Shown here piece after piece: positions 1 to 64,000 of a stretch of DNA of 64,000 nt. The notes below the pieces were generated by a model. That model saw only the letters and a list, made by a program, of their open reading frames with translations, was not told the DNA's origin and ran no database searches. The DNA is taken from positions 3,619-67,618 of the forward strand of contig JAFTZF010000001.1 of the NCBI GenBank assembly GCA_017464645.1, written 5' to 3'. This stretch comes from Lachnospiraceae bacterium (lineage in GTDB: Bacteria; Bacillota_A; Clostridia; Lachnospirales; Lachnospiraceae). How positions within the stretch are numbered: the first letter of the stretch is position 1; the number at the start of each line of letters is the position of its first letter. The translations under genes and the position numbers were made by a program.

Positions 1-1026
1 TCCAAAGAGGATCTGGCCCGGCTGACCCGGAGAATCTATGAGGCAGGGCAGGCCATGGTGGCGGACGGCTTTTTGCATCCCACCTGCTTTGAGGTGGAGA
101 CGGTTCTGGCGTTTTTATATTTTCAGGAGCAGAAGTGTGACCTGGTGGTGCTGGAGACCGGTATGGGCGGACTTACAGATGCTACCAATGTGGTAAGTAC
201 CACACTGGTCAGCGTGCTGGTATCCATCAGCATGGACCACATGGGGTATCTTGGAGATACATTGGCGGAGATCGCAGCCATGAAGGCGGGTATTATCAAG
301 CCTCGCACAGCGGTGGTCAGTGCTCATCAGCAGAAAGAGGCGGCGCGGGTGATCGCCTGCACTTGTCAGGAGAAAGAGAGCACCTGTTATGAGCTGAACC
401 CGGCGGATATTCGGGATGTGGCCTATGGCTATGAGAAGCAGACCTTTTCCTATAAGCAGCATGAGAATCTGGAGATTTCTCTGGCGGGGGCTTATCAGAT
501 AGAAAATGCGGCTCTGGCTGTGGAAGTGCTGGATACAGTAAGTGGGCTTGGATATCCGGTGCCGGAGGAGGCGCTGCGGGAGGGCCTGAAAAAAACCACC
601 TGGAATGGACGCTTTACCATTGTGGACCGGGAGCCATTGTTTATTGTGGACGGAGCCCACAACCGGGACGCAGCGGACCGGCTGAAGGAAGCCCTGCAGC
701 TGTATTTTAAAGACCGGCGGCTTATTTTTATCATGGGCGTGCTGGCAGATAAAGATTACGAGTATATTGCCAAAGAGCTGGCCCCTTTGGCATCACAGAT
801 AGTTACGATCATGACACCGGATAATCCAAGGGCTCTGCCCGCAGAGGCTTTGGCAGAGACGGTGTCGGCTTACAATCCCAATGTACAGGCGGCAGCGGGC
901 TTACGGGAGGCAGTACAGCTTGCAAGGGCGGCAGCAGGACCTAAGGATGTGATCGTGGCATTTGGTTCACTGTCTTATTTGGGAGAACTCAGCAGATATG
1001 TGAAGGCGGAAGAGGAGAGCGTATGA
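1..1026 (+). CDS. folC: Folylpolyglutamate synthase / dihydrofolate synthase, 5' end outside window
   Basis: Mur-ligase-like enzyme that adds glutamate to folates using ATP in the cytoplasm. The frame is open from base 1, so the true start and the N-terminal P-loop lie upstream; an internal ATG at 55 is not the start. Visible family signatures are ETGMGGLTDATN in the first third and the Mur C-terminal motif IVDGAHN followed by a helix that packs on the ligase domain. About 340 residues remain of a usual 420-440. Its stop overlaps the pheA start (ATGA), so the two are translationally coupled. Confidence 0.93.
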   Translation, partial: SKEDLARLTRRIYEAGQAMVADGFLHPTCFEVETVLAFLYFQEQKCDLVVLETGMGGLTDATNVVSTTLVSVLVSISMDHMGYLGDTLAEIAAMKAGIIKPRTAVVSAHQQKEAARVIACTCQEKESTCYELNPADIRDVAYGYEKQTFSYKQHENLEISLAGAYQIENAALAVEVLDTVSGLGYPVPEEALREGLKKTTWNGRFTIVDREPLFIVDGAHNRDAADRLKEALQLYFKDRRLIFIMGVLADKDYEYIAKELAPLASQIVTIMTPDNPRALPAEALAETVSAYNPNVQAAAGLREAVQLARAAAGPKDVIVAFGSLSYLGELSRYVKAEEESV

Positions 1027-2153
1027 AAGATTTACTGGAGCTTCGAAAAGAGATTGACCGCATTGACCGACAGATGGTAGAGTTGTTCGAGGAGCGGATG
1101 GATGTTTGCCAGCAGGTGGCAGAGTACAAGATTCAGGCGGCTACCAAGGTGCTGGACCGAAAGAGAGAGCAGGAAAAGCTGGAGGCAGTAAAGGCTCTGG
1201 CCCACAATGAATTTAATGCCCACGGTGTGCAGGAGCTGTTTCAGCAGATCATGGCCATGAGCCGCAAGCTGCAGTATCAGCTGCTGGAAGCCCACGGAGC
1301 CAAGGGACGATTCCCCTTTGTGATGGTGGATGAGATCGACCGGAAGGATGTGCGGGTGGTTTACCAGGGCGTGGAGGGGGCCTACAGCCATCAGGCCATG
1401 CAGGAGTATTTCGGAGAGGACGTCAGCTGTTTCCATGTGGACAGCTGGAGAGAAGCCATGGTGGCCATCGAAGAAGGCATGGCTGATTACGCAGTGCTCC
1501 CTATTGAAAATTCCACTGCCGGCATCGTCAGCGATATTTACGATCTGCTGGTAGAATTTGATAATTATATTGTGGCTGAGAAGATCATTACTATCAACCA
1601 CGCGCTCATGGGACTGCCGGAGGCGGAGCTGTCCCACATTCAGACGGTGTACTCTCATCCTCAGGGGCTCATACAGTGTAATCGGTTCTTGAGAGAACAT
1701 CCCGGCTGGAAGCAGATCAGCGAGGCCAATACAGCCCTGGCGGCTCAGAAGGTATTGAAGGACCAGGATAAGAGCCAGGCGGCCATTGCCAGTGTGACGG
1801 CAGCCAAGGTCCATGGGCTGAAGGTTTTGCAGGAGCATGTCAATGACAGTGATACCAATTCCACCCGGTTTATCGTAGTCACCAATCAGAAGATGTATTC
1901 CAGGGACGCAAATAAAGTGAGCATCTGCTTTGAGCTGCCTCACGAAAGCGGAAGTCTGTACAATGTACTGTCCCACTTCATCTACAATGGGCTGAACATG
2001 AGCAGGATCGAGTCCCGGCCCATCACCGGCCGCAACTGGGAATATCACTTCTTTGTGGATTTTGAAGGGAATTTAAATGATAGTGCTGTGAAAAATGCTC
2101 TGCGCGGTATCAAGGAAGAAGCACTGAATTTGAAGATATTAGGCAATTATTAA
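1023..2153 (+). CDS. pheA: Chorismate mutase / prephenate dehydratase (P-protein)
   Basis: Bifunctional phenylalanine-branch enzyme, 376 residues: chorismate to prephenate to phenylpyruvate. The AroQ-type mutase helices occupy about residues 1-90, with the usual Arg/Lys pattern. The dehydratase domain starts near 108 and carries PIENSTAG and the catalytic STRF motif. The C-terminal ACT domain has ESGSLYNVL and IESRP, the phenylalanine-sensing signatures, so feedback inhibition by phenylalanine is expected. It overlaps folC by 4 bases and is followed after 12 bases by a DegV gene. Confidence 0.96.
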   Translation: MKDLLELRKEIDRIDRQMVELFEERMDVCQQVAEYKIQAATKVLDRKREQEKLEAVKALAHNEFNAHGVQELFQQIMAMSRKLQYQLLEAHGAKGRFPFVMVDEIDRKDVRVVYQGVEGAYSHQAMQEYFGEDVSCFHVDSWREAMVAIEEGMADYAVLPIENSTAGIVSDIYDLLVEFDNYIVAEKIITINHALMGLPEAELSHIQTVYSHPQGLIQCNRFLREHPGWKQISEANTALAAQKVLKDQDKSQAAIASVTAAKVHGLKVLQEHVNDSDTNSTRFIVVTNQKMYSRDANKVSICFELPHESGSLYNVLSHFIYNGLNMSRIESRPITGRNWEYHFFVDFEGNLNDSAVKNALRGIKEEALNLKILGNY

Positions 2154-2165
2154 GGAGGAGACGCA

Positions 2166-3029
2166 ATGAGTAAGTTTATTATCACTACAGACACAACAGC
2201 AGATTTACCTGAGGAATATTTAAAGGAGCATGGTCTGGGCCTTATGTCTCTGGGTTATATTATCGAGGGGGAAAGCTATGACTGGGAGAACCCGCTTCCG
2301 GTGGAAGAGTTTTATGCAAAGATGCGAAATGGTTCCATGCCTACCACTTCCCAGGTAAACCCGGACGGAGCAAAAGAAGTGTTCCTGAAATATCTGGATC
2401 AGGGTCTGGATATTCTTCACATTGCATTTTCCTCCGGACTTTCCGGCACTTACAGTAGTACGGTAATTGCGGCAGAGGAGCTGAAAGAAGAGCGCCCCGA
2501 GCGCAAGATCATCGTAGTGGATTCCCTGTGCGCTTCTCTGGGAGAGGGCCTGCTGGTACATAAGGCAGTACAGCTGAAAGAGGCAGGTAAGAGCCTGGAA
2601 GAAGTAGCTAAGTGGGTAGAGGATCACAAGATGGAGATCTGCCACAACTTTACCGTAAATGATCTGTTCCATCTGCATCGGGGCGGCCGTGTTTCCAAGG
2701 CTACTGCGATTCTGGGAACCATGATCAATATTAAGCCGGTGCTTCATGTGGATGACGAGGGACATCTGGTGGCTCTCAGCAAGGTCAGAGGCCGCAAGAA
2801 ATCCCTAAATGCTCTGGTGGACCGCATGGCAGAACAGACCAAGGGCTTTGAAAATGATGTGGTATATATTTCCCACGGGGATTGTCTGGAAGATGCCCAG
2901 TATGTGGCAGATCAGATACGGGAGCGCTTTGGCATTGCCAATATTCTGATCAATTACGTAGGTCCCACCATCGGAGCTCACTCCGGCCCGGGCACAGTAG
3001 CTCTGTTTTTCATGGGTCAGCCCAGATAA
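2166..3029 (+). CDS. DegV family fatty-acid-binding protein
   Basis: DegV/FakB-type protein, 287 residues, expected to bind a fatty acid and present it to a fatty-acid kinase for phospholipid synthesis. The start TTTDTTADLP, the GLSGTYSS Ser loop and the NDLFHLHRGGRVS motif are typical of the family, and the length is normal. AAGGAGG lies 6 bases before the ATG. It follows pheA closely and is probably cotranscribed, though no metabolic link to phenylalanine synthesis is visible. The lipid bound cannot be told from sequence. Confidence 0.93.
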   Translation: MSKFIITTDTTADLPEEYLKEHGLGLMSLGYIIEGESYDWENPLPVEEFYAKMRNGSMPTTSQVNPDGAKEVFLKYLDQGLDILHIAFSSGLSGTYSSTVIAAEELKEERPERKIIVVDSLCASLGEGLLVHKAVQLKEAGKSLEEVAKWVEDHKMEICHNFTVNDLFHLHRGGRVSKATAILGTMINIKPVLHVDDEGHLVALSKVRGRKKSLNALVDRMAEQTKGFENDVVYISHGDCLEDAQYVADQIRERFGIANILINYVGPTIGAHSGPGTVALFFMGQPR

Positions 3030-3097
3030 GAAAGCTGGCTGTGAATGATGTTGCACACTGCCGCATAAGCTGATAAAAAGGCTTGAGGCAGGCAGCT

Positions 3098-4210
3098 ATG
3101 ACAGGGCAGAAGCAGAAGAGCAAAGAACAGATTTTAAAGGGAAGCGGAGCCATATTGGCATTTTTTATCGGCTCCGGCTTTGCCAGCGGACAGGAGGTCC
3201 TGCAATTTTTTGGAGCATATGGAACAGGGAGAGGCATGCTTGGCATGGGCCTTTCCCTGTTTTTGTTATTTTTGTGTATCCGCCGGGTGCTAAAGGATGG
3301 CGTCCGGCTGGCCTATGAGGACACGTCTCAGATTTTCTCCTATTACTGTGGACCGTATCTGGGCCTCTTCTTCAAATGGATGACGCCGGTCTTCCTGTTC
3401 CTATCCTATAGTGTCATGTTATCCGGCAGCGGCGCTCTTCTGCAGGAATATTTCGGCTGTCAGCCCCAGACCGGCCGCCTGGTCATGCTGGTGCTGTCTC
3501 TGGGAACCGTGCTGTTGGGCTTAAGTCGTCTGACAGATATCATGGGTTTTCTGGGGCCTCTGATTGTGGCCCTGGTCTTTGCCCTGGGCGGCATCTGCAC
3601 CTGGCAAAGTTCAGGTAATGTGTGGCGCACAGCCGAAGACGTGCAGGCAGCAGGGATTCTGGGAACTGCCGGCAGCTGGTGGCTGTCAGCCGTGCTTTAT
3701 ACCGGCTTTTCCGCCATGATATCCCTACCGTTTTTAAGCGGACTCGGGCAGCAGCTGAAAGAGGACCGGGTGCGGAGCCTTTGCGCAGGCTTTAGCAGCG
3801 GCGCCTTTTTGGCAGGAGCAGCCCTTCTGTGCTTGGGGATGCTGGCCAACCTGGAACAAATCGCAGATAAGGGCGTACCGGCCGTTTTTGTGGCGGAACA
3901 GATCCTGCCCGGGGCAGGGCTTTTATTCGCAGCGGTCATGTTTGCCGGCATCTACACCACGGCCGTTCCCATGCTTTGGACGGTGTGCAACAAAATAGCC
4001 CCAAAGGAGCACAGCCTTCGATTTCGGGCGGTGGCCTTTGGAGCCTCTTTGGCAGCCTATTTGTGGGGCGGTGCAGATTTCTCCTTCCTGGTGGGAACCG
4101 TTTACCCGTATATCGGATATTTTGGGATCGCAGTCATGATGTGTATGGTGGCGAAAGGATTCAAGATGAAGCACGGAAAAGAAACAAAAAACGCCTCTGC
4201 TGAAAAGTAA
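3098..4210 (+). CDS. YkvI-like polytopic membrane protein
   Basis: About 370 residues with roughly ten hydrophobic helices. The N-terminal segment GSGAILAFFIGSGFASGQE, with small residues breaking the first helix, is typical of the YkvI family (APC-fold-like). Transport function is likely but the substrate is unknown. I chose ATG 3098, which has GAGG nine bases upstream; an in-frame TTG at 3083 with AAAAGG in front is the alternative. It ends a run of co-directional genes and meets sod tail to tail across a long hairpin. Confidence 0.82.
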   Translation: MTGQKQKSKEQILKGSGAILAFFIGSGFASGQEVLQFFGAYGTGRGMLGMGLSLFLLFLCIRRVLKDGVRLAYEDTSQIFSYYCGPYLGLFFKWMTPVFLFLSYSVMLSGSGALLQEYFGCQPQTGRLVMLVLSLGTVLLGLSRLTDIMGFLGPLIVALVFALGGICTWQSSGNVWRTAEDVQAAGILGTAGSWWLSAVLYTGFSAMISLPFLSGLGQQLKEDRVRSLCAGFSSGAFLAGAALLCLGMLANLEQIADKGVPAVFVAEQILPGAGLLFAAVMFAGIYTTAVPMLWTVCNKIAPKEHSLRFRAVAFGASLAAYLWGGADFSFLVGTVYPYIGYFGIAVMMCMVAKGFKMKHGKETKNASAEK

Positions 4211-4213
4211 ATG

Positions 4214-4276
4214 GTCAGGACTTTCTAACATCCAGTCGTCGCAGAAGATGAGGACGACGGATGCAGAAATCCTGAC
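4214..4276. repeat. Long imperfect inverted repeat between convergent genes
   Basis: The stem is built of GTCAGGA/TCCTGAC, TTTCT/AGAAA, ATCC/GGAT and GTCGTC/GACGAC, about 22 pairs with small bulges around a 12-base loop. It fills the space between the ykvI-like and sod stop codons. Neither strand has a clear T-run after the stem, so a simple intrinsic terminator is not obvious. Confidence 0.7.
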
Positions 4277-4285
4277 GAACTACTT

Positions 4286-4945
4286 TTATGCAGACGCATT
4301 TTGCAGGGCAATGGATAGCAGCGCCTCCTGATACCGCCGGTTCACTTCTTCCCAATGGACCAGAGAGTACCAGTTGTGGATATAGTTGATCTTCCGGTTC
4401 TGGTGCTTCAGATAGTAGGCATGCTCCCACAGATCCAGATTCAGCAGGGGATAGAGCTCCTTGGAAAGGGGAGTATCCTGATTGGGCAGGGGCACGATGG
4501 CCAGCTTTCCACGATGGTCCGATACCAGCCACAGATAGCCGGAACCAAACAGGGTCATAGCCATATCAAAGAAAGCGCCCTTAAAAGCCTCCAGATCTCT
4601 AAAATCCAATAACAGGGCTTCCTTTAATTTTCCCATGGGTTCCATGGGAGTAGGAGTCAGACTCTCGAAATAAAGTTCGTGGTTGTACACCCCGCCTCCG
4701 TTCTTTCGTACCGCGTCCCGCAGCTCTGCCGGCAGCTCCTGCAGGTGCAAAAGCAGACGTTCCAAGCTCCAGGAGTGATATTCGGGATAAGGCTCCAGCG
4801 CCTGGTTCAGATTATTTATGTAGGCCCGTAAATGCTTGTCATGGTGAAAATACATGGTTTCCATGTCAATCTTTGGCTCCAGCGCATCATAGAGATAGGG
4901 AAGCGGCTGCAATTCAAAGGGATAATGTTGTATCAATGGATTCAC
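4286..4945 (-). CDS. Superoxide dismutase, Fe/Mn family (Mn-type residues)
   Basis: Cytoplasmic enzyme that dismutates superoxide, 219 residues. Metal ligands are visible as His34 (MYFHHDKH), the His of YNHELYF, and Asp and His of DLWEHAYY. The segment NQDTPL has Gln where Mn enzymes do, and Gly precedes the second His region instead of the Gln of Fe enzymes, so Mn or cambialistic use is likely. The ATG is preceded by AGGAGGTGA. It lies near the thioredoxin/rubredoxin/flavodiiron block, but I see no copy of that block's palindrome upstream of it. Confidence 0.92.
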   Translation of the reverse strand: MNPLIQHYPFELQPLPYLYDALEPKIDMETMYFHHDKHLRAYINNLNQALEPYPEYHSWSLERLLLHLQELPAELRDAVRKNGGGVYNHELYFESLTPTPMEPMGKLKEALLLDFRDLEAFKGAFFDMAMTLFGSGYLWLVSDHRGKLAIVPLPNQDTPLSKELYPLLNLDLWEHAYYLKHQNRKINYIHNWYSLVHWEEVNRRYQEALLSIALQNASA

Positions 4946-5034
4946 CTCCTATAGATTAATATATGTCCCACCGGGCGAATTATGCCAAGATTTGATAATT
5001 GTTCGAAAAATTTGAAAAATTTTAAAATTAGGGC

Positions 5035-5064
5035 TTTACTTTTTGCAAGGACCTGTGGTATACT
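5035..5064 (+). promoter_or_regulatory. Promoter of tRNA-Pro
   Basis: TTTACT and TATACT separated by 18 bases, ending 11 bases before the tRNA. A good match to a housekeeping sigma-A promoter. Confidence 0.7.
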
Positions 5065-5075
5065 AACTTTTGCAC

Positions 5076-5149
5076 CGGAGTATGGCGTAGCTTGGTAGCG
5101 CGCTCGGCTGGGGGCCGAGAGGTCGCAGGTTCAAATCCTGTTACTCCGA
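5076..5149 (+). tRNA. tRNA-Pro (anticodon GGG)
   Basis: A full 74-base cloverleaf. The acceptor arms CGGAGTA and TACTCCG pair perfectly. The anticodon stem CTCGG/CCGAG holds the loop CTGGGGG, giving anticodon GGG, which reads CCC/CCU. The T-arm carries GGTTCAAATCC and the discriminator base is A. The 3' CCA is not encoded. A promoter lies just upstream and an intrinsic terminator follows after about 10 bases, so it is a single-gene unit. Confidence 0.97.
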
Positions 5150-5159
5150 CTGATATAGA

Positions 5160-5191
5160 AATCCTGTTGATGTTTGTCAACAGGATTTTTT
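5160..5191 (+). terminator. Intrinsic terminator of tRNA-Pro
   Basis: An 11-bp perfect stem AATCCTGTTGA/TCAACAGGATT with a 6-base loop, followed by a T-run. Confidence 0.9.
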
Positions 5192-5299
5192 GACTTTATT
5201 AGGAAGTTTCTGTAGGGAAAGCGAATATGCTGTATGTTGTTTCGCTAAGCCTCAAGTAATTCACATAAAACGTGTGCTGGTTCAGATGTCTGGGGGAGC

Positions 5300-5328
5300 T
5301 TGCTTTCTGACTTTTAACATAGTACAAT
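5300..5328 (+). promoter_or_regulatory. Promoter for the 5409 gene
   Basis: TTGCTT, a 17-base spacer, then TACAAT. The predicted start is near 5335, giving a leader of about 75 bases. Confidence 0.6.
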
Positions 5329-5408
5329 AAAATTGATTTATAGAAAAAGAAACATCAGGAGGAATATAATTCCTATCACTGGAGAAAGTCTCTATGGAGG
5401 TGGCAACG

Positions 5409-6377
5409 ATGAGTTGGTTTTCTTTTTTTGTAGAGTTTGTTATTGAGGAATTTTTCGACGGATGGTTCTGTCTGATGAAATGGATTGTTCCGGAACAAGT
5501 GTTAAGTAGAAAGTGCCAAAAAGTATGTAAGGTGTTAGTAGGCCTTTTTAGTTCTTTACTATTGCTTTCTATGGTTTTGGGAGTATGCGCAATGCTTTCA
5601 GATGATGCATATACAAAAGCAACAGGCCAATACATGCTTTTTGCTCCTATGGCTATCAGTGCGATACAAATACTTTTGGGGCTTGTGGTTCATAGACTTA
5701 CTGGCCGAAAACAGTTTAAAACCATAGATTCCAAGAATGCAGATATGATCGTTACCGTAACAAATGGCCGATGCACAAAAATTTCTTTTGAAAAAGATTA
5801 TAAGGGCAAGGCTGTTATAAAAGAGAACTGCAGGGCCACCGTTTGTTTTCGGACTTTTGACGGAAAAGACATCGCCCATGAGCAATCGAGCCGTTGTTAC
5901 GCCAAGTTTACTTTGCCCGGAAGTTTCCCCCATACGCTTTGGAAGGGACGGAAAATAGAGTTGTATGAAGATAAATTTAGGGTTGGTACAATGGTCATTG
6001 AAGAAATCCTGAACTCAGCCCTTGATCGAAATGCTGAATTTAAAGACAGAGAAGATATTTTGATGGATCCTATAATATTGAACATTGCGTTGAAGAGATC
6101 TTTGGAGTGGGGCAGAAAGTTTGGCATGCCACTGGACAACAAGATCATGAGATCTATAAAAAATCTCTCCGGTAATGATATAGAGAAATTAGCAAACTAT
6201 ATTACGCAGGTTCAAGAGGATATTATATGGAAAATCTACTATCCCCAATGGGATGCCCAAAATGAGAAGGTAACGATTGATGGAGAAAGAGTAACGGCAG
6301 AAAAATATCCATGGATCGATAAATCAAATTTGGCTACCTTAAGTGCCCAAGGGACATATTATGCTTGGCACGGATAA
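5409..6377 (+). CDS. Membrane-anchored protein of unknown function
   Basis: I do not recognise this 322-residue protein. Two hydrophobic helices lie at about residues 40-65 and 75-98, followed by a soluble basic region of about 220 residues that probably faces the cytoplasm. ATG 5409 is preferred because GGAGGTGG lies 5 bases before it; the ATG at 5394 is upstream of that site. It has its own promoter and terminator, so it is monocistronic. The AT-rich codon use differs from the housekeeping genes on both sides, which suggests accessory origin. Confidence 0.75.
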   Translation: MSWFSFFVEFVIEEFFDGWFCLMKWIVPEQVLSRKCQKVCKVLVGLFSSLLLLSMVLGVCAMLSDDAYTKATGQYMLFAPMAISAIQILLGLVVHRLTGRKQFKTIDSKNADMIVTVTNGRCTKISFEKDYKGKAVIKENCRATVCFRTFDGKDIAHEQSSRCYAKFTLPGSFPHTLWKGRKIELYEDKFRVGTMVIEEILNSALDRNAEFKDREDILMDPIILNIALKRSLEWGRKFGMPLDNKIMRSIKNLSGNDIEKLANYITQVQEDIIWKIYYPQWDAQNEKVTIDGERVTAEKYPWIDKSNLATLSAQGTYYAWHG

Positions 6378-6383
6378 AAAGTA

Positions 6384-6422
6384 AAAAGGATTTCGACTTC
6401 ATCAGAAGCCGGAATCTTTTTT
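6384..6422 (+). terminator. Intrinsic terminator after the 5409 gene
   Basis: Stem around AAGGATTTCGACTTC and GAAGCCGGAATCTT with one mismatch and one G-T pair, four-base loop, followed by six T. Confidence 0.75.
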
Positions 6423-6465
6423 GTGGGAAAATCGCAGATTCTACCAAAAAGAGATATGGATTTGG

Positions 6466-6493
6466 TTGATAGAGAGAACAAATATGATATAAT
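6466..6493 (+). promoter_or_regulatory. Promoter of the XRE-regulator gene
   Basis: TTGATA, a 16-base spacer, then a perfect TATAAT with a TG two bases upstream (extended -10). Confidence 0.72.
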
Positions 6494-6524
6494 TTAAGTA
6501 ATCCCTTATAGGAGGTGACACAGG

Positions 6525-7475
6525 ATGAATGACTATACTTTCGGAAATTTCCTCTATTCCTTACGAATAGAAAAAGGCTTATCCCAGGTACAACTGGGTG
6601 AAATGCTTGGTGTTACCAACAAAGCAGTCTCCAAGTGGGAAACGGGAACGACAAAACCAAGCACTGATTTGTTGCCCAAGATTGCAGATATCTTTGGGGT
6701 CACGGTGGAAGAGTTGTTCGCGGCCAGAAGGCTGGAGAGAGACACAGAACTTGCAAATATCAAGATGTATCTGATTTCTCAAAAGCGAAGATATGCGGTT
6801 CTTACATCGGCGTTCTTGGCTGTTTCCTGCATGCTTCCGTTTTTGTTAATAGAATTTGTGGGTATTGTTGAGACATGGCAATTTTCGGATGAAGTGGCGG
6901 GGCCTTTAGCTGTATTGTTTTTTATGGTTGCGTTTATTGCTTCACTGGTTAGTTGTATTGTGTACCGACATAGTTTTCATACTACCCTGGTTGTGGAAGG
7001 AGAGTTGTGCAGTGATACTCTTGCCCGGAGAATTAAGCGGGGGAAGCTGACCTTAGGAATGGTCTGTGGGAGCTGGCTGCTTTTGTTTTTGATTACTGCG
7101 GTGATCGGTTTTGCAGTACCCGATAAAACCCAGGTACTCTGGATTCTGTGTGCAGTCCTTATATGGGGGTTCATACTGATCTTGGGCAGCACAATTTTTC
7201 TGGAGCGTGTAAAACGTCTGCTAAATATCAAATCTGAAAAAAATACTGCACCGCAGCCAAAAAGAATTCGATTTTCAGAATTGCCCCGGCGGGAAAAGAT
7301 CTGGTGCATTGGGATGTTTGTGCTTGCTCTGATTTTCTTTGGATTACGCCTTATAAATAGCTCCAATCTGCTTTGGAGGATTATCACAGATGTGGCTGCA
7401 TGGATTTTCTATTTTACAGGTTGGGGTCTTTTGAAACGAGGGAAAAATTTCCTTAAACCAGACGGAAAGGAATAG
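6525..7475 (+). CDS. XRE-family regulator fused to a membrane domain
   Basis: 316 residues. An XRE helix-turn-helix fills about residues 8-65 (LSQVQLGEMLGVTNKAVSKWE with KPSTDLLPKIADIFGVTVEEL). A hydrophobic region with five to six membrane helices follows from about residue 85 to the C-terminus. This makes a membrane-tethered DNA-binding protein; the signal and targets are unknown. AGGAGGTGA precedes the ATG at 9 bases, and a strong promoter lies 30 bases upstream. The next gene encodes another small membrane protein and may be cotranscribed. Confidence 0.88.
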   Translation: MNDYTFGNFLYSLRIEKGLSQVQLGEMLGVTNKAVSKWETGTTKPSTDLLPKIADIFGVTVEELFAARRLERDTELANIKMYLISQKRRYAVLTSAFLAVSCMLPFLLIEFVGIVETWQFSDEVAGPLAVLFFMVAFIASLVSCIVYRHSFHTTLVVEGELCSDTLARRIKRGKLTLGMVCGSWLLLFLITAVIGFAVPDKTQVLWILCAVLIWGFILILGSTIFLERVKRLLNIKSEKNTAPQPKRIRFSELPRREKIWCIGMFVLALIFFGLRLINSSNLLWRIITDVAAWIFYFTGWGLLKRGKNFLKPDGKE

Positions 7476-7561
7476 GCATAAAAAGAGGGGCTTTTTATAA
7501 AATCTACTATGAGAGAACCAACAGAATTTTTTCAGACCACATCCTTTGGGATGGAAAAGAC

Positions 7562-8104
7562 GTGGAAATAGCGTGGAGAAAAGGACAGCAGAAGACCTCG
7601 AAAGTTGGACGAAAGATTTTTCTGGTGTTCCAATATCTGCTGCTTTTAGGCTGCTGGATTCCAATGCTGTTTAATGAAAACGGGTGGAAGTGGACTGTTT
7701 TCGGAATCTTGGACTCTTTCTTGATTTCTTTGATCACAGATTTTTCAATGATCAGGATTGAGATTTTCTACCATCTGTATAAACGGGACAATCTTTATTG
7801 CAATCTTCTGTATAAGGCTTTTCTGGGGGATTTGAATGAGTTCTTGGCTGCACTTGCGAAAAAGACAAAAAAGCATATAACCGGGTATGTTCGTAAAGAC
7901 GGGAGGATGCTTTGGGCAAGATACATTGTCGTTTGCAGGCAGAGAAGCAATCAGGTGTTTTTAACGATTCGCCCAAATGGTGTAGTGGTTGAAGTTAATA
8001 AGATTACATACAGAATCCATGATCCGGCTCTTTCCATTGATATGTTGGAAGATAAAATTTCCGATATTCTCTCTAAGGAACTTACTGTGTCTAATAGTAA
8101 ATAG
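7562..8104 (+). CDS. Small membrane protein of unknown function
   Basis: 180 residues if translation starts at GTG 7562, which has only a weak GGGATGG upstream; the frame is open further up without a better start, so the N-terminus is uncertain. Two hydrophobic helices lie at about residues 20-38 and 45-63. A basic soluble tail with a beta-rich segment follows. It lies 86 bases after the XRE-membrane regulator on the same strand and shares the downstream terminator, so the two may form an accessory pair. No family recognised. Confidence 0.6.
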   Translation: MEIAWRKGQQKTSKVGRKIFLVFQYLLLLGCWIPMLFNENGWKWTVFGILDSFLISLITDFSMIRIEIFYHLYKRDNLYCNLLYKAFLGDLNEFLAALAKKTKKHITGYVRKDGRMLWARYIVVCRQRSNQVFLTIRPNGVVVEVNKITYRIHDPALSIDMLEDKISDILSKELTVSNSK

Positions 8105-8144
8105 CACAAGCCACCAAATTTATTATGAATACTTACACCAACAA

Positions 8145-8186
8145 AAACCCTTGGAATTCCAATAGATGTTGAAAATCCAAGGGTTT
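8145..8186. terminator. Bidirectional terminator between the 7562 gene and trxB
   Basis: AAACCCTTGGA and TCCAAGGGTTT form a stem between two convergent stop codons, with A/T-rich flanks on both sides. Confidence 0.75.
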
Positions 8187-8191
8187 ATTTC

Positions 8192-9112
8192 TTATATCTG
8201 GGCCAGATATTCCTCCGCATAGTGGGCGGCCACGGCGCCGTCTGCCACAGCAGTTACTATCTGCCGCAGGGCCTTGGTTCTCACATCGCCCACGGCGAAG
8301 ACGCCGGGGAGGCTGGTGCGGGTGGATTCGTCCGCCACGATATAGCCGTAAGTATCCAGCTCCAGCTGATCCTTTACCAGTCCGGTTGCAGGCTTTCTGC
8401 CAACGCTGATAAAGACCCCGTCACAATCCAGGGTCGTTTCCAGGCCCATGTTTACATCCTGCAGTTTCAGGCCGGTGAGCTTTTTGTCAAAAAGAAATTC
8501 AGAGACTGTGCTGTTCCAGCGAAATTCTATGTTCTCGGCCTTTAGCAGTGGTTCGTGGTAGATTTTCGTGGCCCGCAGGGTGTCGCGGCGGTGAATGAGA
8601 ATAACTTTCCCGCAAATGCGGGAGAGCTGCAGGGCGTCTGAGGCAGCAGTATTGCCACCTCCCACCACAGCCACGGTTTTGCCTTTGAAAAACATGCCGT
8701 CGCAGGCTGCGCAGTAATTTACACCGCGGCCGATGAGCTCCTTTTCGCCGGGAATGCCAAGTTCCCTTGGGCTGGCGCCTGTGGAGAAAACAACTGTACG
8801 TCCATAGAAGCTTCCTTCGCTGGTTTGGATTTCTTTAACAGAACCGTCAAGCTTAACGGCATGTACTTCGGCCAGCTCTGTTTGGGCGCCGAAGCGTTCT
8901 GCGCCCAGCTGCATTTTTTCCCCCAGCAAAAAGCCGTCAATGCCTTCCTCAAAGCCGGGGTAATTGTCGATTTGGGAGGTCAGGGCCATCTGACCGCCAG
9001 CAGATAATTTTTCCAAAACAACGGTATCCAGACCGGCTCTGGCGGCATATAAGGCCGCCGTGTATCCGCCCGGGCCACCGCCGATTACGACCATATCATA
9101 GATGCGGTTCAT
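8192..9112 (-). CDS. trxB: Thioredoxin-disulfide reductase
   Basis: NADPH-dependent flavoenzyme of 306 residues that reduces thioredoxin. The FAD fingerprint GGGPGGYTAALYAARAG is near the N-terminus, the redox pair is CAACDG near residue 136 (family consensus CATC), and the NADPH loop is GGGNTAASDA. A second FAD motif, GVFAVGDVR, is near the end. AAGGAGG precedes the ATG. It lies 10 bases downstream of a thioredoxin gene on the same strand, forming a trx-trxB unit driven from upstream of trx. Confidence 0.97.
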   Translation of the reverse strand: MNRIYDMVVIGGGPGGYTAALYAARAGLDTVVLEKLSAGGQMALTSQIDNYPGFEEGIDGFLLGEKMQLGAERFGAQTELAEVHAVKLDGSVKEIQTSEGSFYGRTVVFSTGASPRELGIPGEKELIGRGVNYCAACDGMFFKGKTVAVVGGGNTAASDALQLSRICGKVILIHRRDTLRATKIYHEPLLKAENIEFRWNSTVSEFLFDKKLTGLKLQDVNMGLETTLDCDGVFISVGRKPATGLVKDQLELDTYGYIVADESTRTSLPGVFAVGDVRTKALRQIVTAVADGAVAAHYAEEYLAQI

Positions 9113-9122
9113 GGCAGCCTCC

Positions 9123-9449
9123 TTATCTGTTCAGAGTCTCTTCCAGAAAGGCCTCGATTCTGGCCTTGGAATCCGGTGCCACAATGGAGCCAAGGGCTTG
9201 TCCCTTCTGATACAGAACCAGAGTAGGGATAACTTCGATCTGCTCCTCTTGAGCCAGTTGGCTCTCCTCATCGATATTTATCTGACCCACCACTACGGAA
9301 TCTGCGTATTGCTCGGAAATCTTGTCCAATGCGGGAGAGATGCGGCGGCAATACACGCACCAGGGCGCCCAGTATTCTATCAGAACGGGTTTGTCCTCTG
9401 TTGTTATATTTTTAAGAAATAATTCAGTGTTCATATTTATAGCAGCCAT
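9123..9449 (-). CDS. Thioredoxin with a CVYC active site
   Basis: 108-residue thioredoxin-fold protein. The redox motif reads WAPWCVYC, against the usual WCGPC, and the cis-Pro segment EVIPTLVLY is intact. It is the probable partner of the adjacent trxB, reducing peroxidases and repairing disulfides in the cytoplasm. The GP to VY change should alter redox potential or partner choice. AAAGGAG lies 9 bases before the ATG. A palindrome about 41 bp upstream of the predicted start suggests activation by the Crp/Fnr protein encoded nearby. Confidence 0.92.
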   Translation of the reverse strand: MAAINMNTELFLKNITTEDKPVLIEYWAPWCVYCRRISPALDKISEQYADSVVVGQINIDEESQLAQEEQIEVIPTLVLYQKGQALGSIVAPDSKARIEAFLEETLNR

Positions 9450-9479
9450 TTTTTGTGCTCCTTTCTTTTGTTTTTCTAT

Positions 9480-9520
9480 AGTATATCGGATTTTTTCACA
9501 TGTTTCCGTGATGTTATCAC
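9480..9520 (-). promoter_or_regulatory. trx-trxB promoter with Crp/Fnr-type operator
   Basis: On the minus strand the -10 TATACT covers 9485-9480, with predicted start near 9473. The -35 region (CGGAAA) is poor. The palindrome GTGATGTTATCAC (9508-9520, GTGA-N5-TCAC) is centred about 41 bp upstream of the start, the position of a class II activator. Confidence 0.72.
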
Positions 9521-9524
9521 AAAA

Positions 9525-9563
9525 AAAGAGACTGAAGGAAAATGTGTTTTCCTCAGTCTCTTT
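9525..9563 (-). terminator. Intrinsic terminator of the rubredoxin gene
   Basis: On the minus strand, stem AAAGAGACTGA/TCAGTCTCTTT extended by GGAAAA/TTTTCC, followed by a T-run. It separates rubredoxin from trx. Confidence 0.85.
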
Positions 9564-9573
9564 GAGTCGCTAT

Positions 9574-9732
9574 TTAGTTTTCAGAAAATTCATCCTTACC
9601 TACGCTGCAAAGGGGGCATTCAAAATCATCCGGCAGATCCTCAAATTTGGTACCGGGCTCAATGCCGTACTCGGGAGCACCCAGCTCCTCATCATATTCC
9701 CAACCACAAACATCGCAAATGTATTTTTTCAT
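9574..9732 (-). CDS. Rubredoxin
   Basis: A 52-residue mononuclear-iron electron carrier. Both ligand pairs are present: CDVCGW near the N-terminus and CPLC near residue 39, with the YDEELG and [13 protein letters not shown] segments typical of rubredoxin. GGAAGGAG precedes the ATG. It can hand electrons to flavodiiron proteins or rubrerythrins, and lies beside a fusion that already carries its own rubredoxin domain. It is monocistronic, with its own terminator and an activator site upstream. Confidence 0.96.
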
Positions 9733-9780
9733 AGTAAAATCTCCTTCCTGAAAGAAATGCTTGTTCTTTTATTTGATTGA

Positions 9781-9821
9781 ATTTTAGCAGAACATATTTG
9801 GAAAGTCTGTGACTTTCTCAC
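9781..9821 (-). promoter_or_regulatory. Rubredoxin promoter with Crp/Fnr-type operator
   Basis: Minus-strand -10 TAAAAT with upstream TG (9786-9781) and predicted start near 9774. The palindrome GTGACTTTCTCAC (9809-9821) is centred about 41 bp upstream, and the -35 is weak. The same site is about 107 bp upstream of the predicted start of the divergent regulator gene. Confidence 0.72.
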
Positions 9822-9886
9822 AAAAAGGTCATGTAAAATCCTTCCACTTTATTATAACTTATTTTCAACAGGAGTCAATCGTTTCG

Positions 9887-9915
9887 TTGACAGTTTTTGC
9901 AAACTACTATATACT
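9887..9915 (+). promoter_or_regulatory. Promoter of the Crp/Fnr regulator gene
   Basis: TTGACA, 17 bases, TATACT: close to consensus. The regulator is therefore probably made constitutively and controlled by its ligand. Confidence 0.8.
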
Positions 9916-9938
9916 AAAATGAAATGGGGAGGTGTACC

Positions 9939-10598
9939 ATGAGCTTTTCAGAGTACTTTCCGATATGGGATAAACTGACGCCCGGACAGCAGGAGCGGCT
10001 GGCATCTTTGTCTGAATTTCGCAAAGTAAAAAAAGGAACCATTCTTCATAATGGAAGCCGGGATTGCCTGGGACTTTTGCTGATTCGAAGCGGTCAGCTG
10101 CGGGCTTACATTCTGTCAGATGAAGGCCGGGAGATTACTATCCATCGGATGTTTGAAATGGATATCTGCCTGTACTCTGCGTCCTGTGTGATGCCGAATA
10201 TGCAGTTTGATGTTGTGATTGAGGCGGAAAAGGACAGTGAGATTTGGGTTATCCCTGCGTGCCTGTACAAGAATCTCATGGACGAGTCTCTGGCGGTTTC
10301 CAATTACTCCAATTATCTCATGAGCAGTCATTTTACAGAGCTCATGTGGCTGGTGGAGCAGGTTATGTGGAAGAGCTTTGATAAACGGCTGGCCGGGTTT
10401 CTGGTGGAGGAGTGCCGGCTGGAGGAAACGACTTCCCTGAAAATCACCCATGAGAAAATTGCCAATCACATGGGAACAGCCCGGGAAGTTGTGACCCGCA
10501 TGCTGCGATATTTCCAGAATGAGGAGATGGTCAGACTGACCAGAGGAACGGTAGAAGTGGTGGATATGAAGCGGCTGGACCGGTTGGCAGAGGAATAA
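9939..10598 (+). CDS. Crp/Fnr family transcriptional regulator
   Basis: 219 residues: an N-terminal cyclic-nucleotide-binding fold (about 15-120), a dimer helix, and a C-terminal winged helix. The recognition helix reads AREVVTRML, keeping the R-E-x-x-x-R contacts that CRP uses to read GTGA. This fits the GTGA-N5-TCAC sites before trx, rubredoxin and the flavodiiron gene. The N-terminal cysteine cluster of FNR is absent, so the signal is not an FNR-type [4Fe-4S] cluster; haem, NO or peroxide are possible. ATG 9939 has GGGGAGGT 5 bases before it; ATG 9924 lies too early. Confidence 0.92.
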   Translation: MSFSEYFPIWDKLTPGQQERLASLSEFRKVKKGTILHNGSRDCLGLLLIRSGQLRAYILSDEGREITIHRMFEMDICLYSASCVMPNMQFDVVIEAEKDSEIWVIPACLYKNLMDESLAVSNYSNYLMSSHFTELMWLVEQVMWKSFDKRLAGFLVEECRLEETTSLKITHEKIANHMGTAREVVTRMLRYFQNEEMVRLTRGTVEVVDMKRLDRLAEE

Positions 10599-10653
10599 AG
10601 AAGGTCTTGCTTCCATAACTTTATATTAAGAAGTTTATGGATTTCGGGTTTTT

Positions 10654-10693
10654 GTGACAAAGTCACGGTTCTTTTGTAAAAATGTGGTATATT
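10654..10693 (+). promoter_or_regulatory. Flavodiiron-fusion promoter with Crp/Fnr-type operator
   Basis: Palindrome GTGACAAAGTCAC (10654-10666) is centred about 41 bp upstream of a start predicted from TATATT (10688-10693). No good -35 is present, as at the other two sites. Confidence 0.74.
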
Positions 10694-10737
10694 AATGGCA
10701 TGATAAAAAATTAACAAGCCAGTAAAGGAGAAGTGTT

Positions 10738-12528
10738 ATGACAATTACAAACGATATCAAATACATTGGTGTGAATGACCATCAGGTGGATCTGTTTGAA
10801 GGACAGTACGTAGTTCCCAACGGCATGGCTTACAATTCTTATGCGATCATGGATGAGAAGATTGCCATCATGGATACAGTTGATAAAAATTTCACTCATG
10901 AGTGGATGGACAACATTCAGAAGACACTGGAAGGCCGCAAGCCGGACTATCTGGTAGTGCAGCACATGGAGCCGGACCATTCCGCAAATATTGCCAACTT
11001 CCTGAATGTTTACCCGGAAGCGGTAGTTGTTTCTTCTGCCAAAGCATTCGCTATGATGAAGAATTTCTTCAGCACAGATTACGCAGACCGCAGGATCGTG
11101 GTAGGTGAGGGCGACACCCTGAGCCTGGGCAAGCATACCCTTGCTTTCGTGACTGCACCCATGGTGCATTGGCCGGAGGTCATTGTGACTTATGATACCT
11201 ATGATAAAGTGCTGTTCTCTGCTGACGGCTTCGGAAAGTTCGGAGCTCTGGATGTGGAAGAGGATTGGGCATGCGAAGCTCGCCGTTACTACATCGGTAT
11301 TGTTGGAAAATACGGTGCGCAGGTGCAGGCGCTTCTGAAGAAGGCTGCAGGTCTGGACATCCAGATCATCTGCCCGCTCCACGGACCGGTTCTGACTGAG
11401 AATCTGGGCTACTACATCAACCTGTATGATATCTGGTCCTCCTACAGTGTGGAGAGTGAAGGCGTTGTGATTGCCTATACTTCTGTTTACGGAAATACCA
11501 AGGCTGCAGTAGACCTGCTGGCAGAGAAGCTGAGAGCAAAGGGCTGCCCCAAAGTGGAAGTGCATGACCTGGCTCGCTGCGATATGGCAGAAGCAGTAGA
11601 AGATGCATTCCGTTATAGCAAGCTGGTTCTGGCAACCACCACCTACAACGCAGATATCTTCCCCTTCATGAAAGAGTTCATCAACCATCTGACAGAGCGC
11701 AATTTCCGCAACCGCACCATCGGATTGATCGAGAACGGTTCCTGGTCACCTCTGGCAGCCAAGGTTATGAAAAATATGCTCTCTGAGAGCAAGAACCTGA
11801 CCTTTACCGATACCACAGTGAAGATTCTCTCTGCCCTGAACGAAGAGAGCAAGGCTCAGATTGAGGCGATGGCAGAGGAGCTGTGCAAGGACTACCTGGC
11901 GCAGCAGGGCGATACCGCAAACAAAAATGACCTGTCTGCCCTGTTCAACATCGGCTATGGCCTGTATGTGGTAACCTCCAATGACGGTCAGAAGGACAAT
12001 GGACTGATCGTAAATACGGTAACTCAGGTAACCAACACCCCTAACCGTGTTGCAGTTATCATCAACAAGCAGAACTATTCTCACCATGTGATCAAGCAGA
12101 CCGGTGTCATGAATGTAAACTGCCTGGACACCTCCGCGCCTTTCGCTTTGTTTGAGAGATTCGGTTTCCAGAGCGGCCGCACGGTAGATAAGTTTGAAGG
12201 CATGGAGCTGTTAAGATCTGACAACGGCCTGGCATTCCTGCCTCGCCACATCAATTCCTTCATGTCCCTGAAGGTTGAGAGCTATGTAGATATGGATACT
12301 CACGGAATGTTCATCTGCTCTATCACAGAAGCAAGAGTGATTTCCAATACAGAGACCATGAGCTACACCTACTACCAGAACAATGTAAAACCCAAGCCCG
12401 AGACCGAAGGCAAGAAGGGGTATGTATGCAAGGTTTGCGGATGGGTGTACGAAGGTGAGAATCTGCCGGATGACATCGTGTGCCCCCTGTGCAAGCATGG
12501 AGCAGCGGATTTTGAACCGATTGCATAA
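10738..12528 (+). CDS. Flavodiiron protein fused to flavin reductase and rubredoxin (Hrb-type)
   Basis: A 596-residue O2 and/or NO reductase that carries its whole electron chain. Residues 1-250 are the beta-lactamase-like diiron domain, with HMEPDHS, VHWPE, SADGFG and PLHGP supplying iron ligands. About 252-395 is a flavodoxin domain (TSVYGNTKAAV). About 400-550 is a flavin-reductase-like FMN domain. About 555-596 is rubredoxin (CKVCGW...CPLC). Such fusions take electrons from NAD(P)H and reduce O2 to water in anaerobes. It is preceded by a Crp/Fnr site at -41 and followed by a strong terminator, so it is monocistronic and probably induced by oxidative or nitrosative stress. Confidence 0.96.
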   Translation: MTITNDIKYIGVNDHQVDLFEGQYVVPNGMAYNSYAIMDEKIAIMDTVDKNFTHEWMDNIQKTLEGRKPDYLVVQHMEPDHSANIANFLNVYPEAVVVSSAKAFAMMKNFFSTDYADRRIVVGEGDTLSLGKHTLAFVTAPMVHWPEVIVTYDTYDKVLFSADGFGKFGALDVEEDWACEARRYYIGIVGKYGAQVQALLKKAAGLDIQIICPLHGPVLTENLGYYINLYDIWSSYSVESEGVVIAYTSVYGNTKAAVDLLAEKLRAKGCPKVEVHDLARCDMAEAVEDAFRYSKLVLATTTYNADIFPFMKEFINHLTERNFRNRTIGLIENGSWSPLAAKVMKNMLSESKNLTFTDTTVKILSALNEESKAQIEAMAEELCKDYLAQQGDTANKNDLSALFNIGYGLYVVTSNDGQKDNGLIVNTVTQVTNTPNRVAVIINKQNYSHHVIKQTGVMNVNCLDTSAPFALFERFGFQSGRTVDKFEGMELLRSDNGLAFLPRHINSFMSLKVESYVDMDTHGMFICSITEARVISNTETMSYTYYQNNVKPKPETEGKKGYVCKVCGWVYEGENLPDDIVCPLCKHGAADFEPIA

Positions 12529-12560
12529 GAAAAACTGTGAATAAGTGAAGTGTAAATCCC

Positions 12561-12594
12561 GGCCGGGACGCGAGAGCGCCCCGGCCAGTTTTTT
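12561..12594 (+). terminator. Intrinsic terminator of the flavodiiron gene
   Basis: GC-rich stem GGCCGGG-A-CGC / GCG-C-CCCGGCC with a GAGA-type loop, then six T. Confidence 0.9.
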
Positions 12595-12660
12595 CGTTGT
12601 CTTTTCAGGTGTAAAGTGGTATGATAGAAGTGTATATTAATGTGGTCTGGGAGGTGCAAC

Positions 12661-12881
12661 ATGGCACTTGAGAATAAATTGGGTATTGAAAATTCTGCCG
12701 AACTTGCCCGGAAAGTTTTCTGCTTTTCAGGGAACGCAGTCCCGTCAGAGATATTGAAATCAAATATATCTTGAAGGAGGCTTTGACGGATGAAATCAAC
12801 AGCCGCGAGATGTATATGAGGGGGATTGACCACAGTTATTATTACGAAGGATATACTACCTTTAAGACAGAAAATCTGTGA
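12661..12881 (+). pseudogene. Fic-family protein remnant with internal deletion
   Basis: The first 17 codons (MALENKLGIENSAELAR) match the N-terminus of clostridial Fic AMP-transferase-like proteins. After a jump into another frame, about 50 codons match the Fic C-terminus: RDIEIKYILKEALTDEI, then GIDHSYYYEGYTTFKTENL and a stop. The roughly 130 residues between, including the HPFREGNGR catalytic motif, are gone. A good ribosome site (GGGAGGTG) still precedes the ATG. It cannot make a working Fic enzyme. The identification is from memory of the family. Confidence 0.78.
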
Positions 12882-12908
12882 CATACAAGCAGCCAAATAA
12901 GAAAAAGG

Positions 12909-12947
12909 AATCTGCTGACTGGCCGGAAGAAAGCAGATTGCGTTTTT
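12909..12947 (+). terminator. Possible terminator before dapF
   Basis: AATCTGC and GCAGATT form a stem, followed by GCG and five T. The loop is long, so the call is tentative. Confidence 0.5.
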
Positions 12948-13034
12948 ACATGAAATTTGATATACTTGCCTATGAGGCAGAGGGCAAGAGGGTTCGAGTA
13001 TTCTGCAAGGAATTCCGAAAGGAGGATAGTCCCT

Positions 13035-13889
13035 ATGAAGTTTACAAAAATGCACGGTATTGGAAATGACTATGTGTATGTGGACTGTACGAAAGAGGAT
13101 CTGGCAGATCCGTCTCATGTGTCCATGGTGGTCAGTGACCGTCACAAGGGCATTGGTTCGGACGGATTGATTTTGATAAAAGCATCTGAAGCTGCGGACT
13201 TTCGGATGGAGATGTATAATGCAGACGGTTCTCAGGGCAAGATGTGCGGAAACGGTATCCGCTGTGTGGCCAAGTATGTGTATGACAACGGTCTTACGGA
13301 TAAAACAGAGATCAGTGTGGAGACCCTGTCCGGCATCAAATATCTGCAGCTGATTGTGAAGAATGGGGCTGTAGAGAAGGTGCGGGTCAATATGGGCCAG
13401 CCCATTCTGAAGCCGGAGTTGATACCGGTGGTGGGCCGGGGCGAGATGCTGGTGAAGGAACCCATTGAGGTAAATGGGCAGATCTACGCCATGACCTGTG
13501 TATCCATGGGAAATCCCCACGCAATCATTTTTATGGAGGGCGTGGCCGAGATGAAGATAGAGGCGTGTGGCCCGGATTTTGAGAACCATCCCCGGTTCCC
13601 GGAGCGGGTCAATACAGAGTTTGCCCAGGTGCTGGACCGCAAGAACATCCGCATGCGGGTGTGGGAGCGAGGCTCCGGTGAGACTATGGCCTGCGGAACG
13701 GGTTCCTGCGCTACAGCAGTGGCAGCAGTGCTGAACGGCTACACGGAGCGTCAGGTGACTATTCATCTGCTGGGCGGAGACCTGGAGATCGATTGGAGCG
13801 AAGAAGATAACTGCGTTTATATGACAGGCCCGGCTGCCACGGTATTTAGCGGGGAGCTGGATCTGGAAAACGTAGAAAAACATATGTAG
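13035..13889 (+). CDS. dapF: Diaminopimelate epimerase
   Basis: Converts LL- to meso-diaminopimelate for lysine and peptidoglycan; 284 residues, cofactor-free two-base mechanism. Both catalytic cysteines are visible, in MCGNGIRC near residue 73 and MACGTGSCA near residue 220. The start KFTKMHGIGNDYVYVD is typical. ATG 13035 has AAAGGAGG 10 bases upstream; an open frame further up (from 12957) adds residues unlike the family. The next gene makes its substrate, giving a two-gene dapF-dapL unit. Confidence 0.97.
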   Translation: MKFTKMHGIGNDYVYVDCTKEDLADPSHVSMVVSDRHKGIGSDGLILIKASEAADFRMEMYNADGSQGKMCGNGIRCVAKYVYDNGLTDKTEISVETLSGIKYLQLIVKNGAVEKVRVNMGQPILKPELIPVVGRGEMLVKEPIEVNGQIYAMTCVSMGNPHAIIFMEGVAEMKIEACGPDFENHPRFPERVNTEFAQVLDRKNIRMRVWERGSGETMACGTGSCATAVAAVLNGYTERQVTIHLLGGDLEIDWSEEDNCVYMTGPAATVFSGELDLENVEKHM

Positions 13890-13904
13890 AAAGAGGAGAA
13901 TATT

Positions 13905-15119
13905 ATGGCAAAAGTAAATGACAACTATCTGAAACTTCCGGGAAGCTATCTGTTTTCCACCATTGGTAAGAAAGTAGCCGCATTCCAGGCTGCAAACCCG
14001 GATAAAAAAGTGATCCGTCTGGGTATCGGTGATGTGACCCAGCCTATCGCGCCGGCCATCATTGATTCTCTGCATGCAGCAGTGGATGAGATGGGAAAGG
14101 CAGAGACCTTCCACGGTTATGCACCGGATCTGGGCTACGAGTTCCTGCGCAATGCAATTGCAAAGAACGATTATCAGGACAGAGGGGCAGATATTGCGGC
14201 AGACGAGATTTTCGTAAGTGATGGTGCAAAATGTGACTGCAGCAACATTCAGGAGATTTTCAGCCTGGACAACAAGATCGCAGTTTGTGACCCGGTTTAC
14301 CCGGTTTATGTGGATTCCAATGTTATGGCCGGCAGAACCGGTACATACGATGCAGCTACCGGTGTTTGGAGTGATGTGATCTACATGCCCTGTACCGCAG
14401 AGAACAATTTTGTCCCGGAGCTGCCCAAGGAGACACCGGACCTGATCTATCTGTGCTTCCCCAACAACCCCACCGGTTCCACTGTTACTAAGGACCAGCT
14501 GCAGGTTTGGGTGGATTATGCAAACAAAGTAGGCGCTGTCATTCTGTATGACGCAGCTTACGAAGCTTATATTTCTGAGGAAAATGTACCCCACACCATC
14601 TACGAGTGCGAAGGCGCCAGAACCTGTGCTATCGAGCTGAAGAGCTTCTCCAAGAACGCAGGCTTTACCGGTGTGCGTCTGGGCTATACCGTAATTCCCA
14701 AAGACTTAAAGTGCGGCGGTGTAGCGCTTCACGGCCTTTGGGCAAGACGCCACGGCACTAAGTACAACGGGGCTCCCTACATCATTCAGAAGGCCGGCGA
14801 GGCAACCTATTCTGAGGCTGGCAAGGCACAGTTAAAAACCCAGATCGCTTACTACATGAACAACGCCAAGACCATTTTAGAGGGCTTAAAGGATGCAGGC
14901 TTTACGGTATCCGGCGGTGTGAACGCGCCCTACATCTGGCTGAAGACTCCGGACAAGATGACATCCTGGGAGTTCTTCGATTACCTGCTGGAGAAGGCCA
15001 ACGTGGTTGGTACTCCCGGATCAGGCTTTGGTCCCAGCGGAGAGGGCTACTTCCGCCTGACTGCATTCGGAACTTACGAGAACTCCGTAGCAGCTCTGGA
15101 GCGGATCAAGCAGCTGTAA
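13905..15119 (+). CDS. dapL: LL-diaminopimelate aminotransferase
   Basis: PLP enzyme of 404 residues that makes LL-diaminopimelate directly from tetrahydrodipicolinate and glutamate, bypassing the acyl-blocked steps. The PLP lysine is in SFSKNAGFTGVRLGY, and PNNPTGS and YDAAYEAY are the usual cofactor contacts. Length and N-terminus (LPGSYLFSTIGKKV) fit DapL. It lies 15 bases after dapF, so two consecutive steps to meso-diaminopimelate are coexpressed. Codon use resembles a highly expressed gene. Confidence 0.97.
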   Translation: MAKVNDNYLKLPGSYLFSTIGKKVAAFQAANPDKKVIRLGIGDVTQPIAPAIIDSLHAAVDEMGKAETFHGYAPDLGYEFLRNAIAKNDYQDRGADIAADEIFVSDGAKCDCSNIQEIFSLDNKIAVCDPVYPVYVDSNVMAGRTGTYDAATGVWSDVIYMPCTAENNFVPELPKETPDLIYLCFPNNPTGSTVTKDQLQVWVDYANKVGAVILYDAAYEAYISEENVPHTIYECEGARTCAIELKSFSKNAGFTGVRLGYTVIPKDLKCGGVALHGLWARRHGTKYNGAPYIIQKAGEATYSEAGKAQLKTQIAYYMNNAKTILEGLKDAGFTVSGGVNAPYIWLKTPDKMTSWEFFDYLLEKANVVGTPGSGFGPSGEGYFRLTAFGTYENSVAALERIKQL

Positions 15120-15135
15120 GAGATAAAGTAAATAG

Positions 15136-15175
15136 AAAAGGCTCGGTGTCTGTTGTATACAGATACCGGGCCTTT
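15136..15175. terminator. Bidirectional terminator between dapL and asnA
   Basis: AAAAGGCTCGGT...ACCGGGCCTTT stem with inner TCTGT/ACAGA, between two convergent stop codons. Confidence 0.75.
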
Positions 15176-15200
15176 GATAATTTTGCAAACGATGATTCAA

Positions 15201-16211
15201 TTATAACAAATGGATTCCCATCAATTCCGCTTCATGTCTTACCTGATCCGGCCAGATGGATACCTGGACCTCGCCGATGTGGGCTTTGCGCAGGAAGAAC
15301 ATACAGATACGGGACTGACCGATGCCGCCGCCGATGGAGTAGGGCAGCTGTTTTTCCAGAATGGCTTTCTGGAAGGGGAGCTCTGCCCGGTCTTCACAAC
15401 CGGCCAGCTTGAGCTGACGCTGCAGGGCAGCTTCATCCACACGGATACCCATGGAGGAAAGCTCCAGAGCGTGGCCAAGCACGGGATACCATACCAGGAT
15501 GTCACCATTTAAGTGCCAGTCGTCGTAGTCCGGGGCGCGGCCGTCGTGGCGTTCACCGTTGCTCAGCACATCACCGATCTCCATAAGGAAGACAGCACCT
15601 TTTTCCCTGGTAATGAGGTCCTCCCGCTCCTTGGCTGTCAGATCCGGATACAGGTCGTACAGCTCCTGGGTGGTGATAAAGAAGATGTCTTTGGGCAGGA
15701 ATTCTTCTATGTAGTCATAGTGAATAGCCATGTATTTTTCGGTTTTCTTCAGAGCCTTATAAATCTTGCGAACAGTCTCTTTCAAAAACTCTTTATTGCG
15801 GTTTTCTTTGAGAATGATCTTTTCCCAGTCCCACTGATCCACGTAGATGGAATGGATGTTGTCGGTGTCCTCATCACGGCGGATGGCATTCATATCCGTG
15901 TAGAGGCCTTCTCCGATGTGGAAGCCGTACTGCTTCAAGGCATTGCGCTTCCATTTGGCCAGAGAGTGAACGATTTCCGCAGGGCGGTCATGCTGCTCCT
16001 TAATGCCAAAAGTAACAGGCCGCTCCACGCCGTTTAAGTTGTCATTCAGACCGGACTCCGGCAGAACGAACAGAGGTGCGGAAACACGCAGCAGATACAG
16101 CTGTTCAGACAGGGCTTTCTGGAAAAAGTCTTTCACTGTCTTGATCGCTACCTGGGTGTCATAGAGGTTTAATTGGGGCTGATAGCCCGCAGGGACATCA
16201 AAATGATCCAT
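15201..16211 (-). CDS. asnA: Aspartate--ammonia ligase
   Basis: Ammonia-dependent asparagine synthetase, 336 residues, related to class II aminoacyl-tRNA synthetase catalytic cores. Recognisable segments are SGLNDNLNGVERPV, the DMNAIRRDE loop, VYVDQWDWE and the C-terminal GGGIGQSR motif that binds ATP. Aspartate, ATP and ammonia give asparagine, AMP and pyrophosphate. It is a single gene with a GAGGAGAT-type ribosome site. Confidence 0.97.
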   Translation of the reverse strand: MDHFDVPAGYQPQLNLYDTQVAIKTVKDFFQKALSEQLYLLRVSAPLFVLPESGLNDNLNGVERPVTFGIKEQHDRPAEIVHSLAKWKRNALKQYGFHIGEGLYTDMNAIRRDEDTDNIHSIYVDQWDWEKIILKENRNKEFLKETVRKIYKALKKTEKYMAIHYDYIEEFLPKDIFFITTQELYDLYPDLTAKEREDLITREKGAVFLMEIGDVLSNGERHDGRAPDYDDWHLNGDILVWYPVLGHALELSSMGIRVDEAALQRQLKLAGCEDRAELPFQKAILEKQLPYSIGGGIGQSRICMFFLRKAHIGEVQVSIWPDQVRHEAELMGIHLL

Positions 16212-16298
16212 ATCGATCTCCTCGTTTCTAAAATAATTTCACTTTTAAAATTATGTCCTATATTATACCAGAGTTTCCGGAAAAGAAAAGCATAATTT

Positions 16299-16512
16299 TT
16301 ACAAAGTTTTTAAAATACCAGCTGAACCAGCAGCATGTAACAAAGGGTACCGCTCCACCATGGAGATGCCGTAGAATAAGTGGCGGGCATTTACCATAAG
16401 AGTGGTAAGAGCAGCGGTCAGCAGGGATGCCGAATCCAAGACCTAAGAAAACATAGCCCGTAAGGACGGGGATGGTTTTCAGAAAGGCAGTTTTTAATAA
16501 AGAGAGTCTCAT
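16299..16512 (-). pseudogene. AzlC-family remnant with internal deletion
   Basis: From ATG 16512 the first 30 or so codons (RLSLLKTAFLKTIPVLTGY, then VFLGLGFG) match the N-terminus of AzlC branched-chain amino-acid exporters. The match then continues in another frame with TAALTTLMVNARHLFYGIS and MVERYP, an AzlC segment that normally lies about 40 residues later, and soon stops. The C-terminal half and any azlD partner are missing. This is a broken transporter gene. It follows a terminator, so it is probably silent. Confidence 0.72.
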
Positions 16513-16544
16513 GATAGAATACTCCGTATGTGAATGATCAATAT

Positions 16545-16582
16545 GCAAAAAAGAAACGGTACTCGGGAAGACCCGAATACCG
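16545..16582 (-). terminator. Terminator downstream of the cold-shock gene
   Basis: On the minus strand CGGTATTCGGG/CCCGAGTACCG with a four-base loop, then TTTCTTTTTT. One mismatch in 11 pairs. Confidence 0.85.
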
Positions 16583-16679
16583 TCTGCTTCTTCTAATCTG
16601 CTTCGTGCAATACTGCTTAATTCCTAATAAAAACAATCCGTCTGTATGTAGAAAAAAAGGCACATTGGTGAAAGGCTGA

Positions 16680-16880
16680 TTATAATTTGGTTACGTTGGT
16701 AGCCTGAGGTCCTTTAGCTCCGTTAACCACTTCGAACTCAACTTCCTGACCTTCTTCCAGGGATTTGAATCCTTCCATGTTCAAACCAGAGTAGTGAACG
16801 AAAACATCGTTACCCTGCTCGTCAGAAATAAAGCCGTAGCCCTTCTGATTGTTGAACCATTTAACTGTACCTCTGTTCAT
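16680..16880 (-). CDS. Cold-shock protein, CspA family
   Basis: 66-residue single-domain RNA-binding protein. RNP1 is KGYGFIS and RNP2 is DVFVHYS, both intact, with the usual GTVKWFN start. It destabilises mRNA structure and acts as an antiterminator or translation helper. The leader of about 50 bases contains a hairpin (16913-16928) near the predicted RNA 5' end, and GGAGGT precedes the ATG. It is a single-gene unit with its own promoter and terminator. Confidence 0.97.
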
Positions 16881-16935
16881 AACGATACCTCCACAAAAAT
16901 AAAAAGTGTAATGTTGCTACCCAGCAACTTTCCTA

Positions 16936-16964
16936 AGATTATCACAGAAAATTGCTCGTGTCAA
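16936..16964 (-). promoter_or_regulatory. Cold-shock gene promoter
   Basis: On the minus strand TTGACA, a 17-base spacer with TGTGA at its end, then TAATCT. The predicted start is near 16929, next to a GTTGCT/AGCAAC hairpin in the leader. Confidence 0.75.
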
Positions 16965-17032
16965 TGAAAATCATGATTAAAACTGTCTTTTTTTTCATAC
17001 AATGAAACAACACAAAGGGCAGGAAAAACAGG

Positions 17033-18136
17033 ATGAAAAAGCGAAATGTTTTGCGCGTGTGCATTTGCCTGGAACTGCTGGGCCTGTTACTGGTCTGGGG
17101 GATTTTCAGGCAAAATGCAAGTGAAGCGAAAGATTTGCAGATGGTGGACTCAGCCATGGCCCAGTCAGAAGAGGACTATATCAAATGGGTGGATTTTACG
17201 GTGACGACAGATGCGCTTGCAAAAAGTTATGAGTATGATGTGAATACTTACGAACAATCTGTGCATATTTCCTGGATTGAATTGCTGGCTTATGTAGCCG
17301 CCAGGACAGGAGGCGATTTTTCCAGTCAGAAGAAGGTGGAAAGTCTCATGGGGGAAGCGGCAGAGCATCTGGAGAACGGGGGTTCCATAGAGGAGCTGAC
17401 AGAGGATTTGAAATATTATGCATATTATCAGGAGGCATACACGGCTGCCCTGGGCGGTATGGTGGGAGAGTATGAGATTGAGACCGAGGAGGGCTGGGAG
17501 AACCGCTACGGTCTCAAAGCCTTCCTGCCTATTGCAAAGGGCTTTCCCTATAGTGATTATGATGACTTTGGCGTGTCCAGAAGCTACGGGTATAAACGCC
17601 AGCACCTGGGCCATGACATGATGGGTCAGACAGGAACACCTATCATAGCGGTGGAGTCCGGCTATGTGGAAGCGCTGGGCTGGAATCAGTACGGAGGATG
17701 GCGCATCGGCATCCGCAGTTTCGACAAAAAGCGCTACTATTATTATGCACATCTGCGTAAGGGCTTTCCCTTTGCCCTGAATCTGCAGGAGGGAAGCGTA
17801 GTGCAGGCGGGAGATGTGATCGGCTACATGGGTCACACCGGATACAGCGCCACGGAAGATGTAAATAATATTGATGAAACCCATCTGCATTTTGGGATTC
17901 AGCTGATCTTTGATGAGTCCCAAAAAGAGGGGAATAATGAAATCTGGATCGATCCCTATCCGCTGGTTCGATTTTTGTACCGCAACCGCAGTGAGACCGT
18001 CCGCAATGATGCCACCAAGGAATGGGCCCGTAAGTATGAGATGCGGGATCCGGCCTGTGCAGTTTATGAGGCGGCTCGGAGTAAGGAGCAGGAAGATGGA
18101 AAAGAAACCGGAAAAGAAAGTTCGGTTGCCCCTTGA
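17033..18136 (+). CDS. M23 family metallopeptidase, membrane-anchored
   Basis: 367 residues, likely a peptidoglycan endopeptidase acting outside the membrane. An N-terminal hydrophobic helix (about residues 6-24) follows a KKR start. The LytM domain is near residues 190-300, with HLGHDMMG (first His and Asp ligands), HLRKG and HLHFG (last ligand). An additional helical region (about 45-150) precedes it. AGGAAAA lies before the ATG. Possible roles are cell-wall remodelling or sporulation; sequence alone does not decide. The next gene, 62 bases on, is unrelated in function. Confidence 0.87.
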   Translation: MKKRNVLRVCICLELLGLLLVWGIFRQNASEAKDLQMVDSAMAQSEEDYIKWVDFTVTTDALAKSYEYDVNTYEQSVHISWIELLAYVAARTGGDFSSQKKVESLMGEAAEHLENGGSIEELTEDLKYYAYYQEAYTAALGGMVGEYEIETEEGWENRYGLKAFLPIAKGFPYSDYDDFGVSRSYGYKRQHLGHDMMGQTGTPIIAVESGYVEALGWNQYGGWRIGIRSFDKKRYYYYAHLRKGFPFALNLQEGSVVQAGDVIGYMGHTGYSATEDVNNIDETHLHFGIQLIFDESQKEGNNEIWIDPYPLVRFLYRNRSETVRNDATKEWARKYEMRDPACAVYEAARSKEQEDGKETGKESSVAP

Positions 18137-18198
18137 GAAAAAGGGTTGTATAATATAAAAGAAGGTTTTGAAATACCAAAGCGAAGGAAACGATCGTC

Positions 18199-19059
18199 AT
18201 GTTTGGAGAATGTCATGCCCATCTGATCATGGATGGGAAAAATTATAAAGAAGCTGTGGCGCTGCATGCGGGGGAAGTACAGGACTGGGCCATCCGCCGG
18301 CATCTGGAGGAGTGGAAAGAGGCCAAAGTGACCTTTGTACGGGATGGCGGTGATGCAAAGGGAGTTTCCCTGCGGGCAAAGGAGCTGGCCCCGGAGTATG
18401 GGATCGACTACCGCACGCCTGCATTTGCCATTCACAAAAAGGGGCACTACGGAGGCATCGTAGGCCTGCCTTTTGAGGATTGGCGGGAGTATAGAGATTT
18501 GGTGCGAAAGGTAAAGCAGCAGGGCGGCAGCTTTGTTAAGATCATGATCAGTGGGATCATGGATTTTGGAAATTTCGGGACTCTGAGCGAGCCGGGACTT
18601 ACGGAGGAAGAGATCCGGATGATGATAGACATTGCCCATGATACGGGCTTTGCGGTGATGGCCCATGGAAATGGGCCGGGACCAGTGTCGGCAGCCATTG
18701 GGGCGGGGGTGGACACTCTGGAGCATGGGAATTATCTGACGGAAGAAGTGCTGCACCAGCTGGCAGAGAGTGAGACCATTTGGATTCCTACCCTGGCGCC
18801 TACGGGCAATTTATTGGGCTCCGGCAGATTTCCGGATGAGGAAGTACGGCAGATATTGGAGCAGCAGCTGCAAAATGTGAGCCGGGCCTTTGCTCTGGGA
18901 GCCCATCTGGGCCTGGGCAGTGATGCGGGGGCCTATCTGGTACCTCACGGGCAGGGGCTTCTGGATGAATATGCTTATATGAGACAGGCCATTTCGGACG
19001 AAAAAGCCCTCCGACACTCTTTGCAGGAGGCGGAGGACAAGATCAGGCAATTATTTTAA
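18199..19059 (+). CDS. Metal-dependent amidohydrolase
   Basis: 286 residues of the amidohydrolase superfamily. Metal ligands are visible: HAH near residue 6, a likely carboxylated Lys in FVKIMISG, His in VMAHGNG, His in LEHGNY, and the catalytic Asp in LGSDAG. The protein starts directly at the first ligand strand and lacks the flanking beta-sandwich of larger family members. Substrate unknown; imidazolonepropionase- or prolidase-like relatives hydrolyse cyclic amides or peptides. Confidence 0.85.
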   Translation: MFGECHAHLIMDGKNYKEAVALHAGEVQDWAIRRHLEEWKEAKVTFVRDGGDAKGVSLRAKELAPEYGIDYRTPAFAIHKKGHYGGIVGLPFEDWREYRDLVRKVKQQGGSFVKIMISGIMDFGNFGTLSEPGLTEEEIRMMIDIAHDTGFAVMAHGNGPGPVSAAIGAGVDTLEHGNYLTEEVLHQLAESETIWIPTLAPTGNLLGSGRFPDEEVRQILEQQLQNVSRAFALGAHLGLGSDAGAYLVPHGQGLLDEYAYMRQAISDEKALRHSLQEAEDKIRQLF

Positions 19060-19068
19060 TATGTAGGA

Positions 19069-19725
19069 TCACAGTTCTTCTCTGCAGAAGTAGCAGGTGT
19101 ACTGCACCCAGTGGTTGTTTGGAACTGCATTGGATGCGCCGCAGTAGTGGCAGGTGACCTCATGGGTGCCGGGCGGCAGTTCCATCCATCTTTCATGGCG
19201 CCGGGCTGCGTTGCGTTCCGGCCGATAGGGAGCACTGGCCTGCACGAAGCTTCGCTCCGGCTCTTCCTTTTTGATAGGAGCTGTTTTGACGGGAGCAGCT
19301 TTAATAGGAGCTGTTTTGGCAGGTGTCGTCCTGGCAGCAGGACGGGCTGCGGCAGGATAAATCAATTTATAATTTCTGTCGTCTACCATGACATTTTTAA
19401 AATAGCCCTCTTTTTGTAAGTCCTTGATTTCCCGGGCTGCCTGATATTTGGAGATATTCAGTTCGTGGCCCAGCTTTTCCAGGTCTGTGTAGCGATCCTG
19501 TTCGATAAAGCGACGGTAACGGCTGTATTTGTCCCGGGGCTGCTGGGAACTGCCGAAAAGATGCTGGTTTACCTTCTGCTGAACGGCTTGGGAAGAGGGC
19601 GTCTGTGCTTTGGGTGGCAGCGGCGGAGCCGTGGTCTGGGCTTTTTTAGCGGCTTCATCTGAGGACTTTTTGGAGAATTTTGAAATAAGTCCGATAATAA
19701 CAAAGATAAGAGCAAGTAGTTCCAT
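19069..19725 (-). CDS. Winged-helix and zinc-ribbon membrane protein of unknown function
   Basis: 218 residues from ATG 19725 (GGGGAGG upstream); an upstream ATG would add an unlikely N-terminus. One hydrophobic helix (ELLALIFVIIGLIS) is at the start. A Pro/Ala/Gln-rich linker follows, then a winged-helix-like domain (about 70-125: LGHELNISKYQAAREIKDLQ). A low-complexity run of Lys-Thr-Ala-Pro repeats comes next, and a C-terminal zinc ribbon with CHYCGASN and CYFC. Probably membrane-anchored with cytosolic nucleic-acid or protein-binding parts. No named family recognised. Confidence 0.75.
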   Translation of the reverse strand: MELLALIFVIIGLISKFSKKSSDEAAKKAQTTAPPLPPKAQTPSSQAVQQKVNQHLFGSSQQPRDKYSRYRRFIEQDRYTDLEKLGHELNISKYQAAREIKDLQKEGYFKNVMVDDRNYKLIYPAAARPAARTTPAKTAPIKAAPVKTAPIKKEEPERSFVQASAPYRPERNAARRHERWMELPPGTHEVTCHYCGASNAVPNNHWVQYTCYFCREEL

Positions 19726-19850
19726 AAATATGCCTCCCCTTCGTATGATGCATGATATGCTTATTACTATCATAACATAGAACAGAGAAAAATAGAAGTG
19801 CCAATAAGGGGTGGACAACACTTATACAGACAAAAGAAGGAGGAAGTAAG

Positions 19851-20588
19851 TTGCAAAATTATAAGCTGCTGATTCAATATGAAGGAACCCGGTATAAGGG
19901 CTGGCAGAGCCAGATCACCACGGATCAGACCATCCAGGGGAAACTGAGCAATATTCTGGAGCGGATGACAGGAGAACCGGTGGATCTGCAGGGCTCGGGC
20001 CGCACGGATGGAGGTGTCCATGCAAAGGGGCAGGTGGCCAATGTAAAGCTGAAGGCTGGCTACAGCGCCGGGGAAATTCTGGAGTATCTGAACCGGTATT
20101 TGCCGGAGGACATTGCCGTGCTGCAGGCAGAGCCCGTGGATATGCGATTTCACAGCCGCTTACATGCAGTGGAAAAGACCTATGTATACCGCATCTGGAA
20201 CAGCCCTATTCAGGATGTGTTTGAACGGAGATTTGTATCGGTAGTGGAGGAGCCTCTGGATGTGAAGGCCATGAAGCAGGCGGCGGCACTTTTGACAGGA
20301 ACGCATGATTACCAGTCCTTTTGTACCAAGAAAAAGACTAAAAAGTCCACAGTACGCACAGTAAAAGAAATTCGGATTGAGCAGCTGGGGCCTGAGGTGC
20401 GCCTGACCTATGTGGGAGATGGCTTCTTATATCATATGGTGCGGATCCTGACCGGCACATTGATTGAAGTGGGACTCCATCAGCGCGCTCCCGAGGAGAT
20501 GCCCGAAATCCTTGCTGCGAAGTGCAGAGAGAGAGCCGGAATGCTGGCCCCGGCCCAGGGACTGACTCTTTGGGAAGTTCGTTATTAG
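19851..20588 (+). CDS. truA: tRNA pseudouridine(38-40) synthase
   Basis: Modifies uridines 38-40 in the anticodon arm; 245 residues, normal for the family. The catalytic Asp is in GSGRTDGGVHA, and the C-terminal half has the DYQSFC and DGFLYHMVRILTG segments typical of TruA. The start is TTG 19851, with AAGGAGG 7 bases before it and the standard beginning NYKLLIQYEGTRYKGWQ; no in-frame ATG fits. It stands alone, divergent from the winged-helix gene. Confidence 0.96.
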   Translation: MQNYKLLIQYEGTRYKGWQSQITTDQTIQGKLSNILERMTGEPVDLQGSGRTDGGVHAKGQVANVKLKAGYSAGEILEYLNRYLPEDIAVLQAEPVDMRFHSRLHAVEKTYVYRIWNSPIQDVFERRFVSVVEEPLDVKAMKQAAALLTGTHDYQSFCTKKKTKKSTVRTVKEIRIEQLGPEVRLTYVGDGFLYHMVRILTGTLIEVGLHQRAPEEMPEILAAKCRERAGMLAPAQGLTLWEVRY

Positions 20589-20699
20589 AATTTTCTGGAA
20601 AAACAGTGGAGTTTTTCTGGGGAAAATGTTATAATTTGAAAGAAATATGTTATGAATTGAAAAATAATGTTACAAGATGAAAAATAATAGGAAAACATA

Positions 20700-20728
20700 T
20701 TGACACAAAAGATGGAGTTTGTTAAAGT
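20700..20728 (+). promoter_or_regulatory. Promoter upstream of the mdh-hdr-flx-frd operon
   Basis: A perfect TTGACA, 17 bases, then TAAAGT. The predicted start near 20735 would give a leader of about 300 bases before the mdh ATG. Confidence 0.6.
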
Positions 20729-20734
20729 AATAAC

Positions 20735-20867
20735 AGTGTGAATATGTGACATGAACAAGAGACCTGCTATATATTGGGAAGGAACTGTCAACATGGCCCG
20801 CTGGGAGGTGAAGCAAAGGAAAGAAATTTGCTTTATTTTGGAGGGAACCATGTTAGGCGGGTTTTTT
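20735..20867 (+). ncRNA. Candidate structured leader or small RNA
   Basis: Begins just after a promoter and ends in GCGGG followed by six T. Three pairings are visible: AAGCAAA/TTTGCTT (local hairpin), AACATGG (20790-20796)/CCATGTT (20848-20854), and CCCGC (20797-20801)/GCGGG (20857-20861). The last two cross each other, so they form either a pseudoknot or two exclusive folds, with the second acting as terminator. This looks like a switchable leader. It has no T-box GGTGG-ACCGCG motif and I cannot assign a known riboswitch class. Confidence 0.42.
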
Positions 20868-21041
20868 GCATATAAGAAATGTTTGCAGACGGGCTCTTGA
20901 GTCTTGGGAAAGATTCATGCGGAAGAAATTTAAAGCAGCTGCTGAATACAATACGAGAAGGGATTCCGGCAGTTTTATTTTTGGGAAATATTGTTAAAAA
21001 AACAACAAATAGCAAAGCGCTATTAGGAAAGGAGCATGCCT

Positions 21042-21989
21042 ATGAGCAGTAAAATCACGATTATTGGAGCGGGGAGTGTAGGAGCGACTATCGCATACAC
21101 CTTGACCAAAACAGACATCGCTTCGGAAATTGTCCTGATTGACATTAATAAAGAAAAGGCGGCAGGAGAGGTAATGGACATCGAGCAGGGAACTTATTTC
21201 CGAAACCCGATTTCTATTATGGACGGAGATTATCCGGATGCAGCCGGTTCGGATATTGTGATCATCACATCCGGGATCGCACGCAAACCCGGTCAGACCA
21301 GGATCGAGCTGACTCAGACCAATGTAAATATTCTGAAGAATATTACGCCGGAGATCGTGAAAGCGGCTCCTGATGCACTCTATATTATAGTAAGTAATCC
21401 GGTGGATATCATGACTTATGTATTCACCAAGATCTCCGGTCTGCCGGAGAGACAGATCATGGGTTCCGGAACACTTCTGGATACCGTTCGTCTGCGCTGC
21501 GGTCTTTCTGAGCATTTTCAGATCGCCCAGAAGAACATCCATGCTTACGTATTCGGTGAGCACGGAGACACCTCTTTTATTCCCTGGTCGGGTGCATATA
21601 TTTCCGGTGTCAGCGTGGATGAGTACTATGAACTGATGAAGAACCTGGGAAGACCGGTAGAGGAACTGGATAAGGACGCCATGCTGACTTATGTACAGAA
21701 GTCCGGCGGCCAGATCATTGCAAACAAGGGGGCGACCTTCTATGCAGTGTCCACAGCCGTTTGTGAGCTGTGCAAGGTCCTGCTTTCTTCTTCCGAATCC
21801 ATCACCACCGTTTCTTCCATGATGCATGGAGAGTACGGAATCGAGGATGTGTGCCTGAGCACACTGACTCTGCTGGGCCCTGACGGAATCGCAGGCAAAG
21901 TTCCCATGCGGATGAGAAAAAATGAAATCGAGCTGCTGCAGGCAAGTGCAAAAGCACTGAAGGAAGTTATTGCGCAGATTGAATTATAA
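21042..21989 (+). CDS. LDH-fold dehydrogenase, probable malate dehydrogenase
   Basis: 315 residues, NAD-dependent (Rossmann GAGSVGATIA, Asp34 at the end of the second strand selecting NAD). Most of the sequence is lactate-dehydrogenase-like (GEHGDTS with the catalytic His, LLDTVRLR with Asp and Arg). The substrate loop, however, reads IARKPGQTR, with Arg81 where LDHs have Gln (position 102) and malate dehydrogenases have Arg. That single residue switches preference to oxaloacetate/malate. It heads an operon with fumarase and fumarate reductase, which fits malate dehydrogenase. ATG 21042 is chosen because AAAGGAG lies 7 bases before it. Confidence 0.85.
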   Translation: MSSKITIIGAGSVGATIAYTLTKTDIASEIVLIDINKEKAAGEVMDIEQGTYFRNPISIMDGDYPDAAGSDIVIITSGIARKPGQTRIELTQTNVNILKNITPEIVKAAPDALYIIVSNPVDIMTYVFTKISGLPERQIMGSGTLLDTVRLRCGLSEHFQIAQKNIHAYVFGEHGDTSFIPWSGAYISGVSVDEYYELMKNLGRPVEELDKDAMLTYVQKSGGQIIANKGATFYAVSTAVCELCKVLLSSSESITTVSSMMHGEYGIEDVCLSTLTLLGPDGIAGKVPMRMRKNEIELLQASAKALKEVIAQIEL

Positions 21990-22007
21990 AGAAAGGACAA
22001 GGAAACT

Positions 22008-22805
22008 ATGAAGTACAGTTATTATCCAGGATGTACGTTGAGAACAAAGGCAAAAGATCTGGATGTCTATGCGAAGGCTTCTGCCAAAGCATTGGGGCTG
22101 GAACTGGAAGAGATAGAAGAGTGGCAGTGCTGCGGCGGAGTATATCCGCTAGGCACTGATGAGATTGCCACCAAGCTTTCTTCAGTCCGTGTTCTGAACG
22201 AGGCAAAACAAAAGGGACAGGATCTGGTAACTGTCTGTTCCGCCTGTCATCATGTGATCAAACGGGTAAATGATGACATGAAGAATGTGGAAGATATCCG
22301 CACCCGGGCAAACAATTACATGCAGCTTGAGGAGCCCTATGCAGGTGAGACCACTGTGCTGCATTATCTGGAACTGCTTCGCGACCGGGTTGGTTTTGAA
22401 GCATTGAAGGAAAAAGTGGTAAATCCTCTGACTGGCAAGAAGATCGGTGCATATTATGGATGCCTGTTGCTTCGCCCCGGCAAACTGCTGCAGTTTGATA
22501 ACCCGGAGAATCCCAGTATTATCGAGGATTTCATCCGTGCCATCGGAGCAGAGCCGGTAGTATATCCCTATAGAAATGAGTGCTGCGGCGGATACATATC
22601 CCTGAAAGAAAAAGATATGGCGAAAAACATGTGCTGCAACATTATGGACAGCGCAGCAGGCTTTGGCGCCGACATGCTGATCACCGCCTGTCCGCTGTGT
22701 ATGTATAACCTGAAGCAGAACGGAAATGACAGCCTTCCTGTATATTATTTCACAGAATTGCTGGCAGAGGCTCTCGGAGTGAAGGAGGTAGCACAGGGTG
22801 AATAA
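22008..22805 (+). CDS. hdrB: Heterodisulfide-reductase-like subunit B (two CCG domains)
   Basis: 265 residues. Two cysteine-rich CCG repeats are complete: YYPGC, QCCGG and CSACH in the first; YYGC, NECCGG and CPLC in the second. In archaeal HdrB these hold two non-cubane [4Fe-4S] clusters that cleave the CoM-S-S-CoB disulfide. Clostridia lack those thiols, so here it should pass electrons to another acceptor; the fumarate reductase in the same operon is the obvious candidate. Lies 18 bases after mdh and overlaps hdrC by 8 bases. Confidence 0.9.
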   Translation: MKYSYYPGCTLRTKAKDLDVYAKASAKALGLELEEIEEWQCCGGVYPLGTDEIATKLSSVRVLNEAKQKGQDLVTVCSACHHVIKRVNDDMKNVEDIRTRANNYMQLEEPYAGETTVLHYLELLRDRVGFEALKEKVVNPLTGKKIGAYYGCLLLRPGKLLQFDNPENPSIIEDFIRAIGAEPVVYPYRNECCGGYISLKEKDMAKNMCCNIMDSAAGFGADMLITACPLCMYNLKQNGNDSLPVYYFTELLAEALGVKEVAQGE

Positions 22806-23187
22806 AGTAGAACAGCAGGTAGAACAGATCAAAGAAATCAGTGGTGTGAATCCGCTGAAATGTATGAAGTGCGGAAAATGTTCCGCGTCCTGCCCTTCAT
22901 TTAATGAGATGGATATCAAACCTCATCAGTTTGTATCCTATGTGGCAAACGGGGACATTGAATCTCTGGTAAATTCCAAATCTCTCTGGAAATGCCTTTC
23001 CTGCTTCGCATGCGTGGAACGCTGTCCCAGAGATGTGAAACCTGGAAAACTTATTGATGCAGCAAGACAGCTGGTTGTGCGCCAGAAGGGTCAGGATTAC
23101 CTGAAGGCAGAAGAGATCCCGGAGCTTTTGGATCCGGAAATGCCTCAGCAGCTGCTGGTTAGTGCATTCAGAAGATACAGGAGGTAA
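22798..23187 (+). CDS. hdrC: Heterodisulfide-reductase-like subunit C
   Basis: 129-residue ferredoxin-like subunit with two [4Fe-4S] motifs, CMKCGKCSASCP and CLSCFACVERCP. It wires HdrA to HdrB. Translation starts at GTG 22798 inside the end of hdrB, with GGAGGT upstream, so the two are coupled. It has no membrane helix, as in cytosolic HdrABC. The hdrA GTG follows 5 bases after its stop. Confidence 0.9.
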   Translation: MNKVEQQVEQIKEISGVNPLKCMKCGKCSASCPSFNEMDIKPHQFVSYVANGDIESLVNSKSLWKCLSCFACVERCPRDVKPGKLIDAARQLVVRQKGQDYLKAEEIPELLDPEMPQQLLVSAFRRYRR

Positions 23188-23192
23188 GTCAG

Positions 23193-25181
23193 GTGCAGAG
23201 AATAGGAGTTTTTGTATGTCACTGCGGCAGCAACATTGCAGCCACTGTGGATGTAAAAAAAGTAGTAGAAGTAATACAGGCAGAGCCCGGTGTGGTTCAT
23301 GCTGAGGATTATCAGTATATGTGTTCCGAAGCCGGACAGGCAAAGATCGCAGATGCGATCCGTGAAAAAGGCCTGACAGGAATCGTTGTATGTTCCTGCT
23401 CTCCCCGAATGCATGAAACAACCTTCCGTAAAGCGGCAGAAAGAGCCGGCCTGAATCCTTATATGGTGGAGATCGCCAATATCCGCGAGCACTGCTCCTG
23501 GATCCATAAGGATATGGAAGAGGCTACCGAAAAGGCAGTGATCCTGGCAAGAGCCGCTGTTGCGAAGGTAAATTTAAACACACCGCTGAAGCCCGGCGAG
23601 AGCCGTGTGACCAAGCGCGCTCTGGTGATCGGCGGCGGTATCGCAGGTATCCAGACTGCTCTGGATATTGCGGATGCAGGCTATGAAGTAGATATCGTAG
23701 AAAAGACTCCCAGTATCGGAGGAAGAATGTCTCAGCTGGACAAAACCTTCCCCACCCTGGACTGTTCTGCATGTATCTTAACACCGAAGATGGTGGAAGC
23801 TGCTGCTCATGAGAAGATCAAGATCTATACATATAGCGAAGTGGAAAAGGTTTCCGGCTTCGTAGGCGATTTTACTGTAGATATCCGTAAGAAAGCCCGC
23901 AGTGTAGATATGGATAAATGTACCGGTTGCGGTGTTTGTCAGGAAAAATGTCCTTCCAAGAAGGCTCCCAGCGAGTTCAACCGCGGCCTGAACACCAGAA
24001 GTGCCATTTACACGCCCTTTGCCCAGGCGATCCCCAATGTGCCTGTGATCGACAGAGAGAGCTGTATCAAGTTCAAGACCGGTAAATGTGGTGTCTGCTC
24101 CAAGGTATGTCAGGCAGGAGCCATTGACTACGATCAGGTAGATGAGATCGTAACAGAAAAGTACGGCGCGATCGTTGTAGCAACCGGTTTTGATACCATC
24201 AAGCTGGACAACTATGACGAGTACGCATACAGCCAGAGCAAGGATGTGATCACTTCTCTGGAGCTGGAGCGTGTCATGAATGCTGCAGGCCCCACCAAGG
24301 GACATCTGGAGCGTCTTTCTGATGGAAAACATCCGAAAGAGATGGTATTTATCCAGTGTGTAGGCAGCAGATGCTCTGACGACAGAGGAAAGAGCTACTG
24401 CTCCAAGATCTGCTGTATGTATACTGCAAAACACGCCATGTTGATCCGTGATAAATATCCGGATGTAAATGTAACCGTATTCTATATTGATGTGCGTACA
24501 CCCGGCAAGAACTTTGACGAGTTCTACAGAAGAGCCGTAGAGCAGTACGGTGTAAACTACATCAAGGGTCAGGTAGGCAAAGTCATTCCCCAGCCGGACG
24601 GAAAGCTTCTGGTTCAGGGTGTAGACCTGCTTGATAATAAACAGATTCTCAAGGAAGCGGATATGGTCGTTCTGGCAACTGCCATCGAGCCCAATCCGGA
24701 TGTGAGAAAGATTGCAACCATGCTGACTGCCAGCATCGATACCAACAACTTCCTGACAGAAGCTCATGCCAAGCTGCGTCCCGTAGAGTCCCCCACCGCA
24801 GGCATTTTCCTGTCCGGCGTTTGCCAGGGACCCAAGGATATTCCCGAGACTGTAGCTCAGGCCGGTTCTGCAGCAGTGAAGGTAGTTGGACTTCTGGCAA
24901 AAGATAAGCTGCTGACTAACCCCTGTACCGCTCAGGCAGACGAGCTGCTGTGTAACGGCTGCTCTACCTGTGCAAATGTGTGTCCTTACGGCGCAATTAC
25001 CTACGAAACCAAGCAGGTAAATGACCACGGTATTCGCGAAGACAGAAGAATCGCAGTGGTAAACAGCGCGCTGTGCCAGGGCTGTGGTGCATGTACCGTA
25101 GCCTGCCCGTCAGGTGCTATGGACCTGCAGGGATTCTCTAACAGACAGATTTTAGCGGAGGTGGATGCAATATGTCGATAG
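23193..25181 (+). CDS. hdrA: HdrA-like flavin and iron-sulfur electron-splitting subunit
   Basis: 662 residues, full length for HdrA. An N-terminal CHCGSN segment is followed by the FAD fingerprint GGGIAGIQTALD near residue 147. A ferredoxin-type insertion is near 240 (CTGCGVCQEKCPSK) with further cysteines to about 310 (CGVCSKVCQAGA). Two C-terminal [4Fe-4S] motifs (CNGCSTCANVCP, CQGCGACTVACP) follow. HdrA is the flavin subunit that bifurcates electron pairs in methanogens and is the core of HdrABC-Flx complexes. GTG start with AGGAGG 8 bases before it; its end overlaps the flxD-like gene by 10 bases. Confidence 0.93.
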   Translation: MQRIGVFVCHCGSNIAATVDVKKVVEVIQAEPGVVHAEDYQYMCSEAGQAKIADAIREKGLTGIVVCSCSPRMHETTFRKAAERAGLNPYMVEIANIREHCSWIHKDMEEATEKAVILARAAVAKVNLNTPLKPGESRVTKRALVIGGGIAGIQTALDIADAGYEVDIVEKTPSIGGRMSQLDKTFPTLDCSACILTPKMVEAAAHEKIKIYTYSEVEKVSGFVGDFTVDIRKKARSVDMDKCTGCGVCQEKCPSKKAPSEFNRGLNTRSAIYTPFAQAIPNVPVIDRESCIKFKTGKCGVCSKVCQAGAIDYDQVDEIVTEKYGAIVVATGFDTIKLDNYDEYAYSQSKDVITSLELERVMNAAGPTKGHLERLSDGKHPKEMVFIQCVGSRCSDDRGKSYCSKICCMYTAKHAMLIRDKYPDVNVTVFYIDVRTPGKNFDEFYRRAVEQYGVNYIKGQVGKVIPQPDGKLLVQGVDLLDNKQILKEADMVVLATAIEPNPDVRKIATMLTASIDTNNFLTEAHAKLRPVESPTAGIFLSGVCQGPKDIPETVAQAGSAAVKVVGLLAKDKLLTNPCTAQADELLCNGCSTCANVCPYGAITYETKQVNDHGIREDRRIAVVNSALCQGCGACTVACPSGAMDLQGFSNRQILAEVDAICR

Positions 25182-25615
25182 AAGCAAAAGAAGAATTCAG
25201 ACCGAAAATCGTAGCTTTCTGCTGTAACTGGTGCAGCTACGCAGGAGCAGACTTAGCCGGCAGCAGCCGACTGACCTATCCGGCAGATGTAAAGATCATC
25301 CGCGTTCCCTGTTCCTGCCGTGTAAACCCCATGTTCATCCTGCGGGCATTTGAGAAAGGTGCAGACGGCGTGATCCTGTGCGGATGCCACCCGGGTGACT
25401 GCCATTACAGCACCGGTAATTACTACGCAAGAAGACGTATGACACTGCTGTTTTCCATGCTGGATTACATGGGAGTGGAAAACGGACGTACAAGAGTAGA
25501 GTGGGTTTCCGCTGCAGAAGGTGTGAAATTCTCACAGACCATGAATGAGTTTGTGGAAAAGATTCAGTCTCTTGGAAAAAATGTAAGATTGGGGGATTTG
25601 AGATGCAGGAATTAA
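25172..25615 (+). CDS. MvhD/FlxD-like [2Fe-2S] subunit
   Basis: 147 residues of the hydrogenase delta-subunit (MvhD) family, which binds one [2Fe-2S] cluster and links an electron-input module to HdrA. Cysteine motifs FCCNWCSYAGAD, VPCSCRVNP and GCHPGDCHY are all present. No hydrogenase large or small subunit is nearby, so the input partner is the Flx-like NADH module that follows, not H2. Start and stop both overlap their neighbours, indicating tight coupling in the complex. Confidence 0.9.
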   Translation: MSIEAKEEFRPKIVAFCCNWCSYAGADLAGSSRLTYPADVKIIRVPCSCRVNPMFILRAFEKGADGVILCGCHPGDCHYSTGNYYARRRMTLLFSMLDYMGVENGRTRVEWVSAAEGVKFSQTMNEFVEKIQSLGKNVRLGDLRCRN

Positions 25616-26577
25616 TCAATCGTGCAAAAGAACTGCTGGCAGACGGAACCGTGACCCGCGTTCTGGGCTGGAGAGCAGGCGATTTGCCTTATAATCCGGA
25701 ACCTGCTTACTTTGAGACAGAAGAATCCCTGAAAGATTTCGTGTACAACGGATTCTGCGGAGCCAATTTAAGCAAGTATCTGATCGAAGCTTCCAAATGG
25801 GAAGGAAAGACCCTGGTTTGCCTGAAGCCCTGCGATACATACAGCTTCAATCAGCTGATTAAAGAGCATCGTATTGAAAGAGAAAAGGTTTACATCATCG
25901 GTGTTGGCTGCAAAGGCAAGCTGGACATCGAAAAGATCAAAGCCATGGGTATCAAAGGTATCCGGTCCATCCAGGGCGCAGAGATGACCGATGACGCAGA
26001 AGAACTGAAGATCCAGACCATCTACGGCGAAAAGACCTGTGCTTACAAGGATGCTATGCTGGAGAGATGCCACGTGTGCAAGGGCAAAGAGCACAAGGTT
26101 TATGACGAGCTGATCGGTGAGTCCAAGGATACCAAGGATGCAGAGCGTTTTGCAGAGGTAGAGCGTATCGAGGCCATGAGCCCCGAAGAGAAGTTTGCAT
26201 ACTTCCGGAGCGAGCTGAGCAAATGTATCCGCTGCAATGCCTGCAGAAACGTATGTCCTGCATGCAGCTGCCGCAAGTGCGTATTTGACAGCACCAAGTT
26301 CGACAGCGCCCAGAAGGCAAATGTGGATTCCTTTGAAGAGAAGATGTTCCACATCATCCGTGCCTTCCATGTGGCAGGAAGATGTACCGACTGCGGCGAA
26401 TGCAGCCGTGTATGTCCCCAGGGTATTCCGCTCCACCTGTTCAACCGCAAATTCATTAAGGATATCAATGAGTTCTACGGTGAGTATCAGGCGGGAGAAG
26501 ATATTGACGCAAAAGCACCGCTGACCAACTTCACATTTGATGATGTGGAGCCTGGCATTGTAGGAAAGAGGGGGTAA
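25603..26577 (+). CDS. FlxB-like iron-sulfur subunit
   Basis: 324 residues. The N-terminal 190 residues resemble the FrhB/Flx-type fold with scattered cysteines (LKPCDTY, GVGCKGK, CHVCKG). A dicluster ferredoxin domain with CIRCNACRNVCPACSCRKC and CTDCGECSRVCPQG follows near 205-275. It sits between the MvhD-like subunit and a second dicluster protein, as in Flx gene sets of sulfate reducers and clostridia. Role inferred: relay of electrons from the NADH-oxidising FAD subunit towards HdrA. Which of the two dicluster proteins is B and which is C is assigned by order only. Confidence 0.78.
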   Translation: MQELINRAKELLADGTVTRVLGWRAGDLPYNPEPAYFETEESLKDFVYNGFCGANLSKYLIEASKWEGKTLVCLKPCDTYSFNQLIKEHRIEREKVYIIGVGCKGKLDIEKIKAMGIKGIRSIQGAEMTDDAEELKIQTIYGEKTCAYKDAMLERCHVCKGKEHKVYDELIGESKDTKDAERFAEVERIEAMSPEEKFAYFRSELSKCIRCNACRNVCPACSCRKCVFDSTKFDSAQKANVDSFEEKMFHIIRAFHVAGRCTDCGECSRVCPQGIPLHLFNRKFIKDINEFYGEYQAGEDIDAKAPLTNFTFDDVEPGIVGKRG

Positions 26578-26580
26578 TGT

Positions 26581-27612
26581 ATGTATAAGATCAAAAAAGA
26601 AAATCTGACCGCATTATTCCAGTTGATTGCAAAAGAGCAGGAGCTGTATCTGCCCGTAGAAGTGAGCGGACAGGTAAATTTCAAAGCCTGGACTGAGGAT
26701 GCAAAGGTAGATCTTACAACCTTAAAGACTGTAAAATCTCCCAAAGACGCATTCTTCCCCCAGAGCGAGACGCTCTATTCCGTAAAGAGAGAGGGCAAGA
26801 ACATTCACATTGAGCCGGAAGCACTGCAGGATCAGAGCTTTGTAGTATTCGGCATGAAGGCCTGTGATATCAAGGGCATCGAAGTTTTGGACAAAGTATT
26901 CTTAGCTGAGCCGGTGGATACCTTCTATGCAGCCAGAAGAGCCCACGGAACCATCGTGGCTCTGGCCTGCCATGAGCCGGAAGAGTCCTGCTTCTGCAGC
27001 GTATTCGGCGTAGACCCGGCAGATCCCTCCAAAGCTGCAGCAGATGTGGCTCTGTGGGATGTGGAAGACGGCTACTGCTGGAAAGCTCTCACGGAAAAGG
27101 GTGAGGTGCTCACTGAGCTGGCAAAATCTCTGCTGGAAGCAGGGGACGAGGCAGAGGTAGACGCTGAAATGGCTTCCATCCGGGCCATCGTAGAAAAGCT
27201 TCCCTACACAGACCTGTCCTTAGAAGGCTGGGGCGGCGAGGCACTGAAAGACAAATTCGATTCTCCCCTGTGGGATGAATTATACAAACCCTGCCTGGCA
27301 TGCGGCACCTGTACCTTTGTATGCCCCACCTGTCAGTGCTACGATATTAAAGACTATGATACCGGACATGGCGTACAGAGATACCGCTGCTGGGACTCCT
27401 GTATGTATTCCGACTTCACCATGATGGCTCACGGCAATAACCGTACCAGCCAGCTGCAGAGATTCCGTCAGCGCTTTATGCACAAGCTGGTGTACTTCCC
27501 GGCCAACAACGATGGCATGTACTCCTGTGTAGGCTGCGGACGCTGCGTGGAAAAATGTCCGTCTGCTTTGAATATTGTGAAAGTGATAAAAAAATTTGGA
27601 GGTGACAAGTAA
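26581..27612 (+). CDS. FlxC-like iron-sulfur subunit (AsrA-like)
   Basis: 343 residues, dicluster ferredoxin protein related to anaerobic sulfite reductase subunit A and hydrogenase accessory electron carriers. The N-terminal domain (about 1-230) contains VFGMKACDIKGIEVLD and CHEPEESCFCSVFG. The C-terminal motifs are CLACGTCTFVCPTCQC near 238 and CVGCGRCVEKCPSAL near 320. Its stop overlaps the next start (TAATG). Probably carries electrons between the FAD/NAD subunit and the rest of the complex. Confidence 0.8.
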   Translation: MYKIKKENLTALFQLIAKEQELYLPVEVSGQVNFKAWTEDAKVDLTTLKTVKSPKDAFFPQSETLYSVKREGKNIHIEPEALQDQSFVVFGMKACDIKGIEVLDKVFLAEPVDTFYAARRAHGTIVALACHEPEESCFCSVFGVDPADPSKAAADVALWDVEDGYCWKALTEKGEVLTELAKSLLEAGDEAEVDAEMASIRAIVEKLPYTDLSLEGWGGEALKDKFDSPLWDELYKPCLACGTCTFVCPTCQCYDIKDYDTGHGVQRYRCWDSCMYSDFTMMAHGNNRTSQLQRFRQRFMHKLVYFPANNDGMYSCVGCGRCVEKCPSALNIVKVIKKFGGDK

Positions 27613-28484
27613 TGAGTGAACAGAACAAGAACCATGAATGTACCTGTCATCAGAATTATACACTGGATACCCTGATCCCCCAGGTTGGTGTCATTACAGA
27701 CATCCGCCAGGAGACCCCGGATGTAAAGACCTTCCGTGTCAATGCGCCTGAGGGAGGCAAGCTGTTCGAGCATATGCCCGGCCAGTGTGCTATGGTATGC
27801 GGCCCCGGTGTCAGTGAAGGTATGTTTTCCATTACCTCTTCACCCACCAACAAAGAATTCCAGGAGTTCAGTATCAAGAGATGCGGCTCTCTGACCGAGT
27901 ATCTCCACAGCCTTCAGGTAGGAGATCAGATCACGGTCCGGGGACCCTACGGAAACCACTTCCCGGTGGAGACTGAGCTGAAGGGCAAGAACCTGTTGTT
28001 CATTGCCGGAGGTATCGGTCTTGCGCCCCTTCGTTCCGTGATCAACTATGTACTGGACAATCGTGAGAACTACGGAACCGTTGATATTCTCTACGGATCC
28101 CGTTCTGCAGATGACCTGGTACAGCTGAAGGAGATCCAGGAAGTCTGGATGAAGACAGAAGGTGTCAATGTATATCTGACCATTGACCGTGAACAGGAAG
28201 GCTGGGATGGCCATGTAGGCTTCGTGCCCTCTTACCTGAAAGAAATCGGTTTCACCACAGACAAAGTAGCACTGGTTTGCGGACCGCCCATTATGATCAA
28301 GTTCGTTCTGGCCGGACTGCAGGAGCTTGGTTTCACCAAAGAACAGGTCTACACCACACTGGAGCTTCGTATGAAGTGCGGTATCGGCAAATGCGGCCGC
28401 TGCAACATCGGTTCCAAATATGTGTGCAAGGATGGCCCGGTATTCCGCTTTGATGAGATCGACGAGTTGCCGAATGAGTACTAG
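27612..28484 (+). CDS. FlxA-like FAD/NAD(P)-binding reductase subunit
   Basis: 290 residues of the ferredoxin-NADP reductase superfamily, AsrB/hydrogenase-gamma type. The FAD site is near MFSITSSP (about residue 75), the pyridine-nucleotide loop is AGGIGLAPLRS near 125-135, and a C-terminal [2Fe-2S] cluster is held by CGIGKCGRCNIGSKYVC. It is the only NAD(P)H-binding subunit in the cluster and so the presumed electron entry, oxidising NADH for the Hdr core. The NADH or NADPH choice cannot be fixed from sequence. Confidence 0.87.
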   Translation: MSEQNKNHECTCHQNYTLDTLIPQVGVITDIRQETPDVKTFRVNAPEGGKLFEHMPGQCAMVCGPGVSEGMFSITSSPTNKEFQEFSIKRCGSLTEYLHSLQVGDQITVRGPYGNHFPVETELKGKNLLFIAGGIGLAPLRSVINYVLDNRENYGTVDILYGSRSADDLVQLKEIQEVWMKTEGVNVYLTIDREQEGWDGHVGFVPSYLKEIGFTTDKVALVCGPPIMIKFVLAGLQELGFTKEQVYTTLELRMKCGIGKCGRCNIGSKYVCKDGPVFRFDEIDELPNEY

Positions 28485-28510
28485 AATTACGTTGGAAAGG
28501 AAAAAAGAAA

Positions 28511-29185
28511 ATGGCAGATATGATTAACGTATATTTATATGGTAAAAAGTATGAAGTTCCATCTGATTTGACCATCATGGAAGCTTTTGAATACGCAGGT
28601 TACCAGCTGGTTCGTGGTTGTGGCTGCAGAAACGGTTTCTGCGGTGCCTGTGCTACCATTTACAGGATCAAGGGACAGAATGAACTGAAAGGCTGTCTGG
28701 CATGCTCTACTAAGGTAGAGGACAACATGTGCGTAGCCACCTTACCCTTCTTCCCTCTGGAAAAGAAGATTTATGATATCACTGAGATCAAACCCACACA
28801 GCAGGTTATGATGCAGCTGTATCCGGAGATTTACGCATGTGTAGGCTGTAATGCCTGTACAAAGGCATGTACACAGGATCTGAATGTAATGCAGTACATT
28901 GCCCATGCTCAGAGAGGCGAGTTTGAAGAGTGTGCAGAGCTGTCCTTCGACTGCGTTATGTGCGGTGTATGTTCCTCCCGCTGTCCCGCAGGCATTTCTC
29001 ATCCCCAGGTTGCTCTTCTGGCAAGAAGACTTACAGGTAAGTATCTGAAACCGGAAGCAGAGCATCTGACCAAGAGAGTAGAGGAAATCGAGAACGGCGA
29101 TTGCCAGGCAATGATCGAAGCGATTATGGCAAAACCCTTAGCAGAGTTAAAAGAGCTTTACAATACCAGAGATATTGAGAAGTAA
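28511..29185 (+). CDS. frdB: Fumarate reductase iron-sulfur subunit
   Basis: 224 residues. The N-terminal [2Fe-2S] ferredoxin domain has CGCRNGFCGAC and a fourth Cys at KGCLAC. Two C-terminal motifs, CVGCNACTKACTQ and CVMCGVCSSRCPAG, both have four cysteines, so two [4Fe-4S] clusters are expected rather than the [4Fe-4S]/[3Fe-4S] pair of membrane enzymes. It carries no CCG domain, unlike methanogen TfrB; that part may be supplied by the separate HdrB. It lies 12 bases before the flavoprotein gene. Confidence 0.85.
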   Translation: MADMINVYLYGKKYEVPSDLTIMEAFEYAGYQLVRGCGCRNGFCGACATIYRIKGQNELKGCLACSTKVEDNMCVATLPFFPLEKKIYDITEIKPTQQVMMQLYPEIYACVGCNACTKACTQDLNVMQYIAHAQRGEFEECAELSFDCVMCGVCSSRCPAGISHPQVALLARRLTGKYLKPEAEHLTKRVEEIENGDCQAMIEAIMAKPLAELKELYNTRDIEK

Positions 29186-29197
29186 GGAGGACGAAAA

Positions 29198-30817
29198 ATG
29201 AGTTTACCATATACAGCTGAGATGATGGAATCTATCAAAAAAGTAGAAGCCGGCAGAGCTGCTCGTATCGGTTTTGAACCCAGACGTATGACAGCAGATG
29301 AAAAGACCGCGCTTCTGGAAGCATTCCATCCGGATTATAACCTGGACACCTTTGAGGAGATCAAGGTTGGCCCCAACGCAGGCGAGAAGGCACCCAAGGA
29401 ATTGGTTGAGATCCTTCAGGGCGAAAGCAGGATCAAAGGTCTGGACCTGGATCTGTCCAAGCCGGACTATGATGTAGATGTACTGGTTATCGGTGGCGGC
29501 GGAGCCGGTTCTTCCGCAGCCATCGAGGCAAACGAGGCCGGTGCAAATGTAATGATCGTTACCAAGCTTCGTATCGGTGATGCAAACACCATGATGGCAG
29601 AGGGCGGTATTCAGGCTGCTGACAAAGAAAATGACTCCCCCGCACAGCATTATCTGGATGTCATGGGCGGCGGCCATTTCGCAAATGTGCCGGAGCTGGT
29701 AGAAAAACTGGTTTGTGACGGCCCTATTGCAGTAAACTGGCTGGACAAATTAGGTGTATTATTCGATAAAGACGAAAACGGCAGAATGATCACCACCCAC
29801 GGCGGCGGTACTTCCCGTAAGAGGATGCATGCTGCAGCTGACTATTCCGGTGCAGAGATCATGCGTGTATTAAGAGATGAAGTACTGAACAGAGGGATCC
29901 CGGTAGTGGATTTCACTGCAGCCATCGAGATCATCAAGGATACCGACGGAAAGGCAGCAGGTGCAGTGCTCCTGAACATGGAGACCAATGAGATCCTGAT
30001 CGCCAGAGCAAAGACAGTGATCATTGCTACCGGTGGTGCAGGCCGTATGCATTATCAGGGATTCCCCACCTCCAACCATTACGGTGCAACTGCTGACGGT
30101 CTTGTTCTTGCATACCGTGCAGGCGCTTCCCTGTTGTATCAGGATACACTGCAGTATCATCCCACAGGTGTAGCGTTCCCCTCTCAGATCTACGGTGCGC
30201 TGGTAACCGAAAAGGTTCGTTCCATGGGTGCTATGTTCGTAAACAAAGACGGCGAAGTATTCATGCATCCCCTGGAGACCAGAGACGTGGCTGCTTCCGG
30301 TATCATCAGAGAGTGCAAGGAGAGAGGAAAGGGTGTACAGACCCCCACCGCAGAAGGCATCTGGCTTGACACTCCCATGATCGATATGATCCACGGAGAA
30401 GGCACTCTGGAGAAGAGACTGCCGGGTATGCTCCGTATGTACTTAAGATGCGGTATCGATATGCGTAAGGTGCCCATCGTAATTTATCCGACCCTGCATT
30501 ACCAGAACGGCGGTATCAAGATTTCCGTAAACGGTATGTCTGAAGTAGAAAACCTGTATGTAGCAGGCGAGGCAGTAGGAGGAATCCATGGCAGAAACAG
30601 ACTGATGGGCAACTCCCTGCTGGATATTATCGTATTCGGACGCAATGCCGGAAAAGAAGCAGGCGCAAAATGCAAAGAAGTTCAGTTGAAGGAGCTGACA
30701 CTGTCCCACGTGGATGATTTCTCTAAGATGCTCAAAGATGCAGGTATCGAACCGAAGGTTGTATCCCCCAAATTATTGCCGGACTACAGACCCGAAGGCG
30801 TAACAAGATTAAACTAG
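29198..30817 (+). CDS. frdA: Fumarate reductase flavoprotein subunit (soluble type)
   Basis: 539 residues. The FAD fingerprint GGGGAGSSAAIEANEAGA is near residue 92. Catalytic segments are intact: HGGGTSRKR, QYHPTG, ETRDVAASGIIRE with the proton-relay Arg, HYQNGGI and RNRLMGNSLLD. Where membrane FrdA/SdhA have the covalent-FAD His (SHTVAAEGG) this protein reads ANTMMAEGG, so FAD is probably non-covalent. No signal peptide and no FrdC/FrdD anchor genes are present, so it should act in the cytoplasm. An N-terminal extension of about 80 residues precedes the FAD domain. Operon context favours fumarate to succinate. Confidence 0.88.
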   Translation: MSLPYTAEMMESIKKVEAGRAARIGFEPRRMTADEKTALLEAFHPDYNLDTFEEIKVGPNAGEKAPKELVEILQGESRIKGLDLDLSKPDYDVDVLVIGGGGAGSSAAIEANEAGANVMIVTKLRIGDANTMMAEGGIQAADKENDSPAQHYLDVMGGGHFANVPELVEKLVCDGPIAVNWLDKLGVLFDKDENGRMITTHGGGTSRKRMHAAADYSGAEIMRVLRDEVLNRGIPVVDFTAAIEIIKDTDGKAAGAVLLNMETNEILIARAKTVIIATGGAGRMHYQGFPTSNHYGATADGLVLAYRAGASLLYQDTLQYHPTGVAFPSQIYGALVTEKVRSMGAMFVNKDGEVFMHPLETRDVAASGIIRECKERGKGVQTPTAEGIWLDTPMIDMIHGEGTLEKRLPGMLRMYLRCGIDMRKVPIVIYPTLHYQNGGIKISVNGMSEVENLYVAGEAVGGIHGRNRLMGNSLLDIIVFGRNAGKEAGAKCKEVQLKELTLSHVDDFSKMLKDAGIEPKVVSPKLLPDYRPEGVTRLN

Positions 30818-30829
30818 GGGGCGTAAAAA

Positions 30830-31981
30830 ATGAATATTCTGACATGGTTTCAGGAAAGTGTGATGAGCAACAGCATGATGATCGTGTTTTTGATCGCAGT
30901 CATCGGCTATCTGGTAGGAAGAATCCGTATCTGCGGATTGGATCTGGGTACAGCAGGTATTTTGCTGGTGGCACTGGTATTTGGTCATTTTGGTGTGGAA
31001 GTTCCGTCTATCGTAAGGGAAATGGGTCTCATCTGTTTTGTAACGGCAGTAGGCTTTATCGCAGGACCCAAGTTCTTCCGGAACTTTAAGTTAAATGCCA
31101 AGTCTTATGTACTTCTTGGACTGATTGTCATTGCGGCAGGCGCATTGACTTGTGTGGCCACCATCCTGATTTTCGGTGTACCCACCGATATCAGTGTGGG
31201 TATGATGTCCGGTGCACTGACCAGTACTCCGGGTCTGGCAGCAGCTCTGGAGGCAACCGGATCTGATGCGGCTTCCGTAGGTTACGGTATTGCATATCCC
31301 TTTGGTGTAGTAGGTGTAGTGCTGTTTGTACAGCTGATTCCGAAATTGCTAAAAGTAGATATGGACGCAGAGCGTGCAAAATTTGAATCCGTAGCCAATG
31401 TAAAAGTGGAAGGCCGGCAGAAGAAACTTCTGGATGTGGATCCTATGGGCTTCTTTGCCTTTGGTCTGGCCATTGTATTGGGCATCATTCTGGCAAAGAT
31501 TGAGATACCCCTGCCGGGCGGCGGAGTGTTTGCGCTGGGAACTTCCGGCGGTCCATTGATCGCAGGTCTGGTTCTGGGACATTTTGGCCATGTGGGTCCC
31601 GTAAATGTAAAAGTAGAAAAACGAATTCTGGAGTGCATGCGTGAATTTGGTCTGGCACTGTTCCTGCTGGGTGCAGGCGTACAGGCCGGTGCAGGCTTTG
31701 TAGAGATATTAAAAGAACACGGAGCACTGCTGTTCCTGTACGGAGCGCTGATGACCACTGTTCCCATGCTGCTGGGCTATGTGTTTGCAGTGAAGGTACT
31801 GAAGCTGAGTGTATTGAATGCGCTGGGCTCTATCTGCGGCGGTATGACCAGTACACCGGCTCTGGGAACCCTGATTCGTGTAGCAGGAACCGATGATGTG
31901 GCAAGTGCTTATGCAGCTACTTATCCGGTGGCACTGGTTATGGTAGTGCTTTCCTGCCAGTTTATCGGCATCTTCCTGTAG
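30830..31981 (+). CDS. AAE-family transporter, probable succinate exporter
   Basis: 383 residues with about ten membrane helices and an internal duplication: GALTSTPGLAAALEATG in the first half and GGMTSTPALGTLIRVAG in the second, the signature of the aspartate:alanine exchanger family (AspT, YidE, YbjL, SucE). SucE of Corynebacterium exports succinate. Placed between fumarate reductase and fumarase, this copy most likely exports the succinate made by the pathway; C4-dicarboxylate exchange is the alternative. It lacks the central TrkA-C domains of larger AAE proteins. AGGGGG precedes the ATG. Confidence 0.83.
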   Translation: MNILTWFQESVMSNSMMIVFLIAVIGYLVGRIRICGLDLGTAGILLVALVFGHFGVEVPSIVREMGLICFVTAVGFIAGPKFFRNFKLNAKSYVLLGLIVIAAGALTCVATILIFGVPTDISVGMMSGALTSTPGLAAALEATGSDAASVGYGIAYPFGVVGVVLFVQLIPKLLKVDMDAERAKFESVANVKVEGRQKKLLDVDPMGFFAFGLAIVLGIILAKIEIPLPGGGVFALGTSGGPLIAGLVLGHFGHVGPVNVKVEKRILECMREFGLALFLLGAGVQAGAGFVEILKEHGALLFLYGALMTTVPMLLGYVFAVKVLKLSVLNALGSICGGMTSTPALGTLIRVAGTDDVASAYAATYPVALVMVVLSCQFIGIFL

Positions 31982-32024
31982 CATGGCAGTGTATAATTAA
32001 GAAGTGTTTTGGAGGTAACAACTC

Positions 32025-32867
32025 ATGCGTGAGATTACAGCACAGCAGATCACAGATGTTGTGGAAAAATTATGTATCGAAGCAAACCAGTTCCTTCCCA
32101 AGGATGTGCAGGGCGCGATTCGCCGCTGCCGTGCCTGTGAGGACTGGGAGATCGCCCAGGGAGTTCTGGACAAGATCATTACCAACTTTGAGATCGCAGA
32201 GCAGGAGCAGGTCCCCATTTGCCAGGATACCGGCATGGCCTGTGTATTTCTGGAGATCGGCCAGGACGTACATATTGTAGGCGGCGACTTAAGAGAAGCC
32301 GTAGACGAAGGTGTGCGCCGTGGTTATGACAAGGGCTACCTGAGAAAATCTGTAGTAAAAGACCCTGTTCGTCGCGGCAACACCGGTGACAACACACCGG
32401 CTATGCTCTACACGGAGATCGTTCCCGGCGAGCAGATCAAAATAACCGTAGGCCCCAAGGGCTTTGGAAGTGAGAATATGAGTGCGATCCGCATGTTCAA
32501 GCCCTCTGCAGGCATTGAAGGCATCAAGGATTTTATTCTGGAGACTGTAGAAGCAGCAGGCCCCAATCCCTGCCCGCCCATGGTAGTAGGTGTAGGAATC
32601 GGCGGTACCTTTGACAAATGTGCCCTGCTGGCCAAGAAGGCTCTCATGCGCAGTACCGATGTGCGCAACGGAGATCCCTACTACGCAGCACTGGAAGAGG
32701 AGATGCTGGAGAAGATCAATAAGCTGGGTATCGGACCTCAGGGCTTTGGCGGCAAGACCACCGCTCTGGCACTGAACATCGAGACTATGCCCACTCATAT
32801 TGCCGGCATGCCCTGTGCAGTCAATATCAACTGTCATGTAACACGTCATCAGTCGGAGGTGATCTAA
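32025..32867 (+). CDS. Fumarase class I, alpha subunit
   Basis: 280 residues, the [4Fe-4S]-binding part of a two-subunit, oxygen-sensitive fumarase. The three cluster cysteines are likely those in PICQDTGMAC, GPNPCPP and GTFDKCALLAKK. The same family includes L(+)-tartrate dehydratase alpha; the mdh and frd neighbours favour malate/fumarate interconversion. TTGGAGGT lies before the ATG. It is followed by the beta subunit with a single base between stop and start. Confidence 0.92.
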   Translation: MREITAQQITDVVEKLCIEANQFLPKDVQGAIRRCRACEDWEIAQGVLDKIITNFEIAEQEQVPICQDTGMACVFLEIGQDVHIVGGDLREAVDEGVRRGYDKGYLRKSVVKDPVRRGNTGDNTPAMLYTEIVPGEQIKITVGPKGFGSENMSAIRMFKPSAGIEGIKDFILETVEAAGPNPCPPMVVGVGIGGTFDKCALLAKKALMRSTDVRNGDPYYAALEEEMLEKINKLGIGPQGFGGKTTALALNIETMPTHIAGMPCAVNINCHVTRHQSEVI

Positions 32868-32868
32868 T

Positions 32869-33429
32869 ATGGAAAAACACATTCAGCTTCCCTTAACAGA
32901 GGAACTTGCAAAGACCCTTCACGCCGGCGACAGTGTTTACCTGACCGGTACCATTTATACATCCCGTGACGCAGGTCACAAGAGAATGTGCGAAGCCCTT
33001 GCCCGGGGCGAAGAGCTTCCCTTTGATCCTACCGATGCAACCATCTACTATGTAGGACCTACACCCGCAAAGCCGGGCCAGGTCATTGGTTCTGCAGGCC
33101 CCACCACCAGCGGCCGTATGGACGCCTATGCGCCCACCATGATGTCCGTAGGTGCCCGTGGCATGATCGGTAAAGGCGCCCGCCTTCCGGAAGTTGTAGA
33201 TGCCATGAAGAAATACCACGGTGTTTACTTTGGAGCTATCGGCGGTGCAGGCGCACTGCTTGCAAAATGCATCAAAAAGGCTGAGTTGATCGCATACGAA
33301 GATCTGGGTGCAGAGGCTCTGCGCAAACTCTATGTAGAGGATATGCCGCTGGTTGTCATCATCGACAGCCAAGGCAACAATCTCTATGAGATGGGTAAAG
33401 CCGAGTATCTGGCGAAACAGGAGAAATAA
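32869..33429 (+). CDS. Fumarase class I, beta subunit
   Basis: 186 residues, the C-terminal half of class I fumarases as a separate chain. Typical segments are LTGTIYTSRDAGHKRM, YYVGPTPAKPGQVIGSAGPT, TSGRMD, GKGARLP and GAIGGAGALLA. Last gene of the 13-gene operon. With the alpha subunit it dehydrates malate to fumarate. A hairpin follows the stop. Confidence 0.93.
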   Translation: MEKHIQLPLTEELAKTLHAGDSVYLTGTIYTSRDAGHKRMCEALARGEELPFDPTDATIYYVGPTPAKPGQVIGSAGPTTSGRMDAYAPTMMSVGARGMIGKGARLPEVVDAMKKYHGVYFGAIGGAGALLAKCIKKAELIAYEDLGAEALRKLYVEDMPLVVIIDSQGNNLYEMGKAEYLAKQEK

Positions 33430-33438
33430 GAAGAGACA

Positions 33439-33464
33439 GAAGAGACTGCTGCGGCAGTCTCTTC
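33439..33464 (+). terminator. Hairpin at the end of the fumarate operon
   Basis: Perfect 11-bp stem GAAGAGACTGC/GCAGTCTCTTC with a four-base loop 9 bases after the fumarase stop. The T-run is poor, so termination may be partial or the hairpin may protect the mRNA end. Confidence 0.55.
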
Positions 33465-33589
33465 TAGCTCTACAGGAAATCCTGTAAGGCGAAAAGTGCT
33501 GCCACTCAAGCTGTTTTACTAAGATACACAAGCTGGTCGGGCCGTGCCTGACAGATAGATTAAGAATAAGACAAAGGGGAGGCGGCTTT

Positions 33590-35173
33590 ATGGCAGAAGT
33601 GTCTAAGATCGGAAAAGATTTTCTTAAAACCCTGGGAGGGATGTATACACATATTGGTTTGGTTTTTCAGGTAGCGCCGGAGACTGCAAAAGCGCCGAAA
33701 CAAAAGAAAATCCGAAAGTGGCTGGAGAAAAGATATAAAGAAGCTATACAGACTTTTCCGGATCAGGTACGCAGCTGTTTTTCAGAAGAGTATTCGGATC
33801 AGGAATTGTTCCTTTGGTTGAAAGCTTGTATTGAGCAGCTTCACGCTGATTTTGCCGAAAAGAAACGCTACCATGATAAAATTGCCTGCCAGTGGGGAGA
33901 GGATGTACAGGAAGCTTTGTGGGATGTGTTGGAGGAAGCGTTATGGAAGTCCGTGAAGGTAGTTGATAACGCCCTTGAAATTGTTGCAAAAGAAACGCAG
34001 GCCTATTGCTGTACCCTGATTTTAGAAGATGTGTGCGGTGTGCCGGAAAAAATAGAAAACAGTTTTCTGGAAGAACTGCAATTAGTGCAGGCAGAAGCGG
34101 AAAATCGCTATGGTATTGTTGGTATGTGCCGATTGAGAGAAACTGTGGGCCCCGCCAAACTTTGCATTGAGTTTTCATCTGCAAAGGTCCGGGTAGATGT
34201 GTACAATGGTTTTAGCAGCGCCGAGTTTTTTGAGAATCCCTGGAGGTTTTTACGGACCATAGCTTTTGGAATAGGGCAGAAATTACAGTTGCAGGGAAAT
34301 TATTGCAATGCTGCAGAGAAAGAACTATTGCCCGTTATTCAAGAACTTGTGAATTTGGAGCATTGGCTGGAAATGCCCGAATCACCGTTTTTGGAGTTCC
34401 CTGAATTAAAAAGGTCAGCGGTTCAATATGGATGCAAGAGAGTCACTGTGTTGCTTGAGAAGGCAGAAAAGCAAAAGGCCGGAAGTAAAAAATGGAATCG
34501 TTTGGAACGTCAGATAGTTGCAGAACTTTGCAAGAAAGATTGTGAGCCCTTGTGGAGAGATCTTTTTGACAAGTTTCAAGTTTCCCAGAGAGATTATCCT
34601 AACAAAATGGAAAACTATTGTTCGGCGGAACATCTTTTAGAAATCCGGACAAAGATACAGGGCTTGATGCATTCACACGGCTATAGTGGTACTTATCCTG
34701 ATTTTGTAAAATATGCGCCAATGAAGGGCTTGCACGTAGTGGAATCCTACGGCGTAAACTATACGGTCGGTATGGAAAAGAATGCGGTATATCGGATTCA
34801 TTGTTTGGAAACGGTTGAAGATTCTGATTCCTTTGCAGTTCATTTTTTACATGGAACCGCACTTTGTAAATATAACCAGAAAATAACAGATATCTATTCT
34901 TGTCTTTTTAATGCAAAAGGCAGGTGCTGGTATGATCAGGTAAGCTATTATTGGACAACGGACGAAAACACGGAATTGGAAGAGGAGAATTTAGAAACAA
35001 AGGTCACAATTTGCGTAAAGAGAGCAGAATGCAAAAGACTTACAAAAGAAGAGAGAAAAGCAATTTATACAGGAGAGGAATCTTATGCAAGTTTGTTTCT
35101 GTTTTGGCTCATTAGCTGGATTGGCTTTGGCGGGGCCATGGGAGTTGTGGACGTGTTGGCAAAAAGAAAATAA
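33590..35173 (+). CDS. Large protein of unknown function (DUF3878-like)
   Basis: 527 residues, mostly soluble, with one hydrophobic segment near the C-terminus (LFLFWLISWIGFGGAMGVV). The region YPDFVKYAPMKGLHVVESYG and the following GMEKNAVYRIHC recall DUF3878 proteins of clostridia, but this is from memory and unconfirmed. The N-terminal two thirds are rich in helices and acidic/basic pairs. GGGGAGG lies before the ATG. It has its own terminator. Nothing links it to the fumarate operon; codon use is more AT-rich than there. Confidence 0.7.
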   Translation: MAEVSKIGKDFLKTLGGMYTHIGLVFQVAPETAKAPKQKKIRKWLEKRYKEAIQTFPDQVRSCFSEEYSDQELFLWLKACIEQLHADFAEKKRYHDKIACQWGEDVQEALWDVLEEALWKSVKVVDNALEIVAKETQAYCCTLILEDVCGVPEKIENSFLEELQLVQAEAENRYGIVGMCRLRETVGPAKLCIEFSSAKVRVDVYNGFSSAEFFENPWRFLRTIAFGIGQKLQLQGNYCNAAEKELLPVIQELVNLEHWLEMPESPFLEFPELKRSAVQYGCKRVTVLLEKAEKQKAGSKKWNRLERQIVAELCKKDCEPLWRDLFDKFQVSQRDYPNKMENYCSAEHLLEIRTKIQGLMHSHGYSGTYPDFVKYAPMKGLHVVESYGVNYTVGMEKNAVYRIHCLETVEDSDSFAVHFLHGTALCKYNQKITDIYSCLFNAKGRCWYDQVSYYWTTDENTELEEENLETKVTICVKRAECKRLTKEERKAIYTGEESYASLFLFWLISWIGFGGAMGVVDVLAKRK

Positions 35174-35184
35174 GAGATAAATAA

Positions 35185-35222
35185 AAATCCACTGTGTAAA
35201 TATTCCATTACACAGTGGATTT
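35185..35222. terminator. Bidirectional terminator
   Basis: Perfect 15-bp stem AAATCCACTGTGTAA/TTACACAGTGGATTT with an 8-base loop, between the 33590 gene and the convergent MATE gene. Confidence 0.88.
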
Positions 35223-35242
35223 CTTATATATACAAATTTTTG

Positions 35243-36640
35243 TTACGAAGCCGTTCTCATACCTGCCTCCGCCTGTTTAAACCGCTTCAGCTCCGGAGCC
35301 ACCAGTGCGATGGCTAAGATGGCTGCCGCCCCGTCTGCGATGGGACCTGCGTACATGACTCCGTCAATACCGAAGAACAGCGGGAAGATGAGGATCAAAG
35401 GCAGCAGGAACAAAATCTGCCGGGTCAGGGAAACAATAACCCCCTTTTTGGCTTTTCCCGTGGCAGTGAATAAAAAGTTGCACATGGGCTGGAAACCATT
35501 TACCAGGACCAGCATCATATAGATGCGGAAATAGCGAATGCCGAACTGGTAGTACAGCTCATTTCCGTCTCCGAAAATACTGATGATCTGCCGGGGCAGC
35601 AGCTGGAAGCACAGGAAGAAGACAAAGGAAATGGCAGTTACAGTGGTAAGGCCCTGGCGGAAGGTACGGCGCACACGGTCGTATTGCTTGGCGCCGTAAT
35701 TAAAGCCAAAGATGGGCTGACAGCCCTGGGCCGTACCGATGACAAAGGCCATGTAAATGACGTTTACTTTGCTGATGACACCTACGCAGGCCATGGGAAT
35801 ATCACTTCCGTAAATGGACTGCTTACCATAATAAGTCAGGGTATTATTCATGGTGATCTGTACCAGCATCATGGCCACATTGTTAAAGAAAGGTGACATG
35901 CCAAGGGTCATGATAGATTTCAGCATGGAGAACTGCGGCCGGAAGAGGCTGCGCCTCCAGGTCACATGCTTGGCCCGGAATAAATAGGCGAAAGCCATGG
36001 CAGCAGACACCATCTGGCTGATGACAGTGGCGATAGCGGCTCCGGCGATTCCCATCTCAAACTTAAAAATAAAAATTGGGTCCAGGATCGTATTTAAAAC
36101 AGCGCCGAACAGGGTACAGACCATGGAATAGGTAGGGCTTCCGTCTGCCCGGATAAAGTTGCTGACACCTACGGAAAACAGCAGGAAGGGAATACCGATA
36201 GCTGTAATGCGGGTGTAGGTGAGAGCCAGAGGGTAGACCTGGTCAGAGGCTCCGAACAAATAGAGAACAGGCTCCAAAAAGATAGAGACCAGCAGAGCCA
36301 GTGCCACGCCTGTGATCACCAGATAGATGATACCGTTTCCAACAGCCAGCTCGGCTTTTTCCTTTTTGCCTGCGCCCTGGTTCAGATTGAAGTTGGCCGC
36401 AGTACCCACGCCCAGCAGCAGAGTCAGCGCGGCACAGAAGGTGGTCAGAGGAAAAGCTGCATTGGTAGCTGCGTTTCCCAGGATGCCTACGCCTTGTCCG
36501 ATAAAAATCTGGTCCACGATATTGTAAAGGGCGGAGACCAGTCCGCTGACAATACTGGGGATGGCAAATTTTAAAATTAGTTTTTTCGTTTTTTCATAGC
36601 CCAGAGGATTCCGGGAGGTGTTTGTCTGAATGGTATTCAC
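35243..36640 (-). CDS. MATE family efflux transporter
   Basis: 465 residues with twelve predicted membrane helices and the two-fold MATE repeat. The start KKLILKFAIPSIVSGLVSALYNIVDQIFIG is typical of the DinF/NorM-like clostridial MATE group, and QGCQPIFGFNYGAK is the mid-protein family signature. It exports drugs or metabolites using a Na+ or H+ gradient; the substrate is unknown. The ribosome site is weak (AGGAAC). An open but start-less frame lies just upstream (see findings). Confidence 0.93.
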   Translation of the reverse strand: MNTIQTNTSRNPLGYEKTKKLILKFAIPSIVSGLVSALYNIVDQIFIGQGVGILGNAATNAAFPLTTFCAALTLLLGVGTAANFNLNQGAGKKEKAELAVGNGIIYLVITGVALALLVSIFLEPVLYLFGASDQVYPLALTYTRITAIGIPFLLFSVGVSNFIRADGSPTYSMVCTLFGAVLNTILDPIFIFKFEMGIAGAAIATVISQMVSAAMAFAYLFRAKHVTWRRSLFRPQFSMLKSIMTLGMSPFFNNVAMMLVQITMNNTLTYYGKQSIYGSDIPMACVGVISKVNVIYMAFVIGTAQGCQPIFGFNYGAKQYDRVRRTFRQGLTTVTAISFVFFLCFQLLPRQIISIFGDGNELYYQFGIRYFRIYMMLVLVNGFQPMCNFLFTATGKAKKGVIVSLTRQILFLLPLILIFPLFFGIDGVMYAGPIADGAAAILAIALVAPELKRFKQAEAGMRTAS

Positions 36641-36933
36641 AGGAAGTTCCTCGCTTTAGTAATAAATGTGAAAAGAGTGAGAAGCCAGCCGAGCGGCAAT
36701 CTCCAATAAGTAGAAAAAGGGCAGGAACCAGAGGAAGGCAAACCCAATGTCTAACCAGGTTCCTTTGGTGGAAGGATTTTTGAGTAGATACCTATATCAT
36801 ATCACAATTTTATTTACCAGACAATCTACCCCGTTAAAAATCAGGTATTCCCAAGTTTTCAAATTTGTTGTATTCTAAAAGATAAGGAAACATCCACGGG
36901 CCCAGGCCCGGAAAGAAAGTGCAGGGATTACCC

Positions 36934-37263
36934 ATGGAAGAAAAGAAACAGGAATTGCAGCAGGAGGAATCATGCTGCTGTTGTCAGAAGAAAAAACATC
37001 GTGAAACAGAGGAGTATCGCAATCTTCTCAATCGCCTGAGCCGCATTGAAGGCCAGGTGCGGGGTGTGCGCAATATGGTGGAAGAGGAGCGTTACTGCGT
37101 GGATATTTTGAATCAGGTATCTGCCATTCAGTCGGCTCTCAACAGCTTCAACAAGGAGCTTTTGTCCAGCCACATCAAGACCTGTGTGGTGGAGGATATT
37201 CGGCGGGGCGATGAACAGGTGGTGGACGAGCTGTGCGAAGCTATCAAGAAACTCATGCGATAA
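36934..37263 (+). CDS. CsoR/FrmR-family metal- or stress-sensing repressor
   Basis: About 109 residues from ATG 36934; GTG 36919 would add five residues. All-helical repressor with the Cys-His-Cys set of CsoR visible: Cys of RYCVDIL, His of SSHIKTC and its Cys. The Cys-rich start (EESCCCCQKK) is extra and could bind metal. CsoR proteins release DNA on binding Cu(I). No copper ATPase or chaperone is adjacent, so its targets lie elsewhere or it senses another thiol-reactive signal. Confidence 0.87.
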   Translation: MEEKKQELQQEESCCCCQKKKHRETEEYRNLLNRLSRIEGQVRGVRNMVEEERYCVDILNQVSAIQSALNSFNKELLSSHIKTCVVEDIRRGDEQVVDELCEAIKKLMR

Positions 37264-37279
37264 CGGACGGTAAAGGAAA

Positions 37280-37765
37280 ATGGCTAAGAAGGAAAAAGAC
37301 GTAAAGACCAATGCCATGCGCATTTTGGAAAAGATGAAGATTCCCTATGAGGTGCATACCTATGAGTGTGAGGACTTCCTGGACGGAGTTCAGGTGGCTG
37401 ATCTGCTGGGGCAGTCACATGAGAAAGTATATAAGACACTGGTGGCGGTGGGGAAGAGTAAGGAGCACTATGTGTTCGTGATCCCCATCGAAGCTGAGCT
37501 GGATTTGAAGAAGGCAGCCAGGGCCGCGGGAGAAAAGTCCGTGGATATGCTGCCGTTAAAGGATCTGACCCAAGTGACGGGCTATATTCGGGGCGGATGT
37601 ACGGCGCTGGGTATGAAAAAACAGTTTCCGGTATTTGTGAATGAGAGCGCCGGGGCGCTGGAACGGATCGTGGTTAGCGGGGGACGTCGCGGCTCTCAGA
37701 TTGAATTAAAGCCTGAGGACCTGGTGCGGGCGGCAGGCGGTAAGCTTGCGGATGTGGTAGTATGA
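37280..37765 (+). CDS. ybaK: YbaK/EbsC-family Cys-tRNA(Pro) deacylase
   Basis: 161-residue trans-editing enzyme that hydrolyses cysteine mischarged on tRNA-Pro. Family features are the start KTNAMRILEKMKIPYEVHTY, the LGQSHEKVYKTLV helix, the conserved Lys in KTLVAVGK, and the GYIRGGCTALGMKKQFPVF loop. The stop overlaps the next start (ATGA), so it is coupled to the MBL-fold gene. A tRNA-Pro gene lies elsewhere in the window but not beside it. Confidence 0.93.
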   Translation: MAKKEKDVKTNAMRILEKMKIPYEVHTYECEDFLDGVQVADLLGQSHEKVYKTLVAVGKSKEHYVFVIPIEAELDLKKAARAAGEKSVDMLPLKDLTQVTGYIRGGCTALGMKKQFPVFVNESAGALERIVVSGGRRGSQIELKPEDLVRAAGGKLADVVV

Positions 37766-38691
37766 GAAGAAGACGAATAAGAAGAGGCAGGGGCCGTAAT
37801 TTCTCGTGGATCCTGGCGGTGTGCCTGTTTCTGGGGGCAGGTGTCCTGGTTGGGAAAGGCCTTTTGGAAGAACTGTTTCAGCAGTTTCGGACGCCCCGAC
37901 AGCTTCAGACTATCCAGGGGACAGCCGAGGATTCTGTTACGGTCCGGTATTTTGACATGGGCCAGGGAAATGCATCACTGGTGGAGTCAGAGGGCCGGTA
38001 CATGCTCATTGACACCGGCAATTATGAGGATGTAGATCAGTTGCAGCAGATGCTGCAGGAGGCCGGCGCAGAGCGGTTGGACTATGTGATAGGAACCCAT
38101 CCCCACGCAGATCATATCGGCAGTCTGGCTACCATTATCCGGGAATATGAGGTGGGGACACTGCTCATGCCGGATGTGGAAACGGATACCAAAACCTATC
38201 GGGTGGCGCTGGAGGCGGCTCAGAAAAAACAGCTGGACATTACCCATCCCGCGGTGGGAGAGGTGTATGAGCTTGGCTCTGTGCGGTTTCAGATACTGGC
38301 ACCAAACGGAACCGATTATGAAGAATTAAACGACTATTCCATTGCGCTGCGGCTGATATGCGGGGAGACGGATTTTTTGTGGACGGGAGACGCACAAGGC
38401 GTTTCGGAGGCGGAAATGCTGGAGAATGGACTGGCTTTGGAAGCAGAGGTCTATCATGCGGGCCATCATGGCAGCAGCACCTCTTCCGGTCTTGATTTTT
38501 TGCGGGAGGTCAGCCCTGAGTATGCCATTATCAGCTGTGGAGCAGACAATACCTATGGATATCCCCATGAAGAGACACTGGAGCATCTTAAATTGGTGGG
38601 AGCGCAAATTTATACAACGGCCCATCAGGGAACCATTCAGGTGACCTGCCGGGGAGACCAATTGAATTGGAAATGGGAGGAACAATCGTGA
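37762..38691 (+). CDS. ComEC-like MBL-fold metallohydrolase, membrane-anchored
   Basis: 309 residues. An Arg-rich start and one membrane helix (about residues 14-34) suggest an outward-facing hydrolase. The beta-lactamase-fold domain begins with RYFDMGQGNASLV and has GTHPHADHIGS, the metal-binding HxHxDH motif, DAQG and the HHGSSTSSG histidine pair. It matches the C-terminal domain of the DNA-uptake protein ComEC but lacks the channel part. A role in extracellular nucleic-acid or phosphodiester breakdown is possible. It overlaps both neighbours by 4 bases. Confidence 0.88.
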   Translation: MRRRRIRRGRGRNFSWILAVCLFLGAGVLVGKGLLEELFQQFRTPRQLQTIQGTAEDSVTVRYFDMGQGNASLVESEGRYMLIDTGNYEDVDQLQQMLQEAGAERLDYVIGTHPHADHIGSLATIIREYEVGTLLMPDVETDTKTYRVALEAAQKKQLDITHPAVGEVYELGSVRFQILAPNGTDYEELNDYSIALRLICGETDFLWTGDAQGVSEAEMLENGLALEAEVYHAGHHGSSTSSGLDFLREVSPEYAIISCGADNTYGYPHEETLEHLKLVGAQIYTTAHQGTIQVTCRGDQLNWKWEEQS

Positions 38692-38939
38692 AAAAGACAA
38701 AAAAGTCCAGACAGGAAGTGGAAGGACAGCTGTCTTTTGATGTTGAAGCATTGCTGGACTCGGACGAAGAAACACAGCTGGAAGAACTGATCGCAGGGGC
38801 AGAGGAGATGATTTACTGCGCTAACTTGGGCTGCAATGACTGGGAGTGCCTGCGCCACAACCGCAATGCGCCCTGGGGAGAAATCTGCAATTTTAAACAG
38901 TTCCCGGGGGGAAAGACTTGTAAAGGCCGGCTGGAATAA
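38688..38939 (+). CDS. Small cysteine-rich protein of unknown function
   Basis: 83 residues from GTG 38688, which overlaps the MBL gene stop (GTGA) and has GGGAGG 7 bases upstream. The N-terminal half is acidic with a Lys-rich start. The C-terminal half has five cysteines (CANLGCNDWEC, EIC and KTC), which could hold a metal. Translational coupling supports real expression. No family recognised. Confidence 0.7.
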   Translation: MKKTKKSRQEVEGQLSFDVEALLDSDEETQLEELIAGAEEMIYCANLGCNDWECLRHNRNAPWGEICNFKQFPGGKTCKGRLE

Positions 38940-38981
38940 ATAATAAAATATTGGGAATGGAAATAGAGAAAGGAAAAGGAT

Positions 38982-39191
38982 ATGAAAAAATTCAAGGAGT
39001 TATATCTGACGGGAGAGGTTGAACTGGAGGACATCGACCGCTACGTGAGCCAGTGGAATTTCAGTGATGAGACATGTACACTGCGGGAGTACCTGGGGCT
39101 GAATGAGGAAGAAGAGGATGCCTGGATCTCTGTCAGTGAGGATGCCTTGTTTGATATGTTGGAAGCCCAGAGAGAGGCACAGAAAAAGTAA
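38982..39191 (+). CDS. Small acidic protein of unknown function
   Basis: 69 residues with AGAAAGGA before the ATG. The sequence is acidic and helical, with FSDETCTLREYLGLNEEEEDAW in the centre, of a type seen as small conserved proteins in Lachnospiraceae. It follows the Cys-rich gene by 42 bases and is followed at once by a terminator, so it probably ends the csoR-ybaK run. Function unknown. Confidence 0.65.
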   Translation: MKKFKELYLTGEVELEDIDRYVSQWNFSDETCTLREYLGLNEEEEDAWISVSEDALFDMLEAQREAQKK

Positions 39192-39217
39192 AAGAGTCTG
39201 AAAAGGCTCTTTTTTTC
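39191..39217 (+). terminator. Terminator before hppA
   Basis: Stem AAAGAG/CTCTTT extended by two pairs, 6-base loop, followed by a run of T. Confidence 0.7.
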
Positions 39218-39279
39218 TGCCCGTGAAAACGCAAGGACAAAACGGTAAAAAAATGAAAATAGATTGATAATATTGCAAT

Positions 39280-39295
39280 GTTCTTAAAAAAGAAC
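39280..39295. promoter_or_regulatory. Palindrome upstream of hppA
   Basis: GTTCTT-AAAA-AAGAAC, a perfect 6-bp inverted repeat about 140 bp before the pyrophosphatase start in an AT-rich region. It may be an operator; no T-run follows. Confidence 0.35.
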
Positions 39296-39434
39296 AATTT
39301 CAGACAAGAAAAATATTGAAAATACTGCCATTTTTGGATAAAATATACTATATTAATAGAAAATAGTTCCGAATATTGTGCAAGAAAACGTCCCGTGTTC
39401 ACATTCAAAAACATACAATCAAGGGGGAATTGTT

Positions 39435-41417
39435 ATGGGAGGTCTTTTGTATTTCGTGTTGGCGGCAGCAGTGTTGGCGCTGTTATTTGCCATTTATCTG
39501 GCCAAAAAGGTCATGAAACAAAGTCCTGGTACACAGAGAATGCAAGAAATTGCAGCAGCCATTTCGGAGGGCGCCCAGGCATTTTTGAAAGCAGAATATA
39601 AAATATTGATTATCTTTGAGATAGCCTTGTTCTTTTTGATTGGTCTCGGACTGAAAAACTGGACGACGGCAGTATGCTTTTTGGTAGGAGCTGTGTTTTC
39701 CTCCATTGCGGGATATTGCGGTATGCTGGTTGCTACCAGGGCCAATGTGCGCACAGCCAATGCGGCGCGCGAAAGCGGAATGAATAAGGCTTTATCTATT
39801 GCATTTTCCGGCGGAGCAGTTATGGGTATGTGCGTGGCCGGCTTTGGAGCTTTGGGAGTAGCGATTTTATATCTGCTTACGAAGAATGTAGATGTATTGT
39901 CCGGATTCAGCCTGGGTGCTTCCTCTGTGGCATTGTTTGCCCGGGTAGGCGGCGGTATTTACACCAAGGCTGCTGATGTGGGAGCAGACCTGGTGGGCAA
40001 GGTAGAGACCGGAATTCCCGAGGACGACCCCAGAAACCCGGCTGTGATCGCGGATAATGTAGGCGACAATGTAGGCGACGTGGCCGGTATGGGAGCGGAC
40101 CTGTTTGAGTCCTATGCAGGCTCACTGGTATCGGCAGTGACCTTAGGAGCCCTGGGAGCCTCTACAGAAGGAGTGCTGTATCCCCTGGTGATTGCAGCCT
40201 GTGGCTTGATCGCATCTGTCATAGCCAGCTTTTTTGTGAAAGGAAAAGAATCGGCAAATCCTCAGAAAGCATTGACAAGAGGCAGCTATGTTTCTGCTGT
40301 TCTCGTCATTGCGGCAGCCCTGGTTTCCAGTCAGCTTCTGTTTGAGGATATGGGAGCGGCCATTGCGGTTATTGTGGGACTGGTGGTAGGAGTTATCATA
40401 GGAAATGTGACAGAGTACTATACTTCTGCAGATTTTGGACAGGTAAAACGAATCGGACAGCAGTCAGAAACAGGTCCGGCTACTAATATCATCAGCGGTA
40501 TTGCGGTGGGCATGAAGTCCACAGCCATTCCCCTGATCCTGATTTGTCTGGGCATTTTGATCTCTTACAATGTAAACGGTTTGTATGGCATTGCTCTGGC
40601 AGCGGTGGGCATGCTTTCCACCACAGGCATTACGGTAGCAGTGGATGCCTATGGCCCCATTGCAGACAACGCAGGCGGAATCGCCCAGATGTCCGGCCTG
40701 GACAAATCCGTCCGGGATATTACGGACAAGCTGGATTCCGTGGGAAATACCACAGCAGCCATGGGCAAAGGCTTTGCCGTTGGTTCTGCGGCACTGACGG
40801 CTCTGGCGCTGTTTGCTTCTTACGCAGAGGCGGTGAATCTGGAAGTTATTAACATTATGAATTATAAGGTGATTATGGGGGTCTTTATCGGAGGCATGCT
40901 GACCTTCCTGTTCTCAGCCATGACGATGGAATCTGTATCCAAGGCGGCATATAAAATGATTGAAGAAGTGCGGCGCCAGTTCCGGGATAGACCTGGCATT
41001 ATGGCAGGAGAGGAGAAACCTGATTATGCCTCCTGTATTACCATTTCCACTAATGCGGCTTTAAAAGAGATGCTGCTGCCGGGACTGATGGCAGTGGGTA
41101 TTCCTTTGGTGGTGGGCTTCGTGTTGGGTGTAGAAGCTCTGGGCGGCCTGCTGACAGGCTCTCTGGTCACCGGTGTGCTGGTATCCATTTTCATGTCCAA
41201 CTCCGGCGGTGCCTGGGACAACGCCAAGAAATACATAGAAGAGGGAAATCATGGCGGCAAGGGCAGCGAGGCTCACAAGGCGGCTGTCATTGGTGACACG
41301 GTGGGAGATCCTTTTAAGGACACGGCCGGACCGTCCCTGAACATTTTGATCAAGCTGATGACCATTGTGGCGCTGGTATTTGCACCCCTGTTCCTGGCGG
41401 TCGGATCACTGTTGTAA
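39435..41417 (+). CDS. hppA: Membrane-bound ion-translocating pyrophosphatase
   Basis: 660 residues with about sixteen membrane helices. It hydrolyses pyrophosphate and pumps Na+ and/or H+ outwards. The active-site segment [11 protein letters not shown], then [20 protein letters not shown] with its Asp array, is intact. [10 protein letters not shown] has Ala where K+-independent enzymes have Lys, which marks the K+-dependent group, often Na+ pumps. ATG 39435 has AGGGGG before it and opens directly into the first helix; the frame extends to a GTG at 39378 but without a signal. It conserves energy from biosynthetic pyrophosphate. Confidence 0.96.
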
Positions 41418-41457
41418 AATGGTTTAGGATAAAACAAGTTTGTTCGTCAAGAGCTAG

Positions 41458-41504
41458 AGGCTGCTGCAAGATTGAGAAAATGATTTTGCAGCAGCCTTTT
41501 TCAT
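41458..41504 (+). terminator. Intrinsic terminator of hppA
   Basis: Stem AGGCTGCTGCAA/TTGCAGCAGCCT plus inner pairs, then five T. Confidence 0.88.
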
Positions 41505-41547
41505 TTGGAAGCTATTGCTTACGGACGGGGTGTGGTCGGAATTGGGG

Positions 41548-41576
41548 TTGTTTGATATTCAAAATAGTGCTACAAT
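41548..41576 (+). promoter_or_regulatory. Promoter of the 5'-nucleotidase gene
   Basis: TTGTTT, 17 bases, TACAAT with an upstream TG (extended -10). The predicted start near 41583 rules out ATG 41575 and all upstream starts of the next gene. Confidence 0.75.
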
Positions 41577-41610
41577 GGATTCCAGAAAAAGAATGAAAGA
41601 GGTTACAAAC

Positions 41611-43536
41611 GTGAAAAGAAGAGGATCCCGCCTGTTGGCGGTTTGTATCATGATATTGATGGCGGCTGCGCTTGTGCCGGCGGGTTTGGCCCGGGCAGAG
41701 CAGGAGGAAAAGCAGGCAACGATCCTGTTTACTCACGATATGCATTCCCATTTGCTGCCGGCCAATGATGAGGCCGGAAAATCCTACGGAGGGTATGCCC
41801 GGCTGAAGACGGCTATTGATGCGCAGAAAGAACTGTATCCGGATGCGCTTTTGGTGGATGGCGGCGACTTTTCCATGGGTTCTCTGTTCCAGACGGTATT
41901 TTCCACGGATGCGGCAGAGCTGCGGATCATGGGAGCCCTGGGCTACGATGCCACCACCTTTGGCAATCATGAATATGATTATCGGGCAGCAGGTCTTGCA
42001 GATATGTTAAATGCAGCTGTGGACAGCAAAGAACCGTTGCCGGCCATATTGGAAGCCAATTATAAACCGCCCAAAGAGGGAGAAGAGGGCTATGATGAGG
42101 ATTCTGAAGCTGTGTGGGCGGCCTTCGAGCGCTACGGGGTAAAGGATTACATGGTCATCAACCGGGGCGGTATTAACTATGCTATTTTCGGTGTGATGGG
42201 CGTGGATTCTCACGAGTGTGCACCCATGTCCGGCATGGTGCTGCAGGACACGGCGGCGGTGGCACAGCAGATGGTGGATCTGATTCAGGCGGAAGTGCCC
42301 GAGCCTTACGTGATCGTATGTCTGTCCCACAGCGGTACCTGGGAGGATCCCAAGGAGTCTGAGGATGAGATCCTGGCCAAAGAGGTGGATGGCATCGATG
42401 TGATCGTTTCCGGACATACCCATACCACGCTGAAAGAGCCCATTGAAGTGGATGGAACATACATTGTTTCTGCCGGCGAGTACAGCAAGTATCTGGGAGT
42501 GATCACCCTGAATCTGGCTGGAGATGATGTGAGCCTGGGAAATTATGAACTGATTCCCATCGATGATACCCTGGAAGAGGATGAGGCAATCGCTGCCAAA
42601 ATAGAGGAATACAAGGTACTGGTGGAAAAGAGCTATCTGTCTCAGTTTGGAGATCTGACCTTTGACCAGGTCATTGCCACCAATCCCTATGCATTTGACA
42701 GTACGTCGGATTTGAATGACTATCACAGAGAATCTGCGCTGGGCAACCTGATTGCGGACTCCTACCGCTGGGCCGTAAAACAGGCGGAAGGAGAGGTCTA
42801 TGTAAATGTGGATTTTGCCCTGACAGCCAACGGAGTGATCCGCGCTTCCCTGGCCCAGGGAGATTTAACCGTATCGGATGTGTTTGATGTATCCAGCCTG
42901 GGTATTGGAGCCGATGGAATACCGGGATATCCGTTGGTCTCTGTATGGATTACAGGCGCAGACCTGAAAAATGCCTTTGAAGTGGACGCTTCCGTTACGG
43001 GTCTGATGTCAGCAGCCCAGCTGTATTTTACCGGCATGGAGTTTACATTCAATTCCAATCGGATGATCTTTAATAAGGTGACGGATTGCGCCCAGGTGAT
43101 GGAGGATGGCACCCGGCTGGAAATCCAAGATGACAAGCTGTACCGGGTGGTGACCGGTCTGTACTGCGGCCAGATGCTGGGGGCAGTCAACGACCAGTCC
43201 TTTGGCATTCTGACCATCACACCCAGGGACGCGCAGGGAAATGCTATTACGGACCTGGAGGCCTACATCGTCCATGATAAAGACGGCAATGAAATCAAGG
43301 AGTGGTATGCCCTGACTTCTTATCTGCAGGACATGGGAACCATTTCGGAGGAGTACAGCCGGACCCAGGGCCGCAAGGTGGTGGATGAAAGCTTGAATCC
43401 CATCAACCTTCTGAAAGATCCCCGCCCTCTGACTTTGATTGTATGGGCAGTGGTGCTGGTGGTAATTCTGTTGCTGGTATTTGGAGTACGTGCGATCGTG
43501 CGCCGGTGTAAGAGAAGAAAAAAGGTAAAAGAATAG
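41611..43536 (+). CDS. Surface-anchored 5'-nucleotidase / 2',3'-cyclic phosphodiesterase family protein
   Basis: About 640 residues. GTG 41611 (AGAGG upstream, and downstream of the predicted transcription start) begins a clear signal peptide ending near GLARAEQ; ATG 41593 is the alternative. The metallophosphatase domain (about 35-290) has FTHDMHSH, DGGDFSMGS, GNHEYD and SGHTHTT. The 5'-nucleotidase C-terminal domain follows to about 590. A C-terminal helix (LIVWAVVLVVILLLVFG) plus KRRKK tail anchors it in the membrane. It should release phosphate and nucleosides from external nucleotides. It is monocistronic. Confidence 0.92.
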   Translation: MKRRGSRLLAVCIMILMAAALVPAGLARAEQEEKQATILFTHDMHSHLLPANDEAGKSYGGYARLKTAIDAQKELYPDALLVDGGDFSMGSLFQTVFSTDAAELRIMGALGYDATTFGNHEYDYRAAGLADMLNAAVDSKEPLPAILEANYKPPKEGEEGYDEDSEAVWAAFERYGVKDYMVINRGGINYAIFGVMGVDSHECAPMSGMVLQDTAAVAQQMVDLIQAEVPEPYVIVCLSHSGTWEDPKESEDEILAKEVDGIDVIVSGHTHTTLKEPIEVDGTYIVSAGEYSKYLGVITLNLAGDDVSLGNYELIPIDDTLEEDEAIAAKIEEYKVLVEKSYLSQFGDLTFDQVIATNPYAFDSTSDLNDYHRESALGNLIADSYRWAVKQAEGEVYVNVDFALTANGVIRASLAQGDLTVSDVFDVSSLGIGADGIPGYPLVSVWITGADLKNAFEVDASVTGLMSAAQLYFTGMEFTFNSNRMIFNKVTDCAQVMEDGTRLEIQDDKLYRVVTGLYCGQMLGAVNDQSFGILTITPRDAQGNAITDLEAYIVHDKDGNEIKEWYALTSYLQDMGTISEEYSRTQGRKVVDESLNPINLLKDPRPLTLIVWAVVLVVILLLVFGVRAIVRRCKRRKKVKE

Positions 43537-43545
43537 GCTAGAAGA

Positions 43546-43572
43546 AAGGAGCGGGCTGCCCGCTCCTTTTTT
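43546..43572 (+). terminator. Intrinsic terminator of the 5'-nucleotidase gene
   Basis: Perfect stem AAGGAGCGGG/CCCGCTCCTT with a three-base loop, then T-run. Confidence 0.92.
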
Positions 43573-43619
43573 GCAAAATTATCGGAAAATCGAAAAAATA
43601 AAATTTTTGAAAAAAATAC

Positions 43620-43648
43620 TTGCAATTTCTTTTTTTATCTGGTATAGT
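43620..43648 (+). promoter_or_regulatory. Promoter of tRNA-Glu
   Basis: TTGCAA, 17 bases, TATAGT, ending 19 bases before the tRNA. Confidence 0.8.
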
Positions 43649-43667
43649 AAACAAGCGTGATGCGAAT

Positions 43668-43739
43668 GGCTCGTTGGTCAAGCGGTCAAGACGCCGCCCT
43701 CTCACGGCGGAAACAGGGGTTCGATTCCCCTACGGGCTG
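43668..43739 (+). tRNA. tRNA-Glu (anticodon CTC)
   Basis: 72 bases. The anticodon stem CCGCC/GGCGG encloses CTCTCAC, giving anticodon CTC (GAG codons). The T-arm is AGGGG-TTCGATT-CCCCT and the discriminator is G. The acceptor arms GGCTCGT and ACGGGCT pair with wobbles at the fourth pair and at the terminal pair (G1-U72). No encoded CCA. A promoter and terminator flank it. Confidence 0.93.
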
Positions 43740-43744
43740 CTGAA

Positions 43745-43776
43745 AACCTGAAATTGAAAGATTTCAGGTTTTTTTG
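43745..43776 (+). terminator. Intrinsic terminator of tRNA-Glu
   Basis: Stem AACCTGAAAT/ATTTCAGGTT with a 6-base loop, then a T-run. Confidence 0.9.
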
Positions 43777-43851
43777 TTGTGTAAAAAGTTATTGCGGGAA
43801 AATCTTGGGAAATTCTTGAAAAAAATAAACCCCGGGAAAGGCGGTTTTTCC

Positions 43852-43879
43852 TTGATTTTTCAGGCTTATATGGTATAAT
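43852..43879 (+). promoter_or_regulatory. Promoter of the topoisomerase pair
   Basis: TTGATT, 16 bases, perfect TATAAT with TGG directly before it (extended -10), about 60 bases before the ATG. Confidence 0.72.
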
Positions 43880-43939
43880 AAAATCAATTCGGGTTTCGAA
43901 CAAATGTTTTAATGCAGGAACACAAAAAGGGAGATTTTT

Positions 43940-45862
43940 ATGGCAAAGAAAACGACTTACGATGCAGACAGCATATCCGTGCTGGAAGGACTGGAAGCGG
44001 TGCGCAAGCGCCCGGGTATGTATATCGGCAGCGTATCCCAAAAGGGTCTGAACCATCTGATTTATGAGATTGTGGACAATGCGGTGGATGAGCATCTGGC
44101 CGGATACTGTTCCCATATCCGGGTGTATCTGGAGAAGGACGGCTCCTGTACCGTGGAGGACAATGGCCGGGGTATTCCCGTAGGTATGCATGCAAAAGGC
44201 ATGTCAGCGGAGCGCCTGGTATTTACTACACTGCATGCGGGCGGTAAGTTTGATGATTCCGCATACAAGACCAGCGGCGGTCTTCACGGCGTGGGTTCGT
44301 CCGTAGTAAACGCCCTGTCCACTTATCTGGATATAGAGATCAGCAGAGAAGGAGCAGTACACCATGACCACTATGAGCGTGGTATTCCGACTATTGAATT
44401 GATCGACGGACTGCTGCCTATTCTGCGCAGGACCAAGGAGACCGGTACCAAGGTAAACTTCCTGCCGGATCCGGAGATTTTTGAGAAGACACGGTTTAAA
44501 GCAGACGAGGTGAAGAGCCGTCTCCACGAGACAGCCTATCTGAATCCGGAGCTGACCATTACCTTTGAGGATCGCAGAGGCGACCAGGTGGAGCATATTG
44601 AGTACCATGAGGAGAACGGTATCGTAGGCTTCGTGGAGGATCTGAACCGGAACAAAGAGAAGGTTCATGATGTGATTTACTTTAAAGGTGAGACGGAAGG
44701 GATCACTGTGGAGGGCGCGTTCCAGTATGTGAATGAGTTCCATGAGAATGTGCTGGGCTTCTGTAATAATATTTACAATGCGGAGGGAGGCACCCATCTG
44801 ACCGGTTTCAAGACGATTTTTACTACGGTCATTAATAACTACGCCAGGGAACTGGGCATCTTGAAAGAGAAGGATGCCAATTTCACCGGTGCAGATGTGC
44901 GAAACGGTATGACAGCCGTGATTTCCATCAAGCATCCGGTGCCCCGGTTTGAGGGCCAGACCAAGACCAAGCTGGACAACCAGGATGCGGCCAAGGCCAC
45001 TTCCAAGGTAGGCGGCGAGGAGATCGTCCGTTATTTCGACCGAAATCTGGAGACACTGAAGAATGTCATTGGCTGCGCAGAAAAGGCTGCCAAGATCCGC
45101 AAGACCGAGGAGCGGGCCAAGACCAATCTGCTGACCAAGCAGAAGTATTCCTTTGATTCCAACGGCAAGCTGGCCAACTGTGAGAGCAGAGATGCGTCCA
45201 AGTGCGAGATCTTCATCGTAGAGGGAGATTCTGCAGGCGGTTCTGCCAAGACAGCCCGAGACCGGAATTATCAGGCCATTCTGCCCATCCGAGGCAAGAT
45301 CCTCAATGTGGAGAAGGCCAGCATTGATAAGGTTCTGGCAAATGCGGAGATCAAGACCATGATCAATGCCTTTGGCTGCGGATTTTCGGAAGGGTACGGC
45401 AATGACTTTGATATTACCAAGCTGCGTTATGACAAGATCATCATCATGGCCGATGCGGACGTGGACGGAGCTCACATCAGCACCTTGCTGCTCACTTTGT
45501 TCTACCGGTTCATGCCGGATCTGATCTACGAAGGACATGTATATCTGGCTATGCCGCCTCTTTACAAGGCCATGCCCAAGAACGGTCCGGAGGAGTATCT
45601 CTACGATGACAAGGCGTTGGAGCGTTACCGCAAGCGTCAGAAGGGTGCCTTTACCCTGCAGCGCTATAAGGGCCTTGGTGAGATGGATGCCCAGCAGCTG
45701 TGGGAGACCACTCTGGATCCCAAGACCCGGATCCTGAAGCGGATCGAGATCGAGGATGCCCGCATGGCATCCAATGTGACAGAGATGCTCATGGGTACGG
45801 AGGTACCGCCCCGCCGTGCATTTATTTACGAGCATGCCCAGGATGCGGAGCTGGATGTATAA
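43940..45862 (+). CDS. Type IIA DNA topoisomerase, ATPase subunit (ParE/GyrB-like)
   Basis: 640 residues. The GHKL ATPase has EIVDNAVDEHLAGY, DNGRGIPVG, LHAGGKFD and GGLHGVGSSVVNALS. The TOPRIM part has EGDSAGGSAK and DADVDGAHI for Mg2+ binding, and the tail has YKGLGEMDAQQLWETT. It pairs with the cleavage subunit 30 bases downstream. Because that partner lacks a GyrA box, the pair is better read as topoisomerase IV-like (decatenation, relaxation) than gyrase, though databases often call such pairs gyrase. Confidence 0.9.
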   Translation: MAKKTTYDADSISVLEGLEAVRKRPGMYIGSVSQKGLNHLIYEIVDNAVDEHLAGYCSHIRVYLEKDGSCTVEDNGRGIPVGMHAKGMSAERLVFTTLHAGGKFDDSAYKTSGGLHGVGSSVVNALSTYLDIEISREGAVHHDHYERGIPTIELIDGLLPILRRTKETGTKVNFLPDPEIFEKTRFKADEVKSRLHETAYLNPELTITFEDRRGDQVEHIEYHEENGIVGFVEDLNRNKEKVHDVIYFKGETEGITVEGAFQYVNEFHENVLGFCNNIYNAEGGTHLTGFKTIFTTVINNYARELGILKEKDANFTGADVRNGMTAVISIKHPVPRFEGQTKTKLDNQDAAKATSKVGGEEIVRYFDRNLETLKNVIGCAEKAAKIRKTEERAKTNLLTKQKYSFDSNGKLANCESRDASKCEIFIVEGDSAGGSAKTARDRNYQAILPIRGKILNVEKASIDKVLANAEIKTMINAFGCGFSEGYGNDFDITKLRYDKIIIMADADVDGAHISTLLLTLFYRFMPDLIYEGHVYLAMPPLYKAMPKNGPEEYLYDDKALERYRKRQKGAFTLQRYKGLGEMDAQQLWETTLDPKTRILKRIEIEDARMASNVTEMLMGTEVPPRRAFIYEHAQDAELDV

Positions 45863-45892
45863 AAAGGATTGAAATAACGAGGATTGAGATAA

Positions 45893-48139
45893 ATGGAACA
45901 GATGCAGGAACAGATCATCCGGACAGAATATTCGGATTTGATGCAAAAATCATACATTGACTATGCCATGAGCGTTATCATTGCCCGTGCACTGCCGGAT
46001 GCCAGAGATGGACTGAAGCCGGTACAGCGCCGGACCTTGTACGATATGTACGAGCTGGGCATCCGTTACGATAAACCCTATCGAAAATGTGCCCGTATTG
46101 TAGGTGATACCATGGGTAAATATCATCCCCACGGTGACAGCTCCATTTACGAGGCTCTGGTAGTTATGGCTCAGGATTTCAAGAAGGGACTGCCCCTGGT
46201 AGACGGCCACGGCAACTTCGGCTCTATCGAGGGCGATGGAGCTGCGGCTATGCGTTATACGGAGGCTCGCCTTCAGAAGGTGACCCAGGAGGCTTTCCTG
46301 GAGGACCTGGATAAAAATGTGGTGGACTTTATTCCCAATTTTGATGAGACAGAAAAGGAGCCTTCTGTGCTCCCGGTTAAGATCCCCAATCTGCTGGTAA
46401 ACGGAGCAGACGGTATTGCGGTAGGTATGGCTACCAGCATTCCCCCTCACAATTTAGGCGAGGTCATTGATGCTGCCCGTGCCCTTCTGAAGGATCCCGA
46501 GCTGACCACCAGAGAGCTGATGGAGTATCTGCCGGGCCCGGATTTCCCCACAGGGGGCATTGTAGTAAATAAGGATGAGCTGGTGGATGTTTACGAGACC
46601 GGTATGGGCAAGATCAAGATCCGCGGCAAGGTTCAGGTGGAAAAGGTAAAAGGCGGAAAAGAGCTGCTGGTCATTACTGAGATTCCCTATACCATGATCG
46701 GTGCCAACATCGGCAAGTTCTTAAATGATGTGGCTGCTCTTGTTGAGTCCCGCAAGACCACGGATATCGTGGATATTTCCAACCAGTCTTCCAAGGAAGG
46801 CATTCGCATCGTGCTGGAGCTTAAGAGGGGAGCAGATGCAGAAAATCTGAAGAATCTGTTGTATAAAAAAACTCGTCTGGAGGATACCTTTGGTGTAAAT
46901 ATGCTGGCAGTTGCAGACGGCAGACCGGAGACCTTGAGTCTGCGTCAGGCACTGGAGTACAGCATTGAATTCCAGTATGAGCTGACCACCCGCAAGTATC
47001 AGACCATGCTGGCAAAGGAGCTGGACAAGAAGGAGATTCAGGAAGGCCTCATCAAAGCCTGCGATGTGATCGATCTGATCATTGAGATCCTTCGGGGAAG
47101 CTCTGATGTGAAGGAAGCAAAGGCTTGTCTGGTGGAAGGCAACACCGGCAATATTAAATTTAAGTCCAAGAAGTCCAAGGAGCTGGCTGCCCAGCTGCGC
47201 TTTACCGAGCGCCAGGCATCTGCAATTTTGGAGATGCGCCTGTATCGGTTGATCGGTCTGGAGATCAAGGCCCTGTTAAAGGAGCATGAGACTACTCTGA
47301 AGAATATTGCGCAGTACGAGGATATTCTGGAAAACCACAGCAGTATGACACGGGTCATTGACAAGGAGCTGGAGCGGTTTAAGAAGGAGTTTGCAGTTCC
47401 CAGAAAGACCGTTATTGAAAATGGTGCTGAGATTGTCTTTGAGGAAAAGAAGATAGAGGAGATGCCGGTGGTATTCCTCATGGACCGCTTCGGCTATGCC
47501 AAGGTGGTGGATGTGGCCACCTACGAGCGCAATAAGGAAGCGGCAGATGCGGAGAACCGCTACGTGATTTCTTGCATGAATACAGGACGCTTGTGCATCT
47601 TTACTGAGGCAGGCAAGATGCATACAGTAAAGGTGCTGGAGCTGCCTTATGGTAAATTCCGTGACAAGGGAGCGCCTATTGATAATTACAGCAACTACTC
47701 CAGCAGTGAGGAGCTGCTTGTGGGCGTGTGCAGCATGGAAAGCGCCAGGGACCGCAGGATTCTCTTTGCTACCAAGACCGGCATGATAAAGCTGGTGCCG
47801 GGTGCAGAGTTTGTAACTGCCAATCGTACCGTGGCTGCCACCAAGCTGGCAGAGGGTGACGAAGTGGTGAAAGTGATCCTGCTAGAAGGCAATGAGCAGG
47901 TAGTGCTGCAGAGTGCAGAAGGGTATTTCCTGCGTCTGTCACTGGATGAGATCCCCGAGAAGAAGAAGGCGGCTCTGGGTGTGCGGGGCATTAAGATGGG
48001 CCCGAAGGATTCCCTGGAGGCTGTGTATGCATATCCCAGCCGCACGGAGCTGACCATTATTTACAAAGAAAAAGAACTGACCTTAAATAAGATCAAGCCG
48101 GGAAGCCGGGACACCAAGGGAACTAGGGTGCGGGTGTAA
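45893..48139 (+). CDS. Type IIA DNA topoisomerase, cleavage subunit (ParC-like)
   Basis: 748 residues. The winged-helix active-site Tyr is in [11 protein letters not shown]. The quinolone pocket [12 protein letters not shown] keeps the sensitive Ser and has Glu at the second position, as in ParC. The C-terminal beta-pinwheel has the repeats ([35 protein letters not shown]) but no QRRGGKG-like GyrA box, and the protein is shorter than usual clostridial GyrA. This predicts no negative-supercoiling activity. It depends on the ATPase subunit just upstream. Confidence 0.88.
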
Positions 48140-48157
48140 GGCTGAGAGGAAAATCCT

Positions 48158-49150
48158 ATGAAAATTACAGTAACCATGCCATTAAATGAGAGCCAGCGGA
48201 CGAAGCTGGAGGCAGCTGCACCGGGGGCGGAGTTCTTGTACTGTGTGCCGATGGAGAAGGCACAGGAAGCCGTAACCATGAAAGCCATGCTGGAGTGTCA
48301 GACCCAGGAGCAGTTTGCGGATGCAGAGGTGATTCTGGGCAATGTAAAGCCAAGATTTCTGGCGGGCGCCAAAAGCCTGAAGTGGCTGCAGCTGAATAAT
48401 GCAGGAACCGAAGGCTTCTGCGATGGAGCGCTGCCGGAAGGAGCGATTCTGACAAATGCGACCGGAGCCTATGGCCTGGCCATTTCCGAGCATATGATCG
48501 GCATGTTATTTGAGCTGCGCAAGAAGCTGCATTTATACCGGGACAATCAGTCAGAACATCTTTGGAGAAGTGAGGGACATGTGGGCGTCATCGAGGGCAC
48601 TACCGTACTGGTGCTGGGCCTGGGTGATATCGGAACCACCTTTGCCCGTAAGATGAAGGCCCTGGGCTGCTACACCATCGGTGTGAAGCGCCGCCCGGGC
48701 GCGTGCCCTGCAGGAGTGGACGAACTGCATCTTTTGGAGGATCTGGACGAGCTGCTGCCAAGGGCCGATGTAGTGGCTTTAAGCATGCCGGGCAACGCCC
48801 AGACCCGTCACACCCTGGATGGGCGCCGGCTGGGACTTTTGAAGGAGAATGCGGTGATCCTCAATGTAGGCCGAGGTTCGGCTATTGATACCGATGCGCT
48901 CACAGAGGCACTGCAGGCAGGAAAGATTGCAGGAGCAGGTCTGGATGTGACAGATCCGGAGCCGCTGCCTTCGGATCATCCCTTGTGGGAGGCGCCGGGC
49001 GTGGTGATCACGCCTCATGTTTCCGGAGGTTTTTCCCTGCCGGAAACCCTGGAAAAGATCGTGGATATTTGTGCGGAGAATCTGATTCGCTATCAAAAGG
49101 GAGAGCCCCTTCGCAATGTGGTGGATCTGGAAACCGGGTATTGCAAATAA
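48158..49150 (+). CDS. D-2-hydroxyacid dehydrogenase family protein
   Basis: 330 residues, NAD(P)-dependent oxidoreductase. The nucleotide site is VLGLGDIGTTFARKMK near residue 152, followed by VKRRPG at the end of the second strand; basic residues there may favour NADP. The catalytic triad is Arg in NVGRGSAID, Glu in DPEPLPSDHPLW and His in TPHVSGG. The substrate is unknown; glyoxylate/hydroxypyruvate-type or keto acids are possible. It follows the topoisomerase gene by 18 bases. Confidence 0.88.
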   Translation: MKITVTMPLNESQRTKLEAAAPGAEFLYCVPMEKAQEAVTMKAMLECQTQEQFADAEVILGNVKPRFLAGAKSLKWLQLNNAGTEGFCDGALPEGAILTNATGAYGLAISEHMIGMLFELRKKLHLYRDNQSEHLWRSEGHVGVIEGTTVLVLGLGDIGTTFARKMKALGCYTIGVKRRPGACPAGVDELHLLEDLDELLPRADVVALSMPGNAQTRHTLDGRRLGLLKENAVILNVGRGSAIDTDALTEALQAGKIAGAGLDVTDPEPLPSDHPLWEAPGVVITPHVSGGFSLPETLEKIVDICAENLIRYQKGEPLRNVVDLETGYCK

Positions 49151-49220
49151 AAGACTTTCCAAGTTTTCCAAAATGTGATATAATTACATGCAATTTTACA
49201 GAAGTTTGCAGGAGGGTGTT

Positions 49221-50885
49221 ATGGAGAACGAAGTAGTATCCAAAAATTTTATTGAACAGATGATAGATAAAGACTTGGCAGAGGGTGTTTATGACACCGT
49301 CCACACCCGGTTCCCGCCGGAGCCCAACGGCTATCTGCACATTGGACATGCCAAATCTATTTTATTAAATTACGGACTTGCACAGAAGTATGGCGGAAAA
49401 TTCAATCTGCGTTTTGACGATACCAACCCTACCAAGGAGAAGACCGAGTTTGTAGAGTCTATCAAAGCCGATGTGGAGTGGCTGGGAGCAGAGTTTGAGG
49501 AACGTCTGTTCTTTGCATCTGACTATTTCCAGCAGATGTATGAGGCAGCTGTAAAGCTGATCAAGAAGGGCAAGGCTTTCGTGTGTGATCTGACTGCAGA
49601 GCAGATCCGTGAGTACCGGGGGACTCTGACTGAGCCGGGCAAGAACAGCCCCTACCGTGACCGCAGTGTGGAGGAGAATCTGGAGCTGTTTGAAAATATG
49701 AAGAATGGCATGTATGGGGACGGAGAGAAGGTGCTCCGTGCCAGGATCGATATGGCTTCTCCCAACATGAACATGCGTGACCCGGTTATTTATCGTGTGG
49801 CTCATATGCATCATCACAATACCGGTGACAAATGGTGCATCTACCCCATGTATGATTTTGCACATCCCATCGAGGATGCCATTGAGCATATTTCCCACTC
49901 TATCTGTACTCTGGAGTTCGAGGACCATCGTCCCCTGTACGACTGGGTAGTAATAGAGCTGGAATACGATCAGCCGCCCCGTCAGATCGAGTTTGCAAAG
50001 CTGTATCTGACCAATGTGGTGACCGGTAAGCGTTATATTAAGAAACTGGTAGAAGAGGGCATCGTGGACGGATGGGACGATCCCCGTCTGGTATCCATTG
50101 CAGCACTGCGCAGGAGAGGTTTTACGCCTGAGTCCATTAAGCTGTTTGTGGAGCTGTGTGGTGTGTCCAAGAGCCAGTCTTCTGTAGACTATGCCATGCT
50201 GGAGTACTGCATCCGCGAGGACCTGAAGCTGAAGAAGCCCCGCTACATGGCAGTGCTGGATCCCATCAAGCTGGTCATTGACAATTATCCCGAAGGACAG
50301 GTGGAATATCTGGATGCAGCCAACAACCTGGAAAATGAGGAGCTGGGCAGCCGTAAGATTCCCTTCTGCCGGGAGCTGTATATTGAGCGGGAGGACTTCA
50401 TGGAGGAGCCGCCGAAGAAATACTTCCGTCTGTTTCCGGGCAATGAAGTGCGCCTGATGCATGCGTATTTTGTAAAATGTGAGAGCTTTGTAAAAGACGA
50501 GACCGGCAAGGTAGTGGAAGTACACTGTACCTATGACCCGGAGACCAAGGCAGGCAGCGGCTTCGAGGGCCGCAAGGTAAAGGGAACCATTCACTGGGTA
50601 CCCGCACCCTATGCAGTGACTGCAGAGGCTCGTCTGTATGAAAATATCATCGATGAGGAGAAGGGCGTTTACAATGAGGATGGCAGTCTGAACCTGAACC
50701 CCAATTCTCTGACTGTAGTTGAGAAGGCTTATCTGGAGCCGGCTTTTGCAGGTGCGAAGGCCTATGACAGCTTCCAGTTTGTCCGCAACGGCTTCTTCTG
50801 CGTAGATGCCAAGGACAGCACAGATGACAAGCTGGTCTTTAACCGGATCGTTTCTCTGAAGAGCTCATTTAAGCTGCCGAAATAA
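49221..50885 (+). CDS. glnS: Glutaminyl-tRNA synthetase
   Basis: 554 residues, class I synthetase charging tRNA-Gln. The HIGH motif is [12 protein letters not shown]. The loop that should carry KMSKS (MSKRKL in E. coli) reads [11 protein letters not shown], keeping Lys-Arg but not the canonical Ser. The next segment, [23 protein letters not shown], and the C-terminal anticodon-binding barrels ([42 protein letters not shown]) are normal. ATG 49221 has GGAGGG 5-6 bases upstream; ATG 49188 lies before that site. Confidence 0.95.
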
Positions 50886-50930
50886 AGACCGGAGCAGATT
50901 CCGGCTTTGCAGTGAACAGGAGAGTGTTCC

Positions 50931-52334
50931 ATGAACGAACTGACCATTCACTTAAGCCCCAAGAGCAATGTGCCCATGTATGAGCAGCTCTACGAATATA
51001 TCAAAGAGGATATTCAGCAGGGACGGCTGATAGCCGGCAAGCGTCTGCCGGCCAGCAGAGCTTTATCCCGGTATCTGGATGTGAGCCGGAGCACGGTAGA
51101 TCTGGCTTACCAGCAGCTGCTGTCTGAAGGATATATCGAAGCGGTTCCCCGTAAGGGCTATTATGTATGTCAGATTGAAGAATTATATCATATAGCAAAG
51201 ACTCAGACTCCTCCCGCAGAGACACCAAAGCGGGAGGAGTATTCCTATTTGTACGATTTTTCCCCCAGCGGTATTGACCTGGACAGTTTTCCCTACAGTG
51301 CCTGGCGGAAAATTACAAAGAATACGATTCTGGATGACAACAAGGAGATGTTTCAGCTGGGAGACCCTAAGGGGGACCTGGAGCTGCGGGAGACCATTTG
51401 CAGCTATCTGCACCAGGCCCGGGGCGTCAACTGTACGCCGGAGCAGGTGATCGTGGGCGCCGGAAATGACTATCTGCAGCTGCTGCTATCCGCTGTCCTG
51501 GGTACCAACCACCGGATCATCATGGAAAATCCCACCTATCAGCACGCCAGAAGGATTTTTGAGCAGCTGGGCTATGAGGTGGCCACAGTTTCCATGGACA
51601 GCCAGGGCATGGACATGGAAGAGCTGCGCCGCAGCGGCGGAAACATTGCCTATGTGATGCCTTCCCACCAATTTCCCCTGGGAATCGTCATGTCCATCAA
51701 GCGGCGGCTGGAGCTGCTGGCCTGGGCAAGTGAGGCAGAGGGCCGCTACATCATTGAGGATGATTACGACAGTGAGTTTCGATACAAAGGAAAGCCCATT
51801 CCGGCTTTGCAGGGAAGTGATGTGAAAGGCCGGGTCATTTATCTGGGAACCTTCAGTAAATCTATTGCACCGGCTATTCGTATCAGCTATCTGGTATTGC
51901 CCCAGGGACTCCTCCGGCAGTGCAAGCAGGCTTTGTCCCGGTTTTCCTCTACTGTGTCCCGCATCGACCAGACTATTTTGAACAGCTTCATCAAAGAGGG
52001 CTATTACGAGCGGCACCTGAATAAAATGCGCGGGATTTACAGGCGCAAGCACGATGTGTTGCTGGGCTGTATGAAGCAGCTGGGTTCCATCTGCCGCATT
52101 GAGGGAGAATACGCGGGCGTACATATCCTGGTGGAGTTTACAAACGGGATGACAGAGCAGGAGGCTATCGAGCGGGCCCGGTCTGTGGGTGTGAAGGTAT
52201 ATCCCCTGTCGGATTATTACCGGGCTGGAGCGGAGAATCCCTCGCTTTATCGGGTGCTTATGGGATACGCGGTGCTGACGGAAAAACAGATCGAAGAAGC
52301 AGTAGAGCGATTGAAAAAAGTGTGGTTAAAGTAA
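50931..52334 (+). CDS. MocR-family regulator (GntR helix-turn-helix plus aminotransferase)
   Basis: 467 residues. GntR-type winged helix at about 1-75 (MYEQLYEYIKEDIQQGRL, LPASRALSRYLDVSRSTV). A fold-type I aminotransferase domain fills about 110-467, with the PLP lysine in GTFSKSIAPAIRISYLV and the EDDYDSEFRY segment. Such proteins (PdxR, GabR) sense PLP or amino compounds and control neighbouring metabolic genes. No pyridoxal synthesis or GABA genes are adjacent. It may act on the DUF4886 gene 11 bases downstream or on distant targets. Confidence 0.92.
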   Translation: MNELTIHLSPKSNVPMYEQLYEYIKEDIQQGRLIAGKRLPASRALSRYLDVSRSTVDLAYQQLLSEGYIEAVPRKGYYVCQIEELYHIAKTQTPPAETPKREEYSYLYDFSPSGIDLDSFPYSAWRKITKNTILDDNKEMFQLGDPKGDLELRETICSYLHQARGVNCTPEQVIVGAGNDYLQLLLSAVLGTNHRIIMENPTYQHARRIFEQLGYEVATVSMDSQGMDMEELRRSGGNIAYVMPSHQFPLGIVMSIKRRLELLAWASEAEGRYIIEDDYDSEFRYKGKPIPALQGSDVKGRVIYLGTFSKSIAPAIRISYLVLPQGLLRQCKQALSRFSSTVSRIDQTILNSFIKEGYYERHLNKMRGIYRRKHDVLLGCMKQLGSICRIEGEYAGVHILVEFTNGMTEQEAIERARSVGVKVYPLSDYYRAGAENPSLYRVLMGYAVLTEKQIEEAVERLKKVWLK

Positions 52335-52345
52335 GGAGGAAATAA

Positions 52346-53086
52346 ATGAAAACAATCAGCGTTCTCTCTATTGGAAATAGTTTCAGCCAGGATGCCCAGA
52401 GATACCTGCACGATCTGGCAAAAAAAGAAGGCGTAAGTCTGGAAGCGGTAAACCTGTATATCGGAGGCTGCTCTTTGGAGCACCATTTCCGCAATATGCT
52501 GGGCGATAAGAAGGAATACCATTTAGAGATAAACGGACATGATGCCAATGGTTTTCGGACAAGTATAAAGGAGGCTCTTTTGGCCCGGTCCTGGGACTAT
52601 GTTACAGTCCAGCAGGCCAGCCATCATTCCTATCAGGAATGGACTTATCAGCCTTACATGGGAGAATTGGTAAACTATATCCGCAGGATGTGCCCTCAGA
52701 CTAAGGTTCTGGTTCACCAGACCTGGGGCTATGAAAGCGGAAGCCAGCGGCTTATGGATCAGGGTTTTGAGACCTATGAAGAGATGTTTGCAGAGGTAAA
52801 GGGCTGCTATCAAAAGGCTGCCAGAGAGGTGCAGGCGGACGGAATTTTGCCCTGCGGTGAGGCATTTGCATATGCTTTGCAGCATGGCATTGGAAAAGTC
52901 CATCGAGATACCTTCCACGCCAGTATGGGAGTCGGAAGGCTGATCCTGGCTATGGTGTGGTATGGATATCTCACCGGAAACCCGGTAGACTCCATTGATT
53001 TTAGGGATCTGGATCGGGAAGTCAGGGAAGAAGAGTATGCGATCGCCAAAGAAGCAGTGAAATTTGCACTGGCACAGAATAATTAA
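52346..53086 (+). CDS. DUF4886 (SGNH-hydrolase-like) protein
   Basis: 246 residues. The start LSIGNSFSQDAQRYLHDLA carries the GNS block-I nucleophile of SGNH hydrolases; a C-terminal DTFHASMGVGR segment supplies the likely catalytic Asp/His. The YIGGCSLEHH and HQTWGYE segments are typical of DUF4886. Substrate unknown; esterase or acetyl-hydrolase activity on sugars is plausible. No signal peptide. AAGGAGG precedes the ATG and the gene is probably cotranscribed with the MocR regulator. Confidence 0.83.
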   Translation: MKTISVLSIGNSFSQDAQRYLHDLAKKEGVSLEAVNLYIGGCSLEHHFRNMLGDKKEYHLEINGHDANGFRTSIKEALLARSWDYVTVQQASHHSYQEWTYQPYMGELVNYIRRMCPQTKVLVHQTWGYESGSQRLMDQGFETYEEMFAEVKGCYQKAAREVQADGILPCGEAFAYALQHGIGKVHRDTFHASMGVGRLILAMVWYGYLTGNPVDSIDFRDLDREVREEEYAIAKEAVKFALAQNN

Positions 53087-53094
53087 CAAGAAAA

Positions 53095-53141
53095 GAAAAA
53101 AGAGCCGTGGCCCGTTGGTATAAAACCCGTGGGCAACGGCT
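53095..53141 (-). terminator. Terminator downstream of the 53161 gene
   Basis: Minus strand: AGCCGT-T-GCCC ... GGGC-C-ACGGCT, followed by a T-run. The hairpin may also stop transcripts from the DUF4886 gene on the plus strand. Confidence 0.7.
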
Positions 53142-53160
53142 TCTTTGTTGCTGCAAAAGG

Positions 53161-53508
53161 TTATTCGGACAGCTCTTCTGCAATTTCTTCTGCCATTTCA
53201 GCAGCCTCTTCTTTTACTTCTTCTACAATCTCAGCAGCTTCTTCCTTTATTTCAGCGGCAGCCTCGGTAACCTTTTCAGCCAGAGTCTCAGCGGGGGTAT
53301 CCGCAGCAGGAGTAGTGCCTAAGGAAACATAGCCACGCTTGGAAGAAATGTCTTCGTCCAGGTCTTCATCGAAATCCTCTTCAAAGTCCTCATCGAAATC
53401 TTCCAGTTCCGGATCTGCTGCAAAGAATTTTTTGTAAAGAGCATAGGCAGCTACTGCAATACCACCGATAACAGCTGTGGTTGTAAGAAATCTACCAAAT
53501 TTTTTCAT
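53161..53508 (-). CDS. Membrane-anchored acidic low-complexity protein
   Basis: 115 residues: one N-terminal membrane helix (TTTAVIGGIAVAAYALYKKFF), a run of Asp/Glu/Phe (DEDFEEDFDEDLDED), then a long Ala/Glu heptad-like helix (EIKEEAAEIVEEVKEEAAEM). The N-terminus resembles YtxH-like envelope proteins. The acidic helix may bind cations or form a coiled coil. AGGAG lies before the ATG. It is monocistronic. No enzyme function is expected. Confidence 0.75.
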   Translation of the reverse strand: MKKFGRFLTTTAVIGGIAVAAYALYKKFFAADPELEDFDEDFEEDFDEDLDEDISSKRGYVSLGTTPAADTPAETLAEKVTEAAAEIKEEAAEIVEEVKEEAAEMAEEIAEELSE

Positions 53509-53764
53509 GGATAAAACTCCTTTCTATTCTTCCTTTTTTATCTGTTGAAAACAGTTTCTTTTCTCAATGGAAATATACTATATTGTAATACGAAATACAG
53601 CAAAAAGAAAGAAAATTTTAATAAAAATTTTGTTGTTTTTCTATAAAAAGTATATTACTCTAGTAGAGAAGGGTGCAAAGTTTATCCTTATTTTTTTCGG
53701 TTTTGATGAATTTTATTCAATAGATACAGTCAGAGCACGATTCGTGTGTGGAGAGGATTAAAAA

Positions 53765-54391
53765 ATGAAACAGATTATTTTGGCTTCGGCTTCCCCCAGG
53801 AGGAAAGAACTGCTGGGCCTTTTGAATACAGAATTTCAAATTTTTCCAGCTGTGGGAGAGGAAGTTTTGACAACCAGTGACCCGGCCCGGGCAGTGCAGG
53901 AGCTTTCCGGTCAGAAGGCCCGGGAGGTAGCCTGTAGAATTTTCGCAGAGACAGAAGGAGAAGTCCTTGTTATAGGTGCGGATACCGTGGTGGCTCTGGA
54001 TGGAGAGATTTTAGGAAAGCCGGGCAGCTTGGAGGAGGCTTTTTCCATGATTGAGAAGCTTCAGGGGCGTACCCACAGTGTGTTCACCGGTGTGACCGTG
54101 ATTGACAGAGATGTCTCAGGGCAGGAACGGAGCCGCACCTTTGCAGAGGAAACTTTTGTTACGGTATCACCCATGACGGAAACACAGATCTGGACTTATG
54201 TAAACCGTGGAGAATCTCTGGACAAGGCCGGAGCCTATGGGATTCAGGGCGTGTTCGGCGCGTTTGTGGAAAGCATTCAGGGAGACTACAACAATGTGGT
54301 GGGTCTGCCTGTGTCCCGGCTTTACCGGGAATTATATGACATGGGAGTAGATTTGCTGGCAACCGCAGAAGCTAAAACAGGACAGGCTTAG
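53765..54391 (+). CDS. maf: Maf-family nucleoside triphosphate pyrophosphatase
   Basis: 208 residues. The family start ILASASPRRKELL is complete, followed by ADTVVALDGEILGKP and the YGIQGVFGAFVESIQGDYNNVVGLP motif near the C-terminus. It removes non-canonical dTTP/UTP/CTP-type nucleotides from the pool. It leads a run of seven co-directional genes reaching the foldase gene. The 256 bases upstream are AT-rich and hold no convincing gene; an open frame there (53567-53761) looks spurious. Confidence 0.94.
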   Translation: MKQIILASASPRRKELLGLLNTEFQIFPAVGEEVLTTSDPARAVQELSGQKAREVACRIFAETEGEVLVIGADTVVALDGEILGKPGSLEEAFSMIEKLQGRTHSVFTGVTVIDRDVSGQERSRTFAEETFVTVSPMTETQIWTYVNRGESLDKAGAYGIQGVFGAFVESIQGDYNNVVGLPVSRLYRELYDMGVDLLATAEAKTGQA

Positions 54392-54409
54392 AGCAGGAGG
54401 AATGGACGG

Positions 54410-55063
54410 ATGATAAAAGCTTGCATTTTTGATTTGGATGGAACTCTTTGTGACAGTGTGGTTTCCATCGGGACCTGTGTGAACCATGTGCTGGAAGAGT
54501 TTTCACTGCCTCAGATAGAGATGGAGAAGTATAAGATCTTTGTGGGGGATGGTGTGCATCAGCTGATTGTACGGGCCCTGGCATATGTGAAGGCGGATGA
54601 GGCGCTGGTAGAGCCGGTGCAGAAGCGATATCTGGAGCGGTTTCAGGAGGAATGCCTGTATGAGGTGCGCCCCTATGAAGGCATCCGGGACATGCTGCAG
54701 GCCATTCGGGAGAGAGGCATTCCTATGGCAGTATTGTCCAACAAGCCCCATGAGAATACAAAGAAAGTGATTGCCGCGCTTTTTGGAGAGGATTTGTTTA
54801 CCCTGGTGCGGGGACAGCAGGCAGGAGTTCCCAGAAAGCCGGATCCGGCGGGAGCCCTTCTGGAGGCACGGGAGCTGGGTGCAGCGCCCGAGGAATGTCT
54901 GTATGTGGGTGATACTGCCACAGACATGCAGACAGGCAATACAGCAGGCATGCAGACCGTTGGTGTGCTGTGGGGCTTTCGGGACCGACAGGAGCTTAAG
55001 GAAAGCGGGGCCAAGCATATCATCGGGCAGCCCATGGAGCTGATTGGCCTGCTGCATTTATAG
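54410..55063 (+). CDS. HAD-family phosphatase, phosphoglycolate-phosphatase-like
   Basis: 217 residues. HAD motifs: I FDLDGTLCDS at residue 6, II VLSNKP near 106, III Lys in RKPDPAG, IV VGDTATDMQTG. The helical cap between motifs I and II is of the PGP/beta-phosphoglucomutase type. It probably clears a phosphorylated metabolite such as 2-phosphoglycolate; the substrate is not fixed. It follows maf by 18 bases and precedes a second HAD gene. Confidence 0.9.
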   Translation: MIKACIFDLDGTLCDSVVSIGTCVNHVLEEFSLPQIEMEKYKIFVGDGVHQLIVRALAYVKADEALVEPVQKRYLERFQEECLYEVRPYEGIRDMLQAIRERGIPMAVLSNKPHENTKKVIAALFGEDLFTLVRGQQAGVPRKPDPAGALLEARELGAAPEECLYVGDTATDMQTGNTAGMQTVGVLWGFRDRQELKESGAKHIIGQPMELIGLLHL

Positions 55064-55075
55064 GAGAACAGTATT

Positions 55076-55873
55076 ATGAGTATTAAGTTGGTTGTAACAG
55101 ACATTGACGGAACCCTGCTTCCGGAAGGAACAGATAAGATCAACCCGGCTATGTTTGAGGCGATTTTGCAGTTAAAGGAAAAGGGCATTGTGTTTGCGGG
55201 AGCCAGCGGCCGCCAGTTTCACAGCATGGAGACTCTTTTTGAGCCGGTAAAAAAGGACATGATCTTTATTGCGGAGAATGGAGCCTATATTCACTGCCGC
55301 GGCGTAGATATCCAGGAGTGGGTTATGAGTCGGAAGCAGGTGGTGCGCCTGGTGGAGCAGCTGCGAAAGGTTCCCGGCGGCTGCATTACCCTGAATGCCA
55401 AGGATGCCTTTTATGTGGAGCACGAGGATCTAAAATTTCTGGATCTGATTTCAAACGGCTATCACAATCTGGTCTATCAGGTGGATGATGTGCTGGCAGT
55501 GGATACGGAAGTGATCAAGGTTTCTCTATACATGGAGAAGGGCATCGAAGAGATGGCAAAGGAAATCGTGCCTCAATGGGAGGATACCTTTACCTGTGCC
55601 ATCGCAGGTGATATCTGGCTGGATTTTATGCATGCAAAGGCAAATAAGGGCAATGCACTGAAATCCGTACAGAAGACCCTTTCCATTTTGCCGGAAGAGA
55701 CCATGGCTTTTGGAGATAATTTAAATGATATTGCCATGCTGCAGTGCGCAGGGGAGAGCTATGCCGTGGGCAATGCCAGAAAAGAAGTAAAAGCAGTGGC
55801 AAAGCATGTGGCGGACACCAATGTAAATGACGGTGTGCTGAAGGTGATCCGCACCTTGTTGGAGACAGAATAG
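55076..55873 (+). CDS. Cof-type HAD-IIB hydrolase
   Basis: 265 residues. Motif I is VVTDIDGTLLPEG, motif II is FAGASGR, and motif III/IV include KANKGNALKSV and FGDNLNDIAML. The large C2B cap lies between residues about 85 and 190. Members dephosphorylate sugar phosphates, FMN or PLP. It is cotranscribed with the preceding HAD gene, and the pair may have complementary substrates. Confidence 0.92.
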   Translation: MSIKLVVTDIDGTLLPEGTDKINPAMFEAILQLKEKGIVFAGASGRQFHSMETLFEPVKKDMIFIAENGAYIHCRGVDIQEWVMSRKQVVRLVEQLRKVPGGCITLNAKDAFYVEHEDLKFLDLISNGYHNLVYQVDDVLAVDTEVIKVSLYMEKGIEEMAKEIVPQWEDTFTCAIAGDIWLDFMHAKANKGNALKSVQKTLSILPEETMAFGDNLNDIAMLQCAGESYAVGNARKEVKAVAKHVADTNVNDGVLKVIRTLLETE

Positions 55874-55891
55874 ATACAGGAGGTTTTGGTC

Positions 55892-56149
55892 ATGGGAGAG
55901 TATTCCGATCGTTGTTTGGAGATGTTTTTAAAGAAGCAGGGCCAGCTCTTTGATGAGCCGGTGGCAGAGACCCCGGAAGAAGCAGAAGAATTTCTGGAGG
56001 ACTGCATGGCTGTAGTGGTAAAGTCCAAGAAGGAAGTCATGGCTTATCTGGAAGAAGCCGGTCTGGATTTGAGCGAAGCAGAGGATCTGGAAGATATTGC
56101 AGAGGTGTTTGATCTGGAGGATGGCACCTATTTGATCGTAGAAGCTTAA
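55892..56149 (+). CDS. Small acidic protein of unknown function
   Basis: 85 residues from ATG 55892, which has AGGAGG 8 bases before it; the TTG at 55886 is too close to that site. The protein is acidic and helical, with AETPEEAEEFLEDCMAVVV and a C-terminal VFDLEDGTYLIVEA strand. Embedded in the maf-sbcCD run with spacing under 20 bases on both sides, so it is expressed with the exonuclease. No family recognised. Confidence 0.75.
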   Translation: MGEYSDRCLEMFLKKQGQLFDEPVAETPEEAEEFLEDCMAVVVKSKKEVMAYLEEAGLDLSEAEDLEDIAEVFDLEDGTYLIVEA

Positions 56150-56164
56150 GGAGGCAATGAGCCT

Positions 56165-57286
56165 ATGAGATTTATGCACCTGTCGGATCTGCATCTGGGA
56201 AAAGTGGTGGGAGGTTTCTCCATGCTGGAGGACCAGGCCCATATGCTGAAGCAGATCGTGGAGTATGCCCAGAAGGAGCAGGTGGATGCCGTGGTGGTGG
56301 CAGGAGATGTGTATGACCGCTCGGTGCCCCCGGCCCAGGCAGTGCAGCTGCTGGATGCTTTTTTAAGTGCATTGATCGAAAAGAAAATCCGGGTGTTGTT
56401 GATCGCCGGGAATCATGACAGCGCAGAGCGTCTTTCCTTTGCGGGAGAGATTCTGGAGAAGCAGGGGCTTACCATTGCGGGAAAGGCCCAGTCGCCCTTG
56501 AAAAAAGTTACTTTTCAGGACCCGTATGGAGAAGTGACTTTTTTCTTGCTGCCCTTCGTGAAGCCTTTGGCAGAGAATACCCAGCAGCTGGTGGACCAGC
56601 TGCTGGCAGGGGAAGAGATCGACCGGGCGAAGCGAAATGTGTGCGTGGCCCATTTATTTGTGACGGCCTCCGGGTCTGAGCCGGAGCGGTCAGATTCCGA
56701 GAGCTGCCTGTATGTGGGCGGCTTGGACAACGTGGATGCCTCCAGCTTTTCGGCCTTTGATTATACGGCCCTGGGCCACATTCACAAGTCTCAGCGGATG
56801 GGACAGGGAAACGTGATCTACGGCGGCTCTCTGCTGAAATATTCCTTTTCAGAGGTACTGCAGGACAAACGGGTGCCGGTGGTGGAATTAAAAGAAAAAG
56901 GAAACATAGAAATAGATTGGGTGAAATTTGCGCCCTTGCATGACATGCGCAAAATCAGGGGACGGCTGGAGGAGCTGCTGCGGGAAGATGTGATCGCGCT
57001 GGCAGATCCCATGGATTACCTGTGCGTGGAGCTGACCAACGAGGAGGAGCTTATCGACCCCATGGGTCAGCTGCGCAGTGTGTATCCCAATGTAATGCAG
57101 ATGATCTTGCAGAAAAATCAGAATCGGGAGCTGGAGTACAGCCGGGTTCATGTGCAGGAGCAGAAGAAATCTCTGCCGGAGCTGTACGAAGAGTTTTTTG
57201 AGGATGTAACGGGGCGGGAGCTGGATGAGAATCGGCGCCAGGTGGTATTGGATGTGGCCGGAAAGGCAGGAGGAGTAGAAGAATGA
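56165..57286 (+). CDS. sbcD: Exonuclease subunit SbcD
   Basis: 373-residue Mre11-type metallophosphatase. Phosphoesterase motifs: MHLSDLHLGK (D-x-H), VAGDVYDR, AGNHDSAERL, VAHLFV and LGHIHKSQ. The C-terminal part contacts SbcC. With SbcC it trims DNA hairpins and protein-blocked ends, supporting replication and repair. AAGGAGG precedes the ATG. The stop overlaps the sbcC start (ATGA). Confidence 0.96.
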   Translation: MRFMHLSDLHLGKVVGGFSMLEDQAHMLKQIVEYAQKEQVDAVVVAGDVYDRSVPPAQAVQLLDAFLSALIEKKIRVLLIAGNHDSAERLSFAGEILEKQGLTIAGKAQSPLKKVTFQDPYGEVTFFLLPFVKPLAENTQQLVDQLLAGEEIDRAKRNVCVAHLFVTASGSEPERSDSESCLYVGGLDNVDASSFSAFDYTALGHIHKSQRMGQGNVIYGGSLLKYSFSEVLQDKRVPVVELKEKGNIEIDWVKFAPLHDMRKIRGRLEELLREDVIALADPMDYLCVELTNEEELIDPMGQLRSVYPNVMQMILQKNQNRELEYSRVHVQEQKKSLPELYEEFFEDVTGRELDENRRQVVLDVAGKAGGVEE

Positions 57287-59493
57287 GACCGAAACGACTG
57301 CAGGTCAGTGCCTGGGGGCCCTATGCAGGCCAGGTGACCATAGATTTTGAACAGGTGACCCGGGAAGGGATCTATCTCATTACCGGTCCTACCGGTGCGG
57401 GAAAAACGGCTCTTTTTGATGCCATCGCATTCGCTCTTTACGGAAATGTAAGCGGCCAGGTGCGGGAAAAGGACAGTCTGCGCAGTGATTTTGCAGATGT
57501 GAACCAGCCCACCTTTGCAGAGCTTTCTTTTTCCCACAAGGGAAAAGAATATGTGATCCGCCGGAGCCCTCGATATGAGAGGCCAAAGAAGCGGGGCGAG
57601 GGCGTGATGATGGAGCCCGAGACCGCCTATCTGCAGGGAGAGGACGGCCTCCTGGTGCAAGGAGCCTCTGAGGTCACTGAGCAGGTGAGAAGCCTGCTGG
57701 GACTGGACTATCGCCAGTTTAAGCAGCTGTCCATGATTGCCCAGGGAGAATTTATGGAGCTGTTGACAGCCTCCTCCAAGGAACGGACCCAGATTTTGCG
57801 GGACGTGTTCGGTACAGAGCAGTACGAACGGTTTCAGCAGCTGCTGACAGAGCGGGCAAAAGAATTGTATGTGCAGATCCAGGAGCAGCGCCACCGCATG
57901 GAAGAGGCGGTAGGAGCTGTACTGGATGAATCTCCCCGCTGGCAGGAGCTGGCTCAGGGGCCGAATTATGCCTGGGGCCGGATTCTGGAGTATCTAAAGG
58001 AGAGCCAAAAACAGGAGAAAAAAGAGATCGCCAGTCTGGAGAAACAGATTCTGCAGCTGGAGGAAAGCTATAAAGAATTGGTAGAAGCAGTGTCTGCCGC
58101 CCGGGTTCAGGGGCAGCAGCTGGAAGCGTACAGACAGGCCCTGCTGCAGCTGAAGCAGCTGGAGGAGAAGAAGCCTGCAGTAGAAGCGAAAAAAGAGGAG
58201 CTGCAGCTGTGGAAAAAGGCGGCGCCTCTGCGGGTATATCTTCAGGAAAAGGCGAAGCTTCGCTGCCAGCAGGAGGAATATTTGCAGGCAGACGGGGCAT
58301 ACCAAAAAGAAAAGCAGCAGTATGAGCGGCTGGATGACCTGCATAGGAAAGCAGCGGCAGGCATTTTGGCCAGTGACCTTGCAGAGGGGCAGCCCTGTCC
58401 CGTGTGCGGTTCCCTGCAGCATCCCAGGAAGGCTCAGCTGCCGGCGGAGGTGGCCACAGAGAGCCAGCTGAAGGCCATGAAGCAGAGCTGTGAGAAAAAG
58501 GCCCGGGAGACCTCCCGCCTGCAGGAGCAGTGCGCGGGAGCCTATGGCAGACTTCAGCTGCAGGAGCAGCAGTTAAAGGAGCAGGTGCCGGAGCTCTCGG
58601 ATGAAGCCGGCAGAAAGCAGCTACTCATGCTGGCAAAGCAGCCCCAGCCGGACACCGCAGGTATGGAAGAACAGATCATCCGGTTTGAAGCCCAGCTGCA
58701 GCGGCAGCAGGAGCGGCTTCAGCAGCTGGAGCAGGAAAATAAACAGCTGACCCGGGAGCGGCAGCCGGAAGAGGCTTTTGCGGAATTTCGACTGGAACTG
58801 CAAAAAAAGGAAGAACAATTGCAGTCCCTGGAGACAGACCGCAGAGCATTGCATCAGAAAAAGGAGCGGCTGGCAGCTAAGAACCTTTCCAATCAGCGGG
58901 CCTTTGCATCCCTCCAGGAGCGCTCCGGCAAACGGGAAGCCCTGGAGCAGCAGTACGGGGTGGTCAGTGATCTGGAAAAGGCCGCCAAGGGACAGAATCC
59001 CAAGCGTCTGGTGTTTGAGCAGTATGTACTGGCGGGATTTTTCGAGGAGATCCTGGCGGCAGCCAACCAGCGGCTCCAGCGGATGACAGAAGGGCGCTAT
59101 TTACTGTCCAGAGCTCGTCAGGTGTCCGATGCCAGGACCAAGGAGAGCATGGAACTGCAGGTGCTGGATGCCTATACAGGCAAATACCGGTCAGCCAAGA
59201 CCCTGTCCGGAGGAGAATCCTTCAAGGCGGCTCTGTCCATGGCCCTTGGCATGTCGGATGTGATCCAGGCCTATGCCGGCGGTATCGAGATCGAAGCGCT
59301 GTTTTTGGACGAGGGCTTTGGCACCCTGGATCAGGAGTCCCTGGATCAGGCCATTCATGTGCTCATGTCCCTGAGTTCAGGCCGGCGCAGTATTGGGATC
59401 ATCTCCCATGTGGGTGAGTTAAAGGAGCGGATTTCCAGACAGATCGTGGTGGAAAAGACCAATCAGGGAAGTCTGGTATCTCTGCAGTATTAA
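57283..59493 (+). CDS. sbcC: Exonuclease subunit SbcC (short coiled-coil form)
   Basis: 736 residues, Rad50-type ATPase. Walker A TGPTGAGKTALFDAI is near 35. The Gln-rich coiled coil runs from about 180 to 570, interrupted by the zinc hook QPCPVCGS near 371. The signature LSGGESFKAALSMALG and Walker B ALFLDEGFGTLD are near the end. It is clearly shorter than the roughly 1050 residues of E. coli SbcC, because of a shorter coiled coil; the ends and motifs are complete. It acts with SbcD, overlapping by 4 bases. Confidence 0.95.
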   Translation: MRPKRLQVSAWGPYAGQVTIDFEQVTREGIYLITGPTGAGKTALFDAIAFALYGNVSGQVREKDSLRSDFADVNQPTFAELSFSHKGKEYVIRRSPRYERPKKRGEGVMMEPETAYLQGEDGLLVQGASEVTEQVRSLLGLDYRQFKQLSMIAQGEFMELLTASSKERTQILRDVFGTEQYERFQQLLTERAKELYVQIQEQRHRMEEAVGAVLDESPRWQELAQGPNYAWGRILEYLKESQKQEKKEIASLEKQILQLEESYKELVEAVSAARVQGQQLEAYRQALLQLKQLEEKKPAVEAKKEELQLWKKAAPLRVYLQEKAKLRCQQEEYLQADGAYQKEKQQYERLDDLHRKAAAGILASDLAEGQPCPVCGSLQHPRKAQLPAEVATESQLKAMKQSCEKKARETSRLQEQCAGAYGRLQLQEQQLKEQVPELSDEAGRKQLLMLAKQPQPDTAGMEEQIIRFEAQLQRQQERLQQLEQENKQLTRERQPEEAFAEFRLELQKKEEQLQSLETDRRALHQKKERLAAKNLSNQRAFASLQERSGKREALEQQYGVVSDLEKAAKGQNPKRLVFEQYVLAGFFEEILAAANQRLQRMTEGRYLLSRARQVSDARTKESMELQVLDAYTGKYRSAKTLSGGESFKAALSMALGMSDVIQAYAGGIEIEALFLDEGFGTLDQESLDQAIHVLMSLSSGRRSIGIISHVGELKERISRQIVVEKTNQGSLVSLQY

Positions 59494-59524
59494 AGATTTA
59501 GGAAGTTAAGAAAGAGAACAGAGC

Positions 59525-60613
59525 ATGAGACAAAGAAATACAAAACAGACACAGGCCACATGGAAGCGGACAAAGAGGCTGGCAGTCATACTGGTGACCC
59601 TCTTGTGCCTTGGCCTGTCCGGCTGCTCCGGGCTTGACAATACAGAAATTGTGCTGACTACGGGCCTTTCCGGAAATCAGCTGTTCAAGGTGGGCAGCAG
59701 CGCATGCACACTGCCCGAGGCCATGATTTATGTGGATGCCTATGTGGAGCAGTATGAAACTGTCTATGGTGTGGAGATGTGGAGCCATGATTTTGGCGGC
59801 ATCACATTTGAAGAATATGTAAAGAACGATGTGATATCCCAGCTGGCCACCGTCAAGGCCATAACCCTTCTGGCTGAGGAATATGAAGTGGCTTTGAATG
59901 AAGAGGAAGAGGAGCAGGTCAAAGAAGCGGCCAAAGAGTACTATGAATCTTTGGGCCAGGAAGAACGGGATTGGATGAAACTGAAAGAAAAGAATGCAGA
60001 GGCCCTGTTCTATGACCATCTGTTGGCCGAAAAGGTCTATGAGGAAATCACTAAGGATGTAAATACCGAGGTCAGTGATGATGAGGCCCGGGTAATTACC
60101 GTCCAGCAGATATTTTTAGAGACCACCCGTGCGGGAGAAAGCGGCCAGGAGGCTCTTTCCCCGGAAGAAAAGCAGGAGGTTTATGAGCGGGCCCGGGATA
60201 TCCTGATGCAGATCGAAGAAGGCCGTGAATTTCAGATCCTTGCCTCCGTTTATCATCAGGGAGAAGAACAGAGCACGGTTACCTTTGGGCGAGGCGAAAG
60301 AGAGTAGGCCTACGAAGACGTGGCCTTTGCCCTGGAAAAAGACCAGGTGAGCCCTATCATCGAGACCCAGAAGGGATATTATATCCTGAAATGTACAGAG
60401 AATTTTAATCGGGAAGCCACGGAGGAAAATAGGGTCACCATGCTGGAAAAACGCCGGGACACGGTATTTAGTCAGGTGTATGACGAATTTATTGCCAACG
60501 AGCCCTCCGAATTCAATACCCGCCTCTGGAAAAAGGTCAGCCTGGAAAATCATACTCTTGAGCATACAGGCGAGAATTTCTTTACTATTTATGAAAAATA
60601 TTTCGGTGAATAA
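59525..60613 (+). pseudogene. PrsA-like foldase lipoprotein with one in-frame TAG
   Basis: The frame runs 260 codons to TAG at 60305-60307, then continues in the same frame for 101 codons to TAA. Before the stop: a lipoprotein signal with lipobox LSGC near residue 34, a SurA/PrsA-like helical domain, and the start of a parvulin rotamase domain (ITVQQIFLETT). After the stop: AYEDVAFALEKDQVSPI and GYYILKC, the second half of the same rotamase domain. A single C-to-T change (CAG to TAG) explains it. Either the gene is recently broken, the base is an error, or TAG is read through. Confidence 0.82.
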
Positions 60614-60618
60614 AACAT

Positions 60619-60658
60619 GTGCTCCCCAGGCCATAGACGGTCTGGAGGAGCGCTTTTT
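60619..60658 (+). terminator. Terminator of the maf-sbcCD-foldase run
   Basis: GTGCTCC-CAG-CC / GG-CTG-GGAGCGC imperfect stem, then five T. Confidence 0.75.
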
Positions 60659-60747
60659 ATTTACAAAGTAGGGGGATTATGGCAAAATGGAGGTAGGTAG
60701 TTGTCCAAGGAAAAAGCGTTTTCTGATGAGGAAAAGGAGGAGAATTC

Positions 60748-61332
60748 ATGAGAGTACATAAAAGAAAGATGGGAATTTTAATACTTTTTATATTGTTGTC
60801 ATGCTTGCTCACATCCTGTTACAGATCTACGGTAAAAGAAGCATCTGAGTATGATTCGTTTCGAGAGGATATGAAAGAACAATATGAGCGGCTATACGAA
60901 TTTTTACCGGAACTTGGCGATAAAAGCTGTATAGAGGATATGTATCTTTATTATTGGTCGGGAGATTTATTTGATTCATATCATACCATCTATTTAAATT
61001 GTGTATATTCGGAAGAAGAATACGAAAAAGAGGAAAAACGGTTAAAGGAATTGTTTGCTGATTCCTCTCAAATAAATTCGGACTCTTTTGAATATGAATC
61101 GCTAGGCGGTGGTGGATATACGTCATGGACACACGTGTTTCACAAATATGTATTATTTGAAAAGGAAAATTTGCGCATTGTTTATATCGATCTGTTTGAG
61201 GACAGCTTACATGGTAGAAGTACCAAAATTCCGGACGAGTATCTTCCGAAAGACCTGGTAGAAGTAAGAAAAACCGGTAGCATTCCCCCAGATAATTGGT
61301 ATGAGTATGAGGATGCAGTGGAGAATAAATGA
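60748..61332 (+). CDS. Lipoprotein of unknown function
   Basis: 194 residues. A basic start (RVHKRK), hydrophobic core and lipobox LLTSC give a lipoprotein signal with the lipid Cys near residue 24. The mature part is acidic and Tyr-rich (EYDSFREDMKEQYERLYEF; MYLYYWSGDL). AAAGGAGGAG lies before the ATG. Its stop overlaps the start of a longer version of the next frame. The AT-rich composition marks the beginning of an accessory region. Confidence 0.75.
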   Translation: MRVHKRKMGILILFILLSCLLTSCYRSTVKEASEYDSFREDMKEQYERLYEFLPELGDKSCIEDMYLYYWSGDLFDSYHTIYLNCVYSEEEYEKEEKRLKELFADSSQINSDSFEYESLGGGGYTSWTHVFHKYVLFEKENLRIVYIDLFEDSLHGRSTKIPDEYLPKDLVEVRKTGSIPPDNWYEYEDAVENK

Positions 61333-61373
61333 AAAACGTGTCAGGGAAGATTAGAGGTTCTAAAGGAGAAAAA

Positions 61374-61673
61374 ATGGATTTAAAGACCGTCAAAGAACTT
61401 TGTATGGGTTTGGGAGAAGTGGAAACATTCAAAGAGAATCCGGAATTTTTTGGAAACATGGAACTGATGATAAGAACACCCAAGCAAACAGGCCTATGTA
61501 TTGTATCCGATCGGGGGGAGTTTTTATGCTATGTACAGAAGGAATTACTCTTTGCTAAAAAGCAGATTTCCCTTAGCCAAATTTTAGAGGCCGAAGACAG
61601 TGTATGTTTTGCATCGCTGGAAGAAGCCATAAATTATCTAAAAGCCCATATTCAAGTCATAGAAAAGCAATGA
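61374..61673 (+). CDS. Small protein of unknown function
   Basis: 99 residues from ATG 61374, which has AAAGGAG 6 bases before it; an ATG at 61329 overlapping the previous stop is less well placed. The sequence looks like a compact soluble domain (TVKELCMGLGEVETF, then ISLSQILEAEDSVCFASLEEA). No signal peptide or membrane helix. It may be cotranscribed with the lipoprotein gene. Not recognised. Confidence 0.6.
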   Translation: MDLKTVKELCMGLGEVETFKENPEFFGNMELMIRTPKQTGLCIVSDRGEFLCYVQKELLFAKKQISLSQILEAEDSVCFASLEEAINYLKAHIQVIEKQ

Positions 61674-61719
61674 TTGAATTGCTGAGGTGACAAGAGATAA
61701 GGAAGTGGGAGGAATGTAA

Positions 61720-62056
61720 ATGAAGCTTAAAATTCACCTGGAAAACACCTCTTTACCGCCGGGAGAATATGAGCTTTTGTTGATAAATGAATTAAAAGAG
61801 CCGGCTCCAATACATACTGCTGTGGCTTCAAAATTTCTGGTTCGCGCCGCTTAATATGCTATTGATGAGGGCTGAGGCCGATTGGTATAAACGACTTATT
61901 CCAACAACAATAACATGTAGATGAAAAGGCCTCATTCAAGAGGACACGGAGCTTTTTGTGGAATTTGGGATTTGTTATTATCCATTCTATTGGGAAAGCG
62001 AGAGAAATGCAGAAGCAGTATTGTGAGTAGTTGAAAGAAGATGTTACAGAGGCTTT
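61720..62056 (+). pseudogene. Decayed coding region
   Basis: A 44-codon frame (61720-61854, ribosome site GGGAGGAATG nearby) begins MKLKIHLENTSLPPGEYELL and stops abruptly. About 85 bases later a protein-like stretch (ELFVEFGICYYPFYWESER) appears, and after a frame change another (LKEDVTEALSDESIRRDAN). These look like pieces of a gene broken by stops and frameshifts. The beginning resembles that of the next intact protein, so this may be a dead paralogue. Identity unknown. Confidence 0.45.
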
Positions 62057-62085
62057 GAGTGATGAAAGTATCAGGAGGGACGCAA

Positions 62086-62655
62086 ATGTTGACAATTCTT
62101 GTAAAAAACTTCAGTGAAGATTATCAGATATTTTTGAATGAAACAAAACTGTTACCAAAGCGAAAGGGTGACCATGCAAAGTTTAGTTGTGACCTTTCCT
62201 CGGGAAAATATTTGATTTGTATAAAGAAAGAGGCAAGATCGCTCAAAGCGCTGGACATTCTGGAGTATTATATTTCATCTCCGGGAGAAGAGGCGGTTAT
62301 GATTTCTCGAAGTGCCAGCAAAGTAGATGTGCAGATTCAAGCGGAGGTCTGCCATGGTGCAGAAGAGGTGGAGATTATATTTGATGCAGATACAAACAAA
62401 GTAACACAGACTACAGGCCAGTGTGTTCTGTTAAAGGAAGAGTGCTATAAGGATGAGGCTGTCAGACGTAAGCTGTGCAAATACATAGAATTACCGGTTA
62501 TGATATTGGGAGGAATCGTTTTTGTTCCGTTATGGGTTGTCAGTGTTTGTGTTTTGATAACAGATTTTAGTGGGTTATCGATTTTGCTTCTCGCATTAAG
62601 CAGCCTTCTTGTTGCGCTTTGGATTGGTTTTATCCATAGAACTGCGAGGCGGTAG
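62086..62655 (+). CDS. Membrane protein of unknown function
   Basis: 189 residues from ATG 62086 (AGGAGGG 7 bases upstream). The first 130 residues look like a beta-rich soluble domain (SEDYQIFLNETKLLPKRKGD; SGKYLICIKKEARSL). Two membrane helices follow near 140-162 and 166-184. Probably anchored by its C-terminus with the beta domain in the cytoplasm. The N-terminal theme recurs in the decayed frame just upstream. No family recognised. Confidence 0.65.
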   Translation: MLTILVKNFSEDYQIFLNETKLLPKRKGDHAKFSCDLSSGKYLICIKKEARSLKALDILEYYISSPGEEAVMISRSASKVDVQIQAEVCHGAEEVEIIFDADTNKVTQTTGQCVLLKEECYKDEAVRRKLCKYIELPVMILGGIVFVPLWVVSVCVLITDFSGLSILLLALSSLLVALWIGFIHRTARR

Positions 62656-62852
62656 AAAGGCAATTTTGTCGGGGATGATCCAGATTAATGAATGAAATGC
62701 TAAATAAATTAGTGTTTTGAGTTTGATTGATTTAGACAGTTGGCTTTTTGCATATGTTGTAAATAGGAAAATGTGTCTCGTAGGTTATAAAATGATTTAC
62801 ACTCTCTATTCATACAAATTCTTACTTTGTAGCAGTTGATTTTAGACTTTAA

Positions 62853-63146
62853 CTAGCGGCAGCAATAAGAAGCTCTAAGAAAGGAAAGCGAGAGGCTATT
62901 ATTGCCGAGATAATGTATATTGGTATTATATTATCGGCTGTTAATACGTTGTTTTAATTACAAATCAAAATAGCATCGGCTGGTATAACTGTTTGTGTGT
63001 GTGCTGTGTTTAGTTTTACTATTTCACACTTTTCTCCGAAAGATTATGAAAAGCATTTTGTTGGACATTATGTGACTATTCTTACTGTATATGGAGTTGC
63101 AATAAAAAATTTTGTCAGCAAACAAACGAAAGGATTAAAGCCATAA
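62853..63146 (+). pseudogene. Membrane protein remnant with in-frame TAA
   Basis: One frame reads through hydrophobic protein-like sequence on both sides of a TAA at 62955-62957: EAIIAEIMYIGIILSAVNTL before it, and IASAGITVCVCAVFSFTISH plus a soluble tail after it. The final stop overlaps the next gene's ATG (TAATG), as for a translationally coupled pair. No proper start remains. The bases 62656-62852 before it hold nothing I can assign. Confidence 0.5.
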
Positions 63147-63595
63147 TGAAAAGAGAGATAATCTGTATGATAGGAAGCATATTAAATGGAATACTATTTG
63201 TTTTTTGGGTAATTATTTTTGTTACATTTCCAATTTTTGAAAAATGGATTCTTATGAAGGGAAAATGGACTATAGTTTTAAGCTTAATGCTTGCTATATT
63301 TTGCCTTGTGATCGGAAAATGTATCTTTAAATTAGACTTAGAGTGTTTGTTTTTAAAGTATGAAATAGCAGAAACAACACGCTTGGAACGAAATCTTCTG
63401 AGAGGGGCGGTTTCAATTTTCCTTTGTACATGTCTTTTTACCTGGGGCAGTGTTGTTGTGTATAATGCTTTGGGGATAGCAATGTCGGAGGGGCAAAAAA
63501 TTCGTCATGCATTGATTCCGTGGGTAATAAATAGTAGTTCTGTGGCTGGTACAGCATGTGTTTTGGCATACAAATATTATCAAATTATAAAATAG
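63146..63595 (+). CDS. Small membrane protein of unknown function
   Basis: 149 residues with four hydrophobic helices (about 5-30, 42-62, 88-110, 122-142) and short charged loops (KYEIAETTRLERN). The ATG overlaps the stop of the preceding broken frame, with AAAGGA a little upstream, so it once depended on coupling. AT-rich accessory composition. Function unknown. Confidence 0.6.
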   Translation: MKREIICMIGSILNGILFVFWVIIFVTFPIFEKWILMKGKWTIVLSLMLAIFCLVIGKCIFKLDLECLFLKYEIAETTRLERNLLRGAVSIFLCTCLFTWGSVVVYNALGIAMSEGQKIRHALIPWVINSSSVAGTACVLAYKYYQIIK

Positions 63596-63853
63596 AGTGC
63601 TGGAGTGAGACGAAAAAGTGAGACATGATTTGTGGAATCATATGCATAGAAACAAGAGATAAAATTCATGACGAGTCTGATTTTGACATTGAGTTTTTAA
63701 AAACTTTTCATGAGGGCTTGTTTTGAGAGCCTTTTTAACAACTAAATCAAAACCTCTGTCCTTCCTTGGATTCATGAAACGTCCTCACAAGTTAGATGGT
63801 GTTAGAATATAAATAGTACAAGTCAAAATGAGAATTCCTTATTAGAAAAATCA

Positions 63854-63862
63854 TGGTATAAT
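63854..63862 (+). promoter_or_regulatory. Extended -10 promoter of the transposase gene
   Basis: TGG followed by a perfect TATAAT, 30 bases before the ATG; no good -35. The 297 bases between the last gene and this ATG show no other gene. Confidence 0.55.
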
Positions 63863-63892
63863 GTAGGTACCGCACTGAAGGAGGATCTCATT

Positions 63893-64000
63893 ATGGCAAA
63901 GCACTATGACAAACAGTTTAAACTTGATGCAGTCCAGTATTATCATGATCACAGGGATTTAGGGCTGCAGGGTTGTGCTACAAATTTAGGAATCAGTCAG
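63893..64000 (+). mobile_element. IS3-family transposase, helix-turn-helix subunit, cut by window end
   Basis: 36 codons are visible: AKHYDKQFKLDAVQYYHDH and then LGLQGCATNLGISQ. This is the HTH_Tnp_1-type start of OrfA proteins of IS3/IS150-like elements. AAGGAGG lies before the ATG. The DDE catalytic part and the right end lie beyond the window, and I could not define the left inverted repeat. It adjoins several decayed genes. Confidence 0.72.

What the first reader, a model, noticed from the sequence alone, without database searches (positions are those of the whole stretch)
21042..33429. Thirteen-gene operon predicting an HdrABC-Flx-linked soluble fumarate reductase with its own malate, fumarase and export steps
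Directly seen: 13 co-directional genes, most separated by under 45 bases or overlapping, in the order LDH-fold dehydrogenase, HdrB, HdrC, HdrA, MvhD-like, two dicluster Fe-S proteins, FAD/NAD reductase, FrdB, FrdA, AAE transporter, fumarase alpha and beta. Known: HdrABC-Flx sets oxidise NADH and can bifurcate electrons; TfrAB of methanogens reduces fumarate with thiols. Inference: NADH enters at the FlxA-like subunit, HdrA splits electrons, and HdrB passes the high-potential branch to FrdBA, making succinate while reducing ferredoxin. The fumarate couple (about +30 mV) is far above NADH, so the drop could pay for ferredoxin reduction. I know of no established clostridial enzyme of exactly this make-up, but I cannot search the literature.
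Basis: partly seen in the sequence, partly recalled or inferred. Interest (0 to 1): 0.9.

Follow-up and report, generated by a model that had tools for sequence, protein, structure and literature searches.

The report
Gut-bacterium succinate operon with Hdr-Flx module
A gut-type clostridial genome carries a 13-gene operon that appears to turn oxaloacetate into succinate with a soluble fumarate reductase fed by NADH through an electron-splitting Hdr-Flx module, a design already proposed in print for one other clostridium and still awaiting an enzyme test as far as I found.

Summary
In detail: 13 co-directional genes, gaps -13 to +43 nt, families as described; gene 1 is probably malate dehydrogenase. 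Fumarate reduction coupled to ferredoxin through Flx-Hdr is supported indirectly but not new: PMC7282089 describes such a 'succinate operon' in Pseudoclostridium thermosuccinogenes and cites a 2019 preprint proposing it. New evidence here: the HdrBCA-FlxDCBA-FrdBA order is intact in the best 80 loci kept of 579 relatives (63 complete, 17 cut at contig ends, none reordered). A fumarase of one of two unrelated classes, never both, lies in 51 of 55 loci. In one genus group the same 15 of 60 genomes hold FrdA and this HdrB. HdrB diverged most between FrdBA-linked and other Flx-Hdr sets, pointing to HdrB as FrdB's electron donor. Against an obligate complex: 15 of 30 more distant FrdBA loci show no Hdr gene within 9.5 kb, three of them cut by contig ends, and 8 of 30 FrdA-family genomes show no FrdBA-type HdrB. 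Bifurcation remains inferred.

The parts
21036..21989 (+). malate dehydrogenase of the LDH fold (oxaloacetate to malate)
   Evidence: Pfam Ldh_1_N/C; TIGR01771 L-LDH over cut-off but Arg83 at the LDH/MDH specificity position, 41 of 41 relatives with a letter there; best PDB match 1y6j, named L-lactate dehydrogenase, also has Arg there
22008..22805 (+). HdrB, FrdBA-type: two CCG stretches, probable electron donor to FrdB
   Evidence: PF02754; best NCBIfam hits MFR SdhE 145.6 bits and HdrB 129.7 bits, both under cut-off; 10 CCG cysteines invariant in 63 of 63; separate HdrB branch
22798..23187 (+). HdrC, 2x[4Fe-4S]
   Evidence: eight Cys invariant in 63 of 63
23193..25181 (+). HdrA, FAD and Fe-S subunit, inferred site of electron bifurcation
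   Evidence: HdrA2 model 792.8 bits; full-length match to solved HdrA 5odc, 687 bits; K413 and E359 (5odc K409, E356) invariant where aligned
25172..25615 (+). FlxD / MvhD-like linker to HdrA
   Evidence: PF02662; matches the C-terminal part of the HdrA2 model
25603..26577 (+). FlxC-like dicluster Fe-S protein
   Evidence: best PDB matches are F420-formate dehydrogenase beta subunits from Hdr complexes
26581..27612 (+). FlxB-like dicluster Fe-S protein (sulfhydrogenase beta / AsrA-like)
   Evidence: PF17179; ShyB, HydB and AsrA models under cut-off
27612..28484 (+). FlxA-like FAD/NAD(H) reductase, inferred electron entry
   Evidence: NAD_binding_1, FAD_binding_6, DHODB Fe-S; best PDB match sulfhydrogenase gamma 9nez_C
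28511..29185 (+). FrdB: [2Fe-2S] plus two full [4Fe-4S] motifs, no CCG domain
   Evidence: the eight Cys of the two CxxCxxCxxxC motifs kept in 80 of 80
29198..30817 (+). FrdA: fumarate reductase flavoprotein with about 90-residue N-terminal extension, no covalent-FAD His
30830..31981 (+). short AAE-family (Asp-Al_Ex) transporter, probable dicarboxylate/succinate exporter
   Evidence: PF06826 in two stretches; TIGR01625 over cut-off
32025..32867 (+). class I fumarase alpha
   Evidence: PRK06246 422.4 bits over cut-off 276
32869..33429 (+). class I fumarase beta
   Evidence: PRK06842 292.6 bits over cut-off 238

Best explanation
The operon makes succinate from oxaloacetate as an electron sink. 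Malate dehydrogenase makes malate, class I fumarase makes fumarate, and FrdBA reduces fumarate in the cytoplasm. NADH is oxidised at the FlxA-like subunit; electrons pass FlxB/FlxC/FlxD to the HdrA flavin. There the pair is split: one electron goes to ferredoxin and the other goes HdrC -> HdrB -> FrdB -> FrdA -> fumarate (net 2 NADH + fumarate + 2 Fd_ox -> 2 NAD+ + succinate + 2 Fd_red). The short AAE transporter exports succinate. Shown by sequence: gene content, order, cofactor motifs, co-inheritance, HdrB co-specialisation. Inferred: the HdrB-FrdB contact, NADH as donor, bifurcation and export. My step confidences: pathway 0.9, HdrBC-to-FrdBA electron transfer 0.75, ferredoxin-coupled bifurcation 0.6.
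For: Nine-gene core in one order in the 80 loci kept (63 complete, 17 cut at contig ends). Substrate: of 55 loci with at least 2.6 kb before hdrB, 38 have a class II-type fumarase directly before hdrB, 13 have class I fumarase in the locus, 0 have both, 4 neither; MDH within 2 kb upstream in 36 of 55 (class II confirmed by model for 5 of 5 sampled). Unit inheritance: the same 15 of 60 genus-group genomes have FrdA and HdrB, 0 of the other 45 have either at the cut-offs used. HdrB tree: a 100/99 branch of length 0.76 separates 27 of 28 HdrBs lying beside FrdBA from 22 of 22 HdrBs of genomes without this FrdA family; the one exception, L126, is a second HdrB, as that contig has another HdrB scoring 223.7 bits just outside the fetched stretch. 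Between/within distance ratio: HdrB 1.50, HdrC 1.32, the other five subunits 1.10-1.15. FrdBA-specific columns: HdrB 10, FlxC 3, HdrC 2, HdrA, FlxD, FlxB and FlxA 1 each. Methanogen TfrB's model aligns weakly to this FrdB in its N-terminal part (36.6 bits) and to this HdrB in its C-terminal part (41.4 bits), so such modules are fused in a known fumarate reductase. Of four operon-bearing genomes, Rnf is over cut-off in 3, [FeFe] hydrogenase in 3, menB found in 0, Sdh_cyt over cut-off in 0. PMC7282089 reports about 4-fold higher expression of the similar operon at low CO2.
Against: No biochemical data exist for this operon that I could find. Of 30 more distant FrdBA loci (about 50-63% identity), 15 have no Hdr gene within 9.5 kb (three of these are cut by a contig end within 3 kb upstream: L123, L128, L131) and 8 have HdrA but no FlxA. 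Of 30 FrdA-family genomes, 3 have no HdrA match at 1e-90, and 8 show no FrdBA-type HdrB: G300, G071, G075 and G134 no HdrB match at 1e-20, G043, G037, G079 and G084 only HdrBs of at most 41% identity. All subunit trees built cluster the FrdBA label (2 to 4 changes), so shared ancestry explains part of the HdrB signal, and the split may be a single event. The 12 Hdr sets lying elsewhere in FrdA genomes were labelled (5 FrdBA-type, 7 other) after I had seen their HdrB scores, and those labels enter. The L001 genome has no RnfC over cut-off. An MqnA-family match over the Pfam cut-off occurs in 1 of 4 genomes, and these genomes may be incomplete, so quinone absence is not proven.
Confidence: 0.6

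Rival explanations
1. Direct but non-bifurcating: NADH electrons run through Flx-Hdr to FrdBA as a simple NADH:fumarate reductase; the HdrA flavin passes both electrons to HdrC and ferredoxin is not reduced.
For: The Blautia luti paper assumes an NADH-dependent fumarate reductase in its energy scheme (passages); the drop to +33 mV (fumarate value seen in PMC5861303) needs no coupling.
Against: HdrA keeps its Fe-S cysteines nearly throughout, and the residues matching 5odc K409/E356 (role recalled) are invariant where aligned; a simple reductase would not obviously need an HdrA with ferredoxin domains, yet no kept locus with room lacks it.
Confidence: 0.17
2. Indirect: Flx-Hdr reduces a soluble disulfide and the thiol then feeds FrdBA or other reactions, like methanogen thiol:fumarate reductase.
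For: HdrB keeps both CCG motifs intact in 63 of 63, as in heterodisulfide-reducing HdrB (alignments).
Against: FrdB has no CCG domain to oxidise a thiol. Of the 10 FrdBA-specific HdrB columns, 6 lie within three residues of a cluster cysteine, where I expect a disulfide to bind (recalled), and HdrB follows FrdBA.
Confidence: 0.1
3. Co-regulated neighbours only: FrdBA takes electrons from ferredoxin or another donor, and Flx-Hdr is a separate redox module transcribed alongside.
For: 15 of 30 distant FrdBA loci have no Hdr gene within 9.5 kb; some sit with malic enzyme, pyruvate carboxylase, or cytochrome c and FMN-binding genes; 8 of 30 FrdA-family genomes show no FrdBA-type HdrB.
Against: One order in the 80 kept near relatives; identical 15-of-60 presence pattern; 27 of 30 FrdA-family genomes have HdrA against 83 of 269 others; five FrdBA genomes keep a FrdBA-type HdrB elsewhere in the genome, and a sixth by score (G280).
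Confidence: 0.13

Closest known systems
'Succinate operon' of Pseudoclostridium thermosuccinogenes (PMC7282089, 2020; it cites the 2019 preprint 10.20944/preprints201912.0288.v1, which I did not see)
   Same: Fumarase, Flx-Hdr genes (seven by the tag range), two fumarate reductase genes and a possible succinate transporter in one operon; ferredoxin-linked fumarate reduction assumed
   Different: Fumarase is a single locus tag at the Flx-Hdr end there (inferred from tag numbers); the window has class I fumarase genes at the other end and an MDH first. Protein identity between the two was not tested
FlxABCD-HdrABC NADH dehydrogenase/heterodisulfide reductase (Ramos et al. 2015, seen only as a cited reference)
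   Same: All seven subunit types in one run
   Different: HdrB belongs to a separate branch from the 22 HdrBs sampled from Flx-Hdr sets in genomes without this FrdA family
tfrAB interspersed with flx-hdr in tubeworm symbionts and Thioflavicoccus (PMC6315080, passages)
   Same: Fumarate reductase genes interspersed with flx-hdr; a shared complex suggested
   Different: There within a reverse TCA cluster with korABCD; gene order and proteins not compared here
Thiol:fumarate reductase TfrAB of methanogens
   Same: FrdA/FrdB-type plus CCG chemistry; the TfrB model aligns weakly to this FrdB and to this HdrB in different parts
   Different: CCG domain is on a separate HdrB here; TfrA match 332.9 bits against cut-off 718
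Methylmenaquinol:fumarate reductase SdhABE
   Same: HdrB's best NCBIfam hit is its CCG subunit SdhE (145.6 bits)
   Different: Far below that model's cut-off of 500; no menB found in 4 related genomes

Membership tests
Flx-Hdr-linked fumarate reductase (P. thermosuccinogenes type) | hdr and flx genes contiguous with frdBA | tested here: met
Flx-Hdr-linked fumarate reductase (P. thermosuccinogenes type) | fumarase in the operon | tested here: met
   51 of 55 relatives with room
Flx-Hdr-linked fumarate reductase (P. thermosuccinogenes type) | sequence homology to the P. thermosuccinogenes proteins | not tested
   that genome was not identified among the loci fetched
Flx-Hdr-linked fumarate reductase (P. 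thermosuccinogenes type) | fumarate-dependent ferredoxin reduction by NADH | not testable with these tools
   needs an anaerobic enzyme assay
FlxABCD-HdrABC | FlxA, B, C, D and HdrA, B, C encoded together | tested here: met
   the Flx subunits by domain make-up and place, as no Flx-specific model was among the hits
FlxABCD-HdrABC | HdrB with both CCG cluster motifs | tested here: met
   10 Cys in 63 of 63; alignment to solved HdrBs
Thiol:fumarate reductase TfrAB | CCG thiol-site domain fused to the FrdB part | tested here: not met
   FrdB is 224 aa with no PF02754 match
Thiol:fumarate reductase TfrAB | TfrA equivalog score over cut-off | tested here: not met
   332.9 bits against 718
Quinol:fumarate reductase / complex II | membrane anchor subunit in the operon | tested here: not met
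   no such gene among the 13; Sdh_cyt over cut-off in 0 of 4 related genomes (two weak matches)
Quinol:fumarate reductase / complex II | covalent FAD through His of FrdA | tested here: not met
   Asn130 at that position (alignment; role of the His recalled), 80 of 80 relatives
Quinol:fumarate reductase / complex II | [3Fe-4S] third cluster motif in FrdB | tested here: not met
   both motifs are full CxxCxxCxxxC, 80 of 80; pattern of the [3Fe-4S] motif recalled
Methylmenaquinol:fumarate reductase SdhE | SdhE model score over cut-off | tested here: not met
   145.6 against 500 bits

The most novel reading that the evidence does not exclude
FrdBA with its own HdrB/HdrC head is a portable fumarate-reducing output module that Clostridia couple to more than one input (Flx from NADH, or a double-HdrA set lacking FlxA), giving a family of electron-bifurcating fumarate reductases widespread in animal-gut Bacillota; succinate formation there would drive ferredoxin reduction, and so Rnf- or hydrogenase-linked energy gain, without quinones.
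Probability: 0.45. Interest if true: 0.75.

Novelty: new member of a known kind. Interest (0 to 1): 0.55.

Why it matters
Succinate is an important gut metabolite, and fumarate reduction in gut Lachnospiraceae can be drawn as a plain NADH-dependent step: the Blautia luti energy budget computes 3.05 ATP per glucose with such an enzyme (3.15 with another hydrogenase), and the string 'hdr' does not occur in its main text (passages). In the genus group of Blautia glucerasea, 15 of 60 genomes carry FrdA and the FrdBA-type HdrB together. If fumarate reduction also reduces ferredoxin, such budgets would need an added energy-conserving step. The comparative result names the subunit (HdrB) and the columns to mutate, so the 2019-2020 proposal becomes directly testable in culturable commensals. 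The interest is lowered because the core idea was already published.

Tried and rejected
Gene 1 as lactate dehydrogenase, the NCBIfam call: set aside because of Arg83 and the pathway context. Another enoate than fumarate as substrate: unlikely, since class I and class II fumarases stand in for each other in the operon. Rfam control element: only two tRNAs in the window at gathering scores. Promoter and terminator scan: 17 promoter-like sites against 14.4 expected, no use. Fold search on FrdA: residues before 74 are barely covered by the listed matches, so the N-terminal extension stays unassigned. Paper searches whose listings showed no enzyme test of a Flx-Hdr fumarate reductase, judged from titles, abstract starts and the passages named here: (open-licence PMC only; most subscription papers and preprints are not held; the longer lists were cut at 20-40 rows). 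Dropped before counts: L126 and L165 (long or misplaced rows). The HdrB tree used 13 of the 63 available HdrBs from L001-L080; L135, L159, L160, L167, L170, L171 and L172 were left out because no HdrB ORF was recognised. The AU groups were chosen after seeing the identity table; the seven-row FrdBA set was rejected on both gene sets, on FrdBA itself because L011 belongs with it. A first count of MDH directly upstream used a tight spacing rule (13 of 59); 37 of 59 have an MDH in the locus, because a fumarase gene often lies between.


Full report
OBSERVATION. The window holds 13 co-directional ORFs at 21036-33429 with gaps of -13 to +43 nt. NCBIfam and Pfam give the stated order: LDH/MDH fold, HdrB, HdrC, HdrA, MvhD-like FlxD, two dicluster Fe-S proteins, FAD/NAD reductase, FrdB, FrdA, then an Asp-Al_Ex transporter and class I fumarase alpha and beta. 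No whole genome is held for the window. The closest FrdA loci with record titles are MAGs named Lachnospiraceae, Tyzzerella and other Clostridia, several from ruminant gut samples by their titles (L001 94%, L002 95%).

GENE 1. NCBIfam scores it over the L-lactate dehydrogenase cut-off. It carries Arg83 in the stretch ARKPG, where the LDH 4m1q has Gln and 1y6j has Arg (alignments). Arg is kept in 41 of 41 relatives with a letter there. That Gln/Arg decides pyruvate against oxaloacetate is recalled. I read it as malate dehydrogenase.

CONSERVED ORDER. The scan reported 579 relatives and kept the best 80 (71-95% identical). All 80 keep HdrB-HdrC-HdrA-FlxD-FlxC-FlxB-FlxA-FrdB-FrdA as far as the contig reaches: 63 complete, 17 cut by a contig end, 0 reordered. 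In 55 loci with at least 2.6 kb before hdrB, 38 have a fumarase-like gene directly upstream (class II by model for 5 of 5 sampled), 13 have class I fumarase in the locus, none has both, 4 have neither (L014, L023, L024, L065); MDH lies within 2 kb upstream in 36. Two unrelated fumarases filling the same role is good evidence that the substrate is fumarate.

ONE UNIT OF INHERITANCE. In 60 genomes of the genus of L046 (record title Blautia glucerasea; the genomes themselves unnamed), FrdA (E 1e-100) occurs in 15 and this HdrB (E 1e-60) in the same 15; the other 45 have neither. In 13 of the 15 both lie on one contig, 7.2-7.4 kb apart from gene start to gene start by the listed coordinates. In 299 genomes of the phylum, 30 have the FrdA family (50% identity or more, full length) and 27 of these have HdrA at 1e-90, against 83 of 269 others (Fisher p 2.8e-10, uncorrected for kinship).

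WHICH SUBUNIT MEETS FRDB. I compared HdrBs lying beside FrdBA with HdrBs of Flx-Hdr sets from genomes without this FrdA family. In a tree of 62 HdrBs, a branch with support 100/99 and length 0.76 separates 27 of 28 HdrBs beside FrdBA from 22 of 22 of the others. The exception, L126, is a second HdrB: its contig holds another HdrB, 47% identical and 223.7 bits, just outside the stretch I had fetched. The tree also held 12 Hdr sets from elsewhere in FrdA genomes; 5 fall on the FrdBA side and 7 on the other. I labelled these 12 after seeing their scores, so they are no independent test, though the labels enter. By score (rows on the FrdBA side 214-319 bits outside L001-L080, others 147-199), 21 of 30 FrdA-family genomes have a FrdBA-type HdrB, one more (G258) has a cut fragment at 49% identity, and 8 show none. 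Trees of HdrC, HdrA, FlxD and FlxA also group the label in 2 to 4 changes, so shared descent is part of the pattern. But the between/within distance ratio singles out HdrB (1.50) and then HdrC (1.32) against 1.10-1.15 for HdrA, FlxA, FlxB, FlxC and FlxD. FrdBA-specific conserved columns number 10 in HdrB, 3 in FlxC, 2 in HdrC and 1 in each of HdrA, FlxD, FlxB and FlxA. Of the 10, 6 lie within three residues of a cluster cysteine, a zone that holds 40 of the non-cysteine positions. The methanogen TfrB model aligns weakly to this FrdB over positions 18-148 and to this HdrB over 415-487 (36.6 and 41.4 bits), so such modules are one polypeptide in a known fumarate reductase. HdrB's best NCBIfam match is SdhE, the CCG subunit of methylmenaquinol:fumarate reductase, well below cut-off. 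Together these favour HdrC -> HdrB -> FrdB -> FrdA. They do not prove contact.

EXCHANGE IN PLACE. On FrdBA, the window, L001 and L017 group with L006-L009 and L011 (100/100); on HdrA+HdrB+FlxD+FlxA they group with a 14-row clade that includes Blautia and Mordavella (100/100). The 14-row clade is rejected on the FrdBA data (AU p 0.0014), with groups named after seeing the identities (28 rows used). So frdBA appears to have been replaced inside the operon, with the new pair still beside the resident Hdr-Flx genes.

CONTEXTS THAT DO NOT FIT A FIXED COMPLEX. Thirty further FrdBA loci from the phylum sample (L113-L142; about 50-63% identity) fall into: 5 with Hdr and FlxA, 8 with HdrA but no FlxA (mostly a double-HdrA set), 2 with HdrB/HdrC only, 15 with no Hdr within 9.5 kb. 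Of the 15, L123, L128 and L131 are cut by a contig end within 3 kb upstream (coordinates). The group without Hdr includes loci with malic enzyme and fumarase, pyruvate carboxylase, cytochrome c with FMN-binding proteins, and MmgE/PrpD or aconitase. Five such genomes carry a FrdBA-type HdrB elsewhere (L145-L148, L163), and G280 does by score. The family can therefore probably be fed in more than one way, and the direct-complex claim is strongest for the window's close relatives.

MECHANISM. HdrA matches solved HdrA over its full length (5odc, 687 bits); E359 and K413 correspond to 5odc E356 and K409 and are invariant where aligned (a role near the flavin is recalled). Fumarate/succinate is at +33 mV (passage in PMC5861303). 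With recalled values for NADH (-320 mV) and ferredoxin (-420 to -500 mV), 2 NADH + fumarate + 2 Fd_ox releases about 33 to 49 kJ/mol under standard conditions, so bifurcation is affordable. Rnf is over cut-off in 3 of 4 genomes and [FeFe] hydrogenase in 3 of 4, each genome having at least one, so reduced ferredoxin has users. The transporter family includes a succinate exporter (start of the abstract of PMC9527358 in the listing); the window's copy is 383 aa against 553-562 positions in the full AAE models.

PRIOR WORK. PMC7282089 (passages and section 8) describes the P. thermosuccinogenes succinate operon with fumarate hydratase, Flx-Hdr, fumarate reductase and a possible succinate transporter, about 4-fold higher at low CO2 (not significant for all subunits), and assumes ferredoxin-linked fumarate reduction, citing a 2019 preprint that I did not see. 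PMC6315080 (passages) notes tfrAB and korABCD interspersed with flx-hdr in tubeworm symbionts. The finding is thus a member of a kind already proposed. The comparative tests on HdrB, fumarase replacement, joint inheritance and frdBA exchange did not appear in the passages I read; I do not claim they are absent from print.

VERDICT.

Noticed in passing
Bacillota HdrA relatives: Many full-length HdrA relatives (about 52-61% identity) have one in-frame TGA, suggesting selenocysteine HdrA; the window HdrA has none.
   Followed up: no
L124, L129, L130, L132, L134, L136: Double-HdrA sets (a normal HdrA of about 650 aa plus an HdrA-like protein of 1053-1098 aa) with HdrB, usually HdrC and FlxD, and a FlxC-like protein sit before FrdBA; no FlxA, input donor unknown.
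   Followed up: partly
window 29198-29467: FrdA N-terminal extension of about 90 residues, mostly confident in the model but hardly covered by known structures before residue 74.
   Followed up: partly
window 30830-31981: AAE transporter is short (383 aa) compared with the 553-562 positions of the full family models.
   Followed up: no
window 39378-41417: Membrane-bound ion-translocating pyrophosphatase; gyrase/topoisomerase IV-type subunits B and A lie further downstream at 43940-48139.
   Followed up: no
window 33590-35173: 527-aa ORF just after the operon with no Pfam match at E 1e-8.
   Followed up: no
L118, L133: FrdBA beside FMN-binding Fe-S proteins, with cytochrome c proteins in L118: a possibly respiratory use of the same FrdBA family.
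   Followed up: no
G285 contig C3: One FrdBA cluster holds two HdrB genes about 3 kb apart, one FrdBA-type by score and one not.
   Followed up: no
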